A stretch of DNA of 64,000 bases from Taiwanofungus camphoratus (lineage: Eukaryota; Basidiomycota; Agaricomycetes; Polyporales; Taiwanofungaceae), in the NCBI GenBank assembly GCA_003999685.1, contig CP021224.1:992001-1056000 (forward strand). Reading direction: 5' to 3'. The notes beneath the pieces were generated by a model. It did no database searches and was not told the DNA's origin. It saw nothing but the letters and a program-made list of their open reading frames with translations. Positions within the stretch are counted from its first letter, which is position 1, and each line of letters starts with the position of its first letter. Both the position numbers and the translations under genes were made by a program. Positions 1 through 64,000 of this stretch are shown piece after piece.

Positions 1-66
1 TCTGCGTTCTACGCGCGGACTGTCAGCCATCCAAAGCAGTTGACCCGAAGTCCTGATGAAACTCAC

Positions 67-407
67 GGGATTCTGACTGCACCAGCGATCCAGTTCACCG
101 CCCTGTCCAAGAATGCCTCCGTGCCAAAGGTCTCACCGAGGCTGCTCCAGAGCTCCTCGTTCTTTTGAGGGACCAAGGGAGACGCCTGAGGACACATGTG
201 TGCGCTCTCCACATCCGACTCGCGCATTCTCGTCCATAGCACGACACCGACGTGTGCCGCGTACAGACATGTAGACAAGCTGATCAGAGCCACGAGCAAC
301 TTGGGAAAGCGCGACTTGTAGTTTGTACACGTCGAAGCGCGCGCATGGACGCGTGCAGGCGCTGCCGATGGAAGTAGCGCATCCTTCTCATCTACAAAAG
401 CAGACAT
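67..407 (-). CDS. CPS1: Vacuolar carboxypeptidase S (Gly-Xaa carboxypeptidase, M20 family), first exon, runs off left edge
   Basis: The first 114 residues are readable. A charged N-terminus (MSAFVDEKDALLPS) is followed by a single hydrophobic segment at about residues 35-60 (LLVALISLSTCLYAAHVGVVL), a type II membrane anchor. The lumenal start then has CPQASPLVPQKNEELW and FGTEAFLDRAVNWIAGAVRIP, which is the conserved opening of fungal carboxypeptidase S. The family is a zinc M20 peptidase that releases C-terminal residues from small peptides in the vacuole. The exon ends after the codon for VRIP at a GTGAGT donor (positions 66-61), so the catalytic domain lies beyond the left edge. It is divergently arranged with mL44. 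Family assignment rests on the N-terminal motif only; no metal ligands are inside the window. Confidence 0.8.
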
Positions 408-863
408 GATGACAGGCAGGGAAAAGGGATGACACTCCGTTCAGCACTGTTCGTCTTTATATTTGTAAGGCGGTCTGTAAAGATTCTGCCAGGACTTCTG
501 ATACCGACCAGGCCCATATGCACAAAGATAAGCCTCAGGTACTTATATGTACAGAAGTGATTGCTGGGAATAGACGCAGACTGTAGCGGGGGTTGTAAAG
601 ATCTCCATATGCACGAATGGCGAGCAATATAGGTCAGGCACGGATTGTTTGGGAGATCTACGAAGGCGTATCGGGGCAATTTGCAGCTATAGTGCAACTG
701 GGAGAATAAGCAGGCAAGTACTAAACAATGGGCGCTTGTATATAGACGCCGGTACAGTCCGGCGACCTTCCTATTTCGGAGACGAATTTTTTGGTCGCGA
801 CTCGCGACTGCAAAGAGTGAGCGCGCTGGCCAAGGCTGCTGGCGTCGACAACATTGACCGCCA
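408..863. other. Divergent intergenic region between CPS1 and mL44
   Basis: About 455 bp with no supportable gene. It must hold the promoters of both flanking genes. No clear TATA box or repeat was recognised. Confidence 0.5.
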
Positions 864-2124
864 ATGGGATATGCACAAAAACGCCTGGCATCGACGGCGG
901 CCAAGCTAGCCACCGTATCTCCCGCCCATCTCCGCGCATTTCCTCCAAAAGAGGCCGTGGTCTCAAGCTCGTCCAAAACACAGTTCTTCGATGCACAGAC
1001 ATGGGCGTCGCTGCAACCCCCACCCCCGTCCGCACTCACTGCGTTTGCACACCGGATAGGTCTCGCGAAGATCATCCCTTCGCATGCTGTGATTCAACAG
1101 GCGTGCACACACCCATCTTTCGTGCCGCTGTACACACGACATTACCCAAACGAGCCGCTACCCGCCACGAATGCGAATTTGGCGGCGCTCGGGAACTCAC
1201 TACTCGGTCTGTTCGCCACCGAGCATGTCAATGCTTCATATCCCCACCTCCCCACCCGTGTTCTGAAGGCTGCTATAAGTGCCTATGTTGGTCCGACGAC
1301 CTGTGCAGGTATTGCGAAAGAGATGGGCGCAACACCTCTCCTCCGATGGCATCGAACAGTGAGTACTTCTTTCATTCTAGAGACTACCTCGCTTGACCTG
1401 GGACCCCAACGAAAGCCCAATACACCTTTACGACCGGCTGTGCTGCACCCGGACGCCCTTAGCTCCGTACCAAGAGCTCTTACCGCGCTAGTATACCAAC
1501 ATCGCTCACTATTTTCAGCACGGAAATTCGTGCATAAGTTTTTCCTGAGTCGTGAAATAGACCTGCGCAATATGATCAAGTTCCGGGATCCTAAACTCGC
1601 ATTATTGGAAACCGTTACAAAGTTTGGAAGAGAGCGGCCAGTGTCAAGGTGCGCTCCAATGTTATGTGATTTTAAATGCATACCATAATGTCACGTCTTA
1701 TAGACTATTGAAAGAGACTGGACGATTCTCCAATTCACCAATATTTGTCGTTGGGATATACTCCGGCACCGACAAACTGGGTGAAGGGTTTGGCAGTTCG
1801 CTCAAAATGGCTGAATACCGAGTAAGTAGTTCCGTACACTGTGTGATCCATCGTCGATAACCTTGCATCAATGTGTCGTAGGCCGCAGAAGATTCCCTGC
1901 TTAGACTGTACCTCACGCGACAGCCGCCACACCTAGTGCAGCTGCCGACGTCGACGTTTCCGCAAGGACAGGGCAACGTCTTCGAGGTACAAGGGCGTGA
2001 AGCGGACTATGTGCCGGGTGTCATGGGTGATTCTGAGGTGCTGTACGGTAGCTCAGGGCGGACGGGGATGCAAGCTCCTGGACGACGCTCGACGGCGGTG
2101 GACGAGGATGATTTAGTAGACTAA
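864..2124 (+). CDS. MRPL3: Mitochondrial large-subunit ribosomal protein mL44 (RNase III fold)
   Basis: Four exons (864-1358, 1416-1648, 1704-1821, 1882-2124) give 362 residues. The N-terminus (MGYAQKRLASTAAKLAT) looks like a mitochondrial presequence. An RNase III-like fold follows: ACTHPSF, then NANLAALGNSLLGLFATEH, where true RNase III enzymes have acidic catalytic residues (NxxLExLGDxxL). Here Glu and Asp are Ala and Asn, as expected for the inactive mL44/Mrpl3 branch that serves as a structural subunit of the mitoribosome. A second region (KETGRFSNSPIFVVGIYSG, EGFGSSLKMAEYRAAEDSL) resembles the double-stranded RNA binding part of mL44. The first intron is 57 bp and in frame. The start was chosen because the next upstream in-frame region is not protein-like. 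The C-terminal tail is acidic (DEDDLVD). Confidence 0.85.
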
Positions 2125-2595
2125 TGCAAAACTTTAATAATCTGCGCTTTGCTCGATGCAAGTCTATCATGCTCTGAATGAAGTCCCGTTGGCAGTTGCG
2201 ACTGTAACAGTCTTTCACTCTTCACCAAAGTCAATAGTGAGCGTCTACCGGTGCGGCCGTGAGCGCTCGGATATGCACGGTGAGGCCGTCCAGTTATGCC
2301 GTGGTGCCCTGTTTTAGATGCATCAAGGTCCAGATGAGACTAGGTGGTAAACAACACCGCCCGGCGCTCACAGGTCTCCAGTCTCGAGGTGACCGTATTG
2401 AACACGTCTGCAAACATAGCTGTTAGTACTGTACATCTTGTCCTGCACGTTGTTGTCTGCCAGCGTTGTGCACGCCCCTTCAGCCGGGTTGCGTCTGCCC
2501 ACTCAAGCGCAGCTCGTCACCTGCCACGAAGTTACGAGGTACTAAATCCACGTTGAGCCACCAGTGCTACGTTTACGTCCACCAGTGTCGACGAG
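2125..2595. other. Intergenic, mL44 3' end to RGD2 promoter
   Basis: About 470 bp between two genes of the same strand. No gene, repeat or RNA was recognised. Confidence 0.5.
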
Positions 2596-5500
2596 ATGGC
2601 GGTTTTGTCGCTCCCGCTTACTTTCCAGAACTCGTTCTGGTCACAGGACTACAGGAAAGGCCTTGAAGTGCTCTATACCCAACTCGAGAATGTACGGCAT
2701 GCGTACCTCTTGGGCGTGTCCTACTTACCCACGTTGTATCCTAGGGTGTCCTAGAGAACGAAGAAATTGTTGCATTCATCAGAGTATGTCTCGTATAGGA
2801 AATGTCTGTATGTGCTGAACGTAGACTTTGTTTAGGCTCGCGCTGCTGCTGAGAGTGCATTGGCAGCTACTTTGTCGAGTGCTGCACCAGCAGGTAGCAC
2901 CCTATGTAACTTCCTGTACGTGTCTGCTCACATTGTCTCGGTCGTTAGGGAAAGCATTCGCCCATGACGATGGAGCGTCTCTTCATGTGGCCTTCCGCGG
3001 TCTCAAGGAAGAATCCAAAGCGCAGGGAAGGGCACATGAAGCTATTGCTATGGAGTTGCGGGAAGCAATTGCTGGCCCTTTTGAGAAGTGGGCAATTGGT
3101 TACAGGGTTTGTTTGTATACCTGGACCGTACGTTCGACACTGAATACCTGGTATAGGAGAGACTCATTGCTAGCAAGCACAACACGCTTGATGGCTATAT
3201 GCTTTCTTATGAATTATCACAACAAGAGGTTTGTTTGGTGATCGTCATGATAAATACATATCCCTTACTTAACATATTCATTCTCAGGTCACGAAACTAA
3301 AGAATGACTACCTCAACAAGACTCGTAAAGCGGATGAAGCTGAGGACGAGTACGTGTATCCGCTCTCTTGCGTTAATGTCAGGCTGATACATTCAAGTGC
3401 CCGCTTTGCGCCTATCTCGCAACCCGCCGGCGACAAGTACACCACCTCGCCGAATCTTGGACCGCGCGACAGGCGAGTACCTGTTAGGCAACCCACGATG
3501 TCCGAGCGCATTACTGCGCGCTTCAAAGAGCTTCGCATGGGTTCTAGCGGCAGCACGCACGATGACGACGCGAAGCCCGAGGTCCAATTTGACGCCGATG
3601 CCGAGGAGAAGGAGAAGTCAACACCCAAGCTCGACAAGGGTAAGGGCCGTGCGGTCGACGTCGTGGCGTCGCCTGCACAGGTCGCCTCACCTGACCACTT
3701 AGCCTCGCCTCCGCCCCTCTCGCCACCCCTCCCGCCTGCGAAGCTCGCCACGAACCCCGTGCCTCCCGCACCTGCACCGCCGATCATTGTGGCGGGCCTA
3801 TCGCTGACGCCTACGGAGCTGTCCGCGCTGCTGAATCGCGCGAAGGCTGAGCTCCCGCTGCGCCCCGTGCGCTTCCCGCTGCTGGGCGAGTATCAGGAGT
3901 GCTTTAGCGGGGAGGAGTTCGCGACGTGGTTAAGGGAGAATGTGAAAGACTTTGAAGGCAGTCTTGACCGAGCTGAGGACATGGCGAAAGAGTTGACCGA
4001 GAAGATGAATCTACTAAGGAGACGTGGAGAACTTGGTAATGATTATGAGAACGCAGATGACGCTTTTTACCAGTTTAGGCCGAAGGTACAGAAAATGTTT
4101 ATCTGTGATATTCGTATACTCAGGAGAATATACTTGACACAGGCCTTCAACCTCGATGCCCCTACTGCTGCAAAGCCGGAGCAGGCCATCTCACCTGTTC
4201 AAAAGAGCTTCTCGCCACTCGCTGAGAATGTTGCGAAGCGCACTACCACATTCGCTTCTCTGGTCTCCAAGGCGCTCAATGCCAACGGCACCGAGCCTGC
4301 TCACATCAGGGCCCGCCGCGATGCCGAGGTCGCGGACAAGGAGTACCGTGTTGCCGTGCGCAAGCTTGACAGACAGAGACTTGGTCTCGAGGAGCGAATT
4401 GAAGAGACACTTAAGACCCTGCAGAAGTGGGAGGTGGACAGGCTACGCGCTGTCAAAACTGGTGCGTCTCAGTCTCACTTCCGCGCACCATACCTCACCG
4501 GCTTGTTGCAGTCCTCCGCCAGTACCAAGACTCCGTAGCGAAGTTCTCCAAGGCGTATGAGCCCTCATTAGAGCGTTCAGCTACCCTTATTGCGTCGTAT
4601 CAACCTGAGGCAGACATCAAGGTCTTCATTGAGCGCCACCGCACGGGTCCGTTCCGCCCTGAGCCGCAGGTGTACGAGTCTGTCACGCATGATGAATCCG
4701 ATGTCGTGTTTGGCATTGATCTCAGACGCTGGGCGGATAGCGATCTATGGCATCCATCGAGCCCTGATGAGAAGAAGGATGAAGTACCCCCTGTATTGAC
4801 CATCATGCTTGCGGCCCTCAGTGAGACGTATGCTAGACTCCCGACTGACATAGGTAAGAGGTGAAAAGCTGTAGGTGCACGGTCTATTCATTGATTGTTG
4901 CAGAGAAACGCAAGACATGGATATATGACGTGCCGCTTCCTGCTGTCCATCACCTCCGGGAAACCCTCAATGCCGTGCCTCCTGAACAGCCTTTCCCGAA
5001 TGATATACTGGCCAAATATGATGTCCCCGTGTTAGCCAGTGCAGTTAAGTTGTGGACTCTGGAGCTTGATCCTCCGCTTGCTATGTATGAAGGCTGGGAC
5101 GAGTTGCGCAAATTATACCCAACAGGTGAGTCTGCAGCCGAGTTCTTCCTCGCGATTCTCACACCTTGTTCTAGTCGGTTCTGGTGCGAGTGGCGAGGAG
5201 CCGCCTTCAGAAGACCAACACATACAGGACCTACAAGCTGCTCTACAGAAACTTCCGAAAGTGCACTTACTGGTACTGGACACGATTGTAAGACATCTCA
5301 AAGGGTACGTGTTCTATCCGTCTAGTACTAGTCAATGATTATTGACGGGCGAACAGACTCATTGACACCACTCCTGGTGCTGAGAGCGAGGAGTCAAATG
5401 CGGTCTATATCACGAAGCTTGCACTGACTATGGGAAGAAGTGAGTCATTTATCGCTTTTTCTTGTCCAGATGTACTGATCGTTTTCATGCTTTAGCTATT

Positions 5501-6723
5501 CTCAGGCCTAAACAGGAGAATGAATTTTCTATTCAGGACCGTCATCCCACTCGTATGCTTCTACGCACTGGTTAAGTCGTCTCGTATCACTGAGATTCCA
5601 CTTTTTCTTAGTCCTATTCATCGATTTGCTCAACAAGTATGATGCAATCCTGCCGCCGACTATTACCAAAAAGAAGCGGGAGTCTGAGCGTAAAGTCCCC
5701 ATTCGTCGACGAACACGTCCGATTGACATGCGCATGAGCCGTAGTCGTATCTCTGCTGGAGCGGATCTTAAGGAGATACATGCCCAGCAGCTTGTCCAGC
5801 GTGGCGTGAAGATTTCTCGCTCGCCGCCTCCGGTTCCCAACGTTCCGCTTACATTAGTACCCGAAAGTCCACGACCTGTCGCAGAAGGCCCTGACCCTAC
5901 CTCTACATCTGCTCCTTCAGTTGTGTTGAGCGCTGAGCCTGGGGAGCTTCCGGCAGTGTCAGCAGCTACATCTTCTAGTGACGCTCCTGTCAAGGATGAT
6001 AGAAGCTTCCCTGAAGTGCCGCCACCTCCGCCCATCCATACACCTACTCCTCAGATACCATCGGTTCCACCGCCGCCGCCCATCGAGACTTCGGAGATGC
6101 CTCCTGCCCATCCAGTGTTCAAAGAGCCTCCTCCGGAGATAGATGACCTACCCCCACGTCCGACGTTCAAGGAACCACCGCCGGAGCCAGAAGACTCTCC
6201 TGTGTCAGCTCCTGTTTCCTCTTTCGCGGCACCGGCTCCAGAACCTGCTTCACCTAACCCGCCCATGCCCTCGTTCAAAGAACCTCCACCAGAGACGGAG
6301 GGTGTTTCATCCCCTACATCTCTCCCTACGGCTATCCCTTCCGTGCTCCGTTCTAGTAACAGTCGTCCGGCTTCACCTCGTATACCTTCAGGCTCTTCGC
6401 GCAGTCCGTCACCGACAAAACCTGTTGCATCGCCAATCACACCTACCACGTCAGATGGTTCACGCCTGCGTGGTCCGCGTCTCGCCAGGGGACCACGCCC
6501 TGTAGGAGGTGGGGCGGTGAGCAGCATGGTGAACAACCTGAACAGACAATCCATTGGTTCGCGACCAGCATCGCCTGGATTGAACGGTGGAGCCACTGGG
6601 CTGCATCGTGCGGGATCACGCACAATCGGTGGGCATGGTAAGCGGTCAAGCATCAGTCGCGTATCAGAATTCTCGAGAAGGACGATGGCAAGTGATGCGG
6701 AGGACGAGGTGGTAGAGAAGTAA
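2596..6723 (+). CDS. RGD2: F-BAR / DEP / RhoGAP protein (Rgd2-like)
   Basis: Fourteen exons (2596-2691, 2745-2783, 2836-2893, 2949-3106, 3157-3228, 3288-3349, 3398-4085, 4143-4461, 4512-4853, 4904-5125, 5175-5304, 5357-5439, 5496-5552, 5612-6723) sum to 1145 residues in frame. The first F-BAR half (MAVLSLPLTFQNSFWSQDYR, GLKEESKAQGRAHEAIA) is followed by a proline-rich linker. Next comes a DEP domain (PLLGEYQECFSGEEFATWL), the second F-BAR coiled coil (RRDAEVADKEYRVAVRKLD) and a RhoGAP domain (VPPVLTIMLAALSETY, WIYDVPLPAVHHLRETLN). The tail of about 350 residues carries repeated FKEPPPE motifs and basic Ser/Pro stretches. The order F-BAR, DEP, RhoGAP matches yeast Rgd2, which acts at the membrane on Cdc42/Rho5-type GTPases. 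The usual arginine-finger position is not Arg here (see findings). Confidence 0.85.
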
Positions 6724-7334
6724 TCATTGCGTGGTTTTTGGTGCGAGCGATGGTGGGAATAGTGGCAGGTCTCCGGAAGAGCTGTCGATTCAGGCGTTAC
6801 TTGCTGGTCGGGAAAGGAACATGTCATCCAGGATAGCTATGGTTAATATGTTTCGCTAACATCTACTCGTCAAATCGGGACATGTACTTATTGAGCATTA
6901 TTTACTGTGTCATCCTTGCAGATGCATAGTAAGGGAACACTTCAGTCATATTTTCGATCACGCTGGGAGAGTTAGCATGCCTCCCTTGCCTACTCGTAGA
7001 CACATAGCTTCGTCTTTGAAGTCAGATCGTCAGACACGTTCCGATCCCCTCTGACGCATCATGTCTGCATGTCAGGCCAATCAAGACTCGGCATCAATGC
7101 AAATACTGTACGGAGAGAATGCAATACAGTCAAGACACAACGAGAGCAACGAGATCATCTGGCAAGCAGAGTGATAGATAACTGTCCAAAGCGGCAGAGG
7201 CATCAATGTTCACTCTTGTCTTTCGTTCACCATTTTCCTTATAATGATTTTGGGTGTATGAAGAGTGTAACAAAATCAGATTCCGGCTTCAGGGTAGCTG
7301 ACGACATAATACCAGGGATCTTTAAACCGTTAAT
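6724..7334. other. Convergent intergenic region
   Basis: About 610 bp between two converging genes. It holds their 3' ends and nothing else that I can support. Confidence 0.5.
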
Positions 7335-8623
7335 CTATGTCGGAAGGAATTTCGCTAGAAGAGTTGTCAGACGTGGTAACTATTTACGTCAAATAGGACA
7401 GCTGTCGCGACATACCAGCCTCAGCGTACATTTGCTCATTGGTGCGCTTGAAGGCCACGATTCCGAGGAGGATAAATGCGATGAGCACGCCGATCTCAAA
7501 AAGAATCCAGAGCGACGCCCATACTGTCGGAGATACAGTCTGTCAGCGTCCTGGTCCTGACGAAGGATATCAAGAGGGGGGTCGGGAAGGGCGGAGGGTG
7601 GCACCAGTACATCGTGAGATGGATAGGAATTGGGAGGAGCGCAACAGACCACCCAGGAAGCGCTGCTGCTCACCATGAGCACCGATGCGAGGGAAGAGCA
7701 TCGCGAACTGAGTCGCATCCGAATCGTTCTGCTTTCGGAAGTATTTGTCATCTGCAATGTCCCCTACCACAAGTTGTCAAACATTATTTCTTCTGGCTTG
7801 ACACAAGCAGGGAAGGGCGACACATACAAACGACATAGAACACGCTGTGCAACATGAACAAGGTGAACGATGAGAAGGGCGTAATGTGTCATACTGGAAA
7901 TTACATACTTCATAACGCCCACAAAGAGGCAGTACCATCGTAGAGCTTGGCTGGACACGTACAAACCTCGAGTTCATAACCGTGCGGGATTATTAGTAGA
8001 ACGTGAACACCCACGCGTGGTCGATGAACCAAAATCCAACAAGGAGACCTTCGTATATTATGGTAAGGAGGATAGTCCTAATCAGTTCCGCGTCACACAG
8101 CGCATTGCAAAGCGCACGTTCGACCGCACATCCCGAGCGTACAAAGGAATTGAGCCGTCCATAGACTAGAATACATAAGCAGAAGACGCACAGCTTATTC
8201 CGCACAAGCGTGAGGGGCGCCACAAGGCCTAGACCAAGCACGAAGCTCACAATCTTGGCCATGAGCGTGTCAAAACCCGACAGCACAAAAATGCCACCGA
8301 TAATGGTTGAGCCAATATACCCGGCTGAAAGAATGGCTAGCGAATGCCCGCCTTCGACATATGTCGCCCCACCGACGTCTGGATCGATTGTCACCTTAAC
8401 AACAGACCCGCCCGTGAGGACAGCCTACGAGCAGAAAGATGCTCGGTGAGAAAGAGGCGAACCAGCGTGGGAGAACAAGTTAAATGCTTACCATAACGAT
8501 ATGGCAGAATTCATGGCAGCCAATAGTGAAGAGTTTAAGAGGGGTTATGAGAACACGCGCTCCAGGAATTATCCAAAGTGCAAAGATGACAACGGTGTAC
8601 ACAACAATCTTCAAGGACGACAT
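7335..8623 (-). CDS. Peptidase M50B-like membrane protein
   Basis: Eight exons on the minus strand (8623-8492, 8424-8192, 8077-8015, 7950-7909, 7844-7828, 7763-7674, 7523-7416, 7354-7335) give 234 residues. The first membrane helix (IVVYTVVIFALWIIPGA) leads into LKLFTIGCHEFCHIVMAVL, where HEFCH fits the HExxH zinc motif of M50B-like metallopeptidases. Then come VTIDPDVGGATYVEGG and ILSAGYIGSTIIGG, the family's conserved loop and second membrane region, further hydrophobic helices, and DDKYFRKQNDSDATQFAMLF. The protein ends in FLPT, as I recall other fungal members do. Exon 5 is only 17 bp; without it the frame and the conserved VVWDIADD join are lost. The third intron contains a perfect TACTAAT branch site. 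Substrate and role are unknown. Confidence 0.8.
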
Positions 8624-9589
8624 TGACGCGTGAAGGTAGAGTCAGCGGAAGGACAGGGAAGAACGACATCGGAGACGAGTGACGCACGACATAGAGGGTG
8701 GGGACCTGGTTTGGGGAAACAGTAATGGACTGCTCAGCACGCATTGCAAGAGGAGACGATACGCAGGGGAGAGAGAGGAAAGTGCAAGACCTGTTCATTG
8801 GTCGGTACTATTTGGCTCATGTGCGCTGGGAGCAGCAGTTGGAGAGTGCGGGATGTACGTAGGAAACGGAGGAACCGACATGCCGTTTGCCTGTGCGCTC
8901 TTTTTAGCCTCGGAAATCCAATCCTGCAAGAAAGCTGGATAAGGGCGCGCAGCTGCAGGCCGGAATGCGCGTGCAGGGACTTCGAGAGGGGCTGAAGCTT
9001 CGACGACTTGAGTCCTCGTGGAAAGGCGTCTCGAATACCATCCTCGTGTGGGACCTTCTCCTCGTGGTCCTCGTGGCCATATCAGGGTGAATGCCCTGTA
9101 AACTTACCTGGCCAAGTTGTGCATTCTATATCGCCGCTCAATATCATCTCAGGAGATGTCTTATGTCGCACAACACACTTCGATTGTTGGTGTAGCGACA
9201 TCGCATCAAAGACCAACTATCTATGTCCTACCATGCCCTTGTTAGCAGTGTCAAATTGGACGATAACCATGACAGCCCTTACCCAAAGCTTTTAAAAAAA
9301 AACAGCAATATACACAGATTAATTCATTGGGTTAATGATATCTCAGAGATATGAGAAACATATAGCAGTAATGGCAAAAGTTTCCAGTAACTGCAACTTA
9401 GAATTGCGATCATCGAGACGCGTTTGTCACGTGCAAGCGCGCCTGTTGTTTACTGCCTTTCGGAGTTCCAATACCGAGGCGCGGTATATAAGCTGTAGCC
9501 ACACTCGCGTTCAACAGCAAGCCTTTCTCTTCTATTCTCCACCACCAACTTCAAGCCCTTTCGCCTTTAATCATATATCAAACGCAACA
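8624..9589. other. Divergent intergenic region upstream of histone H2A
   Basis: About 965 bp between the M50B-like gene and H2A. The open frames here have no recognisable homology. Histone H2B is often the divergent partner of H2A in fungi, but no H2B is visible here. Confidence 0.5.
9485..9492 (+). promoter_or_regulatory. TATA box of histone H2A
   Basis: TATATAAG lies about 98 bp upstream of the H2A start codon and is followed by a CT-rich stretch (CTTTCTCTTCTATTCTCC), a common core promoter layout for strongly expressed fungal genes. Seen directly; function is inferred. Confidence 0.6.
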
Positions 9590-10231
<642 letters not shown>

Positions 10232-10846
10232 AATATCTGGGCTTTGACGTGACTTATTGTCGGGATTGTATTTTTGTACTAGTTATGTCTTTTATTGTGC
10301 CTTCTAATCTGCATCCAGTGTACTGCCTGAGCTATAGCCATTGAATCGTACCTCATTTACTGTGAAATTTTAGGGTAAAGATGGTTCTATGCCCATGTTC
10401 ATGCAATTAGACTTTGTTTAAGGTGAAGCTCTATGTTGTTAAGCACTTGGGAATATCTTTGATCAACCTCACCCGGAATGTGGGAAAAGTTATGTAGGCC
10501 TTGACCTGCATACAAGAACCGTGTGATCCGTCCAGGATGACCGTAAACAATCGAACATTAGCATTGACACATTCGTGCCGTTATTTACGTGGTCATAACA
10601 TATGTACGATGCAGCGAGAGCGAAGACCGATTGAAAATCGAAGAATAACGCAAGTTGACGAAGAGAAGTTTGGTGCGTGTGGTTATCGTTGTCGTGAAGC
10701 AGATCGTGCAAGATGAATAGAGACCGGAGCAACGGCGTGCGTTTCAGTAAATTCAAGTCACCGCAGGAAGTCGGGTGAGGGAGAGCGGCATAAGAAGCGG
10801 GTGGCAGTCCATGAATAAGGGAACACATCAGAACGGGCGGAACGAA
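10232..10846. other. Convergent intergenic region H2A / FIS1
   Basis: About 615 bp with the 3' ends of H2A and FIS1. No gene or repeat was recognised. Confidence 0.5.
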
Positions 10847-11682
10847 CTATTTGCGGGTTGCTCGCCGTATAACGGACGCGACAAGAAGCGTGCCGAGCGC
10901 CGCAGCTCCACCAACCAAGGCCATGCCAATGTAACCCTCTGGATGAATTGGTGTTCGAGACGAGTCAGAAGCGAAGGAGAATAAAAAGCGAATATCAGTG
11001 TCGACATCGCGAAAAAACAGGGTATCAACAAGGGAAGTACTGAGGGAAGGGACGAACCTCGAGTGACACGTTGGTCTATGAGCGTCGCGAGACTCTGTGC
11101 CTGCATATTCGTGGGTTCCTTCTCCATTAGCAGCGCTTTTCATGTCGTAACACGGGTCAAAGGTCCACATTCAAATCACAAAAAAGAAAATATATAACAT
11201 GCATGAGTCAGGGCAGCGATTAATAGGTGGACAAAGTACGCACAGTTGAACTTTTTCGCCTCTTCGTAATTTCCCATCTTATAATGCCCCAGCGCAAGGT
11301 AATACAAACACTCTCGTCTTCTTGTTGGCTCTGCACGATATATCTCTTTAGTTCACGAAGTAAGAAGACGAGGCATTGCCCTCTCAGTCAGCAACTGTCC
11401 GAATTCAGGCTGCCCAAAATGTACCTTGCAAAAGTCGGACACCCTCAACTTGATGATCACGCATGGGACTCTTTACGAGTCCCCAGGCGTAGTTAAATTT
11501 TGATTGTACCGTTACATGCGATTGTGCAAGCTCTTTCTGATACTGCAGACGCAAGACCTACGTCCGTAAATCCGACGTCAGTCAATATTTCAGTGAATGT
11601 CAATCTGTGGACAGAGTACCTCGAGCTCGTCGTAAGACAGAGAAACCTCGGCATCTGCGGCATATGGAAGCTCTGTTGGCAT
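10847..11682 (-). CDS. FIS1: Mitochondrial fission protein Fis1
   Basis: Five minus-strand exons (11682-11620, 11557-11425, 11345-11244, 11135-11058, 10938-10847) give 155 residues, the usual Fis1 length. It starts [20 protein letters not shown]. The two TPR-like repeats follow: [19 protein letters not shown] with [20 protein letters not shown], and [20 protein letters not shown] with [18 protein letters not shown]. The C-terminal tail anchor is [20 protein letters not shown] followed by basic RRATRK, which directs the protein to the outer mitochondrial membrane. Fis1 recruits adaptors and the dynamin Dnm1 for mitochondrial and peroxisomal division. The fourth exon uses an AAG acceptor. It is head-to-head with COX23, 289 bp apart. 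Confidence 0.93.
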
Positions 11683-11971
11683 ACTCTGTTTCGACAATTT
11701 TCGCTGCGCAGACCAGGACAAGGCAGTAGAAGTGAGACAGTTGAACCTGAGGACAAACTAGATGTTCGCAGAAATCGGATTTGGACACTACGCACGGCTT
11801 AGGGCAAGGTTAGGGCTATGCACTAACCAATGTTATGGTTAGGGTTATTTTCCCGTGGCCATTCTCAGAAATGAAAGTTCATGGTCTCGTTCTCCACGAC
11901 ACCTCTGACATCTGAATAATCGCCGAATGTCTTGCATCCTGGCCTCAACCTGACTGTCAAAACTGTTGCCC
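11683..11971. promoter_or_regulatory. Bidirectional promoter of FIS1 and COX23 with TTAGGG motifs
   Basis: The 289 bp between the two start codons must serve both mitochondrial genes. Three TTAGGG hexamers lie within 46 bp (11799-11804, 11810-11815, 11839-11844), the last extended to GGTTAGGGTTA. Such telobox motifs are bound by Tbf1/TRF-type Myb factors in fungal promoters; that this happens here is an inference. Confidence 0.6.
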
Positions 11972-12484
11972 ATGGCAATTGCTGCAAATGAAAGCAACAG
12001 GGCCGCTGCGCCGCCGCTGCCTGACCCCCAAGACAATGTTAAACCAAATAACTATTACGACAAGTTCAAAGTCAGTCTTGAACTCATAATCTCGACGTCG
12101 TTCGCTATGTCTGAGCAGTGATTATACCGTATCTCCTGAAATAATTTTAGGGTAGACAAGTGACCTCGAAGTTCGTTGAGTGCGTTCTTCTGATACTGTT
12201 CAGTGTGCAATAGCGATATTTCTGACCGAGACTTCCCTTCACCCACTTCGTTATGTTTATACAGTCCATGTGAAGATGCAGCGAAAGCGTCCATGAACTG
12301 CTTGAATCGACACGATTATGATAGAGACAAGTGTTTGGATTTCTTCCAGGCATATCGGGATTGCAAGAAAGCATGGGTTTGTCGAGGATTCTTGACTACT
12401 GAGAACAAAACAAAAAACTGATGCGACTGCTTTGAGGTTGAGCAGCGAAAAGCTGATCGCCGAGCGGGAAGGCCGAGTGCATGA
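11972..12484 (+). CDS. COX23: Cox23-like twin CX9C protein (cytochrome oxidase assembly)
   Basis: Four exons (11972-12070, 12151-12179, 12265-12376, 12446-12484) give 92 residues. After a short polar N-terminus (MAIAANESNRAAAPPLPDPQ) there is TSKFVDPCEDAAKASMNCLN, then KCLDFFQAYRDCKKAW. Both Cys pairs are spaced by exactly nine residues, the CHCH fold imported by the Mia40 relay into the intermembrane space. The C-terminus is basic (RKADRRAGRPSA). Cox23 helps mature cytochrome c oxidase, probably through copper delivery; the human relative is CHCHD7. The 29 bp second exon is needed to join DKFK to the CHCH domain. Sharing a promoter with FIS1 suggests co-expression with mitochondrial genes. 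Confidence 0.85.
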
Positions 12485-13827
12485 TCTATTAGAACGTGGC
12501 ATGTACAAGATATGTCTTGCGTCAAACCGCTTGTACAATGATGCGACCCACCAACAAATTTCTTACAATATTCACCATACTCTACAGCTTCAATGCTTGT
12601 ATGATCCGATCTTGATCACGTCGCTTGTGTTTGCAGACAACATTCACTCCATTTCTTGGTCTTTTTCCCACTCCCACGAAGCGCACGGCGGGACTATAAT
12701 TTTATGGATCAGGTGTCCTATGTTACATCAGTCAGTAGGGGCGTTTCTGGTGCTGTGCCCAAGTTCAATAAGACTATACTAGGATCAATGTGTCAGAAGT
12801 GCTTTTGAGGGATATGGTCTTGCATTGATGGTTTTGACATTGATCCTCTGTTTCGTTTCAAAGGTCCGTACATGATGCTGATGTTGCTTCCTGCGTGTAC
12901 TACTGCAGCGATCTGATAATTGATGCTTAGATGTTGATCTAGGTTCTCGTGAATGAACAAGCACCCCTTGACTGTTCATCCTCTTATCTGAGCTGTGTTG
13001 TCAGGCCATAAATCCTTCAGGCGTGAGGATAAATTAGTCAATATTTTGCGTACAATGGACTAGAAAGAGATTTTGAGCACAAATGGTAAGGTTCCCAGGC
13101 TGCAGGGCCATCGCGGTTTCTTCCCAACCTCGCCGACCCATAATCTCACGATGTCAACCGTGTGATTGTTATGCACTAATTTGTGTAAGATATTTCATAA
13201 CATTTACAAATCTAATTAAAGCATGACTTCGCTCACGTAAAGACTATATACAGATCTCCCGATTGGTGAATGTCAGCTCATCTACATGGGTTGATTCGGC
13301 TTATCGTCCTCTGCCAGAAGATGACCGAGTTGAACATTTCTGGATCCAATATGCGTTACCCAACGGCGTCAGGGAGTGTAAGTGCATATTCTTGGCGAAC
13401 GTCGGTTGTAATACCATTCCATGCCCAGTGTGTAAGAGCACTCTTACTAAATGTCGTTAAATATTCCCAACGACAATGAGGTGTGATTTTGGTCTTTAGT
13501 GGATCGAGATACTGCCGTCACTCTACTAAAGGAGTGAGAGGTGGTAAAGCCTTCTAATCCAACAACAAGCCGGTACCGAATGATGACAGCGGTGTTCCGT
13601 CGAACTTGGCGCCCAGATAGGGTTCCCTTGTCTCGCATCTGATCATCACGAGTTCCGACACCCCACAGCATATGGGCTAGGATTTCCCCGTACGTTTATA
13701 GGAACGTCGTTGGCGTTCGACGCTATGACCTGTGGAGGCTTCCTGTGAATTCAGGGCCGACCTCAAATATGTCGCCGGCCTTGTATTACGTGACCCTACG
13801 CCTGCTTAATTCCATAGGGACCGTGTC
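12485..13827. other. Intergenic, no gene recognised
   Basis: About 1.34 kb. The short open frames on both strands have no family resemblance. No tandem repeat, terminal inverted repeat or RNA gene was recognised. Confidence 0.5.
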
Positions 13828-15245
13828 ATGGCCAAAGTCTCACTAGTCAGTGCTAACCTCGCGGCTCTGTGCGTAGGGAGCGTGCTCTATGGTATCTTCT
13901 TCGTTCTCGCTGTGCTCTCCATATATCTTCTGGTGCTCCGTCGACGAGAAATTGCCGCCAAATCGCCTGTTGCTTCAGCACCTCGACCAATTTACCTGAC
14001 GCCTATAATCGTGGCAGCGATAGCAATATCTATAACGATCACCGGCGTGCGTAATTCTCTGCCTTCCTGCTCGGTTGGATCGATCTCAGTCTATGAGCAG
14101 CACTGGATTGTCACTGTGGTCCGGCTCTTTGATGCTTTTGTCAATTTTGATGGAGGCGCGCGACCTGCAGCTTTCTATGGAGAGCAAAGTCAGCCAACGC
14201 AGGTAGTAAAGACGGTGTCTATATCAATCACGTTTCTTATCGCAGATGTCATGCTCGTGAGTGTCGATGCAACATGATGCGCAACTCTTCTACTAACCCC
14301 AACTATTTATATTATTAAGATTTATCGGCTCTGGATCGTCTGGGGTTACAACTACCTTGTGATCATTTTTCCAGCATGTACCGTTTTGGGTCTGGTCGGT
14401 CCGTGAAGTTTCCCGGGGAATCGGACATGTCACACAATATTGACTTGGCTTTCTGCCATACTACCTAGCGGCTGCCGTGGGCACCGCTCACTCATTTGCG
14501 ACATGTCCTCCCGATACAACCATATTTACAAGCTCATTTAAAGCTTGGCTGACGACTGAATATGTGTTCACATTTACGTGCGTCCTGATTACGTCCTTTT
14601 TTACTGTCAAGCTGAATCGAACTCTCACTGGTTTAACCTAGAACAAACGTGTATTGCTCATGTAAGACTTTCTGTTGTATATTATGGCCTTGAGGCTGAT
14701 GTGAAATTCTGAATCATGTAAGTATTTATCGCATGGCGAGTATGGCGCGCACATATTGAATCGCGGGAATACGGAGCAACTAGTCTTATGGTCCGTGGAT
14801 ATTGCCCAGATTATACTAACCTCGTGCTTGATGATAGTTTAATAGGGCTTAATAGCTATCATCGTTGAAAGTGCGGCTCTCTATACGTGACTCTCCTTAT
14901 CTTCCTGATACTATGAGAGATGCTTACAAAATTATTAGGTCCTGGACGATCGCTTCTTTTGCATCCTATCAAAGCCATTCCAACCTCCAATTTACGGGCA
15001 TCGATACATTGTGTCCCATTGCTGGCATTGCCTTCATGCTTATCAATGTCCGCGTGGCAATGGGCTGGGCTCAAAAAGCATTTTCACAGCCGTCCAACAC
15101 TGCGGCATCGCGCAGCGAGCGCTTGAGCACACTGCATCCTGTTACAGTTGACATCTCTAGCGCAGCGCATCTGGAGTATGAGCTTGGTTCGCCGACTAAA
15201 ACTCAAGGACCTTCGGCTAGCGGCGAACCCAATGAAGTAGCATGA
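13828..15245 (+). CDS. Seven-helix membrane protein of an agaricomycete-expanded family
   Basis: Eight exons (13828-14046, 14101-14256, 14320-14398, 14469-14577, 14642-14661, 14723-14790, 14846-14886, 14939-15245) sum to 332 residues. Hydrophobic helices appear as LCVGSVLYGIFFVLAVLSIY, YLTPIIVAAIAISITITG, the stretch before MLIYRLWIVWGYNYLVIIF, ATSLMGLIAIIVESAALYTS and IAGIAFMLINVRVAMGWA, giving about seven crossings. VVRLFDAFVNF, AFYGEQSQPTQVVKT and YQSHSNLQFTGIDTLCPIAG are loop signatures that recur across many paralogues in polypores and other agaricomycetes. The cytosolic tail of about 60 residues is polar. I know no established function; a receptor-like role is only a guess from topology. 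Confidence 0.75.
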
Positions 15246-16629
15246 GCACCAACATTCGAAAATCGCCATTTTGGGATGGTAGTAGCTTGATTTATTTTGT
15301 AGGTCTGTAGCTTATTTGTTTAATGTGCATCGGTTCCAGGGTGATGGAAAACAGGTCGATGAGACACAATGTCGTGAATGGTACACTCTAGGTTTGAAAA
15401 GTCTAGATACATGACGGCACAGGCTGTTATTAAGGAGTTCGGGTGCAAGGGTTAGTGGGTTCAGAGATTCGTTGTGAATCAGGTAAGGTAGGTCTTGTTC
15501 AGATTCTACTGGTCTATGTGACTACTGTTACTATCATGTGACACTTTGAGAAGGATGGATTGTAATGCACAGCGACACATTTGCTGCTGTACACTCATTG
15601 CTCCCACAATAAGCTTCGGAAAAATTGGGAGAGTGCATGTTATGGTGTGCTTGAATTAGACACAAGTGCAGGAACTAAGCGGCCATGGTTTGGGATGAGG
15701 TGAGAGGGTAGAAGAACGGCGATCGGCCTAATTAATAGATTTTCTGACACCCATATTGAACTTGTTCTCTACACACTCCCTCTCTCTTTAAAATTGGAGA
15801 ACACATTTGTGTTGCATGATTTTCTAGACTATTTTAGATACCATCTGATCTTGAGAATGTCCCAAGGAGAGTTTGCGATAAGCCATTCTTAAACACTGGG
15901 TGAGCAAGAGTGACACTTCCTCAATCTGGATTTGAACTCCGCCAGCAGACGCACTTCGTTGTCGTTGCAATGCTGCAGGCGGATGCCCAAAAGCCACGTC
16001 GGAGCTTCATTGCGGCACTGTCTTGGTATGGTGACTCTTCGTGACATTCCTCGGAAAAATCGTCAAACACTAGTCCCCTCCACCGGAACGTCCTTGAGCA
16101 CCTCACTATGAACACAATCAAAAATGTAAGTATATGGCCATGTAGCCAGGATCCATAACCACAAAATGACGCTGCTCCGAGAGCAATCCGTTCAGTCGTT
16201 GTGGAGCTAAAAATCGAATGACGGAAATCTTCAAACACTGGTCAAATGATAGTACTATATGAGCTCCTATTGGCTAGTTCCATTGCACGGATGCATAGTA
16301 GTGGGAGGTCCAAAGATGAAAAATCTAATGGCATTTTAATATTGCAGGAAAAAAAAAAGTTTGCACAGTTTTTCTTTGAGGACACATTCATAACCAAATG
16401 TGCAGACAGATTTTTAAAATATATCGATTTGTGCACAACTCTTTCGTGTCTGGCCCTGCCGAATGTCACTCTTTCTGTCACAATTAATCACGTGATGCAG
16501 TGGTTTTTAAAAAATATTGTTTTCAATGCTCGATTTAAGTATTTACTTACATAATCGAAGCGACTGTTGCTGCTCCAGTCCCTTCCAACTCATTTCTATC
16601 GTCGAAGCTAAATATTACGAAAACAGCTA
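15246..16629. other. Intergenic, no gene recognised
   Basis: About 1.38 kb, AT-richer than its neighbours, with the U2AF promoter at the right end. No open frame of more than about 100 codons looks protein-like. Confidence 0.5.
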
Positions 16630-18856
<2,227 letters not shown>

Positions 18857-19625
18857 AAGTGTTTTTGAGACTCGATGGGCCTTGCTGTCCATATTGTATC
18901 AGGTTTCCTCTTCGAATGTATATATGTTGCTCAAGCCGTATTATCTGTTGTCAGTACATTTGCCGACTTCATGCTTTTGGAATGCGAACGGCTAAACTCA
19001 AGGAACCATTGCGCGTATATACCAAATACGTACGTAGCTCTGAGCGGGTTCGACGGTTGCGATCTTAGCAATAGCTGAGTAAGAAGTTTGATATGTACAG
19101 TTAGTTTGTTAGAGACTGAACGCGGAGCAGTGATATATCTCGCCAACGAAAAGTAAGGATATTTGTGCCAGTGGTAGTGGCCGCCCGCGGATTTCATACT
19201 CAGATGCAACACACTGTCAGATCCCCTTCTTGAAGCCTGAAGCCTAAGGTTCTACTGACCAACTACTGACCTACTGACTCTCCGAAGGGAAATATAACAT
19301 ATTGTGGACGTGCAGATAGCGCTCACTCAACACTGGCTTCCTGCCCTCGATCTGCCAGCGCATAGTGACTCAGAAGAGTTGCTTTCAATATACTAGTCAG
19401 ATATCTGACTAGACCATTGAAGAAGATTTGCATTCATTGAACGTCACTCCTTCGGAATTCAGTCGTAAACGTTCAGAAACCTGATTGTAGCCGGTCAAGG
19501 TCAGTGAGTGACACGGAGGATGCTATGTTCTGGCATTAACTCTGAGCGATTTAGGGAGTTGACCATCGAAGAAAAGTCGGACGTACGAATTGTGCACTAC
19601 CCGAACAGCATCGAGCAATACCACC
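18857..19625. other. Intergenic, no gene recognised
   Basis: About 770 bp between U2AF and the F-box gene remnant. No feature could be supported. Confidence 0.5.
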
Positions 19626-21127
19626 CCTCGCAGGCTTGTTCCAACCATGGACTACCTGCCAAATAAATTGCTGACCGAGATATTCTGTCTGGTCAAGGAC
19701 GCCAAGCCCTACACAGCATGGCAGTGTATCGTACTCACTCAGGTTTGCCAACATTGGCGGGCGGTGGCCCTCGCGACAGCTAAGCTGTGGACGACGATAC
19801 ACGTCGATTCAGCACGCTCTCTCTCGTTGCTGCACCTCTTCATTCAACGCTGAAAGGCTGTCTTTCTGGATGTCATAATTTCGTCACAATCCGCGATGAA
19901 GTGCTGGATACAATCTTGGCACACGCGAACCGCATACGTGGCTTACATCTCGAAGAGTTGGACAAGCCCGTTATGGAGGGCATACTTTCCTGTTTCTGCT
20001 CATCCATGTCTACAGTCGAGACCCTCAGGCTTGATTCGAACTGGCAATCCAAAAAGACCTGTCATGACTTTCCGCGGTTGCGTTCGCTTTCGTTGTCCAA
20101 CACCGACCTAATCTGTCCCTCGGTGGTATTCGCCTCTCTTGTGCGCCTAGACTTGCGGAATATTTATTTTACAGGAGCACCTTACATGAAGGATATAATG
20201 GCCATGCTGAGGCGCTGTACAAGGCTCGAGATTTTTGTGGCATGTTTGAAACAGAACTGTACCTGGTCGAGGACTGTGCTTGGGCGAACCTTTGACCCGA
20301 TATCGCTTCCCAGGTTGCATCACTTCGAACTGCATGACATCTTTCACGACATTTCATACTATCTTGAACAGTTGATTGTCCCTCCAGATGCAACTATCTG
20401 TATAGTCTGTCCCCTTGAGAGCCATATACCACTCACCGTCTTCTTTATGTACAACGGAACGTTGTGGTCCATCTTCTCGAGGCTACGGGAGGTTGACCTA
20501 ACCATTTCTTAAAGTCAATCCGGATTGGATACTCGCATTGATGTTCGTGATTGCAATCGTCGCACCCCGATGCATATCACCCTAGATTTATGGACAAGAA
20601 CCGAGATATCCGACAGGTTACCAGATGGTATTTTCAGAGAATGCGCGGCAGTTCTGTCCGCGTCGCCGGTACTCGTACTGCACGTTTTTAGTACACAAAC
20701 AGGTCTGTGGGACGTCAAACGCTGGCGGAACGCCTTCAGATGCTTTCCGCTACTCGAATGCCTAGAAGTTGGCAACAACATCGGGTCTTCACTATTCCAT
20801 GCACTTCGGCCAAAGTTTTGCCCATCTGGCTCAGAATTCATCTGTCCTTGCCCGAAGGAGCTCGGCATAGTGCTGGACCAATGGGATGGTACTGTCAGAG
20901 CTGAAGTAATTGTAAACACCATCCTTTACGTCCTCGAGTCTTGTGCACGCCATGGATTGCGTTTGCGCAGGCTAGTCATTTCTGGCTCACGAGAAGTTAG
21001 CTTCTATCACGAATACTTGGAGCAACTGAAGAAGTTTGCCGATATAGTGAAGATCGATGTATGTTTTATATCGGGAGAGGCGGAGGAGCTGGAGAACTAT
21101 TTCTCGCGTCTTCGTGAGTTGTCTTGA
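19626..21127 (+). pseudogene. F-box protein gene, decayed
   Basis: An intronless gene of about 500 codons. It opens with an F-box (MDYLPNKLLTEIFCLVKDAK, VLTQVCQHWRAVALATAKLW) followed by leucine-rich segments (RIRGLHLEELDKPVMEGIL, FPRLRSLSLSNTDLICP, RLEIFVACLKQNC) typical of agaricomycete F-box/LRR proteins. F-box proteins link SCF ubiquitin ligases to substrates. The frame changes at about 19851-19856: a one-base loss next to the TGA after LFIQR would explain both the stop and the shift. A second stop (TAA, 20510-20512) interrupts the same frame that then runs to 21127. Two lesions in 1.5 kb with an otherwise intact frame suggest a young pseudogene. Large F-box families in these fungi often contain such copies. 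A sequencing error at one site cannot be excluded. Confidence 0.7.
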
Positions 21128-21968
21128 TGTTCAGCGTTACATCCGCGTTGCTCAAACCAATTTGATTAGCGTTGTCTCGTATCACTCTGGATATCGATCC
21201 ACTGACACTACCGTAATGCTGCCCATGTAATTATTGATGAATTTGTATGTGTAACAATTCATACAATACTATCCCCAACCATCCCCCCTATTATAGATCA
21301 TGTGAGTGCGATTTTCACGGGCAGCTAAACAGGTTGGATGGACTTTATTGTCAAGAGCATAGTGCATGATTTCGAGGCGTGATAACACCAGCTGCTGCCC
21401 GAGAAAAGGGGATTCTTCAACCGCTCCATTTTTTTTACCGTCGTTGAAGCTCGAGATGAGAGCAGATAGACGAAAATATATGTACATAGGGAAGGTGAAC
21501 AGTTGATTGTGGTGAAGCCAAGAATTATCAGGGTGCCGACCTGCCGAATGGGTGGTTAGGGATAGTACCGTTGTCAAGCGCTTATACGTGAGTTTGTATA
21601 GTAGATATCCAGCTTTCGTACTAGACGACACTAGTACAGCCTTGTTTCCTCAGTCCTTTTGAGAATATATCGGACTCACGTATGAACTAGATGATTGAAG
21701 CGTGAGTGGGTTTGCGTGCCTAGATGAGACTGATCGTATAGACCTTCCCCAAATAAGGCAATCGATAAGAATTTTTATTGGCACCGTAAGTTTATAGACA
21801 GCATGATCCACCGAGCAGTCCCAGGCCTGCCTGGCTGTGGTTAGCTTGTCCTTTCTCTCGTAACGACCGTCAAGAGCCCCAAGCGCGTCTGCTCAGTGTT
21901 CCTGGCTGCTCGCAGACTGATAAGAACGCCGCTCGCGACTACGATTACAGGACTTTCCCCCTCGCAGC
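21128..21968. other. Intergenic, no gene recognised
   Basis: About 840 bp; it contains the promoter of the SLC35F-like gene at its right end. No gene or repeat could be supported. Confidence 0.5.
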
Positions 21969-23742
21969 ATGTCTGCAGCAAGCACGGAGGAGCGCTTCGC
22001 ACCGTCGCTTTCGCGGATTGATTCCAAGAAGGACTATCTCGACGAGGAGCTCGCCGTTCCGCAGATCCTCGAATCTGAGCAAACCAGTTTAGATTCACCT
22101 CGGCCTCCGCTCGATTATTCCTCGATCAGCGGCTTTATCTCGAGTCTTTGGCGGCGCTTTGCCAGTCTCTGGACCAAGCGATTCATCTGGTCACTTTTGG
22201 CGGGCCAACTGGTTTCGCTATGTATCACTTGCACGAACGTCACGACTACGGAACTGGTGAATAGAAATTGGTCGTTACCAACGACGCAGACATGGTTTTT
22301 GTGAGTGGATTCTGAGTGGTGCATAATGCCGAACCGAGATGGATTGCCGGGCAGGTATTTCTCTATCTTTATCGTTTATACTCCTTACACGATATACCAA
22401 TGTGAGTATAATGCTCTCCATGACGCTGAAACCGTGGGAAGGGTTTGACGTTGACCTTGTAGACGGGTTCAAGGGCTGGGTGAAAATGATCTATAAGGAT
22501 AGTTGGAGATGTGCGTATCATATTATTTGCGTTTCGTTCCCACCTCTAAATCGACAGAATTGTTGCAGATATCATCTTAGCAGCATGTGATGTAGAAGGG
22601 AATTTCTTGGCTGTCAAGGTGCGAACAGCTGCCCTCAATATTGGACACGCACACAAGCTGAGCCTTTGATTAATGATTCAGGCGTATGACTACACGACGC
22701 TGCTTTCTTGTGAGCTACTCGACGCATGGGCAATCCCTTCTTGCCTTATCTTCTCTTGGCTCTACATGCGCCCAAAGTACAGATGGTCGCAAATCATCGT
22801 GCGTCCCTCCCTTGTCTCTACCCCTCTCGCCCTGACACCGCTCGTGATCGTGCGCGCAGGGTGTCGTTATCTGTGTCGGCGGCCTCGGCATGCTCGTCGC
22901 CTCCGACGAGCTTACTGACAAGGACTGGCCCGCGCTCAACCGCGCCAAGGGCGACGTGTTCATGATCGTCGGCGCGACGCTGTACGGCTTCAGTGCGTAT
23001 CTCACTCTGGGTGTGCCCTCCTTTACTGCTTAGCCGTGTGCTGAAACGTGACGCCCGCAGCGAATGCGACGGAGGAGTTCTTCGTGCGCCGCTCGCCGCT
23101 GTACGAGGTCGTCGGGCAGATGGGCATGTGGGGCATGATCATCAACGGAATCCAGGCGGCGGGCCTCGAGCATAAGGCGATGCGCGAGGCGACCTGGGAT
23201 GGCGCAACGAGTACGCCTTGCTCTTCTCCCCCTTTATATTAGCTGGCAGAATAAATAACCTTTTCTTTCCTTCCAGTTGGAATCTTGATTGCATACACGG
23301 CGTCGATGTTCATCCTGTACACCGTCGCACCGATCCTTTACAGAATGGCGTCATCCGCGTTCTATAACATCAGCATCCTGTCGAGCGACTTCTACGGGTT
23401 GCTCTTCGGGTTGTTTCTCTTCGTGCGTGTTCCGTGTTCCTACATCCTTACTTCACGCTCACAGACCACTGCCGACCGACCGTCCGCATCTTGACGTGTA
23501 GCATTACCGCGTGTACTGGCTATACTTTCCCGCGTTTGCGGTAGTTATTCTGGGACTCATTATCTACTTCTGGAGCTCTCCGCGTACGTGCATCTCGCGG
23601 CTTATTGTTGATTAGCGGCTTACCTTTGTGCCTTGTTCTTCTCACAATCGCAGCCGAAGCACAAGGCAAAATCGAGCCTCGCGCGCCAGCATACGTGCAG
23701 AGGAGGGAGGATCGGTTGCACATCGTTGCAGGACAAGTATAG
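21969..23742 (+). CDS. Solute carrier family 35 member F-like transporter (DUF914/EamA fold)
   Basis: Ten exons (21969-22300, 22355-22401, 22463-22510, 22569-22618, 22682-22798, 22860-22992, 23061-23210, 23277-23422, 23502-23583, 23654-23742) give 397 residues. A cytosolic N-terminus of about 65 residues precedes about ten membrane helices: FIWSLLAGQLVSLCITCTN, IFIVYTPYTIYQYGFK, YIILAACDVEGNFLAVKAYD, LSCELLDAWAIPSCLIFSWL, IIGVVICVGGLGMLVASDEL, FMIVGATLYGFTNATEEFFV, IGILIAYTASMFILYT and FPAFAVVILGLIIYFWSS. CDVEGNFLAVKAYDYTT, SDELTDKDWPALNRAKGD and TNATEEFFVRRSP are SLC35F1/F2 family signatures. The family belongs to the drug/metabolite transporter superfamily; its fungal substrate is unknown. 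The tail (QGKIEPRAPAYVQRREDRL) is cytosolic. The exon junctions fall mostly in loops. Confidence 0.85.
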
Positions 23743-23985
23743 GATTTCGAACATATGCGTTCGTGGGTGATGGCTGGCTGCAATGCATATGTAGTACTAT
23801 TGGTGGTAGCGTTGCCCAAGTCTGAGAAAAGCTTTAGACTGTATGATCTGTATTTCTTTAGGTTCCCCGATGATGAGCAGATGTATCGAACACCCGATGA
23901 CAGATGTGAAAAAGTAGATCAGTCGAAGTTTGTCATATTGCATCAACAGAATATGAATCATCGCTTCTAGCATGCGCTGGAAGTA

Positions 23986-24713
23986 CTGTACTGGCACGAT
24001 CATAGGTTCAGCCGGTGTGACGTGTGACACCCTTGAACCACATTTTTTCTAGTTCAAGGGCCCGTGTGACGCAGGACAGAGCCCTTAGTTCAGTTCAAGT
24101 GTGGGTGTGACACAATTGTGACTGAACTAAGGACCTAAGGACCATCCTAAGCTGGTGTGACACCTGCTTTTGCAATTGAATATTGAGCTAGCAACCTACT
24201 TAGTGTGATGTCGGCAGGTCACTTAGCAAAATGTGGAGAAAAACAGCATAAACCATGAGACCCAACTTATGTATATAGTAATTTACAAGCCACACTTGAA
24301 CAGTACAGACTTACTCTCTGCCACTGAGCATGACTTTGGTACCTGAAATGCAACCATAGATCAAGATGAGTGAGCAGCTTTCTCAATATATCTGTGTAAT
24401 GTCATTAAGGAGCTGGAAGCCTTTGCAAAACTGTTTGCAAACAGGCTCCAAAAAACATTCAAGCCACCTGCAAAAAGACAAAAAAGTACAGTGGTTTTCA
24501 TTGCAATTGTCTTATTTGTTACTTCTATAGGACACCACTAGAGTTTACAAGCTGTTTTGAGTCTCAACTGAAGGCTGAACAGCCAGGAAACAGTGTTTTT
24601 CGCCTGTGTGACCAATGGTTCGGACCCCAGTTCAGACCCCCTTGGGACGAACTAACTGCCCAGTTCAAGGGGCCCTGTGATGCGTGACTGAACCTATGGT
24701 CGTGCCAGTACAG
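23986..24713. mobile_element. MITE, 728 bp, with 26 bp terminal inverted repeats and TA target duplication
   Basis: The left end (CTGTACTGGCACGATCATAG, continuing to 24011) is matched in inverse orientation by the right end (24688-24713) with one mismatch in 26. Both ends are flanked by TA (23984-23985 and 24714-24715), as for Tc1/mariner/pogo-type insertions. Inside each end the motif GTGTGAC and the phrase CCCTTGAAC recur several times, which looks like subterminal transposase-binding repeats. There is no open frame of useful length, so it depends on an autonomous relative elsewhere. The superfamily assignment rests only on the TA duplication and is tentative. Confidence 0.75.
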
Positions 24714-24932
24714 TATCTGGGATCACCTCATACCTAGTCGAATATCTTGTTTCCACCTGTCTGACTTCCGACCGGAAGGCTTGTTCTGGCACTAGTCCAT
24801 GTCCGTCATCTGGGAGAACTTACGAGTCGCGGAGTGATCAGAATCTTGATTGAGGTTCCACAAATATTATGAAGGTCACAAAACCGATGATTGCCATTCG
24901 AGTAAGACCTGCACCAGTATTAGAACAATGCT

Positions 24933-26486
24933 TTATGCATGGAAGAAATTGCGACTGACACCGCATATAGCACCATCCAGCTCGTCAGCTAGAATACGAC
25001 TAGTCTTCAGCAAAGATGTTGCTACGTTCATCCCTTGACAAGAGTTACATGGACTTGAACTGGCTCGGGAGGTTCTGCTAGCTACACTGCTGAACGTGGT
25101 GTCAAGTGCATTACCTGACAAGACTGCTGCACCTGAAGGGTTATCCATCACGTCTATCCTGACATTGTCCATGTAGGTAGTAAACCAACATGGCCACTGA
25201 CCACGGGCGCGGCAATGCGCGAATAAATCCTTCACCTTTGCATATATTCGATCGTAATCATGCGTCAGACGAAGAGCAACGTCGTTGCAATTTTGCCGGT
25301 ACTGCAAGAGACGATAGAATACTGCAGCAGAGACATCTTCCATCTCGGGACGATATCTCTTGTGGACAGGTTGTCCCAGAGTACGTCTTGCAGCTTCATC
25401 GGCATGCTCCTGCAGGCCAAAGCGACAAGCAATGAGATACACCTTAAGAGGATCCACGGCCGTCAAGCTCATTAATTCGGATTCCAGAAATTCTACGGCT
25501 TTCTTCATCTCGTACTTCCGTGAGGCTGCAAGCAGACTGGAGATATTCCGATTTGGACGTGGGAGATTTTCCATAGGATAACAGAGTCGCAGCAGCACCG
25601 AGAGTATCGAACTGTCTTCCGGCAGCGCGACGACTGGGTCCTCTCGACCTGACATGTCGGTTCTAACCGCGGATGGCATTTCTTGAGATACCAGTCTGTC
25701 GAGCACTGAAGACGCCAAGCTCAAGATGTTTCGGTGAACCCGAAAATCGACTCCATCTGAAGTGCGCAGTACGACATCTGCGTCTGGCAGATTGAAGGGG
25801 TAAGGAGCGTCCATTGCTGAGCAGGCCACGGGCCCGGTGTCTACCGTCTGGTTCATCCCACCAGTGTGGCAGAAGGAGAAACGACTACGAAACTTTCCGC
25901 CGGTTCCACAGTATCGCAAAGGTCGACAGTATTCGCCCGCCGTAGTGCCGTCCATCTCCGGGACGTACTTCGACTGGAGACTCTGTGAGAGGACTTCTTT
26001 CGCCGCCGCCAGAGCTATGTCCTCCAGCTTGTGCCGACACGCGATAGCATACACTCGAAGTGGTGCATTAGGTACTGACCCGATCAACCGTCCTTTCATG
26101 AGCTCTATTGCCTCTTCGATATCGTACTTGATGGCTGCCTCCAGGACGGGCTGCACCTCGCTGAGCTCATTCAAGGTGGGATCCCTGATCGGATAGCAAA
26201 GCCTTAGTAGATTGTGGAGGACGACGCTGTGCTCGGTGACACGAACAACGGGAAGATGCTGTACCGTATTGATGTTCGTCCCGTCTGAGATCTGTGCCAC
26301 AGAGGGCTGGGGAAGAGAGAACATGGCCTCAAAGAAGCTCGACGCCTCAGCCAGGATGGCTTTGTGCACACGGAATTCCACGTCATCCGACGAAACAAGA
26401 ATCACATCTGCGGTCGGCTTTGTGAAAGGATGGTGCGTGACAGAACGCATGGACTGCGGCGACAAGTCAGAATTGCTGTCTGACAT
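24933..26486 (-). CDS. Tandem BTB/POZ domain protein
   Basis: An intronless 517-residue frame. The first BTB domain (about residues 24-190) reads TADVILVSSDDVEFRVHKAI, LAEASSFFEAMFSLPQ, LHNLLRLCYP. The second (about 232-410) reads DADVVLRTSDGVDFRVHRNI, SLASSVLDRLV, LSVLLRLCYPMENLP. Each is followed by a helical region ending in a similar phrase (PLRVYAIACRHKLEDIALAA and PLKVYLIACRFGLQEHADEA), so the protein arose by internal duplication of a whole BTB unit. Such BTB proteins are numerous in agaricomycetes, and some serve as Cul3 adaptors; nothing here shows the partner. It ends near a MITE on one side, and the LINE nest begins about 250 bp upstream of its start. Confidence 0.8.
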   Translation of the reverse strand: MSDSNSDLSPQSMRSVTHHPFTKPTADVILVSSDDVEFRVHKAILAEASSFFEAMFSLPQPSVAQISDGTNINTVQHLPVVRVTEHSVVLHNLLRLCYPIRDPTLNELSEVQPVLEAAIKYDIEEAIELMKGRLIGSVPNAPLRVYAIACRHKLEDIALAAAKEVLSQSLQSKYVPEMDGTTAGEYCRPLRYCGTGGKFRSRFSFCHTGGMNQTVDTGPVACSAMDAPYPFNLPDADVVLRTSDGVDFRVHRNILSLASSVLDRLVSQEMPSAVRTDMSGREDPVVALPEDSSILSVLLRLCYPMENLPRPNRNISSLLAASRKYEMKKAVEFLESELMSLTAVDPLKVYLIACRFGLQEHADEAARRTLGQPVHKRYRPEMEDVSAAVFYRLLQYRQNCNDVALRLTHDYDRIYAKVKDLFAHCRARGQWPCWFTTYMDNVRIDVMDNPSGAAVLSGNALDTTFSSVASRTSRASSSPCNSCQGMNVATSLLKTSRILADELDGAICGVSRNFFHA

Positions 26487-26738
26487 TATGAGAGCTTGAA
26501 TGAATGGAACTAGAAATGAATCAGAAAAACGCCGCTCATAAGGATGACAAGCACCTGTGGTATATCTTCAGTGTGAAGGCGCACGAGTTTGTGAATAGTC
26601 TAGTCGAAACGTAGCGCTGCAGTGTGTAGTGCTTTTAGTAGGAGGTCAATACCACATTGACCAGGAGCCCGGCTGTACTAGGCACCCCTACTGCCAGGAT
26701 GCGGCGCAGCTACAGCCTCAAAACGTTACTTATGAACC

Positions 26739-26751
26739 CGATACAGATATC
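26739..26751. repeat. Left target-site duplication of the LINE
   Basis: CGATACAGATATC occurs here and again at 49689-49701, on the two outer sides of the LINE. The identical 13 bp copies mark the insertion site and show the host sequence on both sides was once joined. Confidence 0.85.
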
Positions 26752-27065
26752 TTTTTTTTTTTTTTTTTTTAATTCCTCAAGTTTATACTCCATACGACGT
26801 AGGTACATGTAGAGTAATAATGATAGTAAGTGGGCATCCGCGCCCGCATGAGCGGCACACCTACAGGTTTCGGTGGCCTCGTTATGTGGCGTGGGCATAT
26901 AATCCAGTCAGGCCTGCAAAAAGAAAGGTACAGTCATCCAAAGGACACCGTACCGATCCCCCGCCCGACCCACTTTTCACGCTCTTTGTGTTTACCCGGC
27001 CCGGTCATCCCGTTCCGTTAGTAAATCACCTAGGGAACTGAGTCTAGCCCTACAGGTTTCGGGCC

Positions 27066-30000
27066 TCAGTTATCATTTGGGTAGACGGGGGGGTCGTCGC
27101 GGATACTGGGTTCCGCTATCCCCTCGTCTATCCAATTATGGTACATTTCAAACACCTTTGTTTCGGCATCGTACCACTCACAAAAATCCCGGTATTTTCC
27201 ACCCAGGGCGGTGGTCATACCGGGGTCTAAATGTTGGTCCGCATGGAACCGCTGCCAGGCCGCTTGTCTTCCGACAGTGTGGCACATAAGACGGGCACGA
27301 GTGAATGTTCTCATGCACGCAGCTTCTGCTTCAAGCAGAGATTCTGCCAGAATCTCCGCCCAATCAAAGGTAGAGACCATCGGGTTGAGCCGATGGAACT
27401 CCATTATGTCATTCGGGGTCCATCCCCTTCAGGGGGCCCCATCAGAAGCGGATCATGCGGACCCTGTTGGCGCTTCGTCCTGATCCAGAATGGACAGTCA
27501 AAGAGCACATGTTCCCTAGTTTCCTCCGCTCCGCACAAGCAGAGATGAGGTCCTGGGATGTTGAACCTAGAGCGGTATTCACTGCCTGGGAAATGGTTGG
27601 TGAGCACGCGACATACGCATGCCACCTCCATGTTGGACTTGCCAGCTGCCTTCAAGACCCACGTGCCCTTGGCCGTGGTCCCGTGCAGCGGTAGGGCGTC
27701 CTTGGTTACTTTCCATAACCGGCGGCCGCGATAGCTGGGGTTATCGACTGGCGTCCCCCAGCGCTTTTTGACCCTTGCCTTGACGCGAGCAAGGGCCATT
27801 GATTGTGAGATGAATTCCGGTTGGGGATCATCCAATGCCTTCTTCGCGAGTTCGTTGACGAACTCGTTCTGAAAAATGCCTTTATGGGATGGGACCCAAA
27901 AAAGGACAATGCGTCGGCGTTCATCTGCATCGAGGAACACTCGTACGTGTTGAGAAGCCATGACCGCCGCCATCTGCAACGGTCCGACTTCCGGCTTGAA
28001 TATTCGGTCAAGTGCCGATTGGTTATCGGAACAGACTATGAGGGTGGTGATGTGGGCAGGGACATCACGGACCGCTTCACGCAGCCCGTGCGCCAGTGCC
28101 AGCATCTCCGCATCGAAGCTCTGGACCTTGCCGGCTCCAAACCTTCCATGGGCAACGTGGTCTTCCCCGTCAATGACGAGCCATGCGCTACCAGATCTCA
28201 CTGTTGGCGCATTTGCATACGACCCATCAGTGAACAACATTCGCCCTTCTGGCTGGGCCAACTGGCGCCGGAATTCTGGCCACCAGGTGAACTCCAACCA
28301 GTCGGCAAATTCAGGAGAGCGTTTGTTTGGACCCTTTCCGTCCAAGAACACCCGCTCAAAGCGATCAATGTACCGATCCACGACCCGATCACCGGGCCGC
28401 GCCTCCGGGTGGAGTGGTGCAAAGTCTTCTGATGACTGTCTCCCAATGCGATCTATGAACGTCATGGAGGTGACAGCCTGTTTTTTGCCACGGCGCGAAT
28501 TAAGTGGCCATGGCGCAGTGATATTGGTGATGTTGGTCGCCCAATAGGGTGGAAGGGCGGCCCTCATTGGGTGCCCTTCATGAACTCGCCGCGCTTGAAG
28601 CGCAGCTTTTTTCATGTACCGGTCGACCTGGATGTGGATGGGGACCAACCCACCCAACATCTCCATCACCCCGATCGGTGTGGTTTTAAAACAGCCGGTG
28701 ATCCACCTAGCTGCTCTCGACTGAGCGGTCTGCAATTCTTTTGCAGCCCATTTGAGGCCCTTCCACTGTGGGTTCCACCACAGTTGAGCGCCATATAGCA
28801 TCAACGGAACGACGTGCGCAATATAGAGCCGCCGTTTGTTAATGGGATGGAATCCGCGTGCCGAATTGCCAAGCATGCGAAGTGCATTACATGTGCTGGC
28901 CGCCTTATTAGCGTAGAACTGCACGTGTGCATGGAAGCTAAGCTTGGGGTCTAGAAAGAACCCAAGGTAGCGCATCGTGTCCTTTGCTCGCAAAGTGACG
29001 TCATGTCCATCAGTCCGGATGGTTAGATCTGGGCCAAGGGGTCAGGAAGTCGAATACCCCTTCTGACGCTTCCAGAAGTGCATCAACTCCAACTTGTCTC
29101 CTTCGACGCCTAAACCTAAACGGTTCAGATCGCCTACAAGATTGTGGAAGACATCCACCAGAATGGCATTGTTCTTCAGGACAAGGGCTTGCGGGCTGTC
29201 ATCTACAGCCTTCGGCGAAACCGCCATGATGAGACCGTCGTCCATGTAGAACTGAGTCCCGGTTCAGCCCGGTTGTACCAAATGGACTGGCGCCCACTTG
29301 TGTATGACCGGTGCAATGTAAACCCCAGATAGAATCGGAGATAAACTCGATCCTTGGCCGACTCCGACATCAAAGTCAGATGGATCAGTCAAGGTGCCAT
29401 TGAACAAGAATCGGGTTTTTCGATCAAGTAATTTGCCATGAAATTACAGAGCTTGCTATTGAAGCCCTGCTTTCGCATGATTCCTACCAGCGCATCATGG
29501 TTGATGGACGGGTAGAACTGTGACACATCGAGCAACAGCACCAATGGGATAAGGTTGCGCGCCCATGCCTCTTTGACATTGTGCACTAATTGAATGCCAG
29601 CGTCAGTGGTGCTATGCTGCATAGCCCCACCAAACTGACATGGGTGTAGGATTCCCCATTTTTGGGCATCCCACTGCATTCGTTTGGCAATGATCTTTTC
29701 AAACAGTTTGCCAAAACAATTCAGCAAGCAGATAGGCCTATAAGCCTTCGCTAGCGTATAGTCCGGTTTGTTCGGTTTGGGTAAAACCACCGTAACAGAC
29801 TGTTTGAAGACGCTCGGATAGACCTCGAAATCGAGGCAAGCGTTATAGTACGCGCGCAGCCATTGCCGCACGTGTATACCGAGATCGGTCTCGATGCCCT
29901 TCTCAGAGCGTTCGATCTGATCCACCATCCATTTAATCCACATCCAGTTCACGTGATCGGGACCGGGTGCAGACGTATTGCTAATGGATTTGAGATTCTT

Positions 30001-30717
30001 GCGAATCTCAAACTCACTAGTGTCTGGTAGAGTCAATTCCTCCCTTTGAGGAATTTCATCCACAAACGACAGATCCACCAGCCGTGGGTTGGTGGGCGTG
30101 AACTGAGCTTGGAAAGCACGACTGAGATCAGCCGCACTTTGAACTGGTGCACTGTCAGCTTGCCGCAGCTGAATAGTGGCCTCTTGCCGTCTCGGCTTTG
30201 TCCATGCAACAAAGTCGGAGATTAATTGGGGATTGGATTCATCCATGATCCGATCAAAGTGTGCACGCTTCGCCCACTTCGTGGCAAGGCGAAGTGTTGC
30301 ACGTTGTTTATGCCGTTCAGACCGAAGTTCGGCGGCAACATTGTATGCGTTTGCAGTGGCCTGAGCGCCAGGTCCCAACTGATGACGTATGTAGCGGTAC
30401 TGCCCAGATGCCGCACTAAGGCAGTGCTGGGTGTTCGCCAACTTAGTGGCCGCATGAGAGCATGTAGCATCCCACCACGACTTTGAACGTTTGGATGGAC
30501 GTTTTACTGCCGAAAATTCCATCCACATTCTTTGGAGATCTCGCTCGAGGCGGTCTCCCATTCGTTCAACGCCTTGAGCGCTGCTGAAGTGTGTAGGGTA
30601 ATCAGCGAACAGTTTCGCCGTTGCTGTCACAAATTGTTGAGCCGTGTCCCTGGTGCGAGGAATACCCCGCACCGGTTCTGGTTCAACCTCAATCGGCATC
30701 TCCCACCGCAGGACCGC
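27066..30717 (-). pseudogene. LINE reverse transcriptase, RNase H and C-terminal domain
   Basis: From 30717 leftwards: a helical linker (SKSWWDATCSHAATKLANTQ), then reverse transcriptase (SNTSAPGPDHVNWMWIKWM, SVTVVLPKPNKPDYTLAKAY, RPICLLNCFGKLFEKIIAKR, PLVLLLDVSQFYPSINHDAL). The active-site strand QFYMDDGLIM lies near 29240. The thumb and connection (RYLGFFLDPKLSFHAHVQF) lead to RNase H (LFTDGSYANA, FDAEMLALAHGL, VCSDNQSALDR, WVPSHKGIFQNEFVNELAKK). The residue where RNase H usually has its last Asp (NExxD) is Asn here. A further 112-codon frame (27404-27066) continues the C-terminus after a frame change. A TAATG overlaps the two frames, but a simple indel explains the join better. Confidence 0.8.
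30713..30717. repeat. Target-site duplication of LTR element A (left copy)
   Basis: ACCGC precedes the left LTR. CCGC follows the right LTR at 48318-48321, and the base before it, A48317, can be read as LTR end or as duplication, so the duplication is 4 or 5 bp. Removing A plus one copy restores the endonuclease-to-RT reading of the LINE (SDHAV then LRWEMPIE). Confidence 0.8.
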
Positions 30718-31643
30718 TGATGTGCACTACAGCACTCCAACCCCTACTGGGTACGACCTAGAGAAGCTGGAAGGCTATAGAACTAGTTAGTGTGGAGGGG
30801 AGAGTCAGCAGCAAAGGGTTCCCGATCTCAAATGGGTCAAGAGACGTCTACGAAGGTCTTCGACGACCCTCTACGTGTGTCGCGACTGCTCGACGTAGCT
30901 TCGATGCGCTACTATGCTGTACTATACTAGGGAGGGGCTTAAACGTGAGAACTTAGCTGATATACAACCCTTCAATGTGGCTCGAAGGCGGGCGTAAGAC
31001 TGAACGCAACTTCTTCGACGGATGTCGAAGACTGACGAGACGCAAGCCTTCAAGATACTGTAGAAGGCAGATAGTAGACGCAACTCTTCGAACGTAATCG
31101 AAGACGGAAGGACGCAGTAGAACGCAGTAGGTGGCTAAATCGAAGGTGCTCTTCTTGAGCTCTGCAGGATAGGGGAAAACTTCTCTCTTGTTCCGAGACA
31201 CCATACATCGCATTTATACTACTGTACTATAATGTAAGGCGCATCGGGAGTGGCATAGTACGAGTGGCATTCTGACTTCTTGCGTACTACGAATTATGGA
31301 GTGGCATGAAATATACTAAGACAAGACCTGGGGCCGTAGCGTTATCGAGTACATCGAGTGGCGCATCGTAGCAAATCGAGCGATATCGGAGTGGCGAGAC
31401 CGGTCACGTGTGAGGACATTGAGTGGCAACTGCGTGTGGCGTATTGTGCGTAGAGGGACCGGTACACCGGAACATCGGACTGGAACTGGCGGAGTGGCGG
31501 TGGCGTGATTCGAGGCTATCGGAAAGTCCCGTGGTGGCTTTTCGGGCTGTATCGGACATGTCGAGTGGCGTCGAAGCCATGACTAAGGTCCTAGGGTCGA
31601 GTGAGGGCGCTCCGCGGGGCCTAGAAGGGCCTGGCGCCTATCA
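30718..31643 (-). repeat. LTR of Gypsy element A, 3' copy
   Basis: 926 bp, beginning TGATGTGCAC and ending GCGCCTATCA (canonical TG...CA). By hand count it differs from the other copy (47395-48317, 923 bp) at three substitutions and one 3 bp gap. A purine-rich tract (in minus sense AAAAAGGAGGAGA, 31644-31656) lies just inside, so this is the 3' LTR of a minus-strand element. Confidence 0.9.
31248..31569. repeat. Eight scattered GAGTGGC motifs in LTR A
   Basis: GAGTGGC occurs eight times in about 320 bp of the LTR (also in the 5' copy), each followed by A or G and preceded by variable sequence. The spacing is irregular, so it is not a simple tandem repeat. It may be a binding-site cluster for the element's promoter; this is inference. 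Confidence 0.6.
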
Positions 31644-31882
31644 TCTCCTCCTTTTTGGAATTTGGACCGTCCTCGGTCCACACGTGACGCCTAGAAGCTT
31701 GGTGGATGTGACTGGATCGAAGCTTTTATGGGGACCTGCGCGGTTCCGACCTTCTCGTGACTCGTGCCGATCACGTGCCGTCGAGGAGGATTTAAGCTGG
31801 AGCGACTTAGCTGTTTTTCTTCGCTCGTCGTTCCACATTCGACACGCTCCCCTTCTTCTACATCGGCCTCCTCTTCCTTACA

Positions 31883-32029
31883 ATGCCTTCTCGTTCCGCT
31901 ACCCCCGCTGTCGTCACTTTGCGCGTTCAGCGCGCTCGGGACCGTCTGATCGCGGTGCTCGATACACCCTGTGCCGACACCGTCCCCGAGGAGGTCGAAG
32001 CTTGGGCGCAGGACGTTGTGGATTTGCTG
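31883..32029 (+). CDS. First exon of an antisense gene in element A
   Basis: On the plus strand, opposite to gag-pol, an ATG opens a 49-codon frame (MPSRSATPAVVTLRVQRARD, then DTVPEEVEAWAQDVVDLL) ending exactly at a GTACGT donor (32030-32035). The upstream 230 bp have an AT-rich TTTAAG and long CT-rich stretches, like fungal core promoters. Position, strand, exon length and donor match exon 1 of the antisense gene in element B (33811-33945), though the sequence has diverged. Element B begins directly after the donor, so only this exon is present here. Confidence 0.55.
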
Positions 32030-32035
32030 GTACGT

Positions 32036-33643
32036 TGATACGACCTAGGGGACCCTGGTACCTAGGTAGTGCTCCGCAACGTGGCTGTGGGGTAGTGTGA
32101 TAACTGTGAGGGCGTGAGGATAGGAGCTACAACCTGTATGATACCGGGAAACCTGTATGTCTTGTTTTTGTAAGTAGGGGAGTAAGGGGTCAAGGGTCCT
32201 GCACAACAGGATTTTGTTCCTAAGTGCTATACTATCCCTAAGGCCTTGCGAGGCCCTTCGAAGTATGCGAAGTTCTTCGAGATTCTGCGAAGTCCTTCGA
32301 AGTTTTAGCTAAGTCGCACGAGCTGACTTCGTAGATGCTGCGAAGTCCTTTTAGCTAGAGTTAGCTAAAGGGCGTAAGTTTTAGAGGTTTGTTAGAGCGA
32401 GGTGGGTGAGGTTTGGCTAGCGTAGGAGACCTGTAGGAGAGGTCGGAGAGTTCGAGGGCGTAGGGAGATGTACTATAGCCTGAAACTAAGGCTATGGGAG
32501 AGTCGTAGGGCTATTCGTAGGACGTAGGGATGACACAACGTGAGCCTAAGGGTATAACTAAGGCGGAGGCCCACCGGATAGGTGCTATAAGAGGTGCTGA
32601 AGGGCGTGAAGTCACGGCGACTTCGTAGATCGTAGTGCGTAGTTCGGGAAGCGTAGACGTGGTTCGTAGATATATCGCGAGCGCAGACGTAGTTCAAAGG
32701 TACTGAAACGGAGCTGGGGTGGAGACTTGGGGACCTTAGGACCGTTCCTAAGGTTGTACTCGCAGCACTTTCCTGAGATCGGAGCTACAGGGGAACTAGT
32801 ATTCCAACGAGAGAAGCGTGCACTGAGGGGTCTCTCTCTTACATAGTAAACTACCTCTGACTAAATAGGGGAACGTGAGGTGAACTAATCTTGCGCGAAG
32901 CAATCCTTACGAGTCCGAAATGTGTACTAAAGCGCATGGACTCCGAAGTGAACACGAGGAGGATAGGAACTAATTAGGAACTGAAACAGGGGAACTACGT
33001 ACGGTAGAAAGGTGATCAAGTTCATTCACGAGGGCGGGATGACTATCCGAGAGCAGCCATGCGCCGTGATCACCTATCTTAGTGGGCTAAGAGCGCACGA
33101 AGTTCTTAGCAGCGGGACTTGGCCTAATCAGGGCAGGAGGTGTCCTAACTGGGTGGAGGGTCATATGGGTACGCCCTAGGATGACCTTATGGCATAGGAT
33201 CGAGACCCATGGGGGTGCACAAGGCTTCCTAAGTCCAACTTCCGGAACTTCGGACCGTTTCGGAGCCTATCGGAGGTAGCTGCAATCACAAGAGCTAGGA
33301 GAGACTTAGCTAAGACTTCTTAGCTAAGCCCGGGATGAGTGACGTAGTAGATAGGACCTAGATCCAATGGAACAGCATGGGAGGGCCGGCAGTGTCCGAT
33401 AGTGGACTTAGCAGGAGTTAGGGACTTCGCATCTAGCATTCGAAATCTCGTAGCACCTCGTGTGACTTCGCAAGACTTCGTAGGGTGTTAGGAGGGTTTA
33501 GGAAGGAGAGGGGGTGTTAGGAATATTATAGGAACCTATCCCTCCTGTCGTAGGCTGTAAGAGAGTCTTAGAGTGGTTGGTTGGGGGATTAGAAAGCTCC
33601 TAATAATCGCGATTCGGGGCCCAGGAGGCTACGGGACTCATCA
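32036..33643 (-). repeat. LTR of Gypsy element B, 3' copy
   Basis: 1608 bp, TGATACGACC to GGGACTCATCA. By hand count it differs from 42506-44104 at about 22 substitutions and two gaps. The differences lie in the first 400 and last 260 bases, with some 950 bp in the middle identical. A minus-sense purine tract (AGGGAGGAGG) lies just inside at 33644-33653. Confidence 0.9.
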
Positions 33644-33810
33644 CCTCCTCCCTATTGAAATCCTGACTGTCCTCAGTCAGTGTGCGCGACCGTGGGAATT
33701 TGTAGCCTATCGCATCCGATCTGCGAAGTGGGCGATATTCTGATAGAAGCTAATCGTGGGTGCCTCTTATCTTTTTCTCCTCCTCCCCTTTTGCCTTTCC
33801 CTTCCCCATC

Positions 33811-35188
33811 ATGTTCAACAATATGGACTCTGATGGTGTTGGCCTAGCTCACAGCGATGTCCTGGCGCTCCTCGATTCTCGTCCAGAGGGCGTAGCGGAG
33901 GCCGAAGATTACTTGCGGTGGGCGAGGAACTTAGGACGTCGTGTGGTACGTACCCTCCTTGATCGCTCGTTACATCGTCTTCACTGCGTTATAGGGTAAC
34001 TGGTGGGTCCTGTCCCAGGCTTCGAACGCTCCTGCCGATCCTACCTTAGAGGCCGCCATCATCGAAGGTTTGACAGCGATCCTCCCTCTCGCGGACTCGT
34101 CGTGGATCTTGTGGGCCCGCACCGGCTTTCCTCAGTTCGCCGCTATGCTTCAAGAGCGAGACGCACAGCGCGAACTCGCCCACGCGACCGAACGACTTCG
34201 TGTGGAGGCGGTCGAGCGCACTGCGCTTGAACGCGCTGCCCAACTTGCGGCTTCGTCTTCTGCTCCTTCGCCGGCCCCTAGTCGTACCTCATCGCGTACT
34301 CGTCGTCCCTCAGCTCGGGCCAAGGCAGCAGCTTCTACTCGCGCGGCTTCCCAGGCCAGCTCGATCATGGCCTCCGTTTCTAGCGGCCAAGTCGGTGAAC
34401 TCACCTTGTCCACGAGTTCGGGTGTCTTCATAGGGGTCCCTCCTACTCAGGGGAAGGATGCTGCGAAGGCGAAGGCTCCTCCGACGCCCGAAGCCCTGGC
34501 TAACATGGCAAAGGCGGCAGAGCATCGGCGAACCCATGCGAAGGTGAGTGCATGTCTTTTTCGTGACTGTTCGCGGCTTATCATCGCTACCTAGTGCAAT
34601 CGCTGCAGCACCTACACCACAGACTTCGAGTGCGAACTCCCTGTGGGTGCCGTGAAGTGCGGCAAGTGTCTGCGAGAGTCGCAGAGGTGTTATTGGGGTG
34701 GATTCTCCGTAGACGGTAAGGAGCGCGGAGTGCGCGTCTCGAAGCGCGGTAGGGCTTCTCGTGCCCTCGTTATCGCGTCATTGCTGATGTTAGGACGTCC
34801 CTTAGCTGCGGGCCAACCTCCTCAGGTGTCCCCGCCTCGCGCCCGCGAGTCCAAGAAGGCGAAGTCGACCCCTGCGCCTACGATGTCGCTCGAGGCCTCG
34901 CTGGCCCTTAACGGCGCCGAATACTTGGACGGCCTTACCCCTGCGCATCAAGCCATTGTCGAAGGCCTCTGGTATGACTGCGCGATGGCCGAGAGTCGTG
35001 CGATGCGTCTCGAAGACTACATCTCGGGGCTCTATCGTGCCGAAACCGCCCTAACCGGTCGTACGCCTGCGCCGCTCGACTTGAGCTCTCTCCCCCTTCC
35101 TCGCCGTCGCGTCACCGCCTCCTCTACTGATCCTGGTCCCTCCGGTGAGTCTGAGCAGGATGAGGAAGATGCCGAGGCCGAGGTTTAG
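33811..35188 (+). CDS. Antisense Zn2Cys6-like gene inside element B
   Basis: The plus strand, opposite to gag-pol, has three coding blocks bounded by GT and AG: 33811-33945, 33995-34543 and 34595-35188, together 425 residues in one frame. Exon 1 (MFNNMDSDGVGLAHSDVLAL) is acidic. Exon 2 has NWWVLSQASNAPADPTLEAA, a helical Glu/Arg segment and a Ser/Ala/Arg-rich basic linker. Exon 3 opens with a six-cysteine cluster spaced C-x2-C-x8-C-x8-C-x2-C-x6-C (CNRC, FEC, KCGKC, QRCYW), close to the Zn2Cys6 binuclear cluster of fungal transcription factors. A helical region (LTPAHQAIVEGLWYDCAMAE) and a very acidic tail (ESEQDEEDAEAEV) follow. Upstream is a CT-rich promoter-like stretch. The gene lies between the integrase end and the 3' LTR. 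Function is unknown; a regulator of the element or a captured host factor are both possible. Confidence 0.7.
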
Positions 35189-35722
35189 AAGGTGGGGGGG
35201 GTTCGTAGTTCGTCGTCTCGCCCATTCCGTATCCGTCGCACCAATGTGCTGTATTCTTTCTCGTTGCGCGTCCCTTTGCTAGGGACCTTTTCCAATATGT
35301 GTACAGTAGTCTGAATATAGCGGACGCAAACGTCGTCCTTGTGAAAAAGTTCCCAAGTGCGTGAAGTAACCAAACAACACAGCGATGAATTAGAAGACTT
35401 AGGGGGATAAAATGCGCTCATTTAGGCTCAGTAAATCATCATGGCCTTGAAAGGCATAAGGCCCCTCGCGCAATCTTCGCTCCGCTCGGCGTTTTAGGAG
35501 CCTTTAGAACGATATCGCGACTTCGTGAGTTGAATCACTATAGTAAAAAGTCGGAGATGTTGTAAGTAAAAATTCGTAGACATTCGGGACTTCATAGCTG
35601 TCAAAACTGAGTGGGGGCTTGTTGGGGAATGTAAAACATGACCAAAGGGTAAGCGAAAAGTAAAATGGACGTAGCGTAATCTTAGCTAAAGTCGGGGTAT
35701 CGTCGATTGCTCCTCTGATTCT
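35189..35722. other. Spacer between antisense gene and integrase of element B
   Basis: About 530 bp where the two opposite transcription units converge. No coding potential was recognised. Confidence 0.5.
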
Positions 35723-37339
35723 TTAGTGAGCTTCAGATGGACTAGAGCCGGACTTAGGAGAGTAGGGATACGATCCTAGTTCTTCGTCATCGCCTTGGGT
35801 GGTAGTCAGCTCTAATTCGCGAAGTCGCTCCGTCGACACGTCCAAAAGTTCAGTAGGAAGTTCGAGAGCTTTTCGTGCTAAGTAGGGGATGACTCGGAAG
35901 GCTGCCGTAGGCCTGTCGAGTACCGAACCATCCAATTCGCATAGGATATAAGCACCACCTTTGTTCCTAGATACTACGAGTACTGGGCCGAGGTAGCAAG
36001 GTCGCATCTTCCGATTTAGGGACTTTTCTATCTGCGTGTTGCGAATTAGTACTAAATCGCCCTTTTCGAAGTTGAAATCGTGGATGGAGTGCTTATGCTT
36101 TTCTTCGAATCGCAGAGCAGCTTGTCTTCGCGCTTCGTAGACCTTCGAATGTAGTTCCGCTACCTGAGTCACCCGCTTTTGCAATGCGATAGCTCGACGT
36201 GCAATAAGATCGGTCGTGGATAGCATAGAAGATGGAGGAGGAAGGATATAGGTGGCCTCTATGACGTCCAAAGGGATAACAGGGTGGGTGCCAGTGACCG
36301 CGAAATAGGGCGAACATCCCATGCGCTTTCGAGTCGTGATCCTTTCGGACCAGAAGACTGAGTACGTTGCCTGAGACCATTTAGACTCTTCGCCATCCAC
36401 GGCCTTGAATAGAGCCTGCCTAACATCGAAGTGAGGCCTCTCCACCAGTCCGTTGGCACGCGAATTGTATCCGCTAATTCGGATATGTCGTAGCTGGTAC
36501 TTCTTCGCTATGTAGTTCGTAGCTTTTACGAAGGGAGCACCGTTGTCCGTGACTATCTCCGATAGCGCGCCCCACCTACAGACCAAGTCTTCGAAGAGCC
36601 ATTCTGCCAAAGCTTTAGCCGTCTCCTTGCGAAGCATCCGAAATTCGGGGTACTGGGTTAGAGAACACCGGCCTTGCACCAAGTACCTAAATCCGTTAGA
36701 AGGGGGCATATGCATGGTATCTATATGAACCTTTGCGAAGATCGGAGCGGGCGTAGCGACCGTAGGAGGGATTAGGATCTGCTGCACTTGGCGAATCTGG
36801 CATAGGTGGCAGCTTCGAACATACCAGGCAATGTCGATATGATGGTAGGGCCACCAAAACCGCTCCGAAATCAGCACCTTCGTAGCGTGTATTCCTCAAT
36901 GCGCGACTGCATCGTGACATTCTCGGAGGATTCGTAGACGATCTGCCTGCTTTACAACTACTTTGTGAGCTCCTTGTGGATCTTTGTGCCATAGTATGTC
37001 CTCATCGAGGAAGAATAGAAGACAGTATTTTACGAAACCTTCGTATTCTGAATCCGATAGGTTGGCAGGTCTCGCGAGGCTTCGTAGGAATTTTGCTACT
37101 AAGTCAAGTCTTGCGTCAGCTTCCTTGGCCATTTCGGATCTTGGGACGCTATCGTAGCTCTCCTCCTCCCTATTGAAACCTTGGCTGTCCTCAGCCAACT
37201 CGGAGGCGAAGGTTGGAGCTATCGGAGGTGTGGGGGTTGTGATAGGAATGTTAGAGGCGAATTCGTAAGGGAATAGGGTAGAAACCGATGGTATAGGATG
37301 GGACGGGGGGGCTTGGATGTGATGTAGAAACGAGTGCAT
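35723..37339 (-). CDS. Element B integrase region (fossil)
   Basis: It shows the His/Cys zinc region (ECHDAVAH then CHLCQIRQV), the catalytic core (VHIDTMHMP, EIVTDNGAPFVKA, SGYNSRANGLVERPHFDVRQ) with the order of acidic residues expected of a DDE integrase, and a GPY/F-like C-terminal module (MRPCYLGPVLVVSRNKGGAY). No chromodomain is visible. The family inserts the cDNA copy into host chromosomes. Confidence 0.8.
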
Positions 37340-37402
37340 TTTGTCTATCCAGTCTTCAAAGTCTTCTTCACCACTCTCTTCTTGATCTCCTGGCTGGGGG
37401 GT

Positions 37403-39577
37403 TCATCTTGATAGTCCGTCTGGTCCATGCATTGTACCTGGTACATGTACTAGGGTGAAATGGAATGTTAGAATCGATACGATCCAGCGATTTATACTCG
37501 CGCTGGGTGCGATGTCCGGATTTTGCAACATCCCTTTGATATAGCGTGCGTCAACCTCTACTATAAGGTTCCTAACTCCGATTAGGTAGATTCGTAGTAC
37601 GCGAAGTGCTCGAAACAATCCGTAGATCTCTAACTTCGGTTGCGAGAACCTCCGCTCACGATCATTTAGGGTGATGGATCTGAAACGATTGTAGAATCGG
37701 ACTTTAGGGTTGTCCTCATCGCATTGGCAAAGGTGATAGCCAACTGCAATATAGGAGGTGTCAACCGCTAAGATCATGGGCGCACCTGACGAATAGTTAA
37801 TGGATCGGAGAGCTGGAGAGGACAGCAAAGCATCCTTAAGGTCCTCCTGCGCTGCGATTTGCGCTGGACCAAATTCGAAGGGTACTGCCTTTCGCGTTAG
37901 GCGTACTAAGGCATCTGCACGATGTGCAAAGTTTCGGATGAAGATACGGACTACTCCAATGGTTCCTAAAAAGGCTCGAACGTCAGATAGGGTCGCACAA
38001 GGTCCCCAGTTGCGTATGGCTGCAACACGAGACTCGTCCGGTAGGCGACCTTCTAGAGTACACCGATGCCCTACAACGGTGATTTCGCGGGCAATTAGAA
38101 TGCTTTTAACTCCAGAAAAGGTACCTCCTGCATAGCGCATGCGTGTGACTATCCTATTGAGGTTCGTAAAATGTTCCCAAACAAACTTTCGAATGCCTGG
38201 GTTCTCCGAAATAGGTACGAGATCGTACGAACTTTCAGGGCCTTTGACCGGAACATCGTCGATATAGGGAACCGTTAGGTGAGGAATTTTGGGCTGTAGG
38301 ATGTGCGTAACATCATCGTGGAAGATAGGGACCGAGTTGGTCCATCCCATAGGTAGAGTGACCAATCTCATAGCTCCGAAAGGTGTTTGAAATGTCGTAA
38401 GATCGCGCGAAGTCTCCGCTATCAAGCGTTCATTATAGCCTACATATAGATCCAACATAGCACCACAAGGTCGTCCTCCAAACTGTTCTGCGAGGTGTTC
38501 GGGAGTCGGGGGAACGCCTGAGTGTTGAATCGTGACAGCGTTTAGGGGTTCCAGACTATGTACAAGACGTAGGGACTTTCCGTCTTTCTTCACCACACAA
38601 AACCATCGTGAACGATAGGAAGAATTTGAAGGTTCGTAGACCCCCGCTGCGATCTTCTTTTTGATTATTGCGCACACTTCGTTGTAGATTCCGGGTGGGA
38701 TAGGAATGTTCTTTTGTACCCATGGCGTGTGCGGTACTACCGGAAAGTCGATAGGAGGGAAGTACTCCGGCTTGAAGCACCCTCTTTCGGAGTCATTCCA
38801 AGCGAACGCATCAGCATGTAGGGTCATAAAATGATGTAGGAGGTCCCTCTCTGCTGGTTGTAGGAAGTCTCCACTGTGTAACTTGTCCGTGAGATCGTGC
38901 CGTTCTTGCGTATATCGCGAAGTAGATTCGAAAGGTGGTGGAGTCGGTGATAGGGTAGGCATCGTCGCTAAAGGGTCGCCTTTAATTTCACGAATGATTC
39001 GGAATCGTTCGTCCAATGCTCCCAGAATAGGGTGAGTCTTCAGCGCTATGGGCTTGTACTTTTTTTTCGATGCTGCAAATGTAGGAATAGGGGAAGAATC
39101 TGACAACTTAGGAAGGGATACCATCGGATTAGGAGCAAGGGAAGGTCTTCGGGCTGACTTCGTGACCTTCGTAGCGTTCCTGTGACCTGGAATGGGGATA
39201 GAGAATATGTCTTTAGAGGCGGAAAGCGAAAGCATAGGGAGAGAACTCGGATTATCGTGTGAAAAGGAGGGAGCCTCGGGCGGTGTTGCTGCTGCTAGAA
39301 AGCCAGATAGCCACCTAGTATGATCCGCAGGACCTTCCGAGACTTTTGAAGTTTCGCTAAAATAGAGAGACTGCAGATAGCTAGACACAGAGTTAGAGAC
39401 TGATAGATAGAGCGCAGGAACAGAATTGTTATCTGCTGTATTTACAGTGGCGAAAGACATGATTTTAGGGATATCAGATTCATACTCAACGACCAGGGCG
39501 ACCTCTCCTTGATTTCTCAAATCCTCGAAATCTAAAAACCCGATCGCAAATGATTCGAAGAGTTCGCGTGGGGGCAA
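37403..39577 (-). CDS. Element B reverse transcriptase and RNase H (fossil)
   Basis: Gypsy-type reverse transcriptase with RSRWFCVVKKDGKSLRLVHS, MRLVTLPMGWTNSVPIFHDD and the active-site strand TVPYIDDVPVKGP. The tether and RNase H follow (PMILAVDTSYIAVGYHLCQC, RRFSQPKLEIYGLFRALRVL). The N-terminal 200 residues are a Ser/Pro-rich linker. It copies the element RNA into DNA in the particle. Confidence 0.8.
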   Translation of the reverse strand: MPPRELFESFAIGFLDFEDLRNQGEVALVVEYESDIPKIMSFATVNTADNNSVPALYLSVSNSVSSYLQSLYFSETSKVSEGPADHTRWLSGFLAAATPPEAPSFSHDNPSSLPMLSLSASKDIFSIPIPGHRNATKVTKSARRPSLAPNPMVSLPKLSDSSPIPTFAASKKKYKPIALKTHPILGALDERFRIIREIKGDPLATMPTLSPTPPPFESTSRYTQERHDLTDKLHSGDFLQPAERDLLHHFMTLHADAFAWNDSERGCFKPEYFPPIDFPVVPHTPWVQKNIPIPPGIYNEVCAIIKKKIAAGVYEPSNSSYRSRWFCVVKKDGKSLRLVHSLEPLNAVTIQHSGVPPTPEHLAEQFGGRPCGAMLDLYVGYNERLIAETSRDLTTFQTPFGAMRLVTLPMGWTNSVPIFHDDVTHILQPKIPHLTVPYIDDVPVKGPESSYDLVPISENPGIRKFVWEHFTNLNRIVTRMRYAGGTFSGVKSILIAREITVVGHRCTLEGRLPDESRVAAIRNWGPCATLSDVRAFLGTIGVVRIFIRNFAHRADALVRLTRKAVPFEFGPAQIAAQEDLKDALLSSPALRSINYSSGAPMILAVDTSYIAVGYHLCQCDEDNPKVRFYNRFRSITLNDRERRFSQPKLEIYGLFRALRVLRIYLIGVRNLIVEVDARYIKGMLQNPDIAPSASINRWIVSILTFHFTLVHVPGTMHGPDGLSR

Positions 39578-40380
39578 CTATGATGATGGGCTGGTAAGAA
39601 CTTTTGACGTCCTCTAGGCATCGTAGGGATGGTCGCGACTTCGCTCGTGTTCGGGCATACGATCGTGATGGTCTGCTCCTCGTTTCCGAAGTTCTTAACC
39701 ACACTCTCAGTTACCACATCGAAGGGACGGCCTAGAAGGATATCATAGGAGGGATTGCGTATGACGTGCATCTGTAGGTACAACACGATGTCGCCTACTT
39801 GGAACGAGACATTTCGAACCAGTTCTAAGGAACGGTCAATACTGCCATTAGCAGACTGCATATTTAGCTGCACGGAAGGGTCGTAGATTAGTCCTAAGGC
39901 ATGACAGACTTGCTCTGACATCGCAACCACTTGTGACCCAGGGTCCACGATGCATTCGATTCGCTCTTTGTTGTCGATTAGGGCTTCGATAGAACGGATA
40001 GAGTTCGAGTCGCGGGCTACTATAATTTCGGAGGGTTCTTCCTTTCCGGGTACGTGTCGTAAGTACGTTTCGTAGGGGTCTGGAATTATGGTCGAACCAG
40101 GGACAAGGGGTTCACCGTGGCACGATAGTTCGGAGGTTGCTAGCGTCGTTTTAGAAGCGAGATCGTCTGAGAGTTCCGTAATTTGAGCCATATGAGTAGC
40201 CTTAGGATCCATAGGCACACGTTTAGGGGTGATAGCTTCGCGATATCGCGCACGAACATCCGGGGATATAGATAGTAGCTCCTCGGGCGTTAGTGTAACC
40301 ACGGGTGTTCTCATAGATCGCGTGAATATTTCCTCTGTAAGCTTCTCCTGATGAACCGGTGTGATCGTCTTATAGGCCAT
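39532..40380 (-). CDS. Element B aspartic protease region (fossil)
   Basis: A retropepsin-like segment with IECIVDPGSQVVAMSEQVCH, where the catalytic DPGS takes the place of the usual D-S/T-G, and a second strand YDILLGRPFDVV. Element A has the same motif (IECIVDPGSQIVAMSEEVC), so the variant is shared by this lineage. Confidence 0.7.
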   Translation of the reverse strand: MAYKTITPVHQEKLTEEIFTRSMRTPVVTLTPEELLSISPDVRARYREAITPKRVPMDPKATHMAQITELSDDLASKTTLATSELSCHGEPLVPGSTIIPDPYETYLRHVPGKEEPSEIIVARDSNSIRSIEALIDNKERIECIVDPGSQVVAMSEQVCHALGLIYDPSVQLNMQSANGSIDRSLELVRNVSFQVGDIVLYLQMHVIRNPSYDILLGRPFDVVTESVVKNFGNEEQTITIVCPNTSEVATIPTMPRGRQKFLPAHHHSCPHANSSNHLRSGF

Positions 40381-40629
40381 GTCCTTGCCTTTGTCTGCTG
40401 TAGGCTTCGGAGCTGCTGCGAAATTTCGAAGATTCGGAGGTGCGTAAGTAGCATCTCGAGCATTAGCGAAAGGATGTACTGGTGGAGCGGGCAGTGGAAT
40501 GGCTGCCTGTGATGCTGGTTGGGCTGGTACGTTAGGTGTAGACGAGACATGCTCCGATGAGTTCGTGTGTGGGTTGGACGCATTCGCAGGCTTCGGAGGT
40601 GAAGGCGCTGAATTAGAAGGATAATTGGA

Positions 40630-42465
40630 TCACCTTAGAATGGTAGGAGGGGTCTGGTTCTGCGCCTCCGCCACTGGGGCATCTTGGTTAGCAGGGGGAT
40701 CCACTACTGGATGCTGAGCGCGTCCTATCGGAGGTGCGTTGGCTAAGGGTGGGTTTCTAGGATCAGACTGCACGTTAGGAGCACCCTGCCTTCTGCGCTG
40801 GGGTACTTCCACACCATCGAAGACTTCGCGACGTCTCCGAAGTTGGTAAATCTCGTGTTCTAAAGCGGCTATACGATCCTCGGCGGATAGTGAGAATGCG
40901 GGCACATTTAGGCGATTGTCGATTTCGAATAGGAGCTGTGGGGAGGAATTCGTGCCATTTCGTCGATGGTATTCATAAAGCCTATCGCGAATCGTACGTC
41001 CTGGGATCGTTCTGGGTACGAAATTTCCATTTGGCAGTACTATCTTTCCATCTGGGTTGCGCTTGCACTTGCCATCCTTGATGTCTTGCTCAATGTGCTT
41101 GCAACACCTAGTGCAGCAGTCCAAGTCCCCGCAATAGTGACAGTACTGGCCTTCCACATGAGTGTGCTCGCCGCGCGAGCTGTCCAATCAAGGGGGTCGC
41201 TGGTTCGCAAGAACAGGAGCTAGCGCACTGGTTACGGACTTCATGAGGATCTCTGCGAACGTCTGTAGATCCTCTATCTTTAGTGATGAGCCCCCCACGG
41301 GCACGGCAGTGGTCGAAGCAGTTACAGTCGTAGCAGAGGTAAGAGTCGTAGAAGTACCAAGGAGTACGAACTTTGCTGCGCTATGTAGCTGGTCCAAGGT
41401 GTAGGGATCATCGGGTAAGTGATCAGGGAACTTTAGCTGTAACCTAGTAGACACGCGAGCCCATAGCGAAGGCTGGAAGGCCCTCGCGAAAGCACGGCTT
41501 TGCTCAATAGTAGACAACCTATTTTTCAAAATTAGGTACTTCGTGATGGCATAAAACTCACGATAGAAGCTTCCTAAGTCTGCCGCATTGTTGATTCCAA
41601 TTCTAGCACGTTCTCCTATCAACTGATCCAAGTCGGACATAGACCACATTCTATCATCCTCTGTGCCTGGGTAGAGGCTTCTAATCTCCTTCTTGAAGTC
41701 TTCGTAGGTCTTCGTGACATCGGAACACTCAGGGAGGGACTCCCATAGGTCCGAAACATCGATAGGAGGGTAGCGAGTAGTCCAGTGTTTCTTCGTCGCC
41801 TCATCCGCTATCTGGCAGCGGACAAAAAGCGACTCTAAGTCCTGGAAATACCTTTGGATGGTCCTAGGCTGGTCAGGATCGAAGGTGGGGGATGTACGAT
41901 CTCCTCGAGGTGGCATGAGTGGAGGTGCGTTCATGGTTGACACAGAAATAGGATATAGGGGATTAGCTAAAATGGGTGCAGTCAAAGATGGGTTCGATGC
42001 TGAGTTGATGCTAGCTGAAGAGGATGGGGTCGTAGAAGCGTCGGAAAGAGTAATAGAAGGAATCGGAGGGGAACGCGAAGCTGATGGGAGCGTAGAGGAT
42101 AGCTGAGGGGATTCCGGTAAATGGACTAAGATAGGGTCAGACGCTGAAGAAGGACCGCTTTCTTTGGAGGTGTTAGGAAGCTCAGGGGACGTGGACTGAG
42201 GTTCGAAGTCCTCAATTGGTGAGTCTTCGGACGTGGTAAGCATGTCTAGAGACCCTTCGAAAAGAGCCTCGAAGTCGGGGGTCGATTCGGAAGATTTGAG
42301 TGTAGAAATGATATCGGAGGGGATAGTCGTAGATGTTCGCGAAGAGGTGCTTCGTGGAAGGCCTGCTTGAGTATAGTAACGATAGCCGACCTGAAAGAAC
42401 TCGGATAGTAACTGATCGCTGTTTCTCGGAGAGGACTGGTTAGACGTAGGATGATCTGAAGGCAA
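40630..42465 (-). CDS. Element B gag and zinc knuckle (fossil)
   Basis: A Ser/Thr/Pro-rich N-terminal part, then a capsid-like helical region (RTIQRYFQDLESLFVRCQIA, SLYPGTEDDRMWSMSDLDQL, RSRAFARAFQPSLWARV-type segment) and a Cys/His-rich nucleocapsid segment (CHYCGDLDCCTRCCKH). It is parallel to the corresponding part of element A. Confidence 0.75.
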
Positions 42466-42505
42466 TGAAATCTTGACTGCTCCCCCTCGCGGTGGGCTCC
42501 AGAAA

Positions 42506-44104
42506 TGATACGACCTAGGGGACCCTGGTACCTAGGTAGTGCTCCGCAACGTGGCTGTGGGGTAACTGTGAGGGTGTGCGGGTAGGAGCTACAACCTGTA
42601 TGATACCGGGAAACCTGTATGTCTTGTTTTTGTAAGTGGGGGAGTAAGGGGTCAAGGGTCCTGCACAACAGGATCTTGTTCCTAAGTGCTATACTATCCC
42701 TAAGGCCTTGCGAGGCCCTCCGAAGTACGCAGAGTTCTTCGAGATTCTGCAAAGTCCTTCGAAGTTTTAGCTAAATCGCACGAGCTGACTTCGTAGGTGC
42801 TGCGAAGTCCTTTTAGCTAGAGTTAGCTAAAGGGCGTAAGGCTTAGAGGTTTGTTAGAGCGAGGTGGGTGAGGTTTGGCTAGCGTAGGAGACCTGTAGGA
42901 GAGGTCAGAGAGTTCGAGGGCGTAGGGAGATGTACTATAGCCTGAAACTAAGGCTATGGGAGAGTCGTAGGGCTATTCGTAGGACGTAGGGATGACACAA
43001 CGTGAGCCTAAGGGTATAACTAAGGCGGAGGCCCACCGGATAGGTGCTATAAGAGGTGCTGAAGGGCGTGAAGTCACGGCGACTTCGTAGATCGTAGTGC
43101 GTAGTTCGGGAAGCGTAGACGTGGTTCGTAGATATATCGCGAGCGCAGACGTAGTTCAAAGGTACTGAAACGGAGCTGGGGTGGAGACTTGGGGACCTTA
43201 GGACCGTTCCTAAGGTTGTACTCGCAGCACTTTCCTGAGATCGGAGCTACAGGGGAACTAGTATTCCAACGAGAGAAGCGTGCACTGAGGGGTCTCTCTC
43301 TTACATAGTAAACTACCTCTGACTAAATAGGGGAACGTGAGGTGAACTAATCTTGCGCGAAGCAATCCTTACGAGTCCGAAATGTGTACTAAAGCGCATG
43401 GACTCCGAAGTGAACACGAGGAGGATAGGAACTAATTAGGAACTGAAACAGGGGAACTACGTACGGTAGAAAGGTGATCAAGTTCATTCACGAGGGCGGG
43501 ATGACTATCCGAGAGCAGCCATGCGCCGTGATCACCTATCTTAGTGGGCTAAGAGCGCACGAAGTTCTTAGCAGCGGGACTTGGCCTAATCAGGGCAGGA
43601 GGTGTCCTAACTGGGTGGAGGGTCATATGGGTACGCCCTAGGATGACCTTATGGCATAGGATCGAGACCCATGGGGGTGCACAAGGCTTCCTAAGTCCAA
43701 CTTCCGGAACTTCGGACCGTTTCGGAGCCTATCGGAGGTAGCTGCAATCACAAGAGCTAGGAGAGACTTAGCTAAGACTTCTTAGCTAAGCCCGGGATGA
43801 GTGACGTAGTAGATAGGACCTAGATCCAATGGAACAGTATGGGAGGACCGGCAGTGTCCGATAATGGACTTAGCAGGAGTTAGGGACTTCGCGTCTAGCA
43901 TTCGAAATCTCGTAGCACCTCGTGTGACTTCGCCAGACTTCGTAGGGTGTTAGGAGGGTTTAGGAAGGAGAGGGGGTGTTAGGAATATTATAGGAACCTA
44001 TCCCTCCTGTCGTAGGCTGTAAGAGAGTCTTAGAGTGGTCAGTTGGGGGATTAGAAAGCTCCTAAAATCGCGATTCGGGGCCCAGGAGGCTACGGGACTC
44101 ATCA
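42506..44104 (-). repeat. LTR of Gypsy element B, 5' copy
   Basis: 1599 bp, partner of 32036-33643. The primer-binding site (42483-42501) lies four bases inside it, which makes this the 5' LTR of a minus-strand element. Confidence 0.9.
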
Positions 44105-47100
44105 ACGGCCAGTAGGTTCGAAGGGTGGGGGGTCAGCTGAGAGTACTGGCATAATGGATAGGGGGTCGCCCTTGATATCTCGAATTATTCGAAACTGCTT
44201 GGGGACCGCTCCTAGAACGGGATGAGTCTTGAGTGCAACTGGCTTGTACTTCTTCTTAGTAGCTGCGTAGGTTTCGTAAGTCGACGTAGAAGATGTCAGA
44301 TGAATGGAATTAAGAAGCTGAGAGGTCGAAGCGCAATTCGAAGAGTTCGAAGAGGACAGATTAGGCAGCGAAGCAAAAGGGGCTGAAAATAGAAGTGTCG
44401 AAGCCCACGTCGAAGCGTTCGATGTGGCCATACTGGATGCTTTTGTGTCTGTGGTGTAGAGAGACTGCAAATGCAAGGAGACTGAAGAACAAGCAGAAAG
44501 ATAAAGAGACTGGACTGCGCCGGAGATCGAAGAATTTATCGGAGCGACGAAAGAAATACTTGGCTTTGTCCCATCGTAGTCGATGACTAGGGCTGCTTCT
44601 CCTTGACGATGGGGTATCAAATCCTTGAAGCGTGAAAACCCGCATGCGGACAGCTTCTATGATTATGCGGTCGAAAGTGTGGTTTTCCGCGTGGATACGT
44701 AGGAATTGTGAGGGTTTCACCGGAGTTGGGACATACTATCGTGATGGTTTGTTCTTCGTTCGCGAAGTTCTTTACGATGCTTTGCGTAAGGACGTTGAAG
44801 GGTCATCCGAGAAGAATGTCGTATGCTGCGTTTCGAATGACGTGAGCCTGAAGATATAACACTACCTCACCAATTTGGAAGGGTACATTGCGTACGAGCC
44901 CTAGAGATCGGTCTACTTCACCGTTGGCGGACTGCATGTTTAACTGTATCGTAGGGTCGAAGAGAAGCTTCAGGCCTAAACAGACTTCCTCCGACATTGC
45001 TACGATTTGTGAGCCTGGATCTACGATGCATTCGATCTGCTCTTTATTGTCGACGAGCGCGTAGATCGAATGGATAGCGTTCGAGTCGCGGGCAACCATG
45101 AGATCGGCGGGATGTTCGCCATGTGGGACGTGCTTGAGATAAGTTTTGTAGGGATCGGGGACGATAGTAGCTCCTGGCTGTAGTGCTGCACCTGAGCAAG
45201 ATAGCTGGTGTACCTCTTTTGCTTCGTCTTCGTCGGTAATCTCTACGATGTGTGCCGCATTGACGGGTTCCGCTGATACTCGCTTGGGTGTAACTGCTTC
45301 TCGATACCTATTGCGTACATTGGGCGAGATTGAAAGGAGTTCTTCTGACGTCAGCGTGACGAGAGGAGCTCTCATTGAGTGTGCAAAGATGTCGTCGGCT
45401 AGCTTGGGCTGATGGATGGGAACTATGGTCTTGTAAGCTGGGTCCTTGCCCTTATCGTTCGAAGGCTTAGGCGGCGTAGCGAAGTTTCGAAGGTTCGGCG
45501 GAGCGTAGGTCGCGTCTCGAGCATTTGCAAAGGGATGGACTGGGGGCGCTGATGGAGTAGATACGGTAGCGGGCTGTATCGAGGGTACGGACAGCGGGGG
45601 AACTATAGCTGCGGGGATCGTCGAAGGTACAGAGGTACTCGTCGAAGGTTTAGCTGGGGTTGCTGGGACTGGGACTTCGGTAGGAGCAGCTGACTTGACT
45701 GTGTCAGGCGCTGGATTGTTGGTACTGCGTGAGATGGGGGTCGTATCAGAAACTTCTGTGGTCTGCGGCGCTGTCGTAGTAGGTTTCTTGCGCTGTAAAA
45801 TCTCGACACCGTCGAAGACCTCCCTACGTTTTCGAAGCTGTAGGAGCTCTCTTTCGAGGGCTTCGATTCTTCCTTCCGTGTTGAGCGTGAAGGTCTGGAC
45901 GCCGGCTTGTTCGTTGATGCCGTAGAGCAGGCCAGGTGCTGCTGGCGCGTTGCGGCGAATCCACTTGTAGAGGCGGTCGCGGATCGTAATGCCAGGGATA
46001 CTACGCGGGATGAATAGACCATTTGGGAGTATGACCTTTCCTTCGGTGTTACGCTTGCATTTCCCGGCGGCTATGTCTGCTTCTACATGCGGGCAGCTTC
46101 GAATACTATGGTTCTGGTCACCGCAAAAGTGGCAGGTTTGTTCTGTACTACCTTGGGTTGACGGGAGCCTAGCGGCTACGTTCGATTTGTTACTACTGGG
46201 CTGAATAAGGGTGGCGATGGTCTTCGATAGGCTCTCGATGATCGTCGAGATGTCTTCGGTCTTAATCATGCCGGGTGGGGTAGTTGTTGAAGTTGTTGTC
46301 TGCGGTGCTGCGACTGTTGGCGTACTCGAAGTACCGTGAAGAATGAACGTGGCCGCTGCGTGAATATCGGAAAGTGGATAGGGGTCATCGGGATAGTGGT
46401 CAGGATGTTTCAGGTGAAGTCGGGCCTCGAGTCGCGCGAGTAGAGAAGGCTGGAAGCCTCGTAGGAACGCTCGACTCTGTTCGATGTCGGAGAGTCGTTG
46501 TTGCGTGATTAGGTGCTTCGTAATAGATACGAAGTCACGGTAGTAGCTTCCGAGGTCTGCGGCGTTGTGGATTCCAATGCGTGCGCGCTCCCCAATCAAC
46601 TGGTCCATGTCTGCAAGGGACCATTTCCTGGTGTCATCGGTACCTGGGTAGAGTGCTAGGATGTCGGCTTTCCACTGTGTGTATGTCTTGGTCTGATCAG
46701 AAAAGGATTCGAGGGTTTCCCATAGGTCTGTGACGTCGATCGAGGGATAACGAATGGCCCATGACTTCTTTTCTGCGTCATCGACTATTCTGCACTGGGT
46801 GAATAAGACTTCGATGTCTTGAAAGTAACGTCGAAGCGATCGGACTTCTGTCGGGTCGAAGATGGGGGCTGTCGAATGGCCTCGAGGGGGCATAAATGGC
46901 GTAGGTGCCGCGTTCTGATTCATTGTAGGTTTAGAGGGATTGATGGTGGCTGTTGTGGGGTGATTCGAAGAACTGGGAAGAATGTACGGAGTAACTGTCT
47001 GCTGGGACGAGGGTAGAGTCGTAGTAATGGGGATAGCGGTATGCGATGTTGATTCTACTGGGTCCTCTGGCTCAGGTGATGAACCGGTCTGTTCGTAGGG

Positions 47101-47340
47101 ATCGGGGGATGAGAGGTTGACTTCTGGCGTAGATAGCCCTAGAAGCTCGGGAGACGAAGTACGTTCATCGGAGGTTGAAGGAAACTCTAGCTCGTGATCT
47201 ACGAGGTCTTCTTCCTCGTGGTCGAAGGTGTCAGGAGTTGTGGAAAGGGTGGTAGAACTGTTGTTGAGGTTTTCGCTTGCGCTACGACTGGCAGCCTCAC
47301 GCGCTTGTGAGCGGGTGAATACTGGAGACGTCTTCGGCAA
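44105..47340 (-). CDS. Element A gag, protease and start of pol (fossil)
   Basis: Gag begins MPKTSPVFTRSQAREAASRS. The capsid-like region (LRRYFQDIEVLFTQCRIVDD, LYPGTDDTRKWSLADMDQLI) is followed by a zinc knuckle (CHFCGDQNHSIRSCPH), a protease (IECIVDPGSQIVAMSEEVC, AAYDILLG) and the linker leading towards RT (KTHPVLGAVPKQFRIIRDIK). It aligns throughout with element B but differs at many residues, so A and B are related families rather than copies of one. Confidence 0.75.
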
Positions 47341-47394
47341 ATCTGAAAGCGGCGGATTCCTTGCCTGAAATCCCCTCGCGGTGGGCTCCAGAAA

Positions 47395-48317
47395 TGATGT
47401 GCACTACAGCACTCCAACCCCTACTGGGTACGACCTAGAGAAGCTGGAAGGCTATAGAACTTAGTGTGGAGGGGAGAGTCAGCAGCAAAGGGTTCCCGAT
47501 CTCAAATGGGTCAAGAGACGTCTACGAAGGTCTTCGACGACCCTCTACGTGTGTCGCGACTGCTCGACGTAGCTTCGATGCGCTACTATGCTGTACTATA
47601 CTAGGGAGGGGCTTAAACGTGAGAACTTAGCTGATATACAACCCTTCAATGTGGCTCGAAGGCGGGCGTAAGACTGAACGCAACTTCTTCGACGGATGTC
47701 GAAGACTGACGAGACGCAAGCCTTCAAGATACTGTAGAAGGCAGATAGTAGACGCAACTCTTCGAACGTAATCGAAGACGGAAGGACGCAGTAGAACGCA
47801 GTAGGTGGCTAAATCGAAGGTGCTCTTCTTGAGCTCTGCAGGATAGGGGAAAACTTCTCTCTTGTTCCGAGACACCATACATCGCATTTATACTACTGTA
47901 CTATAATGTAAGGCGCATCGGGAGTGGCATAGTACGAGTGGCATTCTGACTTCTTGCGTACTACGAATTATGGAGTGGCATGAAATATACTAAGACAAGA
48001 CCTGGGGCCGTAGCGTTATCGAGTACATCGAGTGGCGCATCGTAGCAAATCGAGCGATATCGGAGTGGCGAGACCGGTCACGTGTGAGGACATTGAGTGG
48101 CAACTGCGTGTGGCGTATTGTGCGTAGAGGGACCGGTACACCGGAACATCGGACTGGAACTGGCGGAGTGGCGGTGGCGTGATTCGAGGCTATCGGAGAG
48201 TCCCGCGGTGGCTTTTCGGGCTGTATCGGACATGTCGAGTGGCGTCGAAGCCATGACTAAGGTCCTAGGGTCGAGTGAGGGCGCTTCGCGGGGCCTAGAA
48301 GGGCCTGGCGCCTATCA
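47395..48317 (-). repeat. LTR of Gypsy element A, 5' copy
   Basis: 923 bp, TGATGTGCAC to GCGCCTATCA, nearly identical to 30718-31643. The primer-binding site (47372-47390) is next to it, and CCGC of the target duplication follows. Confidence 0.9.
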
Positions 48318-49632
48318 CCGCGTGGTCGCTGTTGTGGCAATGTGACATGAGTACGTGAAGGTCTTGGCCTTCATAGTACACTGGGTCGATCCACACCAAG
48401 TCAATGACTCTAGGCGTGAGAGCGATATTGTGGGAACACCAAGTGACTGGACCGTCCTGGGCGTTCATTAAGACCAGATCGAGTTCTGCCTGGGCCAACT
48501 CGATGAGGCGATTGGAATCAGCATAGTGCGGAGGCCGCACCCAAGATCCCGCAGCTCATGTATCCCACAATGGGTGGCGGAGATTGAAATCCCCGCACAT
48601 ACACGCAATGGGTGGAAGCGCGTGTACACGTGTTTCCAAATATCTGACAGCATCAAAGGTGTTGCTGTCATTGTACACGTTCAGGACATTAAAGTCTCCG
48701 GACGGAAGCTTGAGCGCTACCAGAAGGCAATCCTTATGGGATACGCTATGGGTGACAACTTGCGGAGAAGCCAAAGCCCATCGCTTATTGACATAGACTG
48801 CGACCCGGGAATCTTTCGACGCCCCGAGGCACTTGAACGAGGCATGGGCAGACGTATTCTCATACACCTCCCCATCCCGTGACTTAGCTGAGGCCACATC
48901 CTTGATACGGCCCCAGAATATCTCCTGGACGCAGACAATGTCGGCGTCCCTATGTCTCTCAAGCAGAATGCTCGTATTCTCCGCAGATCTCTGAACATTC
49001 GCACTTATGCATGTGAGTGCGGGCCTAGTAGGCTCGTCTCTCAGATTGTCGCCATCAACCGTTGGGCTGGGCGTACGGGAGGGGTCCGCTTCCACCTCCA
49101 TGGGGGAATCGGGCCGTTCATTATGTTGTGAGGCCGGCGGAGTTCCAAACGGTGGGGCCGAAACACCGTCGGAAGAATCTGGTTCACACGGTTGTCCATC
49201 ATTCCCATAACGGGTTGATGGTATTAAGCCCAATCCGGCATGCCATGCACTACCATCGTGGGCAAAAGGCATGGAGACAGCGAGGCTGCCTCCAGCGCTA
49301 ATGTGGTCATCACTCCCTCCCACGGAGGGGATTGAGCAACTTCCACGTCTTTGTGAATCGTCTGGCACTATGTCCATCGATTCAAAGAGAGGGCCTCTCG
49401 ATGGAGAGGAACTCGAAGTGGAACTCTCCCCATGATAGGGTGAGCTCAAAGGTGTGTCCAATGGCCGAGATCTCGGATGATCCGAGTCAGCTTGAGTGCG
49501 ATGAGCAGGGCAGCCGCCATGCACCGACATCGCACTCGACGAGGTGGGTGCACCATCAGTCCTAAGACCAACAGCGGCTATAGGGGCACCAGTATGGGAG
49601 GAATTGGGAAGGAAACGATGAGATTTAGACAT
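48318..49632 (-). pseudogene. LINE endonuclease half
   Basis: From the ATG at 49632: a Ser/Pro-rich segment of about 200 residues, then an APE-type endonuclease: ALTCISANVQRSAENTSILL, DADIVCVQEIFWGR, FNVLNVYND, MCGDFNLRHPLWDT, VIDLVWID and CHNSDHAV. The catalytic Asn, Glu and the GDFN and SDH motifs are present. One TGA (48556-48558) follows HPLWDT. The frame then runs to the point where element A enters, and continues beyond it at 30717. The endonuclease nicks target DNA to prime reverse transcription. Confidence 0.8.
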
Positions 49633-49688
49633 GCTGGGCACGGGCGCTAAATCGAGATGGTGGTGGTACTGGTTCAAGAAGCGGCTCG

Positions 49689-49701
49689 CGATACAGATAT
49701 C
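49689..49701. repeat. Right target-site duplication of the LINE
   Basis: CGATACAGATATC, identical to 26739-26751. The LINE 5' end is at 49688. Confidence 0.85.
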
Positions 49702-49928
49702 ACGAGGCACGAAGGTTGAAGGAAGTATCTAATCTGCCTGAGGAGACTGAACCCGCGCGACATGGTCAGTGGCGCTGCTGCGTGTTACTGACTGCCAGTT
49801 GAGCGTGTCCGAGAAAGTGCTACAACGACTATGACAAGCGAAAGAGGGGGTGGTAAACAAAACATTCGTGGTTATGTAACGAGTGGCAATTGAGATGAGA
49901 TGGATGCGAGTCATACAGAAACAATAAA

Positions 49929-50776
49929 TTAGACGACGTGTCGGGCCTGAGGCTTCTCTTGTTGTGATTTCTGCTCCTGTAGCTTCCTCCATTCCTCAAA
50001 CTGCTTGAACTGGTCGTCACGCGACGCCTGTAGCTGTCGCAGCTGCTGTAACTGCTCATCACGCTGGGCCCGGCTTTCCGCGAGTTTCTGTAGCACGACG
50101 TGAGACCCCGAGGCACCTTCTGAAATATAACAATTACTTACGGCCTTGAGAGCCTGCACTGTCGACAACAGCGTCTCGAGCGTCGCCTCCGAGAGATCTG
50201 AGACCTATGAACAGTCGCTGAGATTTAGCACCCGGTTCCAGGGGCTGATCGGAGAAGGCTTACCGTGTCTGTGGCTTGCTTCCCGATTGCCTGCATGCGA
50301 TGCTTTTCCTCTTCCCAGCGGTCGGTGGGCATGGGCGTAGGCGGGGTATGCGACATCTGCTGCGCTCGGTCTGACCCACGCCCTCTGTCCAAGCCCATGG
50401 TAGGGCCAAAACCACTGTTCGAGCCACAGCCCCAGCCCCAGCCCCAGGTCCTTCCGCGCTGCTCGAGCGCACCGCCGGACGCCTGATTTGTTGGCGCATT
50501 GACATTAGCATCAGCGGAAACGTCGGGGGTAGAGCCCTCGTTGACGCTTGGGCTGGTGGCGGAAACTGGGGGCAGCGCATTAGGAACTGTGTATGCCTGC
50601 TGGGGAATGCAGGCGCGCTGGCAATAACGTTCCCTCCACTCGTGCGCCTGGTGGGATTTGATCCAGAAACCGGCTGTGGCGGCACCAGCGACGAACCAGA
50701 AAAGGCGTGCGCCGCATCTACGACGGGCGAAGCGTTCATAGAAGGGGTGAATGTCTGACCAGTTGGGCTGGTTCAT
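49929..50776 (-). CDS. Small single-pass membrane protein with coiled-coil tail
   Basis: Two exons (50776-50264 and 50204-49929) give 262 residues. The N-terminus (MNQPNWSDIHPFYERFARRR) precedes a hydrophobic stretch (LFWFVAGAATAGFWI), a Ser/Pro/Asn-rich region with a Trp-Gly run, and a C-terminal coiled coil (VVLQKLAESRAQRDEQLQQL, QASRDDQFKQFEEWRKLQEQ). I recognise the layout from agaricomycete hypothetical proteins but not a function. A 22 bp GT-AG stretch at 50120-50141 is too short for an intron and is read through. The LINE nest begins 240 bp beyond its stop. Confidence 0.65.
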
Positions 50777-51332
50777 GCTGCAAGGCGAGGTAGTGGATGG
50801 TCGACAAAAGTACGCTATTAGGAGGGTTGAGTTACAATGTAGTCAGGATGCTCTTGTTGTCTGATGAAAGCAAGCACACCAGGCCGTTCTTATAAGTGCC
50901 AGTAGACATGCCGGCCTAGCAGGGGGATAGCCTGCGGCCGTCTGCCGAAACGCTTCATCACGATGTGGTCCGCCGGAGCGTCTACGCCATACTCGATGGC
51001 CGTGCCGTGTCTGGTGCAATGGTCCATGGAATGCCCGGGCAGACAGTGGAACATATGATAGGTACGCACCGTTGCCGACGCTCAGAGGCGCGTCCACTCG
51101 GCGTGACCGGCCAGGTGATCCAGGCCGGGCGTGACATGCCACATGGCTCCGTGTTACAGCACGCGCCGACCTGACGCGTCGCGGCGTCACGGTACGTGCA
51201 GCTCCCCGGCATTCCCGACACGACTTCCCCTAAAGTCTCTGCGGCCAGTCATTGACGCGTTGAGTTTGTATTGAGACCATGTCTCAGACCGTGAGTACAT
51301 CCTAATATCAAGAAGAATTAGTTGTAAAAGAC
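50777..51332. other. Divergent intergenic region
   Basis: About 555 bp between two divergent genes. A possible extra first exon for the right-hand gene (ATG at 51279, donor at 51291) lies here but does not join in frame. Confidence 0.4.
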
Positions 51333-52438
51333 ATGCGGAACGGATGCCAGTCTTGTGAATCTGATAGCCGACGCGCTTTTCTTCGGGCCAAAATTCTACA
51401 CGACCATCTTGAACAAATCGCGAGAAATGACAGAAAAGAGAACATACAACCTCTAGTGGATGGGCTTACATACGCATCCGCGATTTCTTTGCTTGACGAG
51501 GCCGACTCGAAGCAAGTCCCGCACATCCATGACTCGGAAGATGACCGTGAGGGAATGCTATCCGGGGGCTTGTCAGAGACCGACTTGAAGCGATTCGGAC
51601 CACGGCCTCTTGCTGTAAGTTTAGAATGACATGGGTCGCAGACCGATGACGGGGCTGAACCAGCAGGATCCCAGATGAACGAGCAACTACAGGCCCGACT
51701 ACTGGCCGAGCTGAAGCGAACATTGCTCGCAGTTCTCGACGTCTGGGTAGCAGCAGATACCGGTGAGCCTGTCTTGATCCATATCAAGTAGTAATTCTGA
51801 TGTAGAGCAGAATCAACCGAGGAAGAGCAGCTCGAGGCCGCATTCCAGCTTCCTGGGCAGATACGCGCAAAGCGGGAATGGATCATCCAGCAGCGAGCCG
51901 AACTACGCGAGCGACAAGAACGCATACAGCTTCTTGTCAAGGACATTAACGAGGTATTGCATACTGCCTGTCGCATTCCGTCTTGTCCGCGAATGATCCT
52001 TCGCAGATTCACCCACGACTGGAAGACGAGTTGACGAATGCACTCACGACCCTTCCGCCGCTCCTCAATGCCAGCCGCGCAGCGCAGGCGGATATTCTTG
52101 CCCAGAAGCTCGAGACATGCCTCCTCAAGCTCTCTCTCGTCCGTGCGCGTGCGCACGCCGCCCTGTACGGCCATTCAACCGCCTCATCCACCCACCCAGG
52201 CGCAACGATGGCCCGCGCACTCGCCGCAGCGCAGGACAAGCTCCGGGAAAGACAGCGTGCCCAGGAGGAGGAAGAGGCGACGCTGGACGGGCAGATCGCC
52301 GCGTACGAGGAGGTGATGGGCCTGGTGGGCGGGCGGGAGGGGAGCTTCGGCCAGGTCGTAGAGGACATGACGCGGGTGAGAAGAGAGACGGAGGAGTGTA
52401 AGCGGGACTTGCGCAGGCTGGGATGGACGGGCGACTGA
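51333..52438 (+). CDS. Coiled-coil protein of unknown function
   Basis: Exons 51333-51614, 51675-51762, 51811-51953 and 52007-52438 give 314 residues. The protein is largely helical and charged: SRRAFLRAKILHDHLEQIAR, MNEQLQARLLAELKRTLLAV, REWIIQQRAELRERQERIQL, AQDKLRERQRAQEEEEATLD and EDMTRVRRETEECKRDLRRL. It has no membrane helix or signal. The architecture is compatible with a microtubule or kinetochore coiled-coil subunit (for example a HAUS/augmin-like subunit), but no diagnostic motif confirms this. The true start is uncertain: ATG 51279 with a short exon would look natural but gives a stop in the next exon. Confidence 0.6.
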
Positions 52439-54671
52439 CGCTCCGAGCCGCTCGTTGTTCGTTGTGTTTGATCTCTGCACCGCACCTGCATTCGCATGCT
52501 CAGTATGGACACGGGGACTTGATCATGCAAGCTTAAAGCCCGGTCATTTCATGCTTGGGCTCAGGCTGCTTCCTCCCACTTAATCTTTGCGGCGTTAACG
52601 CGGCTGCAAACCATATGGCTTCGATCATGCGTGCACAAAACTTCTCCAGGTCTATGGGTAAAATGAGCTGGAAGTCCGAGATAGAAGAACGCCCGGACCG
52701 GACGGGAGCTGTAGCTGGCCCTCTGGGCCAATGTATCTTTCCTCACATCGTAGGTAATGAACTTCGAAACGACTTCGTGAGGCACCACGGTCAGACTCAG
52801 GGTCGCTCAACGTTCGGCGGTAGCCCTGAAAGCACCCGCCAAGCGCATAAAGAACCGTCTTCCTGTGGGATAGCTCACATCGCTACGTTTTCGAAAAGGA
52901 TCATGGAGCCTACACAATTTGTAACCTGCAACATGGAAGCTCTTGGTGAGATGCCTGAAATTGGACTGCAACTCACATTACATACACGATGAGGGTCGAT
53001 TCCCTTGATCACTCTTGTCTCAGGGAAGACTCGCTGCAGTGCTAGTCAGAGGACAGTCTCTTTAACAGCCGTCAGCGAATGAAAACATCTTTCATTAGTG
53101 AAAATAGCAACATATTAGAGCGGATTCGTACCCAATTCAAACTCGAGCAAAGAAAGAAAAAATAGGCAAAAAAGGGTCTCTGGTTGGGGCCCGATTCGAA
53201 CTTTGCTGCGAATACACTCTATTCCTGCTCTGAGTAGTCCAAACTCGGATGGGAATTCCAATTATGATCAGACAGTGAATGCCCCACAAGCACCCGAGAT
53301 AGGTACCGCGAGAACGCAGAAGGAATCCTCTTGCTTGAAGAACGGCTCCAAAGTCTCGGACCGCGCAGAGAACTGTTAGACGGTACAACATGGTGCCAAT
53401 ACGTAAGAGCAGATCGGCAAATTTCCTTCTTGAGAATCATACCTAGGGCGTTATCACAGCTGACTTCAGCCGGCGCGACGGCTCCAAAATCCCCGTTAGA
53501 GGACCTTAGAACACCAGAACTTTCACTGTTCTGACCGCACTCACGGGCAGCAAGAGTGATCATACGAATCAGTTTGCGGCATGCGATTCAGCGTTTATCG
53601 CATGGTGGAATAGGCATCAGGATCCGGAGACACAAGTGCAGCATACACACAGAAAGCTGCCATTGATGACGTTACAGGCATGAAAACCATGTGTTTGATC
53701 ATTTGGTATATCGTTGAAGAGGCAGGCAGGCACCGCTGGGTTTGAGGTGTGTGGTTGGAGCCGGTGATCGCATCGGTCTGTCCCTCAACTACTCGATGTT
53801 GACAGTCATGAGGGCACGGAGCACGGTCTGGGCATGGCTAAACGGGCGGAGTCCTCCCATTTTCCGTAGACGGTCAAGAAAGCAGTTGCAAACTAGGCGT
53901 CGTATACAGCGTGAAAGCGCACGCCTCCAGTATCGCAGGAACCAGGCTCTATCGAAGGTTCTTCCGGTTGAATTGCGCACTTCAAATCCCGTGTTCCTAT
54001 GTTTCGACTTGGGGCTCTCCAGCTTCCCAGGGCTCAGATTTTCTCAAAAGAATCAGGAAGTATACCATAATTAGAGGAGCTCTCGGACGGAGAACGCCAT
54101 GATTGATTGCGACTCGGAAGGCTCAGAGAGGCACCAGTTGCCGCCATCAACAAGGCGTGAAGATGGCCACGTTGGCCAGTTCGGAAAGTGCTCGATCCTG
54201 AGAATCAAATGTCCCGTTACGTTGAGTGCATGGACATATGGGGGAGGCTTGGATAGGCAGACATAAGCGCTCCTTAAACCTTCCTTATCATTGGGTCTTT
54301 AATCGTGATTGTATTGGAAGAACCAGGGCGGCTCAGCTGATACCGAGTCCGAGTCGGAGCCCTTGTCAAATCCAGAGTGCTGATTCCGGTGATCTGCTTT
54401 CCGTTGGTGTGGAAATCGGACTGTGCTGGAGAACGCTGGCAATGTACGCACTGGCCAATGTGAGTAAATTGTGGTGAAGAATGTGCAGTGGCTTGGGCGG
54501 CTCGTCGCTGTTGAGGAAAGAAACAGACCAGTCGGCGGGGGCCGTTGAAAGGCGAGAGGTGATTGGCTACAATTAGACCTTCCAAAACCGGAACGGGGGG
54601 TATATGTGCTTATGTAAGCGGAGAGCAGCTCTGCATGACTGGACGGGTACTCTCTCTTGCACAGACGCAAC
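52439..54671. other. Long intergenic stretch, no gene recognised
   Basis: About 2.2 kb. The open frames are short, overlapping and without family signatures. It includes a tRNA T-arm-like string near 53190 that does not fold as a tRNA, and the upstream region of the zinc-finger gene with TATATG near 54601. Confidence 0.5.
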
Positions 54672-57028
54672 ATGGGTAATCCTGCCTCATCAGACGGCCC
54701 TACTCCGCTATCTCCCGCCCGCCTTCATTTTAATCCCTTCACCATTGCCTCTGCCCTCGATTTTACCCAGCAGCAGTCCGCCCGTTTCGCTTCCTCTCAA
54801 CCCCCGTCCCTTTCGACGCTCCAGCACTTCTCGGATCTGCGGACGACCAACCAACGCGCGTTCGCCGCCATGCAGACCGACAATTTTCGCCCAAAAGTGG
54901 CTGGAGATTGTCCATGCATGAAAACCGGGGGCACCCCACCGCTCGCCTGTGAGCAATGTGTTCATGAGTGCGATAGCACTCCCTGTACTGTCGCATTGAG
55001 TGCCGAGTGTACGGATCAGTGTGTCGTCGTCGCCTGCAGCCAAGACCATCATGGTGTTGGTCCCTGCGACAGTGCCCATCCTGACCAACCTTGCGAGCCT
55101 TGCGACGTGGGCTGTCCAGTTGGCACTGATTGTATTGGGCTCGAAGAATTTGTGGGTCGGTTCACCACGCTAGCGGTGGCCATCAGCTAAGACTCACTGT
55201 CCAACAGTTCCAGTGTTGCACAGATTATCATGATTATTTATCTGGATCGAGAGCTTTTCCGCACTCGGTCAATAGTGGGCTCACTTGGGATCCATCCGTC
55301 GCTGCAGCCTTCCTGTGCGGTTGCCCCGAAGGTTCTGTACAAGTAGGCAATGCCTACCCAAGTAACAATAATTTTTCCTCAGTAGGCGCTGCAGTACAAA
55401 ATCCGCAGTTCATGTCTAGCTCGGTATTCCAGTCTGGTTCTGCTCCGAGTAACGTGCAGCCTAGCCCATCTCCTTCCCATTCAGTTCCGTCTCCACAGTC
55501 GCAGCAGCTGTCGCCTTTCCTTCCAAATGCGGAAGCCTCACAGCATCAGGAGCCTCAGTCGCCCATGCACAAGTGCCAGTGGGGTGGCTGCTTCGCGACG
55601 TTCTCCTCACTCGCCGAGCTCGTCGGCCACGTTAACCTGCAACATCTACGTATCCCGTCCCCGGTCTCGTCCACCTCCTCGTCGTCAGGCCTCTCCCCGG
55701 GCCCCAAGGTCCCGCACACGCCGCAAATACAGCAGCAGATCAATAATGCGAGTATGGATACGAATGCGCTCTCGTGCCTCTGGGCAGACTGCCAGCTCTA
55801 CCCAACGCCACAGTCTATCCCAGGACCATCCACTGGGAACGCGGTCAACAGCGCACTGGGGCTCCTCGCCAGCCACCTCCTCGAGGATCATCTTGGGCTG
55901 CCCGCTCGTACGCCAAAGCAGGAGCAGGCAGCCAACAAGATGCAGGGTCTCCTCGCCAACCCTGCCGCACCGATAGTACAGCCGCAGCCACAGCCGCACG
56001 CGTTCCCTTCCCCCGCATCGGTCGCCTCCTCTGGCAACGATGCCGCTAATTCCCACACTAGCACCCCCGCCCCATCCTCCCACACGGGCACCCCTGCGCC
56101 CTCTGGACCCCCCGCGCACGGCCCGCCGACGCCGGTGCCCGAGCACGACTGCTCCGCGCCCTCTGCGCATGTGTGTCGCTGGGCGGGATGCACGGAGACG
56201 TTCGGCGCGTGCGACGCGCTCACGGCGCACATCACCGCGGCTCACGTCGGCGGCGGGCGCGCGCACTACGACTGCTTCTGGGGAGGCTGCACCAGGAATG
56301 GCGAGCAGGGGTTCGCAAGCAAGCAGAAGATACTGAGGCATTTGCAGGTAGGCGCTTGAATGCAGGCGCGAGACAGGTGGAGCAGGCTTGCTAATAATGT
56401 AATGATTGAAAACATCTAGAGTCATACAGGACACCGGCCTTTCCAGTGTAAGATATGCAGCCAAAACTTCTCGGAGGCTGCCACACTCGCGCAGCACATG
56501 CGTCGACACACCCAAGAAAGTACGTGACTCGCCTACTATTATTACATATGAGCGCTCAGGAAACTATCGCGATTTTATTCTTACAGAGCCGTACGTGTGT
56601 GACTTCCCGGGCTGCACGAAAGCGTTTGCCATCGCAGGCGCACTTACTATCCACAAACGGACGCACAACGGACACAAGCCGTTTAAATGTACTTATTGTG
56701 ACAAGTCAGTGTCTTCCTCACGCGTGAAACAGCGTGCTCCCACTTTGCCGGCGCTCCTCTAACTATCTATAATTCTCCAGGGCTTTTTCCGAGTCGTCCA
56801 ACTTGTCAAAACACGTACGAGCCAATTCTTTGAATCATCCAGCACATGTTACTGATTCTTCACGTTTTCACGCAGCTCCGGACTCATACAGGGGCACGGC
56901 CTTATCATTGCGCGGAGCCCAACTGCAACAAGTCCTTCGCGCGACCTGACCAACTTGCAAGACACATGAATGTTCACAGGAAGAAAGCTGTCCCCGAGGG
57001 GTCAGCAGTCCTGGTAACAGCGACATAA
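54672..57028 (+). CDS. C2H2 zinc-finger transcription factor, Zap1-like
   Basis: Six exons (54672-55151, 55208-56347, 56420-56519, 56587-56704, 56781-56814, 56876-57028) give 674 residues. The N-terminal part includes a cysteine-rich segment of about 80 residues ([46 protein letters not shown]). Then come isolated CxWxxC-type fingers ([55 protein letters not shown]), and a C-terminal array of four classical fingers joined by TGxKP-like linkers ([80 protein letters not shown]). Paired CWxxC fingers plus a DNA-binding array are the layout of yeast Zap1, the zinc-responsive activator. A role in zinc homeostasis is inferred. Confidence 0.8.
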
Positions 57029-57498
57029 ATTCAGGATATGTATATCCTCAACTTTGGAATCCCTGTTTTGCGGTTGGACCATTATTGCAGGAACATTCGC
57101 GTTCATATTGGCATCGTGATGTATTTGTATGTTATTGCTATATGTGTGATTGGTCGTCTTTGTAGTTTTTGTCGAGCATGCGTACTGATTTCAGAGCGAA
57201 TCTACGCGATCATCATATTACCGTAAAACGATGTGGGACCAACGTTCGCTATGTAAATTTCCACAATTCCCTCACATGTCAATACTCTGTGTATTACTTT
57301 TGCTCTGGCCAATGCAAAGCAAACGCATAACATAGACTCGGATGACCCGACATTCCTGCCGAAAGCCCAGCTTCTATTTACCTCGACCCATTCTCACAAA
57401 CGACCCGATCGCTCACATCGGACAGACGATCAATTCCTTATGCATGAAGTTATAATGGATGAATAGATTATATTGATGAAGTACTTTGATACAAGTGC
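57029..57498. other. Convergent intergenic region
   Basis: About 470 bp between the 3' ends of the zinc-finger gene and the F-box-like gene. Nothing further recognised. Confidence 0.5.
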
Positions 57499-58515
57499 TC
57501 ATGCAAACATAGGTTTTAGGGGACAATGCACGAGTTGGATTTTTAATCCGTTGCACAACTTTTTAGCTTGTTCCCAACCCGAGGCCTCAGGCTGACCAGA
57601 TTGAACCAGAATCTGTGCCGGAGTCGAGGAGCGCGAGAGTAAGCCCGCCTCAAAGGCCTCGCTCAATTTCCACTTCTCGATTTCCGCAGTGCTCAGTTCG
57701 GTTGGAGGCATGCGCAACGTGAGCGTATGTAAGCTCCATGGCACTGGCGTGAGAGCTGCCAGGTTCGTGGCACCATCCACCTCCACTGTCTCAAGGTTCG
57801 GACAGGTCTCGATTATGTCCGAGACAAATTGTAGCGGGGCTCCGGAAACAATTAAGTGCCGCACGTTCGGCAACTCCCAACTGGAGCACCAGCGCCGGGA
57901 GTAGTAGTGAGAGCGCAGCGCGTCGACCAGCGACACGAGCAAGCTGCTGGTGAAGGTGAACTTGAGTTCGAGGTGCGTGACTTGATCTGGGAACACCTGG
58001 AGGCGACCCTGGTCGAAGATGTCGTCGAACCCCCAGTCGACGTACTCGATGGAGACCTGGCGAAGGTTCGGGAGGTAGTCGAGCATGGTGACCATGTAGA
58101 GCGTGCTGGAGACTGCATTGGCGGACTCGTCGCAGGAGGAGTAGAGGGTGAGTGACGGCTCTGCGCCAGGCAGAACTTTACGGGTTGGAGTGCCGTCGAC
58201 GTGGAAGGTCAAGGAGCGACAAAGAGTGTTAGCAGTTGCTGACGCCCCTGCCATGAAGTAATCGTCGTCCGGTTCAAATGTAGAGCGCTCGCGAATAAGC
58301 CGTAGGTAGTCCTCGGAGAATAGGGGACAAGCGATGTGAACGTCTTTGAGCGCAATGCGGATGAAGATACTCAACCATGTATGGTTGACTTCACAAAGGG
58401 ATATGAAGAGCGACGTGCGTTCATCGACTGTTAGTGCGGAGGACCAAGCTTCGAGGATGATGTGCTCGACCAGTTCTACTGGAAGCCATGGCCAAGATTC
58501 TGGGTTTACATTCAT
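57499..58515 (-). CDS. F-box-like / LRR-like protein
   Basis: An intronless frame of 338 residues starting at ATG 58515 (MNVNPESWPWLPVELVEHII); more upstream codons are open but lack an ATG. LPVELVEHIILEAW and CEVNHTWLSIF correspond to the two helices of an F-box. The rest has loosely leucine-rich segments (YLPNLRQVSIEYVDWGFDDI, VTHLELKFTFTSSLLVSL, WELPNVRHLIVSGAPLQFV, CPNLETVEVDGATNLAALT), typical of agaricomycete F-box-like families. It is likely a substrate adaptor for an SCF ubiquitin ligase; the substrate is unknown. Confidence 0.7.
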   Translation of the reverse strand: MNVNPESWPWLPVELVEHIILEAWSSALTVDERTSLFISLCEVNHTWLSIFIRIALKDVHIACPLFSEDYLRLIRERSTFEPDDDYFMAGASATANTLCRSLTFHVDGTPTRKVLPGAEPSLTLYSSCDESANAVSSTLYMVTMLDYLPNLRQVSIEYVDWGFDDIFDQGRLQVFPDQVTHLELKFTFTSSLLVSLVDALRSHYYSRRWCSSWELPNVRHLIVSGAPLQFVSDIIETCPNLETVEVDGATNLAALTPVPWSLHTLTLRMPPTELSTAEIEKWKLSEAFEAGLLSRSSTPAQILVQSGQPEASGWEQAKKLCNGLKIQLVHCPLKPMFA

Positions 58516-59076
58516 ACTGTGAATCAGGTCTGTGAAGGCAACGAGGATGATGGATGTCAGGAGAATCAAAGTTTACGTGTTGAATCCGGAACATTCTGAA
58601 TGTTTGCTTGTTCTTATACGTTGAGGCACAAAGGGGTGGCCCGGATGCGGGAAGACCTGGGACGGAAATGATTGTATATCGGTCCAGACAAGTGCATGGC
58701 GGCTTTCCCGAATAGAAAGCCTGTGATGCACTGTCACCCTCACGTACCAGGATATAAGGGTGTTATACCGAACATGTCTGCTCGGCTCCTCTCTGCAGAC
58801 TCGGATTCGCGGATAAAGACGACTGAAGCCGCTCAAGAATCCCGCTGGACGATCAGTCCACTTTAGGCAAGTCAAAGGCGGATAAATCCTGCCAAACAAC
58901 ACAGCCACTTCGTCCTGACTTATGACTCGAATGCAACTCGAGAGCAATGTTGGCTCGCAAATTCACGCTGCATGCTGCTGGTAAACGACTCCAAAAGTAA
59001 AATCCCTACGTCGGTTCATATGTCACTTGCTGTCTACATTTGCTGTCCGAAAAATATCCGTTTCCGTGTCACAACG
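58516..59076. other. Intergenic, no gene recognised
   Basis: About 560 bp between two minus-strand genes. It holds the promoter of the F-box-like gene and the 3' end of the cytidylyltransferase homologue. Confidence 0.5.
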
Positions 59077-60038
59077 TCAGACACCACTTCCCGTTCCAAA
59101 CTCGTCCAACTTTGGCTCCCCAAACGGTGTATCATCTTCGATCTTGAGGTCTTTGACCATCAGTTCTGTGGGTAATGGAGGTGGGGTACCCTTGATCGTG
59201 CCTCTGGTACTGGAGGACTCTATGAATGGGGAGAGACTTGCGGGTTCTGGCGGTGTCAGTATTGTTGTCCTTCTCGTCGGAATGGCTTTCCCTGCGAATC
59301 AACCTTGTCAGCATTTTTGCGCGTACAACACACGAACAAGAATATACTACTGACTAAGACCCTTCACGAGGTCGTAGCCCCTTAACCTGTCCTTGTCGCA
59401 GGCAGGATTCACTGATGACCCTTCGTCAATTGCCACGAAGTCGATCTTCTTCGCACGGAGGAACTGCTCGTCCAATGTCCAAGGTGCGTCCGGGAGCACC
59501 TCATCCACCCATCGGCAGTGTCGCAAGACTTCGCACCTGTCTATGTGCCGCGCCCATATTGGTGTGTTGTGGCGCTCACAGAGGTCGTCGGCGAAGATGC
59601 CCACCATGAGGTGTACCGACGGGAAAGACAACTTTGCCTGCCGTAATTGTAAGGCGTCTCTGTCGGTAAGTAAATGCAACACGTTCCATGTCTGAACGAC
59701 CGCTCGCACACCTACCTAGCTTGAAACGGATCGAAGACCCCGTCCACGTAAACTCTTACCATCCTTTGCTCCCCATCTCCGTTCCGCCTGCCATTCACCG
59801 CCCAAGGGGCCAATCTCTGCACATAACCCTGTATGTCGTCCGCGCTCAGGTCGATTGTGTCAAACCTGTCCTTTGCCGCCTGCAGCGGGGAGGGCTCGCG
59901 TATGTCCGCTACGGACCGATCCACGTGACCGAGGTCCGCTATGCTGGACTCGAGCGACTGATGGCCATCTGATATCACATCGTAGTCCGCGAGGTCGTCG
60001 CTGGAAAGCACGGAGGACACGTCGAGGGAACGTCTCAT
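59077..60038 (-). CDS. Choline-phosphate cytidylyltransferase homologue lacking HxGH
   Basis: Exons 60038-59716, 59659-59361 and 59291-59077 give 278 residues. The N-terminus (SLDVSSVLSSDDLADYDVIS) is acidic, followed by MVRVYVDGVFDPFQARDALQ, LRQAKLSFPSVHLMVGIFAD, RCEVLRHCRWVDEVLPDAPW, FLRAKKIDFVAIDEGSSVN and the tail TPFGEPKLDEFGTGSG. These are the landmarks of the Pct1 cytidylyltransferase of the Kennedy pathway, which makes CDP-choline from CTP and phosphocholine. However, where active enzymes have FDLFHYGHALQLRQ this protein has FDPFQARDALQLRQ, with no gap, so both His and the Gly of HxGH are lost. RTxGxST is also altered (RRTTILT). It may start further upstream (ATG 60131, or a spliced exon near 60207). 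It is divergent from the OHCU gene. Confidence 0.75.
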
Positions 60039-60365
60039 GGTATTGCTGGACGCGAAGCTCGAGAACGGGCACGAGGCAGCTGCCACAGGAGCTCGGGGAG
60101 GAGTGCAAATATGTACATACATCGAGTCCATTGTCCGCTAGGCCGCTGGCTGAGTCTGGCTCCATGTCTACGTCCGGGCGGGGTAACCTGCTGCTAGTTG
60201 TATACATCCCGCAGTCTTATCGGTAGTCGCATTCCATATCTGGAGAACTAGTGAGATTTTTATCGTACCGGCGCAGCATACGTTTGATAGTGGTCTGTAA
60301 GAACTCAGTGACGCTAAGGGTTCTGAGTACTTTCAACGCATCCTGAACGCCTCACTCGCTTTCAA

Positions 60366-60968
60366 ATGATAACGCTCCCGCCTCTCGAGGACGTTCTCCC
60401 CAGTTCCTCAGGCGCTGACAGTCCATTCGCGAAGTCCCTGGCAATTCTCTTCGAGCCGTCACAAACCTTATACTCCGACCTTGTACCAGGAGTAGTCTCA
60501 TACCTTCAATCAGCATCTGAGAAACCTGGGACTTACTCCGATCTCATCGATGATTCCCTCAAAGTCATCTCAACCTGGACTGATGAGCTCAAGGCCCGCT
60601 TCATAGCCGGGCATCCACGTATTGGTGAAGTGAAGGGTCTCTCGCACCTCAGCGCTAAAGAACAAGCAGCGGTTGCCACACCTCCTGAGGTCCTCGCGCG
60701 ACTGGCACATCTCAACGCGTGTTATGAACATCGCTATCCGGAACTGCGCTACATCACGTTCGTGAACGGGAGGACAAGGACGGCTATCAAGGAGGAGATG
60801 GAGGTTGCACTGGGATTGGAGCCGTCACTGAGTCCCGATCAGCCTGCAGTAGAGAGCCTGGGCAGCGTGAAGGTTGGTGGGGAAGAATGGAGGAAAGAAC
60901 TGGAGAGAGCCGTAATGGACGTAGGGAGAATAGCAAAGAGCCGATTGAAGTCGTTGGGGGCTGTGTAG
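60366..60968 (+). CDS. OHCU decarboxylase (ureidoimidazoline decarboxylase, urate breakdown)
   Basis: An intronless frame of 200 residues. FIAGHPRIGEVKGLSHLSAK contains the HPRIG motif with the catalytic His and, downstream, the conserved Glu of KEQAA. ARLAHLNACYEHRYPELRYI and TFVNGRTRTAIKEEMEVAL are the other conserved blocks, forming the all-helical fold of the family. The enzyme decarboxylates 2-oxo-4-hydroxy-4-carboxy-5-ureidoimidazoline to S-allantoin, the last step after urate oxidase and HIU hydrolase, allowing purines to serve as a nitrogen source. No PTS1-like C-terminus is present (it ends KSLGAV), so a cytosolic location is likely. Neighbouring genes are not purine genes. Confidence 0.9.
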   Translation: MITLPPLEDVLPSSSGADSPFAKSLAILFEPSQTLYSDLVPGVVSYLQSASEKPGTYSDLIDDSLKVISTWTDELKARFIAGHPRIGEVKGLSHLSAKEQAAVATPPEVLARLAHLNACYEHRYPELRYITFVNGRTRTAIKEEMEVALGLEPSLSPDQPAVESLGSVKVGGEEWRKELERAVMDVGRIAKSRLKSLGAV

Positions 60969-61217
60969 GGTAAGCATACAACACGAGCTTGGTGAAAATC
61001 ATACCTTATAAATTCTCGCTCATTTCTTCAGTACAGCAGAGCACCATGTCAATCATTAAAACCAAATTTACTTCAAAGTTGGAGAGACCATGGAAGCATG
61101 GACATATTGCAACGACAATAACAATGCTTCTCAACAAATTGTCCGATAAATATCGAAATAAAGCTGTAGGTGAAACAACAACAGTCAGATAAAAGCACAA
61201 TTCTCGTCTTGAATCTT

Positions 61218-62161
61218 CTATATCTGTGTACGGGCTCTCTCTTCGTGTCTCATTCTTTCCGCACGGCGCTTGCGCGGACATGGTAAGTTGAGCATGAGCG
61301 ATGATAAAATTGTGGGTTACTCACTTGTAAAACTTGCTGCTTCCGGATTTCCCACTCTGGATGTTGCCTCCTCAACTCACTCAACATCTCATCTGCCAGG
61401 GTATATGTCTCCGTCATGTTTCCCTCCGCCTGCCGTTCCGCTTCTCTCTTCATCCGTAGCTCCTCTTCCATCCCTCGAATCCTCTCCTGGTACCGCAACT
61501 CTGCCTGCGTCATGTGTTCCTGATATCGCTTCTGGCTGGCTCGGATCTCCTCCCGCAGGACCCGCATCCGCTCCTGGTGCCGTAGCTCTGCCTGACGCGC
61601 CCACTCTGCGCGCTCTCGAGCGAGCTTGGCCTGCATCTCATTAATATTGACATTCATGTTTACATGCTTGCGCAGGTAATTGAGGCCATTGTCGTAAGCC
61701 TAGATATGAGGGCACATCATTATCCCGCCACAAGGGCGTAATCCGATTGAACTTACACGTCGCTTCGCGGGGTCACTCAGGACGTCAAAGGCAGTGCGAA
61801 CCTACAGATCACAATCATCGGGGCTCATCAGATCACATCTAACTGATCCAAACGAAGTTGGTACATCTCTGAATCGCGCTTCGGCAGCTTGTCTCTCAGC
61901 TTCTACTGCTCCAGGTGGTAATTTGTCTGGAATGATTGTCCTAAATTATTGCCAAATCCTGAACCTCCCGTACCGAGCCGCATACCTGGATGTGTTTCTA
62001 GTGCTTTCAATTTATACGCCCTACGGACTGTGCACACACGCCTCAGAATTGAAAATTGAATAAATTCCGAAAGAAGACGGTACACCACCTGCATCAACTG
62101 AGGCACTCTGCGTGATGCCCAGAATATCGTACAAAGTGCGACCCGCGGCCATATGGCCCAT
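61218..62161 (-). CDS. J-domain (DnaJ-like) protein with long coiled coil
   Basis: Six exons (62161-62089, 62027-61986, 61926-61865, 61801-61757, 61699-61325, 61268-61218) give 215 residues. The J domain is TLYDILGITQSASVDAVRRA, YKLKALETHPDKLPPGAVEA, ARFRDVRTAFDVLSDPAKRR, AYD, with the essential HPD assembled across the second intron. A charged coiled coil of about 100 residues follows (LARERAEWARQAELRHQERM, QKRYQEHMTQAELRYQERIR) and a basic end. J proteins stimulate Hsp70 ATPase. The plan of N-terminal J domain plus coiled coil is similar to DNAJC17/Cwf23-type proteins, but there is no RRM here, so the client is unknown. It ends convergently with the OHCU gene. Confidence 0.8.
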
Positions 62162-62603
62162 ATAATCGTGAGGGGGTGTCCAGGATGAGTACGGAACTGT
62201 CACCTAGTGTACAGCGCGACAATAATGTAGAGGGCGAGTTGACCTGTCGGAGTTGCCAGGCGTGTAATGTTCGAATTCGGGTACGCGGCACGATCACGTG
62301 AATCGCGACTAAAGTCACTCGTGCATTTTCGACGCGCGGCAGCCCGCTCAGGCTCTAGTCGATATACCACGAGCCTCAAACTTGAACCGACTAGCCTTGC
62401 TAGCCCGGGCTCTGTGCTTGCTGGCTTGCGACACTGTTTTAGTTTTATTGCTCTAATTCGTGACATTTGTCATACTAACTTGAAGACAAAGAAGAATATT
62501 AACGGACGTCCTCATTCCATCGACTGCTGCTCAGATGAAGCGTTGTTAGTATCAAGAATCGACTGCTCAACTAATCTCAGCGCTCAAGGAGTTTTTACAC
62601 GTT
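62162..62603. other. Intergenic, no gene recognised
   Basis: About 440 bp between the divergent J-domain and F-box genes. Nothing supportable was seen. Confidence 0.5.
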
Positions 62604-64000
62604 ATGTTTTGCCGTCAAATCATGAGAACTGTAATGAATGGCATCGGCTATGACTTGACTTCGTGGACTTCACCCATCACACGGATCCCCGACGATGTCC
62701 TATATTGTGTATTCTTACTCCTTGCATTAGGAAACAACTCACCCACCACTAGCAAGAAAACACTAACTGATGGTACCAGCTGGCTTGCGGTCACTTGCGT
62801 CTGCCGCCAATGGCGGGATCTTGCCCTTGCCTCTCCGCCGCTCTGGACGCGACTCGAAATCAGCGAGGAGTCTAGCGCAGCTATGATACGCGCATATATA
62901 CAACGCTCTAGACATGCTAGTCTATATGTCTCTTTCAAAGGTCCGATATTACGTTCGGAAACTGCAGAGAAATTAGGCAAGATCGCTCAGGCTTTGTCCC
63001 GTCATAGTCATCGGTTGGAGGTATTTGAAACTCGAGATTTGACTCCCGACGCAATGGAAGCTATACTATCACCGTTCGTATTCCCAGTACCACAGCTACG
63101 GACGCTCGCTTTGTCATCCGGTAGTCTTGGGCCATTGGCTATAGTGGAACGACCCGTCTTTGCTGACTAGATGCCATCACTACGTCGATTTATTGTAAAC
63201 ATCTTGCCAATGCCCTGGCATCCCTATCGAAATCTTACCGAATTGGTTGTCTTACTCCGAGATGTTCCATCTATGCAAGAACTTATATGTGCATTGCGAA
63301 ACTATCCCGATTTGAAGGTTTTGGCTTTGGGGTTCGTGGGTCCGCCTATGCCTGTTTTGGAGCCACAGACTGTTGTCGAGCTTGCTCATCTAAATACGAT
63401 GGCGTTGCATGGCAATTCTGATATGGTGACATGTCTCCTCGCGTGTTTGTCTTTCCCTGCGACAGCTTTAATCGATGTATAGTTTATTGTCCAACCTCAC
63501 TTTCCCATACACAATGCCCCGAATTTCTCGCGCCGACGCCTTGCGTGTACTGTCGATGACGGGGTTCTGGCACTGGCGAGAAATGATTCTTGCACCACGG
63601 CTCATCTCTCGACGCATGTTGATGGGTTTCGAACATGTAGACAAGTTCCGCCCTGCAGTCCAGTTCAGGTGGCTTTGGAATACTGATCGGGACGATACCG
63701 AAACCAGGTTTCATCAATTCGGATCTGTCGCAATGTTTGATGCTCTACGACGTCTTAGCATTGATTTCTCCTTGAATGCGGCATACGAACAAGATTGGGT
63801 TCACATTCTCAGCCAGATGCACGCCATAGAGTCCATTGATATTATCGGTTGGCAGGGCAGCAAAATGATGCTCCTCCCTGCGCTGAGACGGACCTTGGCA
63901 CCAGCAGCAGCGGGTGCCGTCAACATGTTGTGCCCAAACCTTACGTCCTTCAGAGTTTTACCAGGTTGTGAGATACAAACCTCCACCTTGGAGGAGTTGG
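62604..64000 (+). pseudogene. F-box protein gene, decayed, runs off right edge
   Basis: An F-box opens the protein (ITRIPDDVLYCVFLLLALGN, AVTCVCRQWRDLALASPPLW) and leucine-rich segments follow (LYVSFKGPILRSETAEKLG, LRTLALSSGSLGPLAIVER, YPDLKVLALGFVGPPMPV). The frame meets TAG at 63168-63170 just before MPSLRRFIVNILP, and again at 63480-63482. From about 63478 the continuing sequence (LTFPYTMPRISRADALRVLS, MFDALRRLSIDFSLN, MLCPNLTSFRVLP) is in another frame and stays open to the window end. One nonsense change and one indel near 63475-63480 would explain this. The lack of introns and size match the F-box gene at 19626. Confidence 0.65.

Follow-up and report, generated by a model that had tools for sequence, protein, structure and literature searches.

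We found that a stretch on the plus strand of the window (the whole stretch of DNA analysed, 64 kb long), from position 33811 to 35188, is probably a real protein-coding gene, carried as an antisense accessory gene by a Gypsy retrotransposon lineage and likely to encode a nuclear regulator. We read it as coding because its three-exon frame is open beyond what chance would give, displays codon periodicity and contains a motif of six clustered cysteines. We attribute it to the Gypsy lineage because a coding antisense exon 1 with an identical donor and phase occupies the corresponding position in a diverged element (A), which encloses the carrier element (B); a dyad shared by the two elements with three compensated changes, and precedents at this location in plants and fungi, argue for the same attribution.

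An antisense frame in a defective Gypsy-type element

The carrier element B has the following features:

32036-44104, minus strand: element B, a Gypsy-type LTR retrotransposon
42506-44104, minus strand: 5' LTR of B
42483-42501, minus strand: primer binding site (PBS) of B, TGGAGCCCACCGCGAGGGG, with TGG at its start, common to A (there from 47372)
35723-42504, minus strand: gag-pol of B, with a gag/NC/PR frame (39532-42504) and an RT-RNaseH/integrase frame (35723-39577)
33644-33657, minus strand: polypurine tract (PPT) of B, CAATAGGGAGGAGG on the minus strand, adjoining the 3' LTR
32036-33643, minus strand: 3' LTR of B

B shows what defines a Ty3/Gypsy element: an LTR pair (98.07% identical over 1,608 columns), a PBS, a PPT, and the order protease-RT/RNase H-integrase, with Pfam matches to Asp protease, RT_RNaseH and Integrase_H2C2 in this succession. 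At the cut applied, Pfam recognised neither the RT core nor the integrase core, and the RT fold was taken from the frame; nor did Pfam match a chromodomain in B. This copy is defective, as its gag-pol is interrupted by in-frame TGA stops at four points (41188, 40630, 37403 and 36896) and changes frame from protease to RT. At 39532-39577 the protease and RT reading frames overlap out of register, which may reflect a programmed frameshift. The premature gag-pol stops are TGA in five cases out of five, four in B and one in A (44803), as would be expected from decay of CGA codons at CpG sites.

The antisense gene lies in an interval of about 2.1 kb that stretches from the end of the integrase frame (35723) to the PPT (33644), with the PPT and 3' LTR on one side and the integrase frame on the other:

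33811-33945, plus strand: exon 1, 45 codons, ending in phase 0
33946-34018, plus strand: predicted intron 1, GTACGT...CCCAG, 73 nt (49 nt with the alternative acceptor at 33994)
34019-34543, plus strand: exon 2, coding for a helical/coiled-coil part and then a basic Ser/Ala-rich linker
34544-34594, plus strand: predicted intron 2, GTGAGT ... CTACCTAG, ending in CTAG, 51 nt
34595-35188, plus strand: exon 3, opening at the first cysteine of the six-cysteine cluster and continuing to an acidic tail and the stop codon

The ATG at 33811 and the stop codon ending at 35188 are exact in the sequence. A preliminary description of this DNA had proposed three GT-AG-bounded antisense blocks in a single frame between integrase and 3' LTR, and our analysis confirms them, with 425 or 417 codons: intron 1 has two usable acceptors, of which 33994 leads to the 425-aa product of that description and 34018 to a 417-aa form. 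Both predicted introns are in phase 0 and have consensus donors, GTACGT for intron 1 and GTGAGT for intron 2, and exons 2 and 3 share one genomic frame, where the sole stop between them is the TAG that closes intron 2. The gene is thus an additional ORF antisense to gag-pol, located between pol and the 3' LTR (aORF-3R). Its GC content is 62%, versus 48-51% for the gag-pol of B.

Coding signal of the antisense frame

We searched for the best ATG-initiated spliced frame, allowing no intron, one or two, each 45-90 nt long. In 33644-35722 this reaches 425 codons on the plus strand and 109 on the minus strand. The observed value was attained by none of 20,000 dinucleotide shuffles of the same region (longest spliced frame 378), nor by any of 20,000 shuffles of the GC-rich gene body alone (maximum 397). 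When 232 other window-strand stretches of equal length, with starts every 500 bases, were scored, those with higher values were coding regions (among them gag, RT, the LINE and host genes), an assignment of our own made among the top 15 listed. A simpler ORF test gave a less clear-cut result: 132 of 2,000 shuffles equalled the longest stop-free single frame (199), and none of 2,000 equalled the sum of two adjacent frames (396; shuffle maximum 387).

Base composition by codon position is strongly uneven in the joined coding sequence (chi-square 58, p 9e-11), in exon 2 (p 4e-7) and in exon 3 (p 3e-4), exon 1 alone not being significant (p 0.11). No such periodicity is present outside the gene, be it in the leader (p 0.67), in the stretch following the stop (p 0.98) or in the LTR of B (p 0.74). 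With a codon model trained on exon 3, exon 2 outscores every one of 5,000 shuffles, and the reciprocal model is equalled on exon 3 by one shuffle in 5,000; each fits the other exon in the annotated frame only. Under a model trained on exons 2 and 3 together, exon 1 beats 4,889 shuffles, 111 of the 5,000 being as good. The intactness of the frame was also considered as a sign of selection and rejected: the antisense gene has only four CGA codons, so that its survival of CpG decay means little.

The encoded protein and its cysteine cluster

Six of the seven cysteines of the protein fall within 32 residues (permutation p 5e-5), at positions 221, 224, 233, 242, 245 and 252 of the 417-aa form, and their spacing, C-x2-C-x8-C-x8-C-x2-C-x6-C, is exactly as first described. 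The basic Ser/Ala-rich linker and acidic tail of that description are equally borne out, residues 126-215 having a net charge of +8 and the last 22 residues (396-417) one of -9; a further basic stretch covers residues 261-330 (+9). A single-sequence AlphaFold2 model is poor overall (mean pLDDT 48.3, pTM 0.27) and contains one confident helix at about residues 83-124 (pLDDT up to 93), the remainder being poorly modelled.

The label "Zn2Cys6-like" does not hold in the strict sense. The Zn2Cys6 pattern (PROSITE PS00463) is C-x2-C-x6-C-x5-12-C-x2-C-x6-8-C, which the observed C-x2-C-x8-C does not fit, with a second spacing of eight in place of the canonical six, and we therefore reject a canonical Zn2Cys6 domain. 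The preliminary description had suggested a profile comparison of the cysteine region with Zn2Cys6 families; when run, Pfam Zn_clus (PF00172) gave no match to the antisense protein at E up to 10, and matched the positive control Gal4 at 8.9e-13. The protein resembles Zn2Cys6 factors such as Gal4 in its six clustered cysteines, with C-x2-C in both halves, in its basic and acidic stretches and in its coiled coil. It differs from Gal4-type factors not only in spacing and in Zn_clus result, but also in having no basic loop of the C-x2-C-R-x-R-K type, and its coiled coil precedes the cysteine cluster, whereas that of Gal4-type factors follows it.

No relative of the antisense protein was found in Pfam, PHROGs or PDB, weak whole-protein matches (a SusD-like Pfam family at E 0.09; PDB entries at E 1.9 and 2.7) being discarded as noise, and Pfam scans reaching E 10 did not detect the TRP28 domain (PF04195). 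In viral and prokaryotic contigs, we found no relatives of the antisense protein or of the integrase, RT and protease; these collections contain no fungal genomes, so that the lack of relatives says little.

A matching antisense exon in a second element

B lies within another Gypsy element:

30718-48317, minus strand: element A, the outer Gypsy element enclosing B
47395-48317, minus strand: 5' LTR of A
44105-47394, minus strand: gag-protease remnant of A and start of its RT frame
31883-32029, plus strand: antisense exon 1 of A, with ATG at 31883 and 49 open codons
30718-31643, minus strand: 3' LTR of A

The LTRs of A are 99.35% identical, and in the aligned parts its proteins share 69% (protease) and 56% (gag) identity with those of B. 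A has no RT, RNase H or integrase, and beside its 3' LTR only 392 bases of it are left (31644-32035), PPT included. What resembles the start of B's antisense gene is found here, at the same place in a distantly related element.

Antisense exon 1 of A ends at a phase-0 donor, GTACGT (32030-32035), precisely where B begins and cuts it. Exon 1 of B has the same donor hexamer and the same phase 0, with 45 codons compared to 49 in A. The exon of A is periodic (p 0.005), is equalled under the B codon model by two of 5,000 shuffles, and, of its six frames, scores positive under the model of B exons 2 and 3 in the annotated one only. Both antisense genes are poor in third-position A (46 of 418 codons in B, 2 of 49 in exon 1 of A), unlike the sense genes (554 of 2,259 in gag-pol of B, 215 of 864 in gag of A; p 1e-10 for B, 2e-4 for A), which speaks for the two belonging together. 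At the protein level, however, the two exons are weakly similar (shuffle p 0.054 for a local score of 27), and the counts of identical bases at codon positions 1, 2 and 3 (14, 18 and 15 of 32) draw no coding pattern. Short of proof, these exons are probably homologous and fast-diverging. A retains only exon 1 of the gene, and the cysteine cluster is known from B alone.

A dyad beside the polypurine tract

Both elements carry a dyad close to the 3' LTR:

33663-33680: dyad/hairpin of B, CTGACTG-TCCT-CAGTCAG, 20 nt inside the 3' LTR border
31663-31680: dyad/hairpin of A, TGGACCG-TCCT-CGGTCCA, 20 nt inside the 3' LTR border

Each spans 18 nt and forms a perfect 7-bp stem with the loop TCCT; the stems have three differences, all three compensated on the opposite arm. 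The 64-kb window contains 17 perfect dyads of such shape. Folding energies are mildly better than those of shuffles overall (z -1.2 to -2.5), the dyad of B folded alone giving z -1.8 on the minus strand and -2.5 on the plus strand. Judged from the sequences, the symmetric change would fit equally well an RNA hairpin by the PPT and a palindromic protein site.

We also considered the dyad as an LTR operator and rejected it, since a search of all four LTRs, allowing up to four mismatches, returned no copy; the idea of LTR autoregulation accordingly gains no support. Elsewhere, the dyad of B is matched twice with four mismatches, at 18770 and, within pol, at 37181. Inside their LTRs, A and B have further perfect dyads of 8-11 bp (32733-32754, 33305-33328 and 31012-31031, plus partners in the other LTRs), which differ in sequence from the PPT-side dyad.

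Known antisense genes in retroelements

The antisense gene brtn, from Boty-like Gypsy elements in Botrytis, is said to have been described by Zhao et al. in 2011. Published passages place brtn, as an extra antisense gene, between pol and the 3' LTR of these elements (PMC7264820, PMC8365987, PMC4227169, PMC5987419), and section 5 of one of them reports it there in Boty of Botrytis/Sclerotinia (PMC7264820), which contradicts the earlier statement that fungal Gypsy elements normally carry nothing at this place. Boty is thus like B a fungal Gypsy element with an additional antisense gene from pol to 3' LTR, brtn being compared by description only; unlike B, Boty has, in these accounts, an ascomycete host and a chromodomain in pol.

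In plants, nearly all Retand elements carry antisense TRP28 ORFs, whose product is proposed to be a nucleic-acid-binding regulatory protein of unknown function, according to parts of PMC11963269. These are also Gypsy elements with a long region between pol and 3' LTR and an ORF antisense to gag-pol within it, but they belong to plants, encode the TRP28 domain (PF04195), and have a region of 2.9-6.6 kb there compared to about 2.1 kb in B (PMC11963269, same parts). The word "intron" does not appear in the text of that paper on Retand. The maize element Grande has at the same antisense place gene23, for which excerpts of PMC7264820 report its own promoter just upstream and a nuclear product, making the same arrangement plausible for B; here too, the comparison is with a plant and by description only.

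The main text of a fungal survey, "LTR Retrotransposons in Fungi" (PMC3248453), contains neither the word antisense nor the word zinc, and in the open-access literature searched we found no report that a Gypsy element of a basidiomycete carries an antisense gene with a zinc cluster or with introns. An antisense gene at this location is therefore of a known kind, fungi included, and it is the cysteine cluster, the introns and the dyad that are undescribed in that literature. Outside these elements, HBZ of HTLV-1 is a bZIP protein. The background section of PMC11963269 presents it as a nuclear regulator encoded in antisense and expressed from the retroelement's 3' end; compared by description only, it is like the gene of B in orientation and position, and differs in being retroviral.

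Alternative explanations

We consider unlikely, but worth weighing, that B captured a host gene, or part of one, in antisense orientation as a passenger with no role in the element, its introns being kept via element RNA of the opposite sense. Capture is discussed as an origin of antisense ORFs in passages of PMC7264820, and would agree with the host-like introns, with the GC contrast to gag-pol of B (62% versus 48-51%) and with codon use. Third-position A is low in the antisense gene, and none of 5,000 shuffles fits as well as the antisense gene a host codon model taken from the BTB gene, i.e. the frame at 24933-26567, where two BTB/POZ stretches are found. However, A, for all its divergence (gag 56%, protease 69%), has an antisense exon 1 with the same place, codon bias, donor and phase, which a one-off capture by B alone would not produce.

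A very unlikely reading, in our opinion, is that the protein is incidental and that it is the antisense RNA which is active, for instance through pairing with genomic RNA and feeding RNA silencing. Parts of PMC7264820 report that antisense transcription itself has been proposed as a regulator for plant elements, and the hairpin common to A and B could belong to either RNA, but a role limited to RNA leaves the strong periodicity and the open spliced frame unexplained.

We regard as highly improbable that the antisense ORFs of A and B are independent, with place, donor and phase shared by coincidence, the gene of B being borne by the element but not ancestral to the lineage. The weak similarity of the first exons and their flat codon-position identities would fit independence, as would GTACGT being a common type of fungal donor; against it stand the same codon bias and the same order PPT-dyad-ATG-donor in the two elements.

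Finally, although high GC (62%) lengthens random frames and exon 1 alone is not significantly periodic, we reject and give practically no credence to a chance open frame or to the shadow of a minus-strand gene such as an env-like sense ORF, given the shuffles (none of 20,000, including those of the GC-rich body alone), the periodicity, the one-exon codon models that fit the other exon in the annotated frame only, and a best minus-strand frame of 109 codons.

A possible mechanism and its significance

If the antisense gene is indeed an accessory gene of the lineage, its transcription would run toward pol, starting at a promoter located either within the 3' LTR or within the 167 nt that separate LTR and ATG. 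Its introns would survive retrotransposition, since it is RNA of the other strand that is packaged, and there they would never be spliced. The product may dimerise through the coiled coil at about residues 83-124, fold its cysteine cluster on zinc, enter the nucleus by means of the basic linker, and there bind nucleic acid and tune the expression of the element itself. The LTR-proximal dyad of A and B is a candidate target; alternatively, this dyad may represent a structure in the element RNA by the PPT.

A more specific version, which we hold to be rather unlikely, would be an antisense regulator, spliced and with a zinc cluster of a new type, that predates the split of A and B and whose evolution was tied to that of a palindromic site next to the PPT. 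The candidate half-sites would be TGGACCG in A and CTGACTG in B, and the candidate site would lie where the antisense leader and the 3' end of the genomic RNA coincide. If true, protein and site would form a pair private to each family, making the system the retrotransposon equivalent of HBZ or of an autoregulator like those of phages.

Should the product be a regulator, plant and fungal retroelements and retroviruses would have separately reached antisense control genes at the same position. A fungal version with introns, a compact cysteine cluster and a candidate target site would make the question of such genes testable in genetically tractable, genome-rich organisms, and puts to the test a simple rule, namely that introns in retrotransposon genes are tolerated on the unpackaged strand only.

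Nesting history and neighbouring genes

The LTRs of the inner element B differ at 22 of 1,599 positions, versus 3 of 923 for those of the outer element A (p 0.011). B has unmatched flanks (ACGT and ACGG) with no target duplication, and A is devoid of everything from the start of RT to antisense intron 1. Two insertions of B into one A, followed by recombination between the B copies, would best explain these data, and under this scenario the LTR divergence of B is no safe clock. A is itself inserted in a LINE, whose endonuclease (48559-49728) and RT/RNase H frame (29392-30726) were recognised by Pfam matches and whose frames are rejoined by removing one copy of the flanking 4-nt repeat CCGC.

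Further along the window, 54.6-57.0 kb holds a host C2H2 zinc-finger gene with introns that matches Zap1_zf1, a possible zinc-response regulator of a type in keeping with a fungal host. A candidate second copy of the antisense gene at 55.2-56.3 kb (weak collinear tblastn hits, E 0.9 and 1.7) was rejected as unrelated, as it falls inside this gene. At 60327-60968 we found a gene for OHCU decarboxylase, of the urate pathway (E 1e-21).
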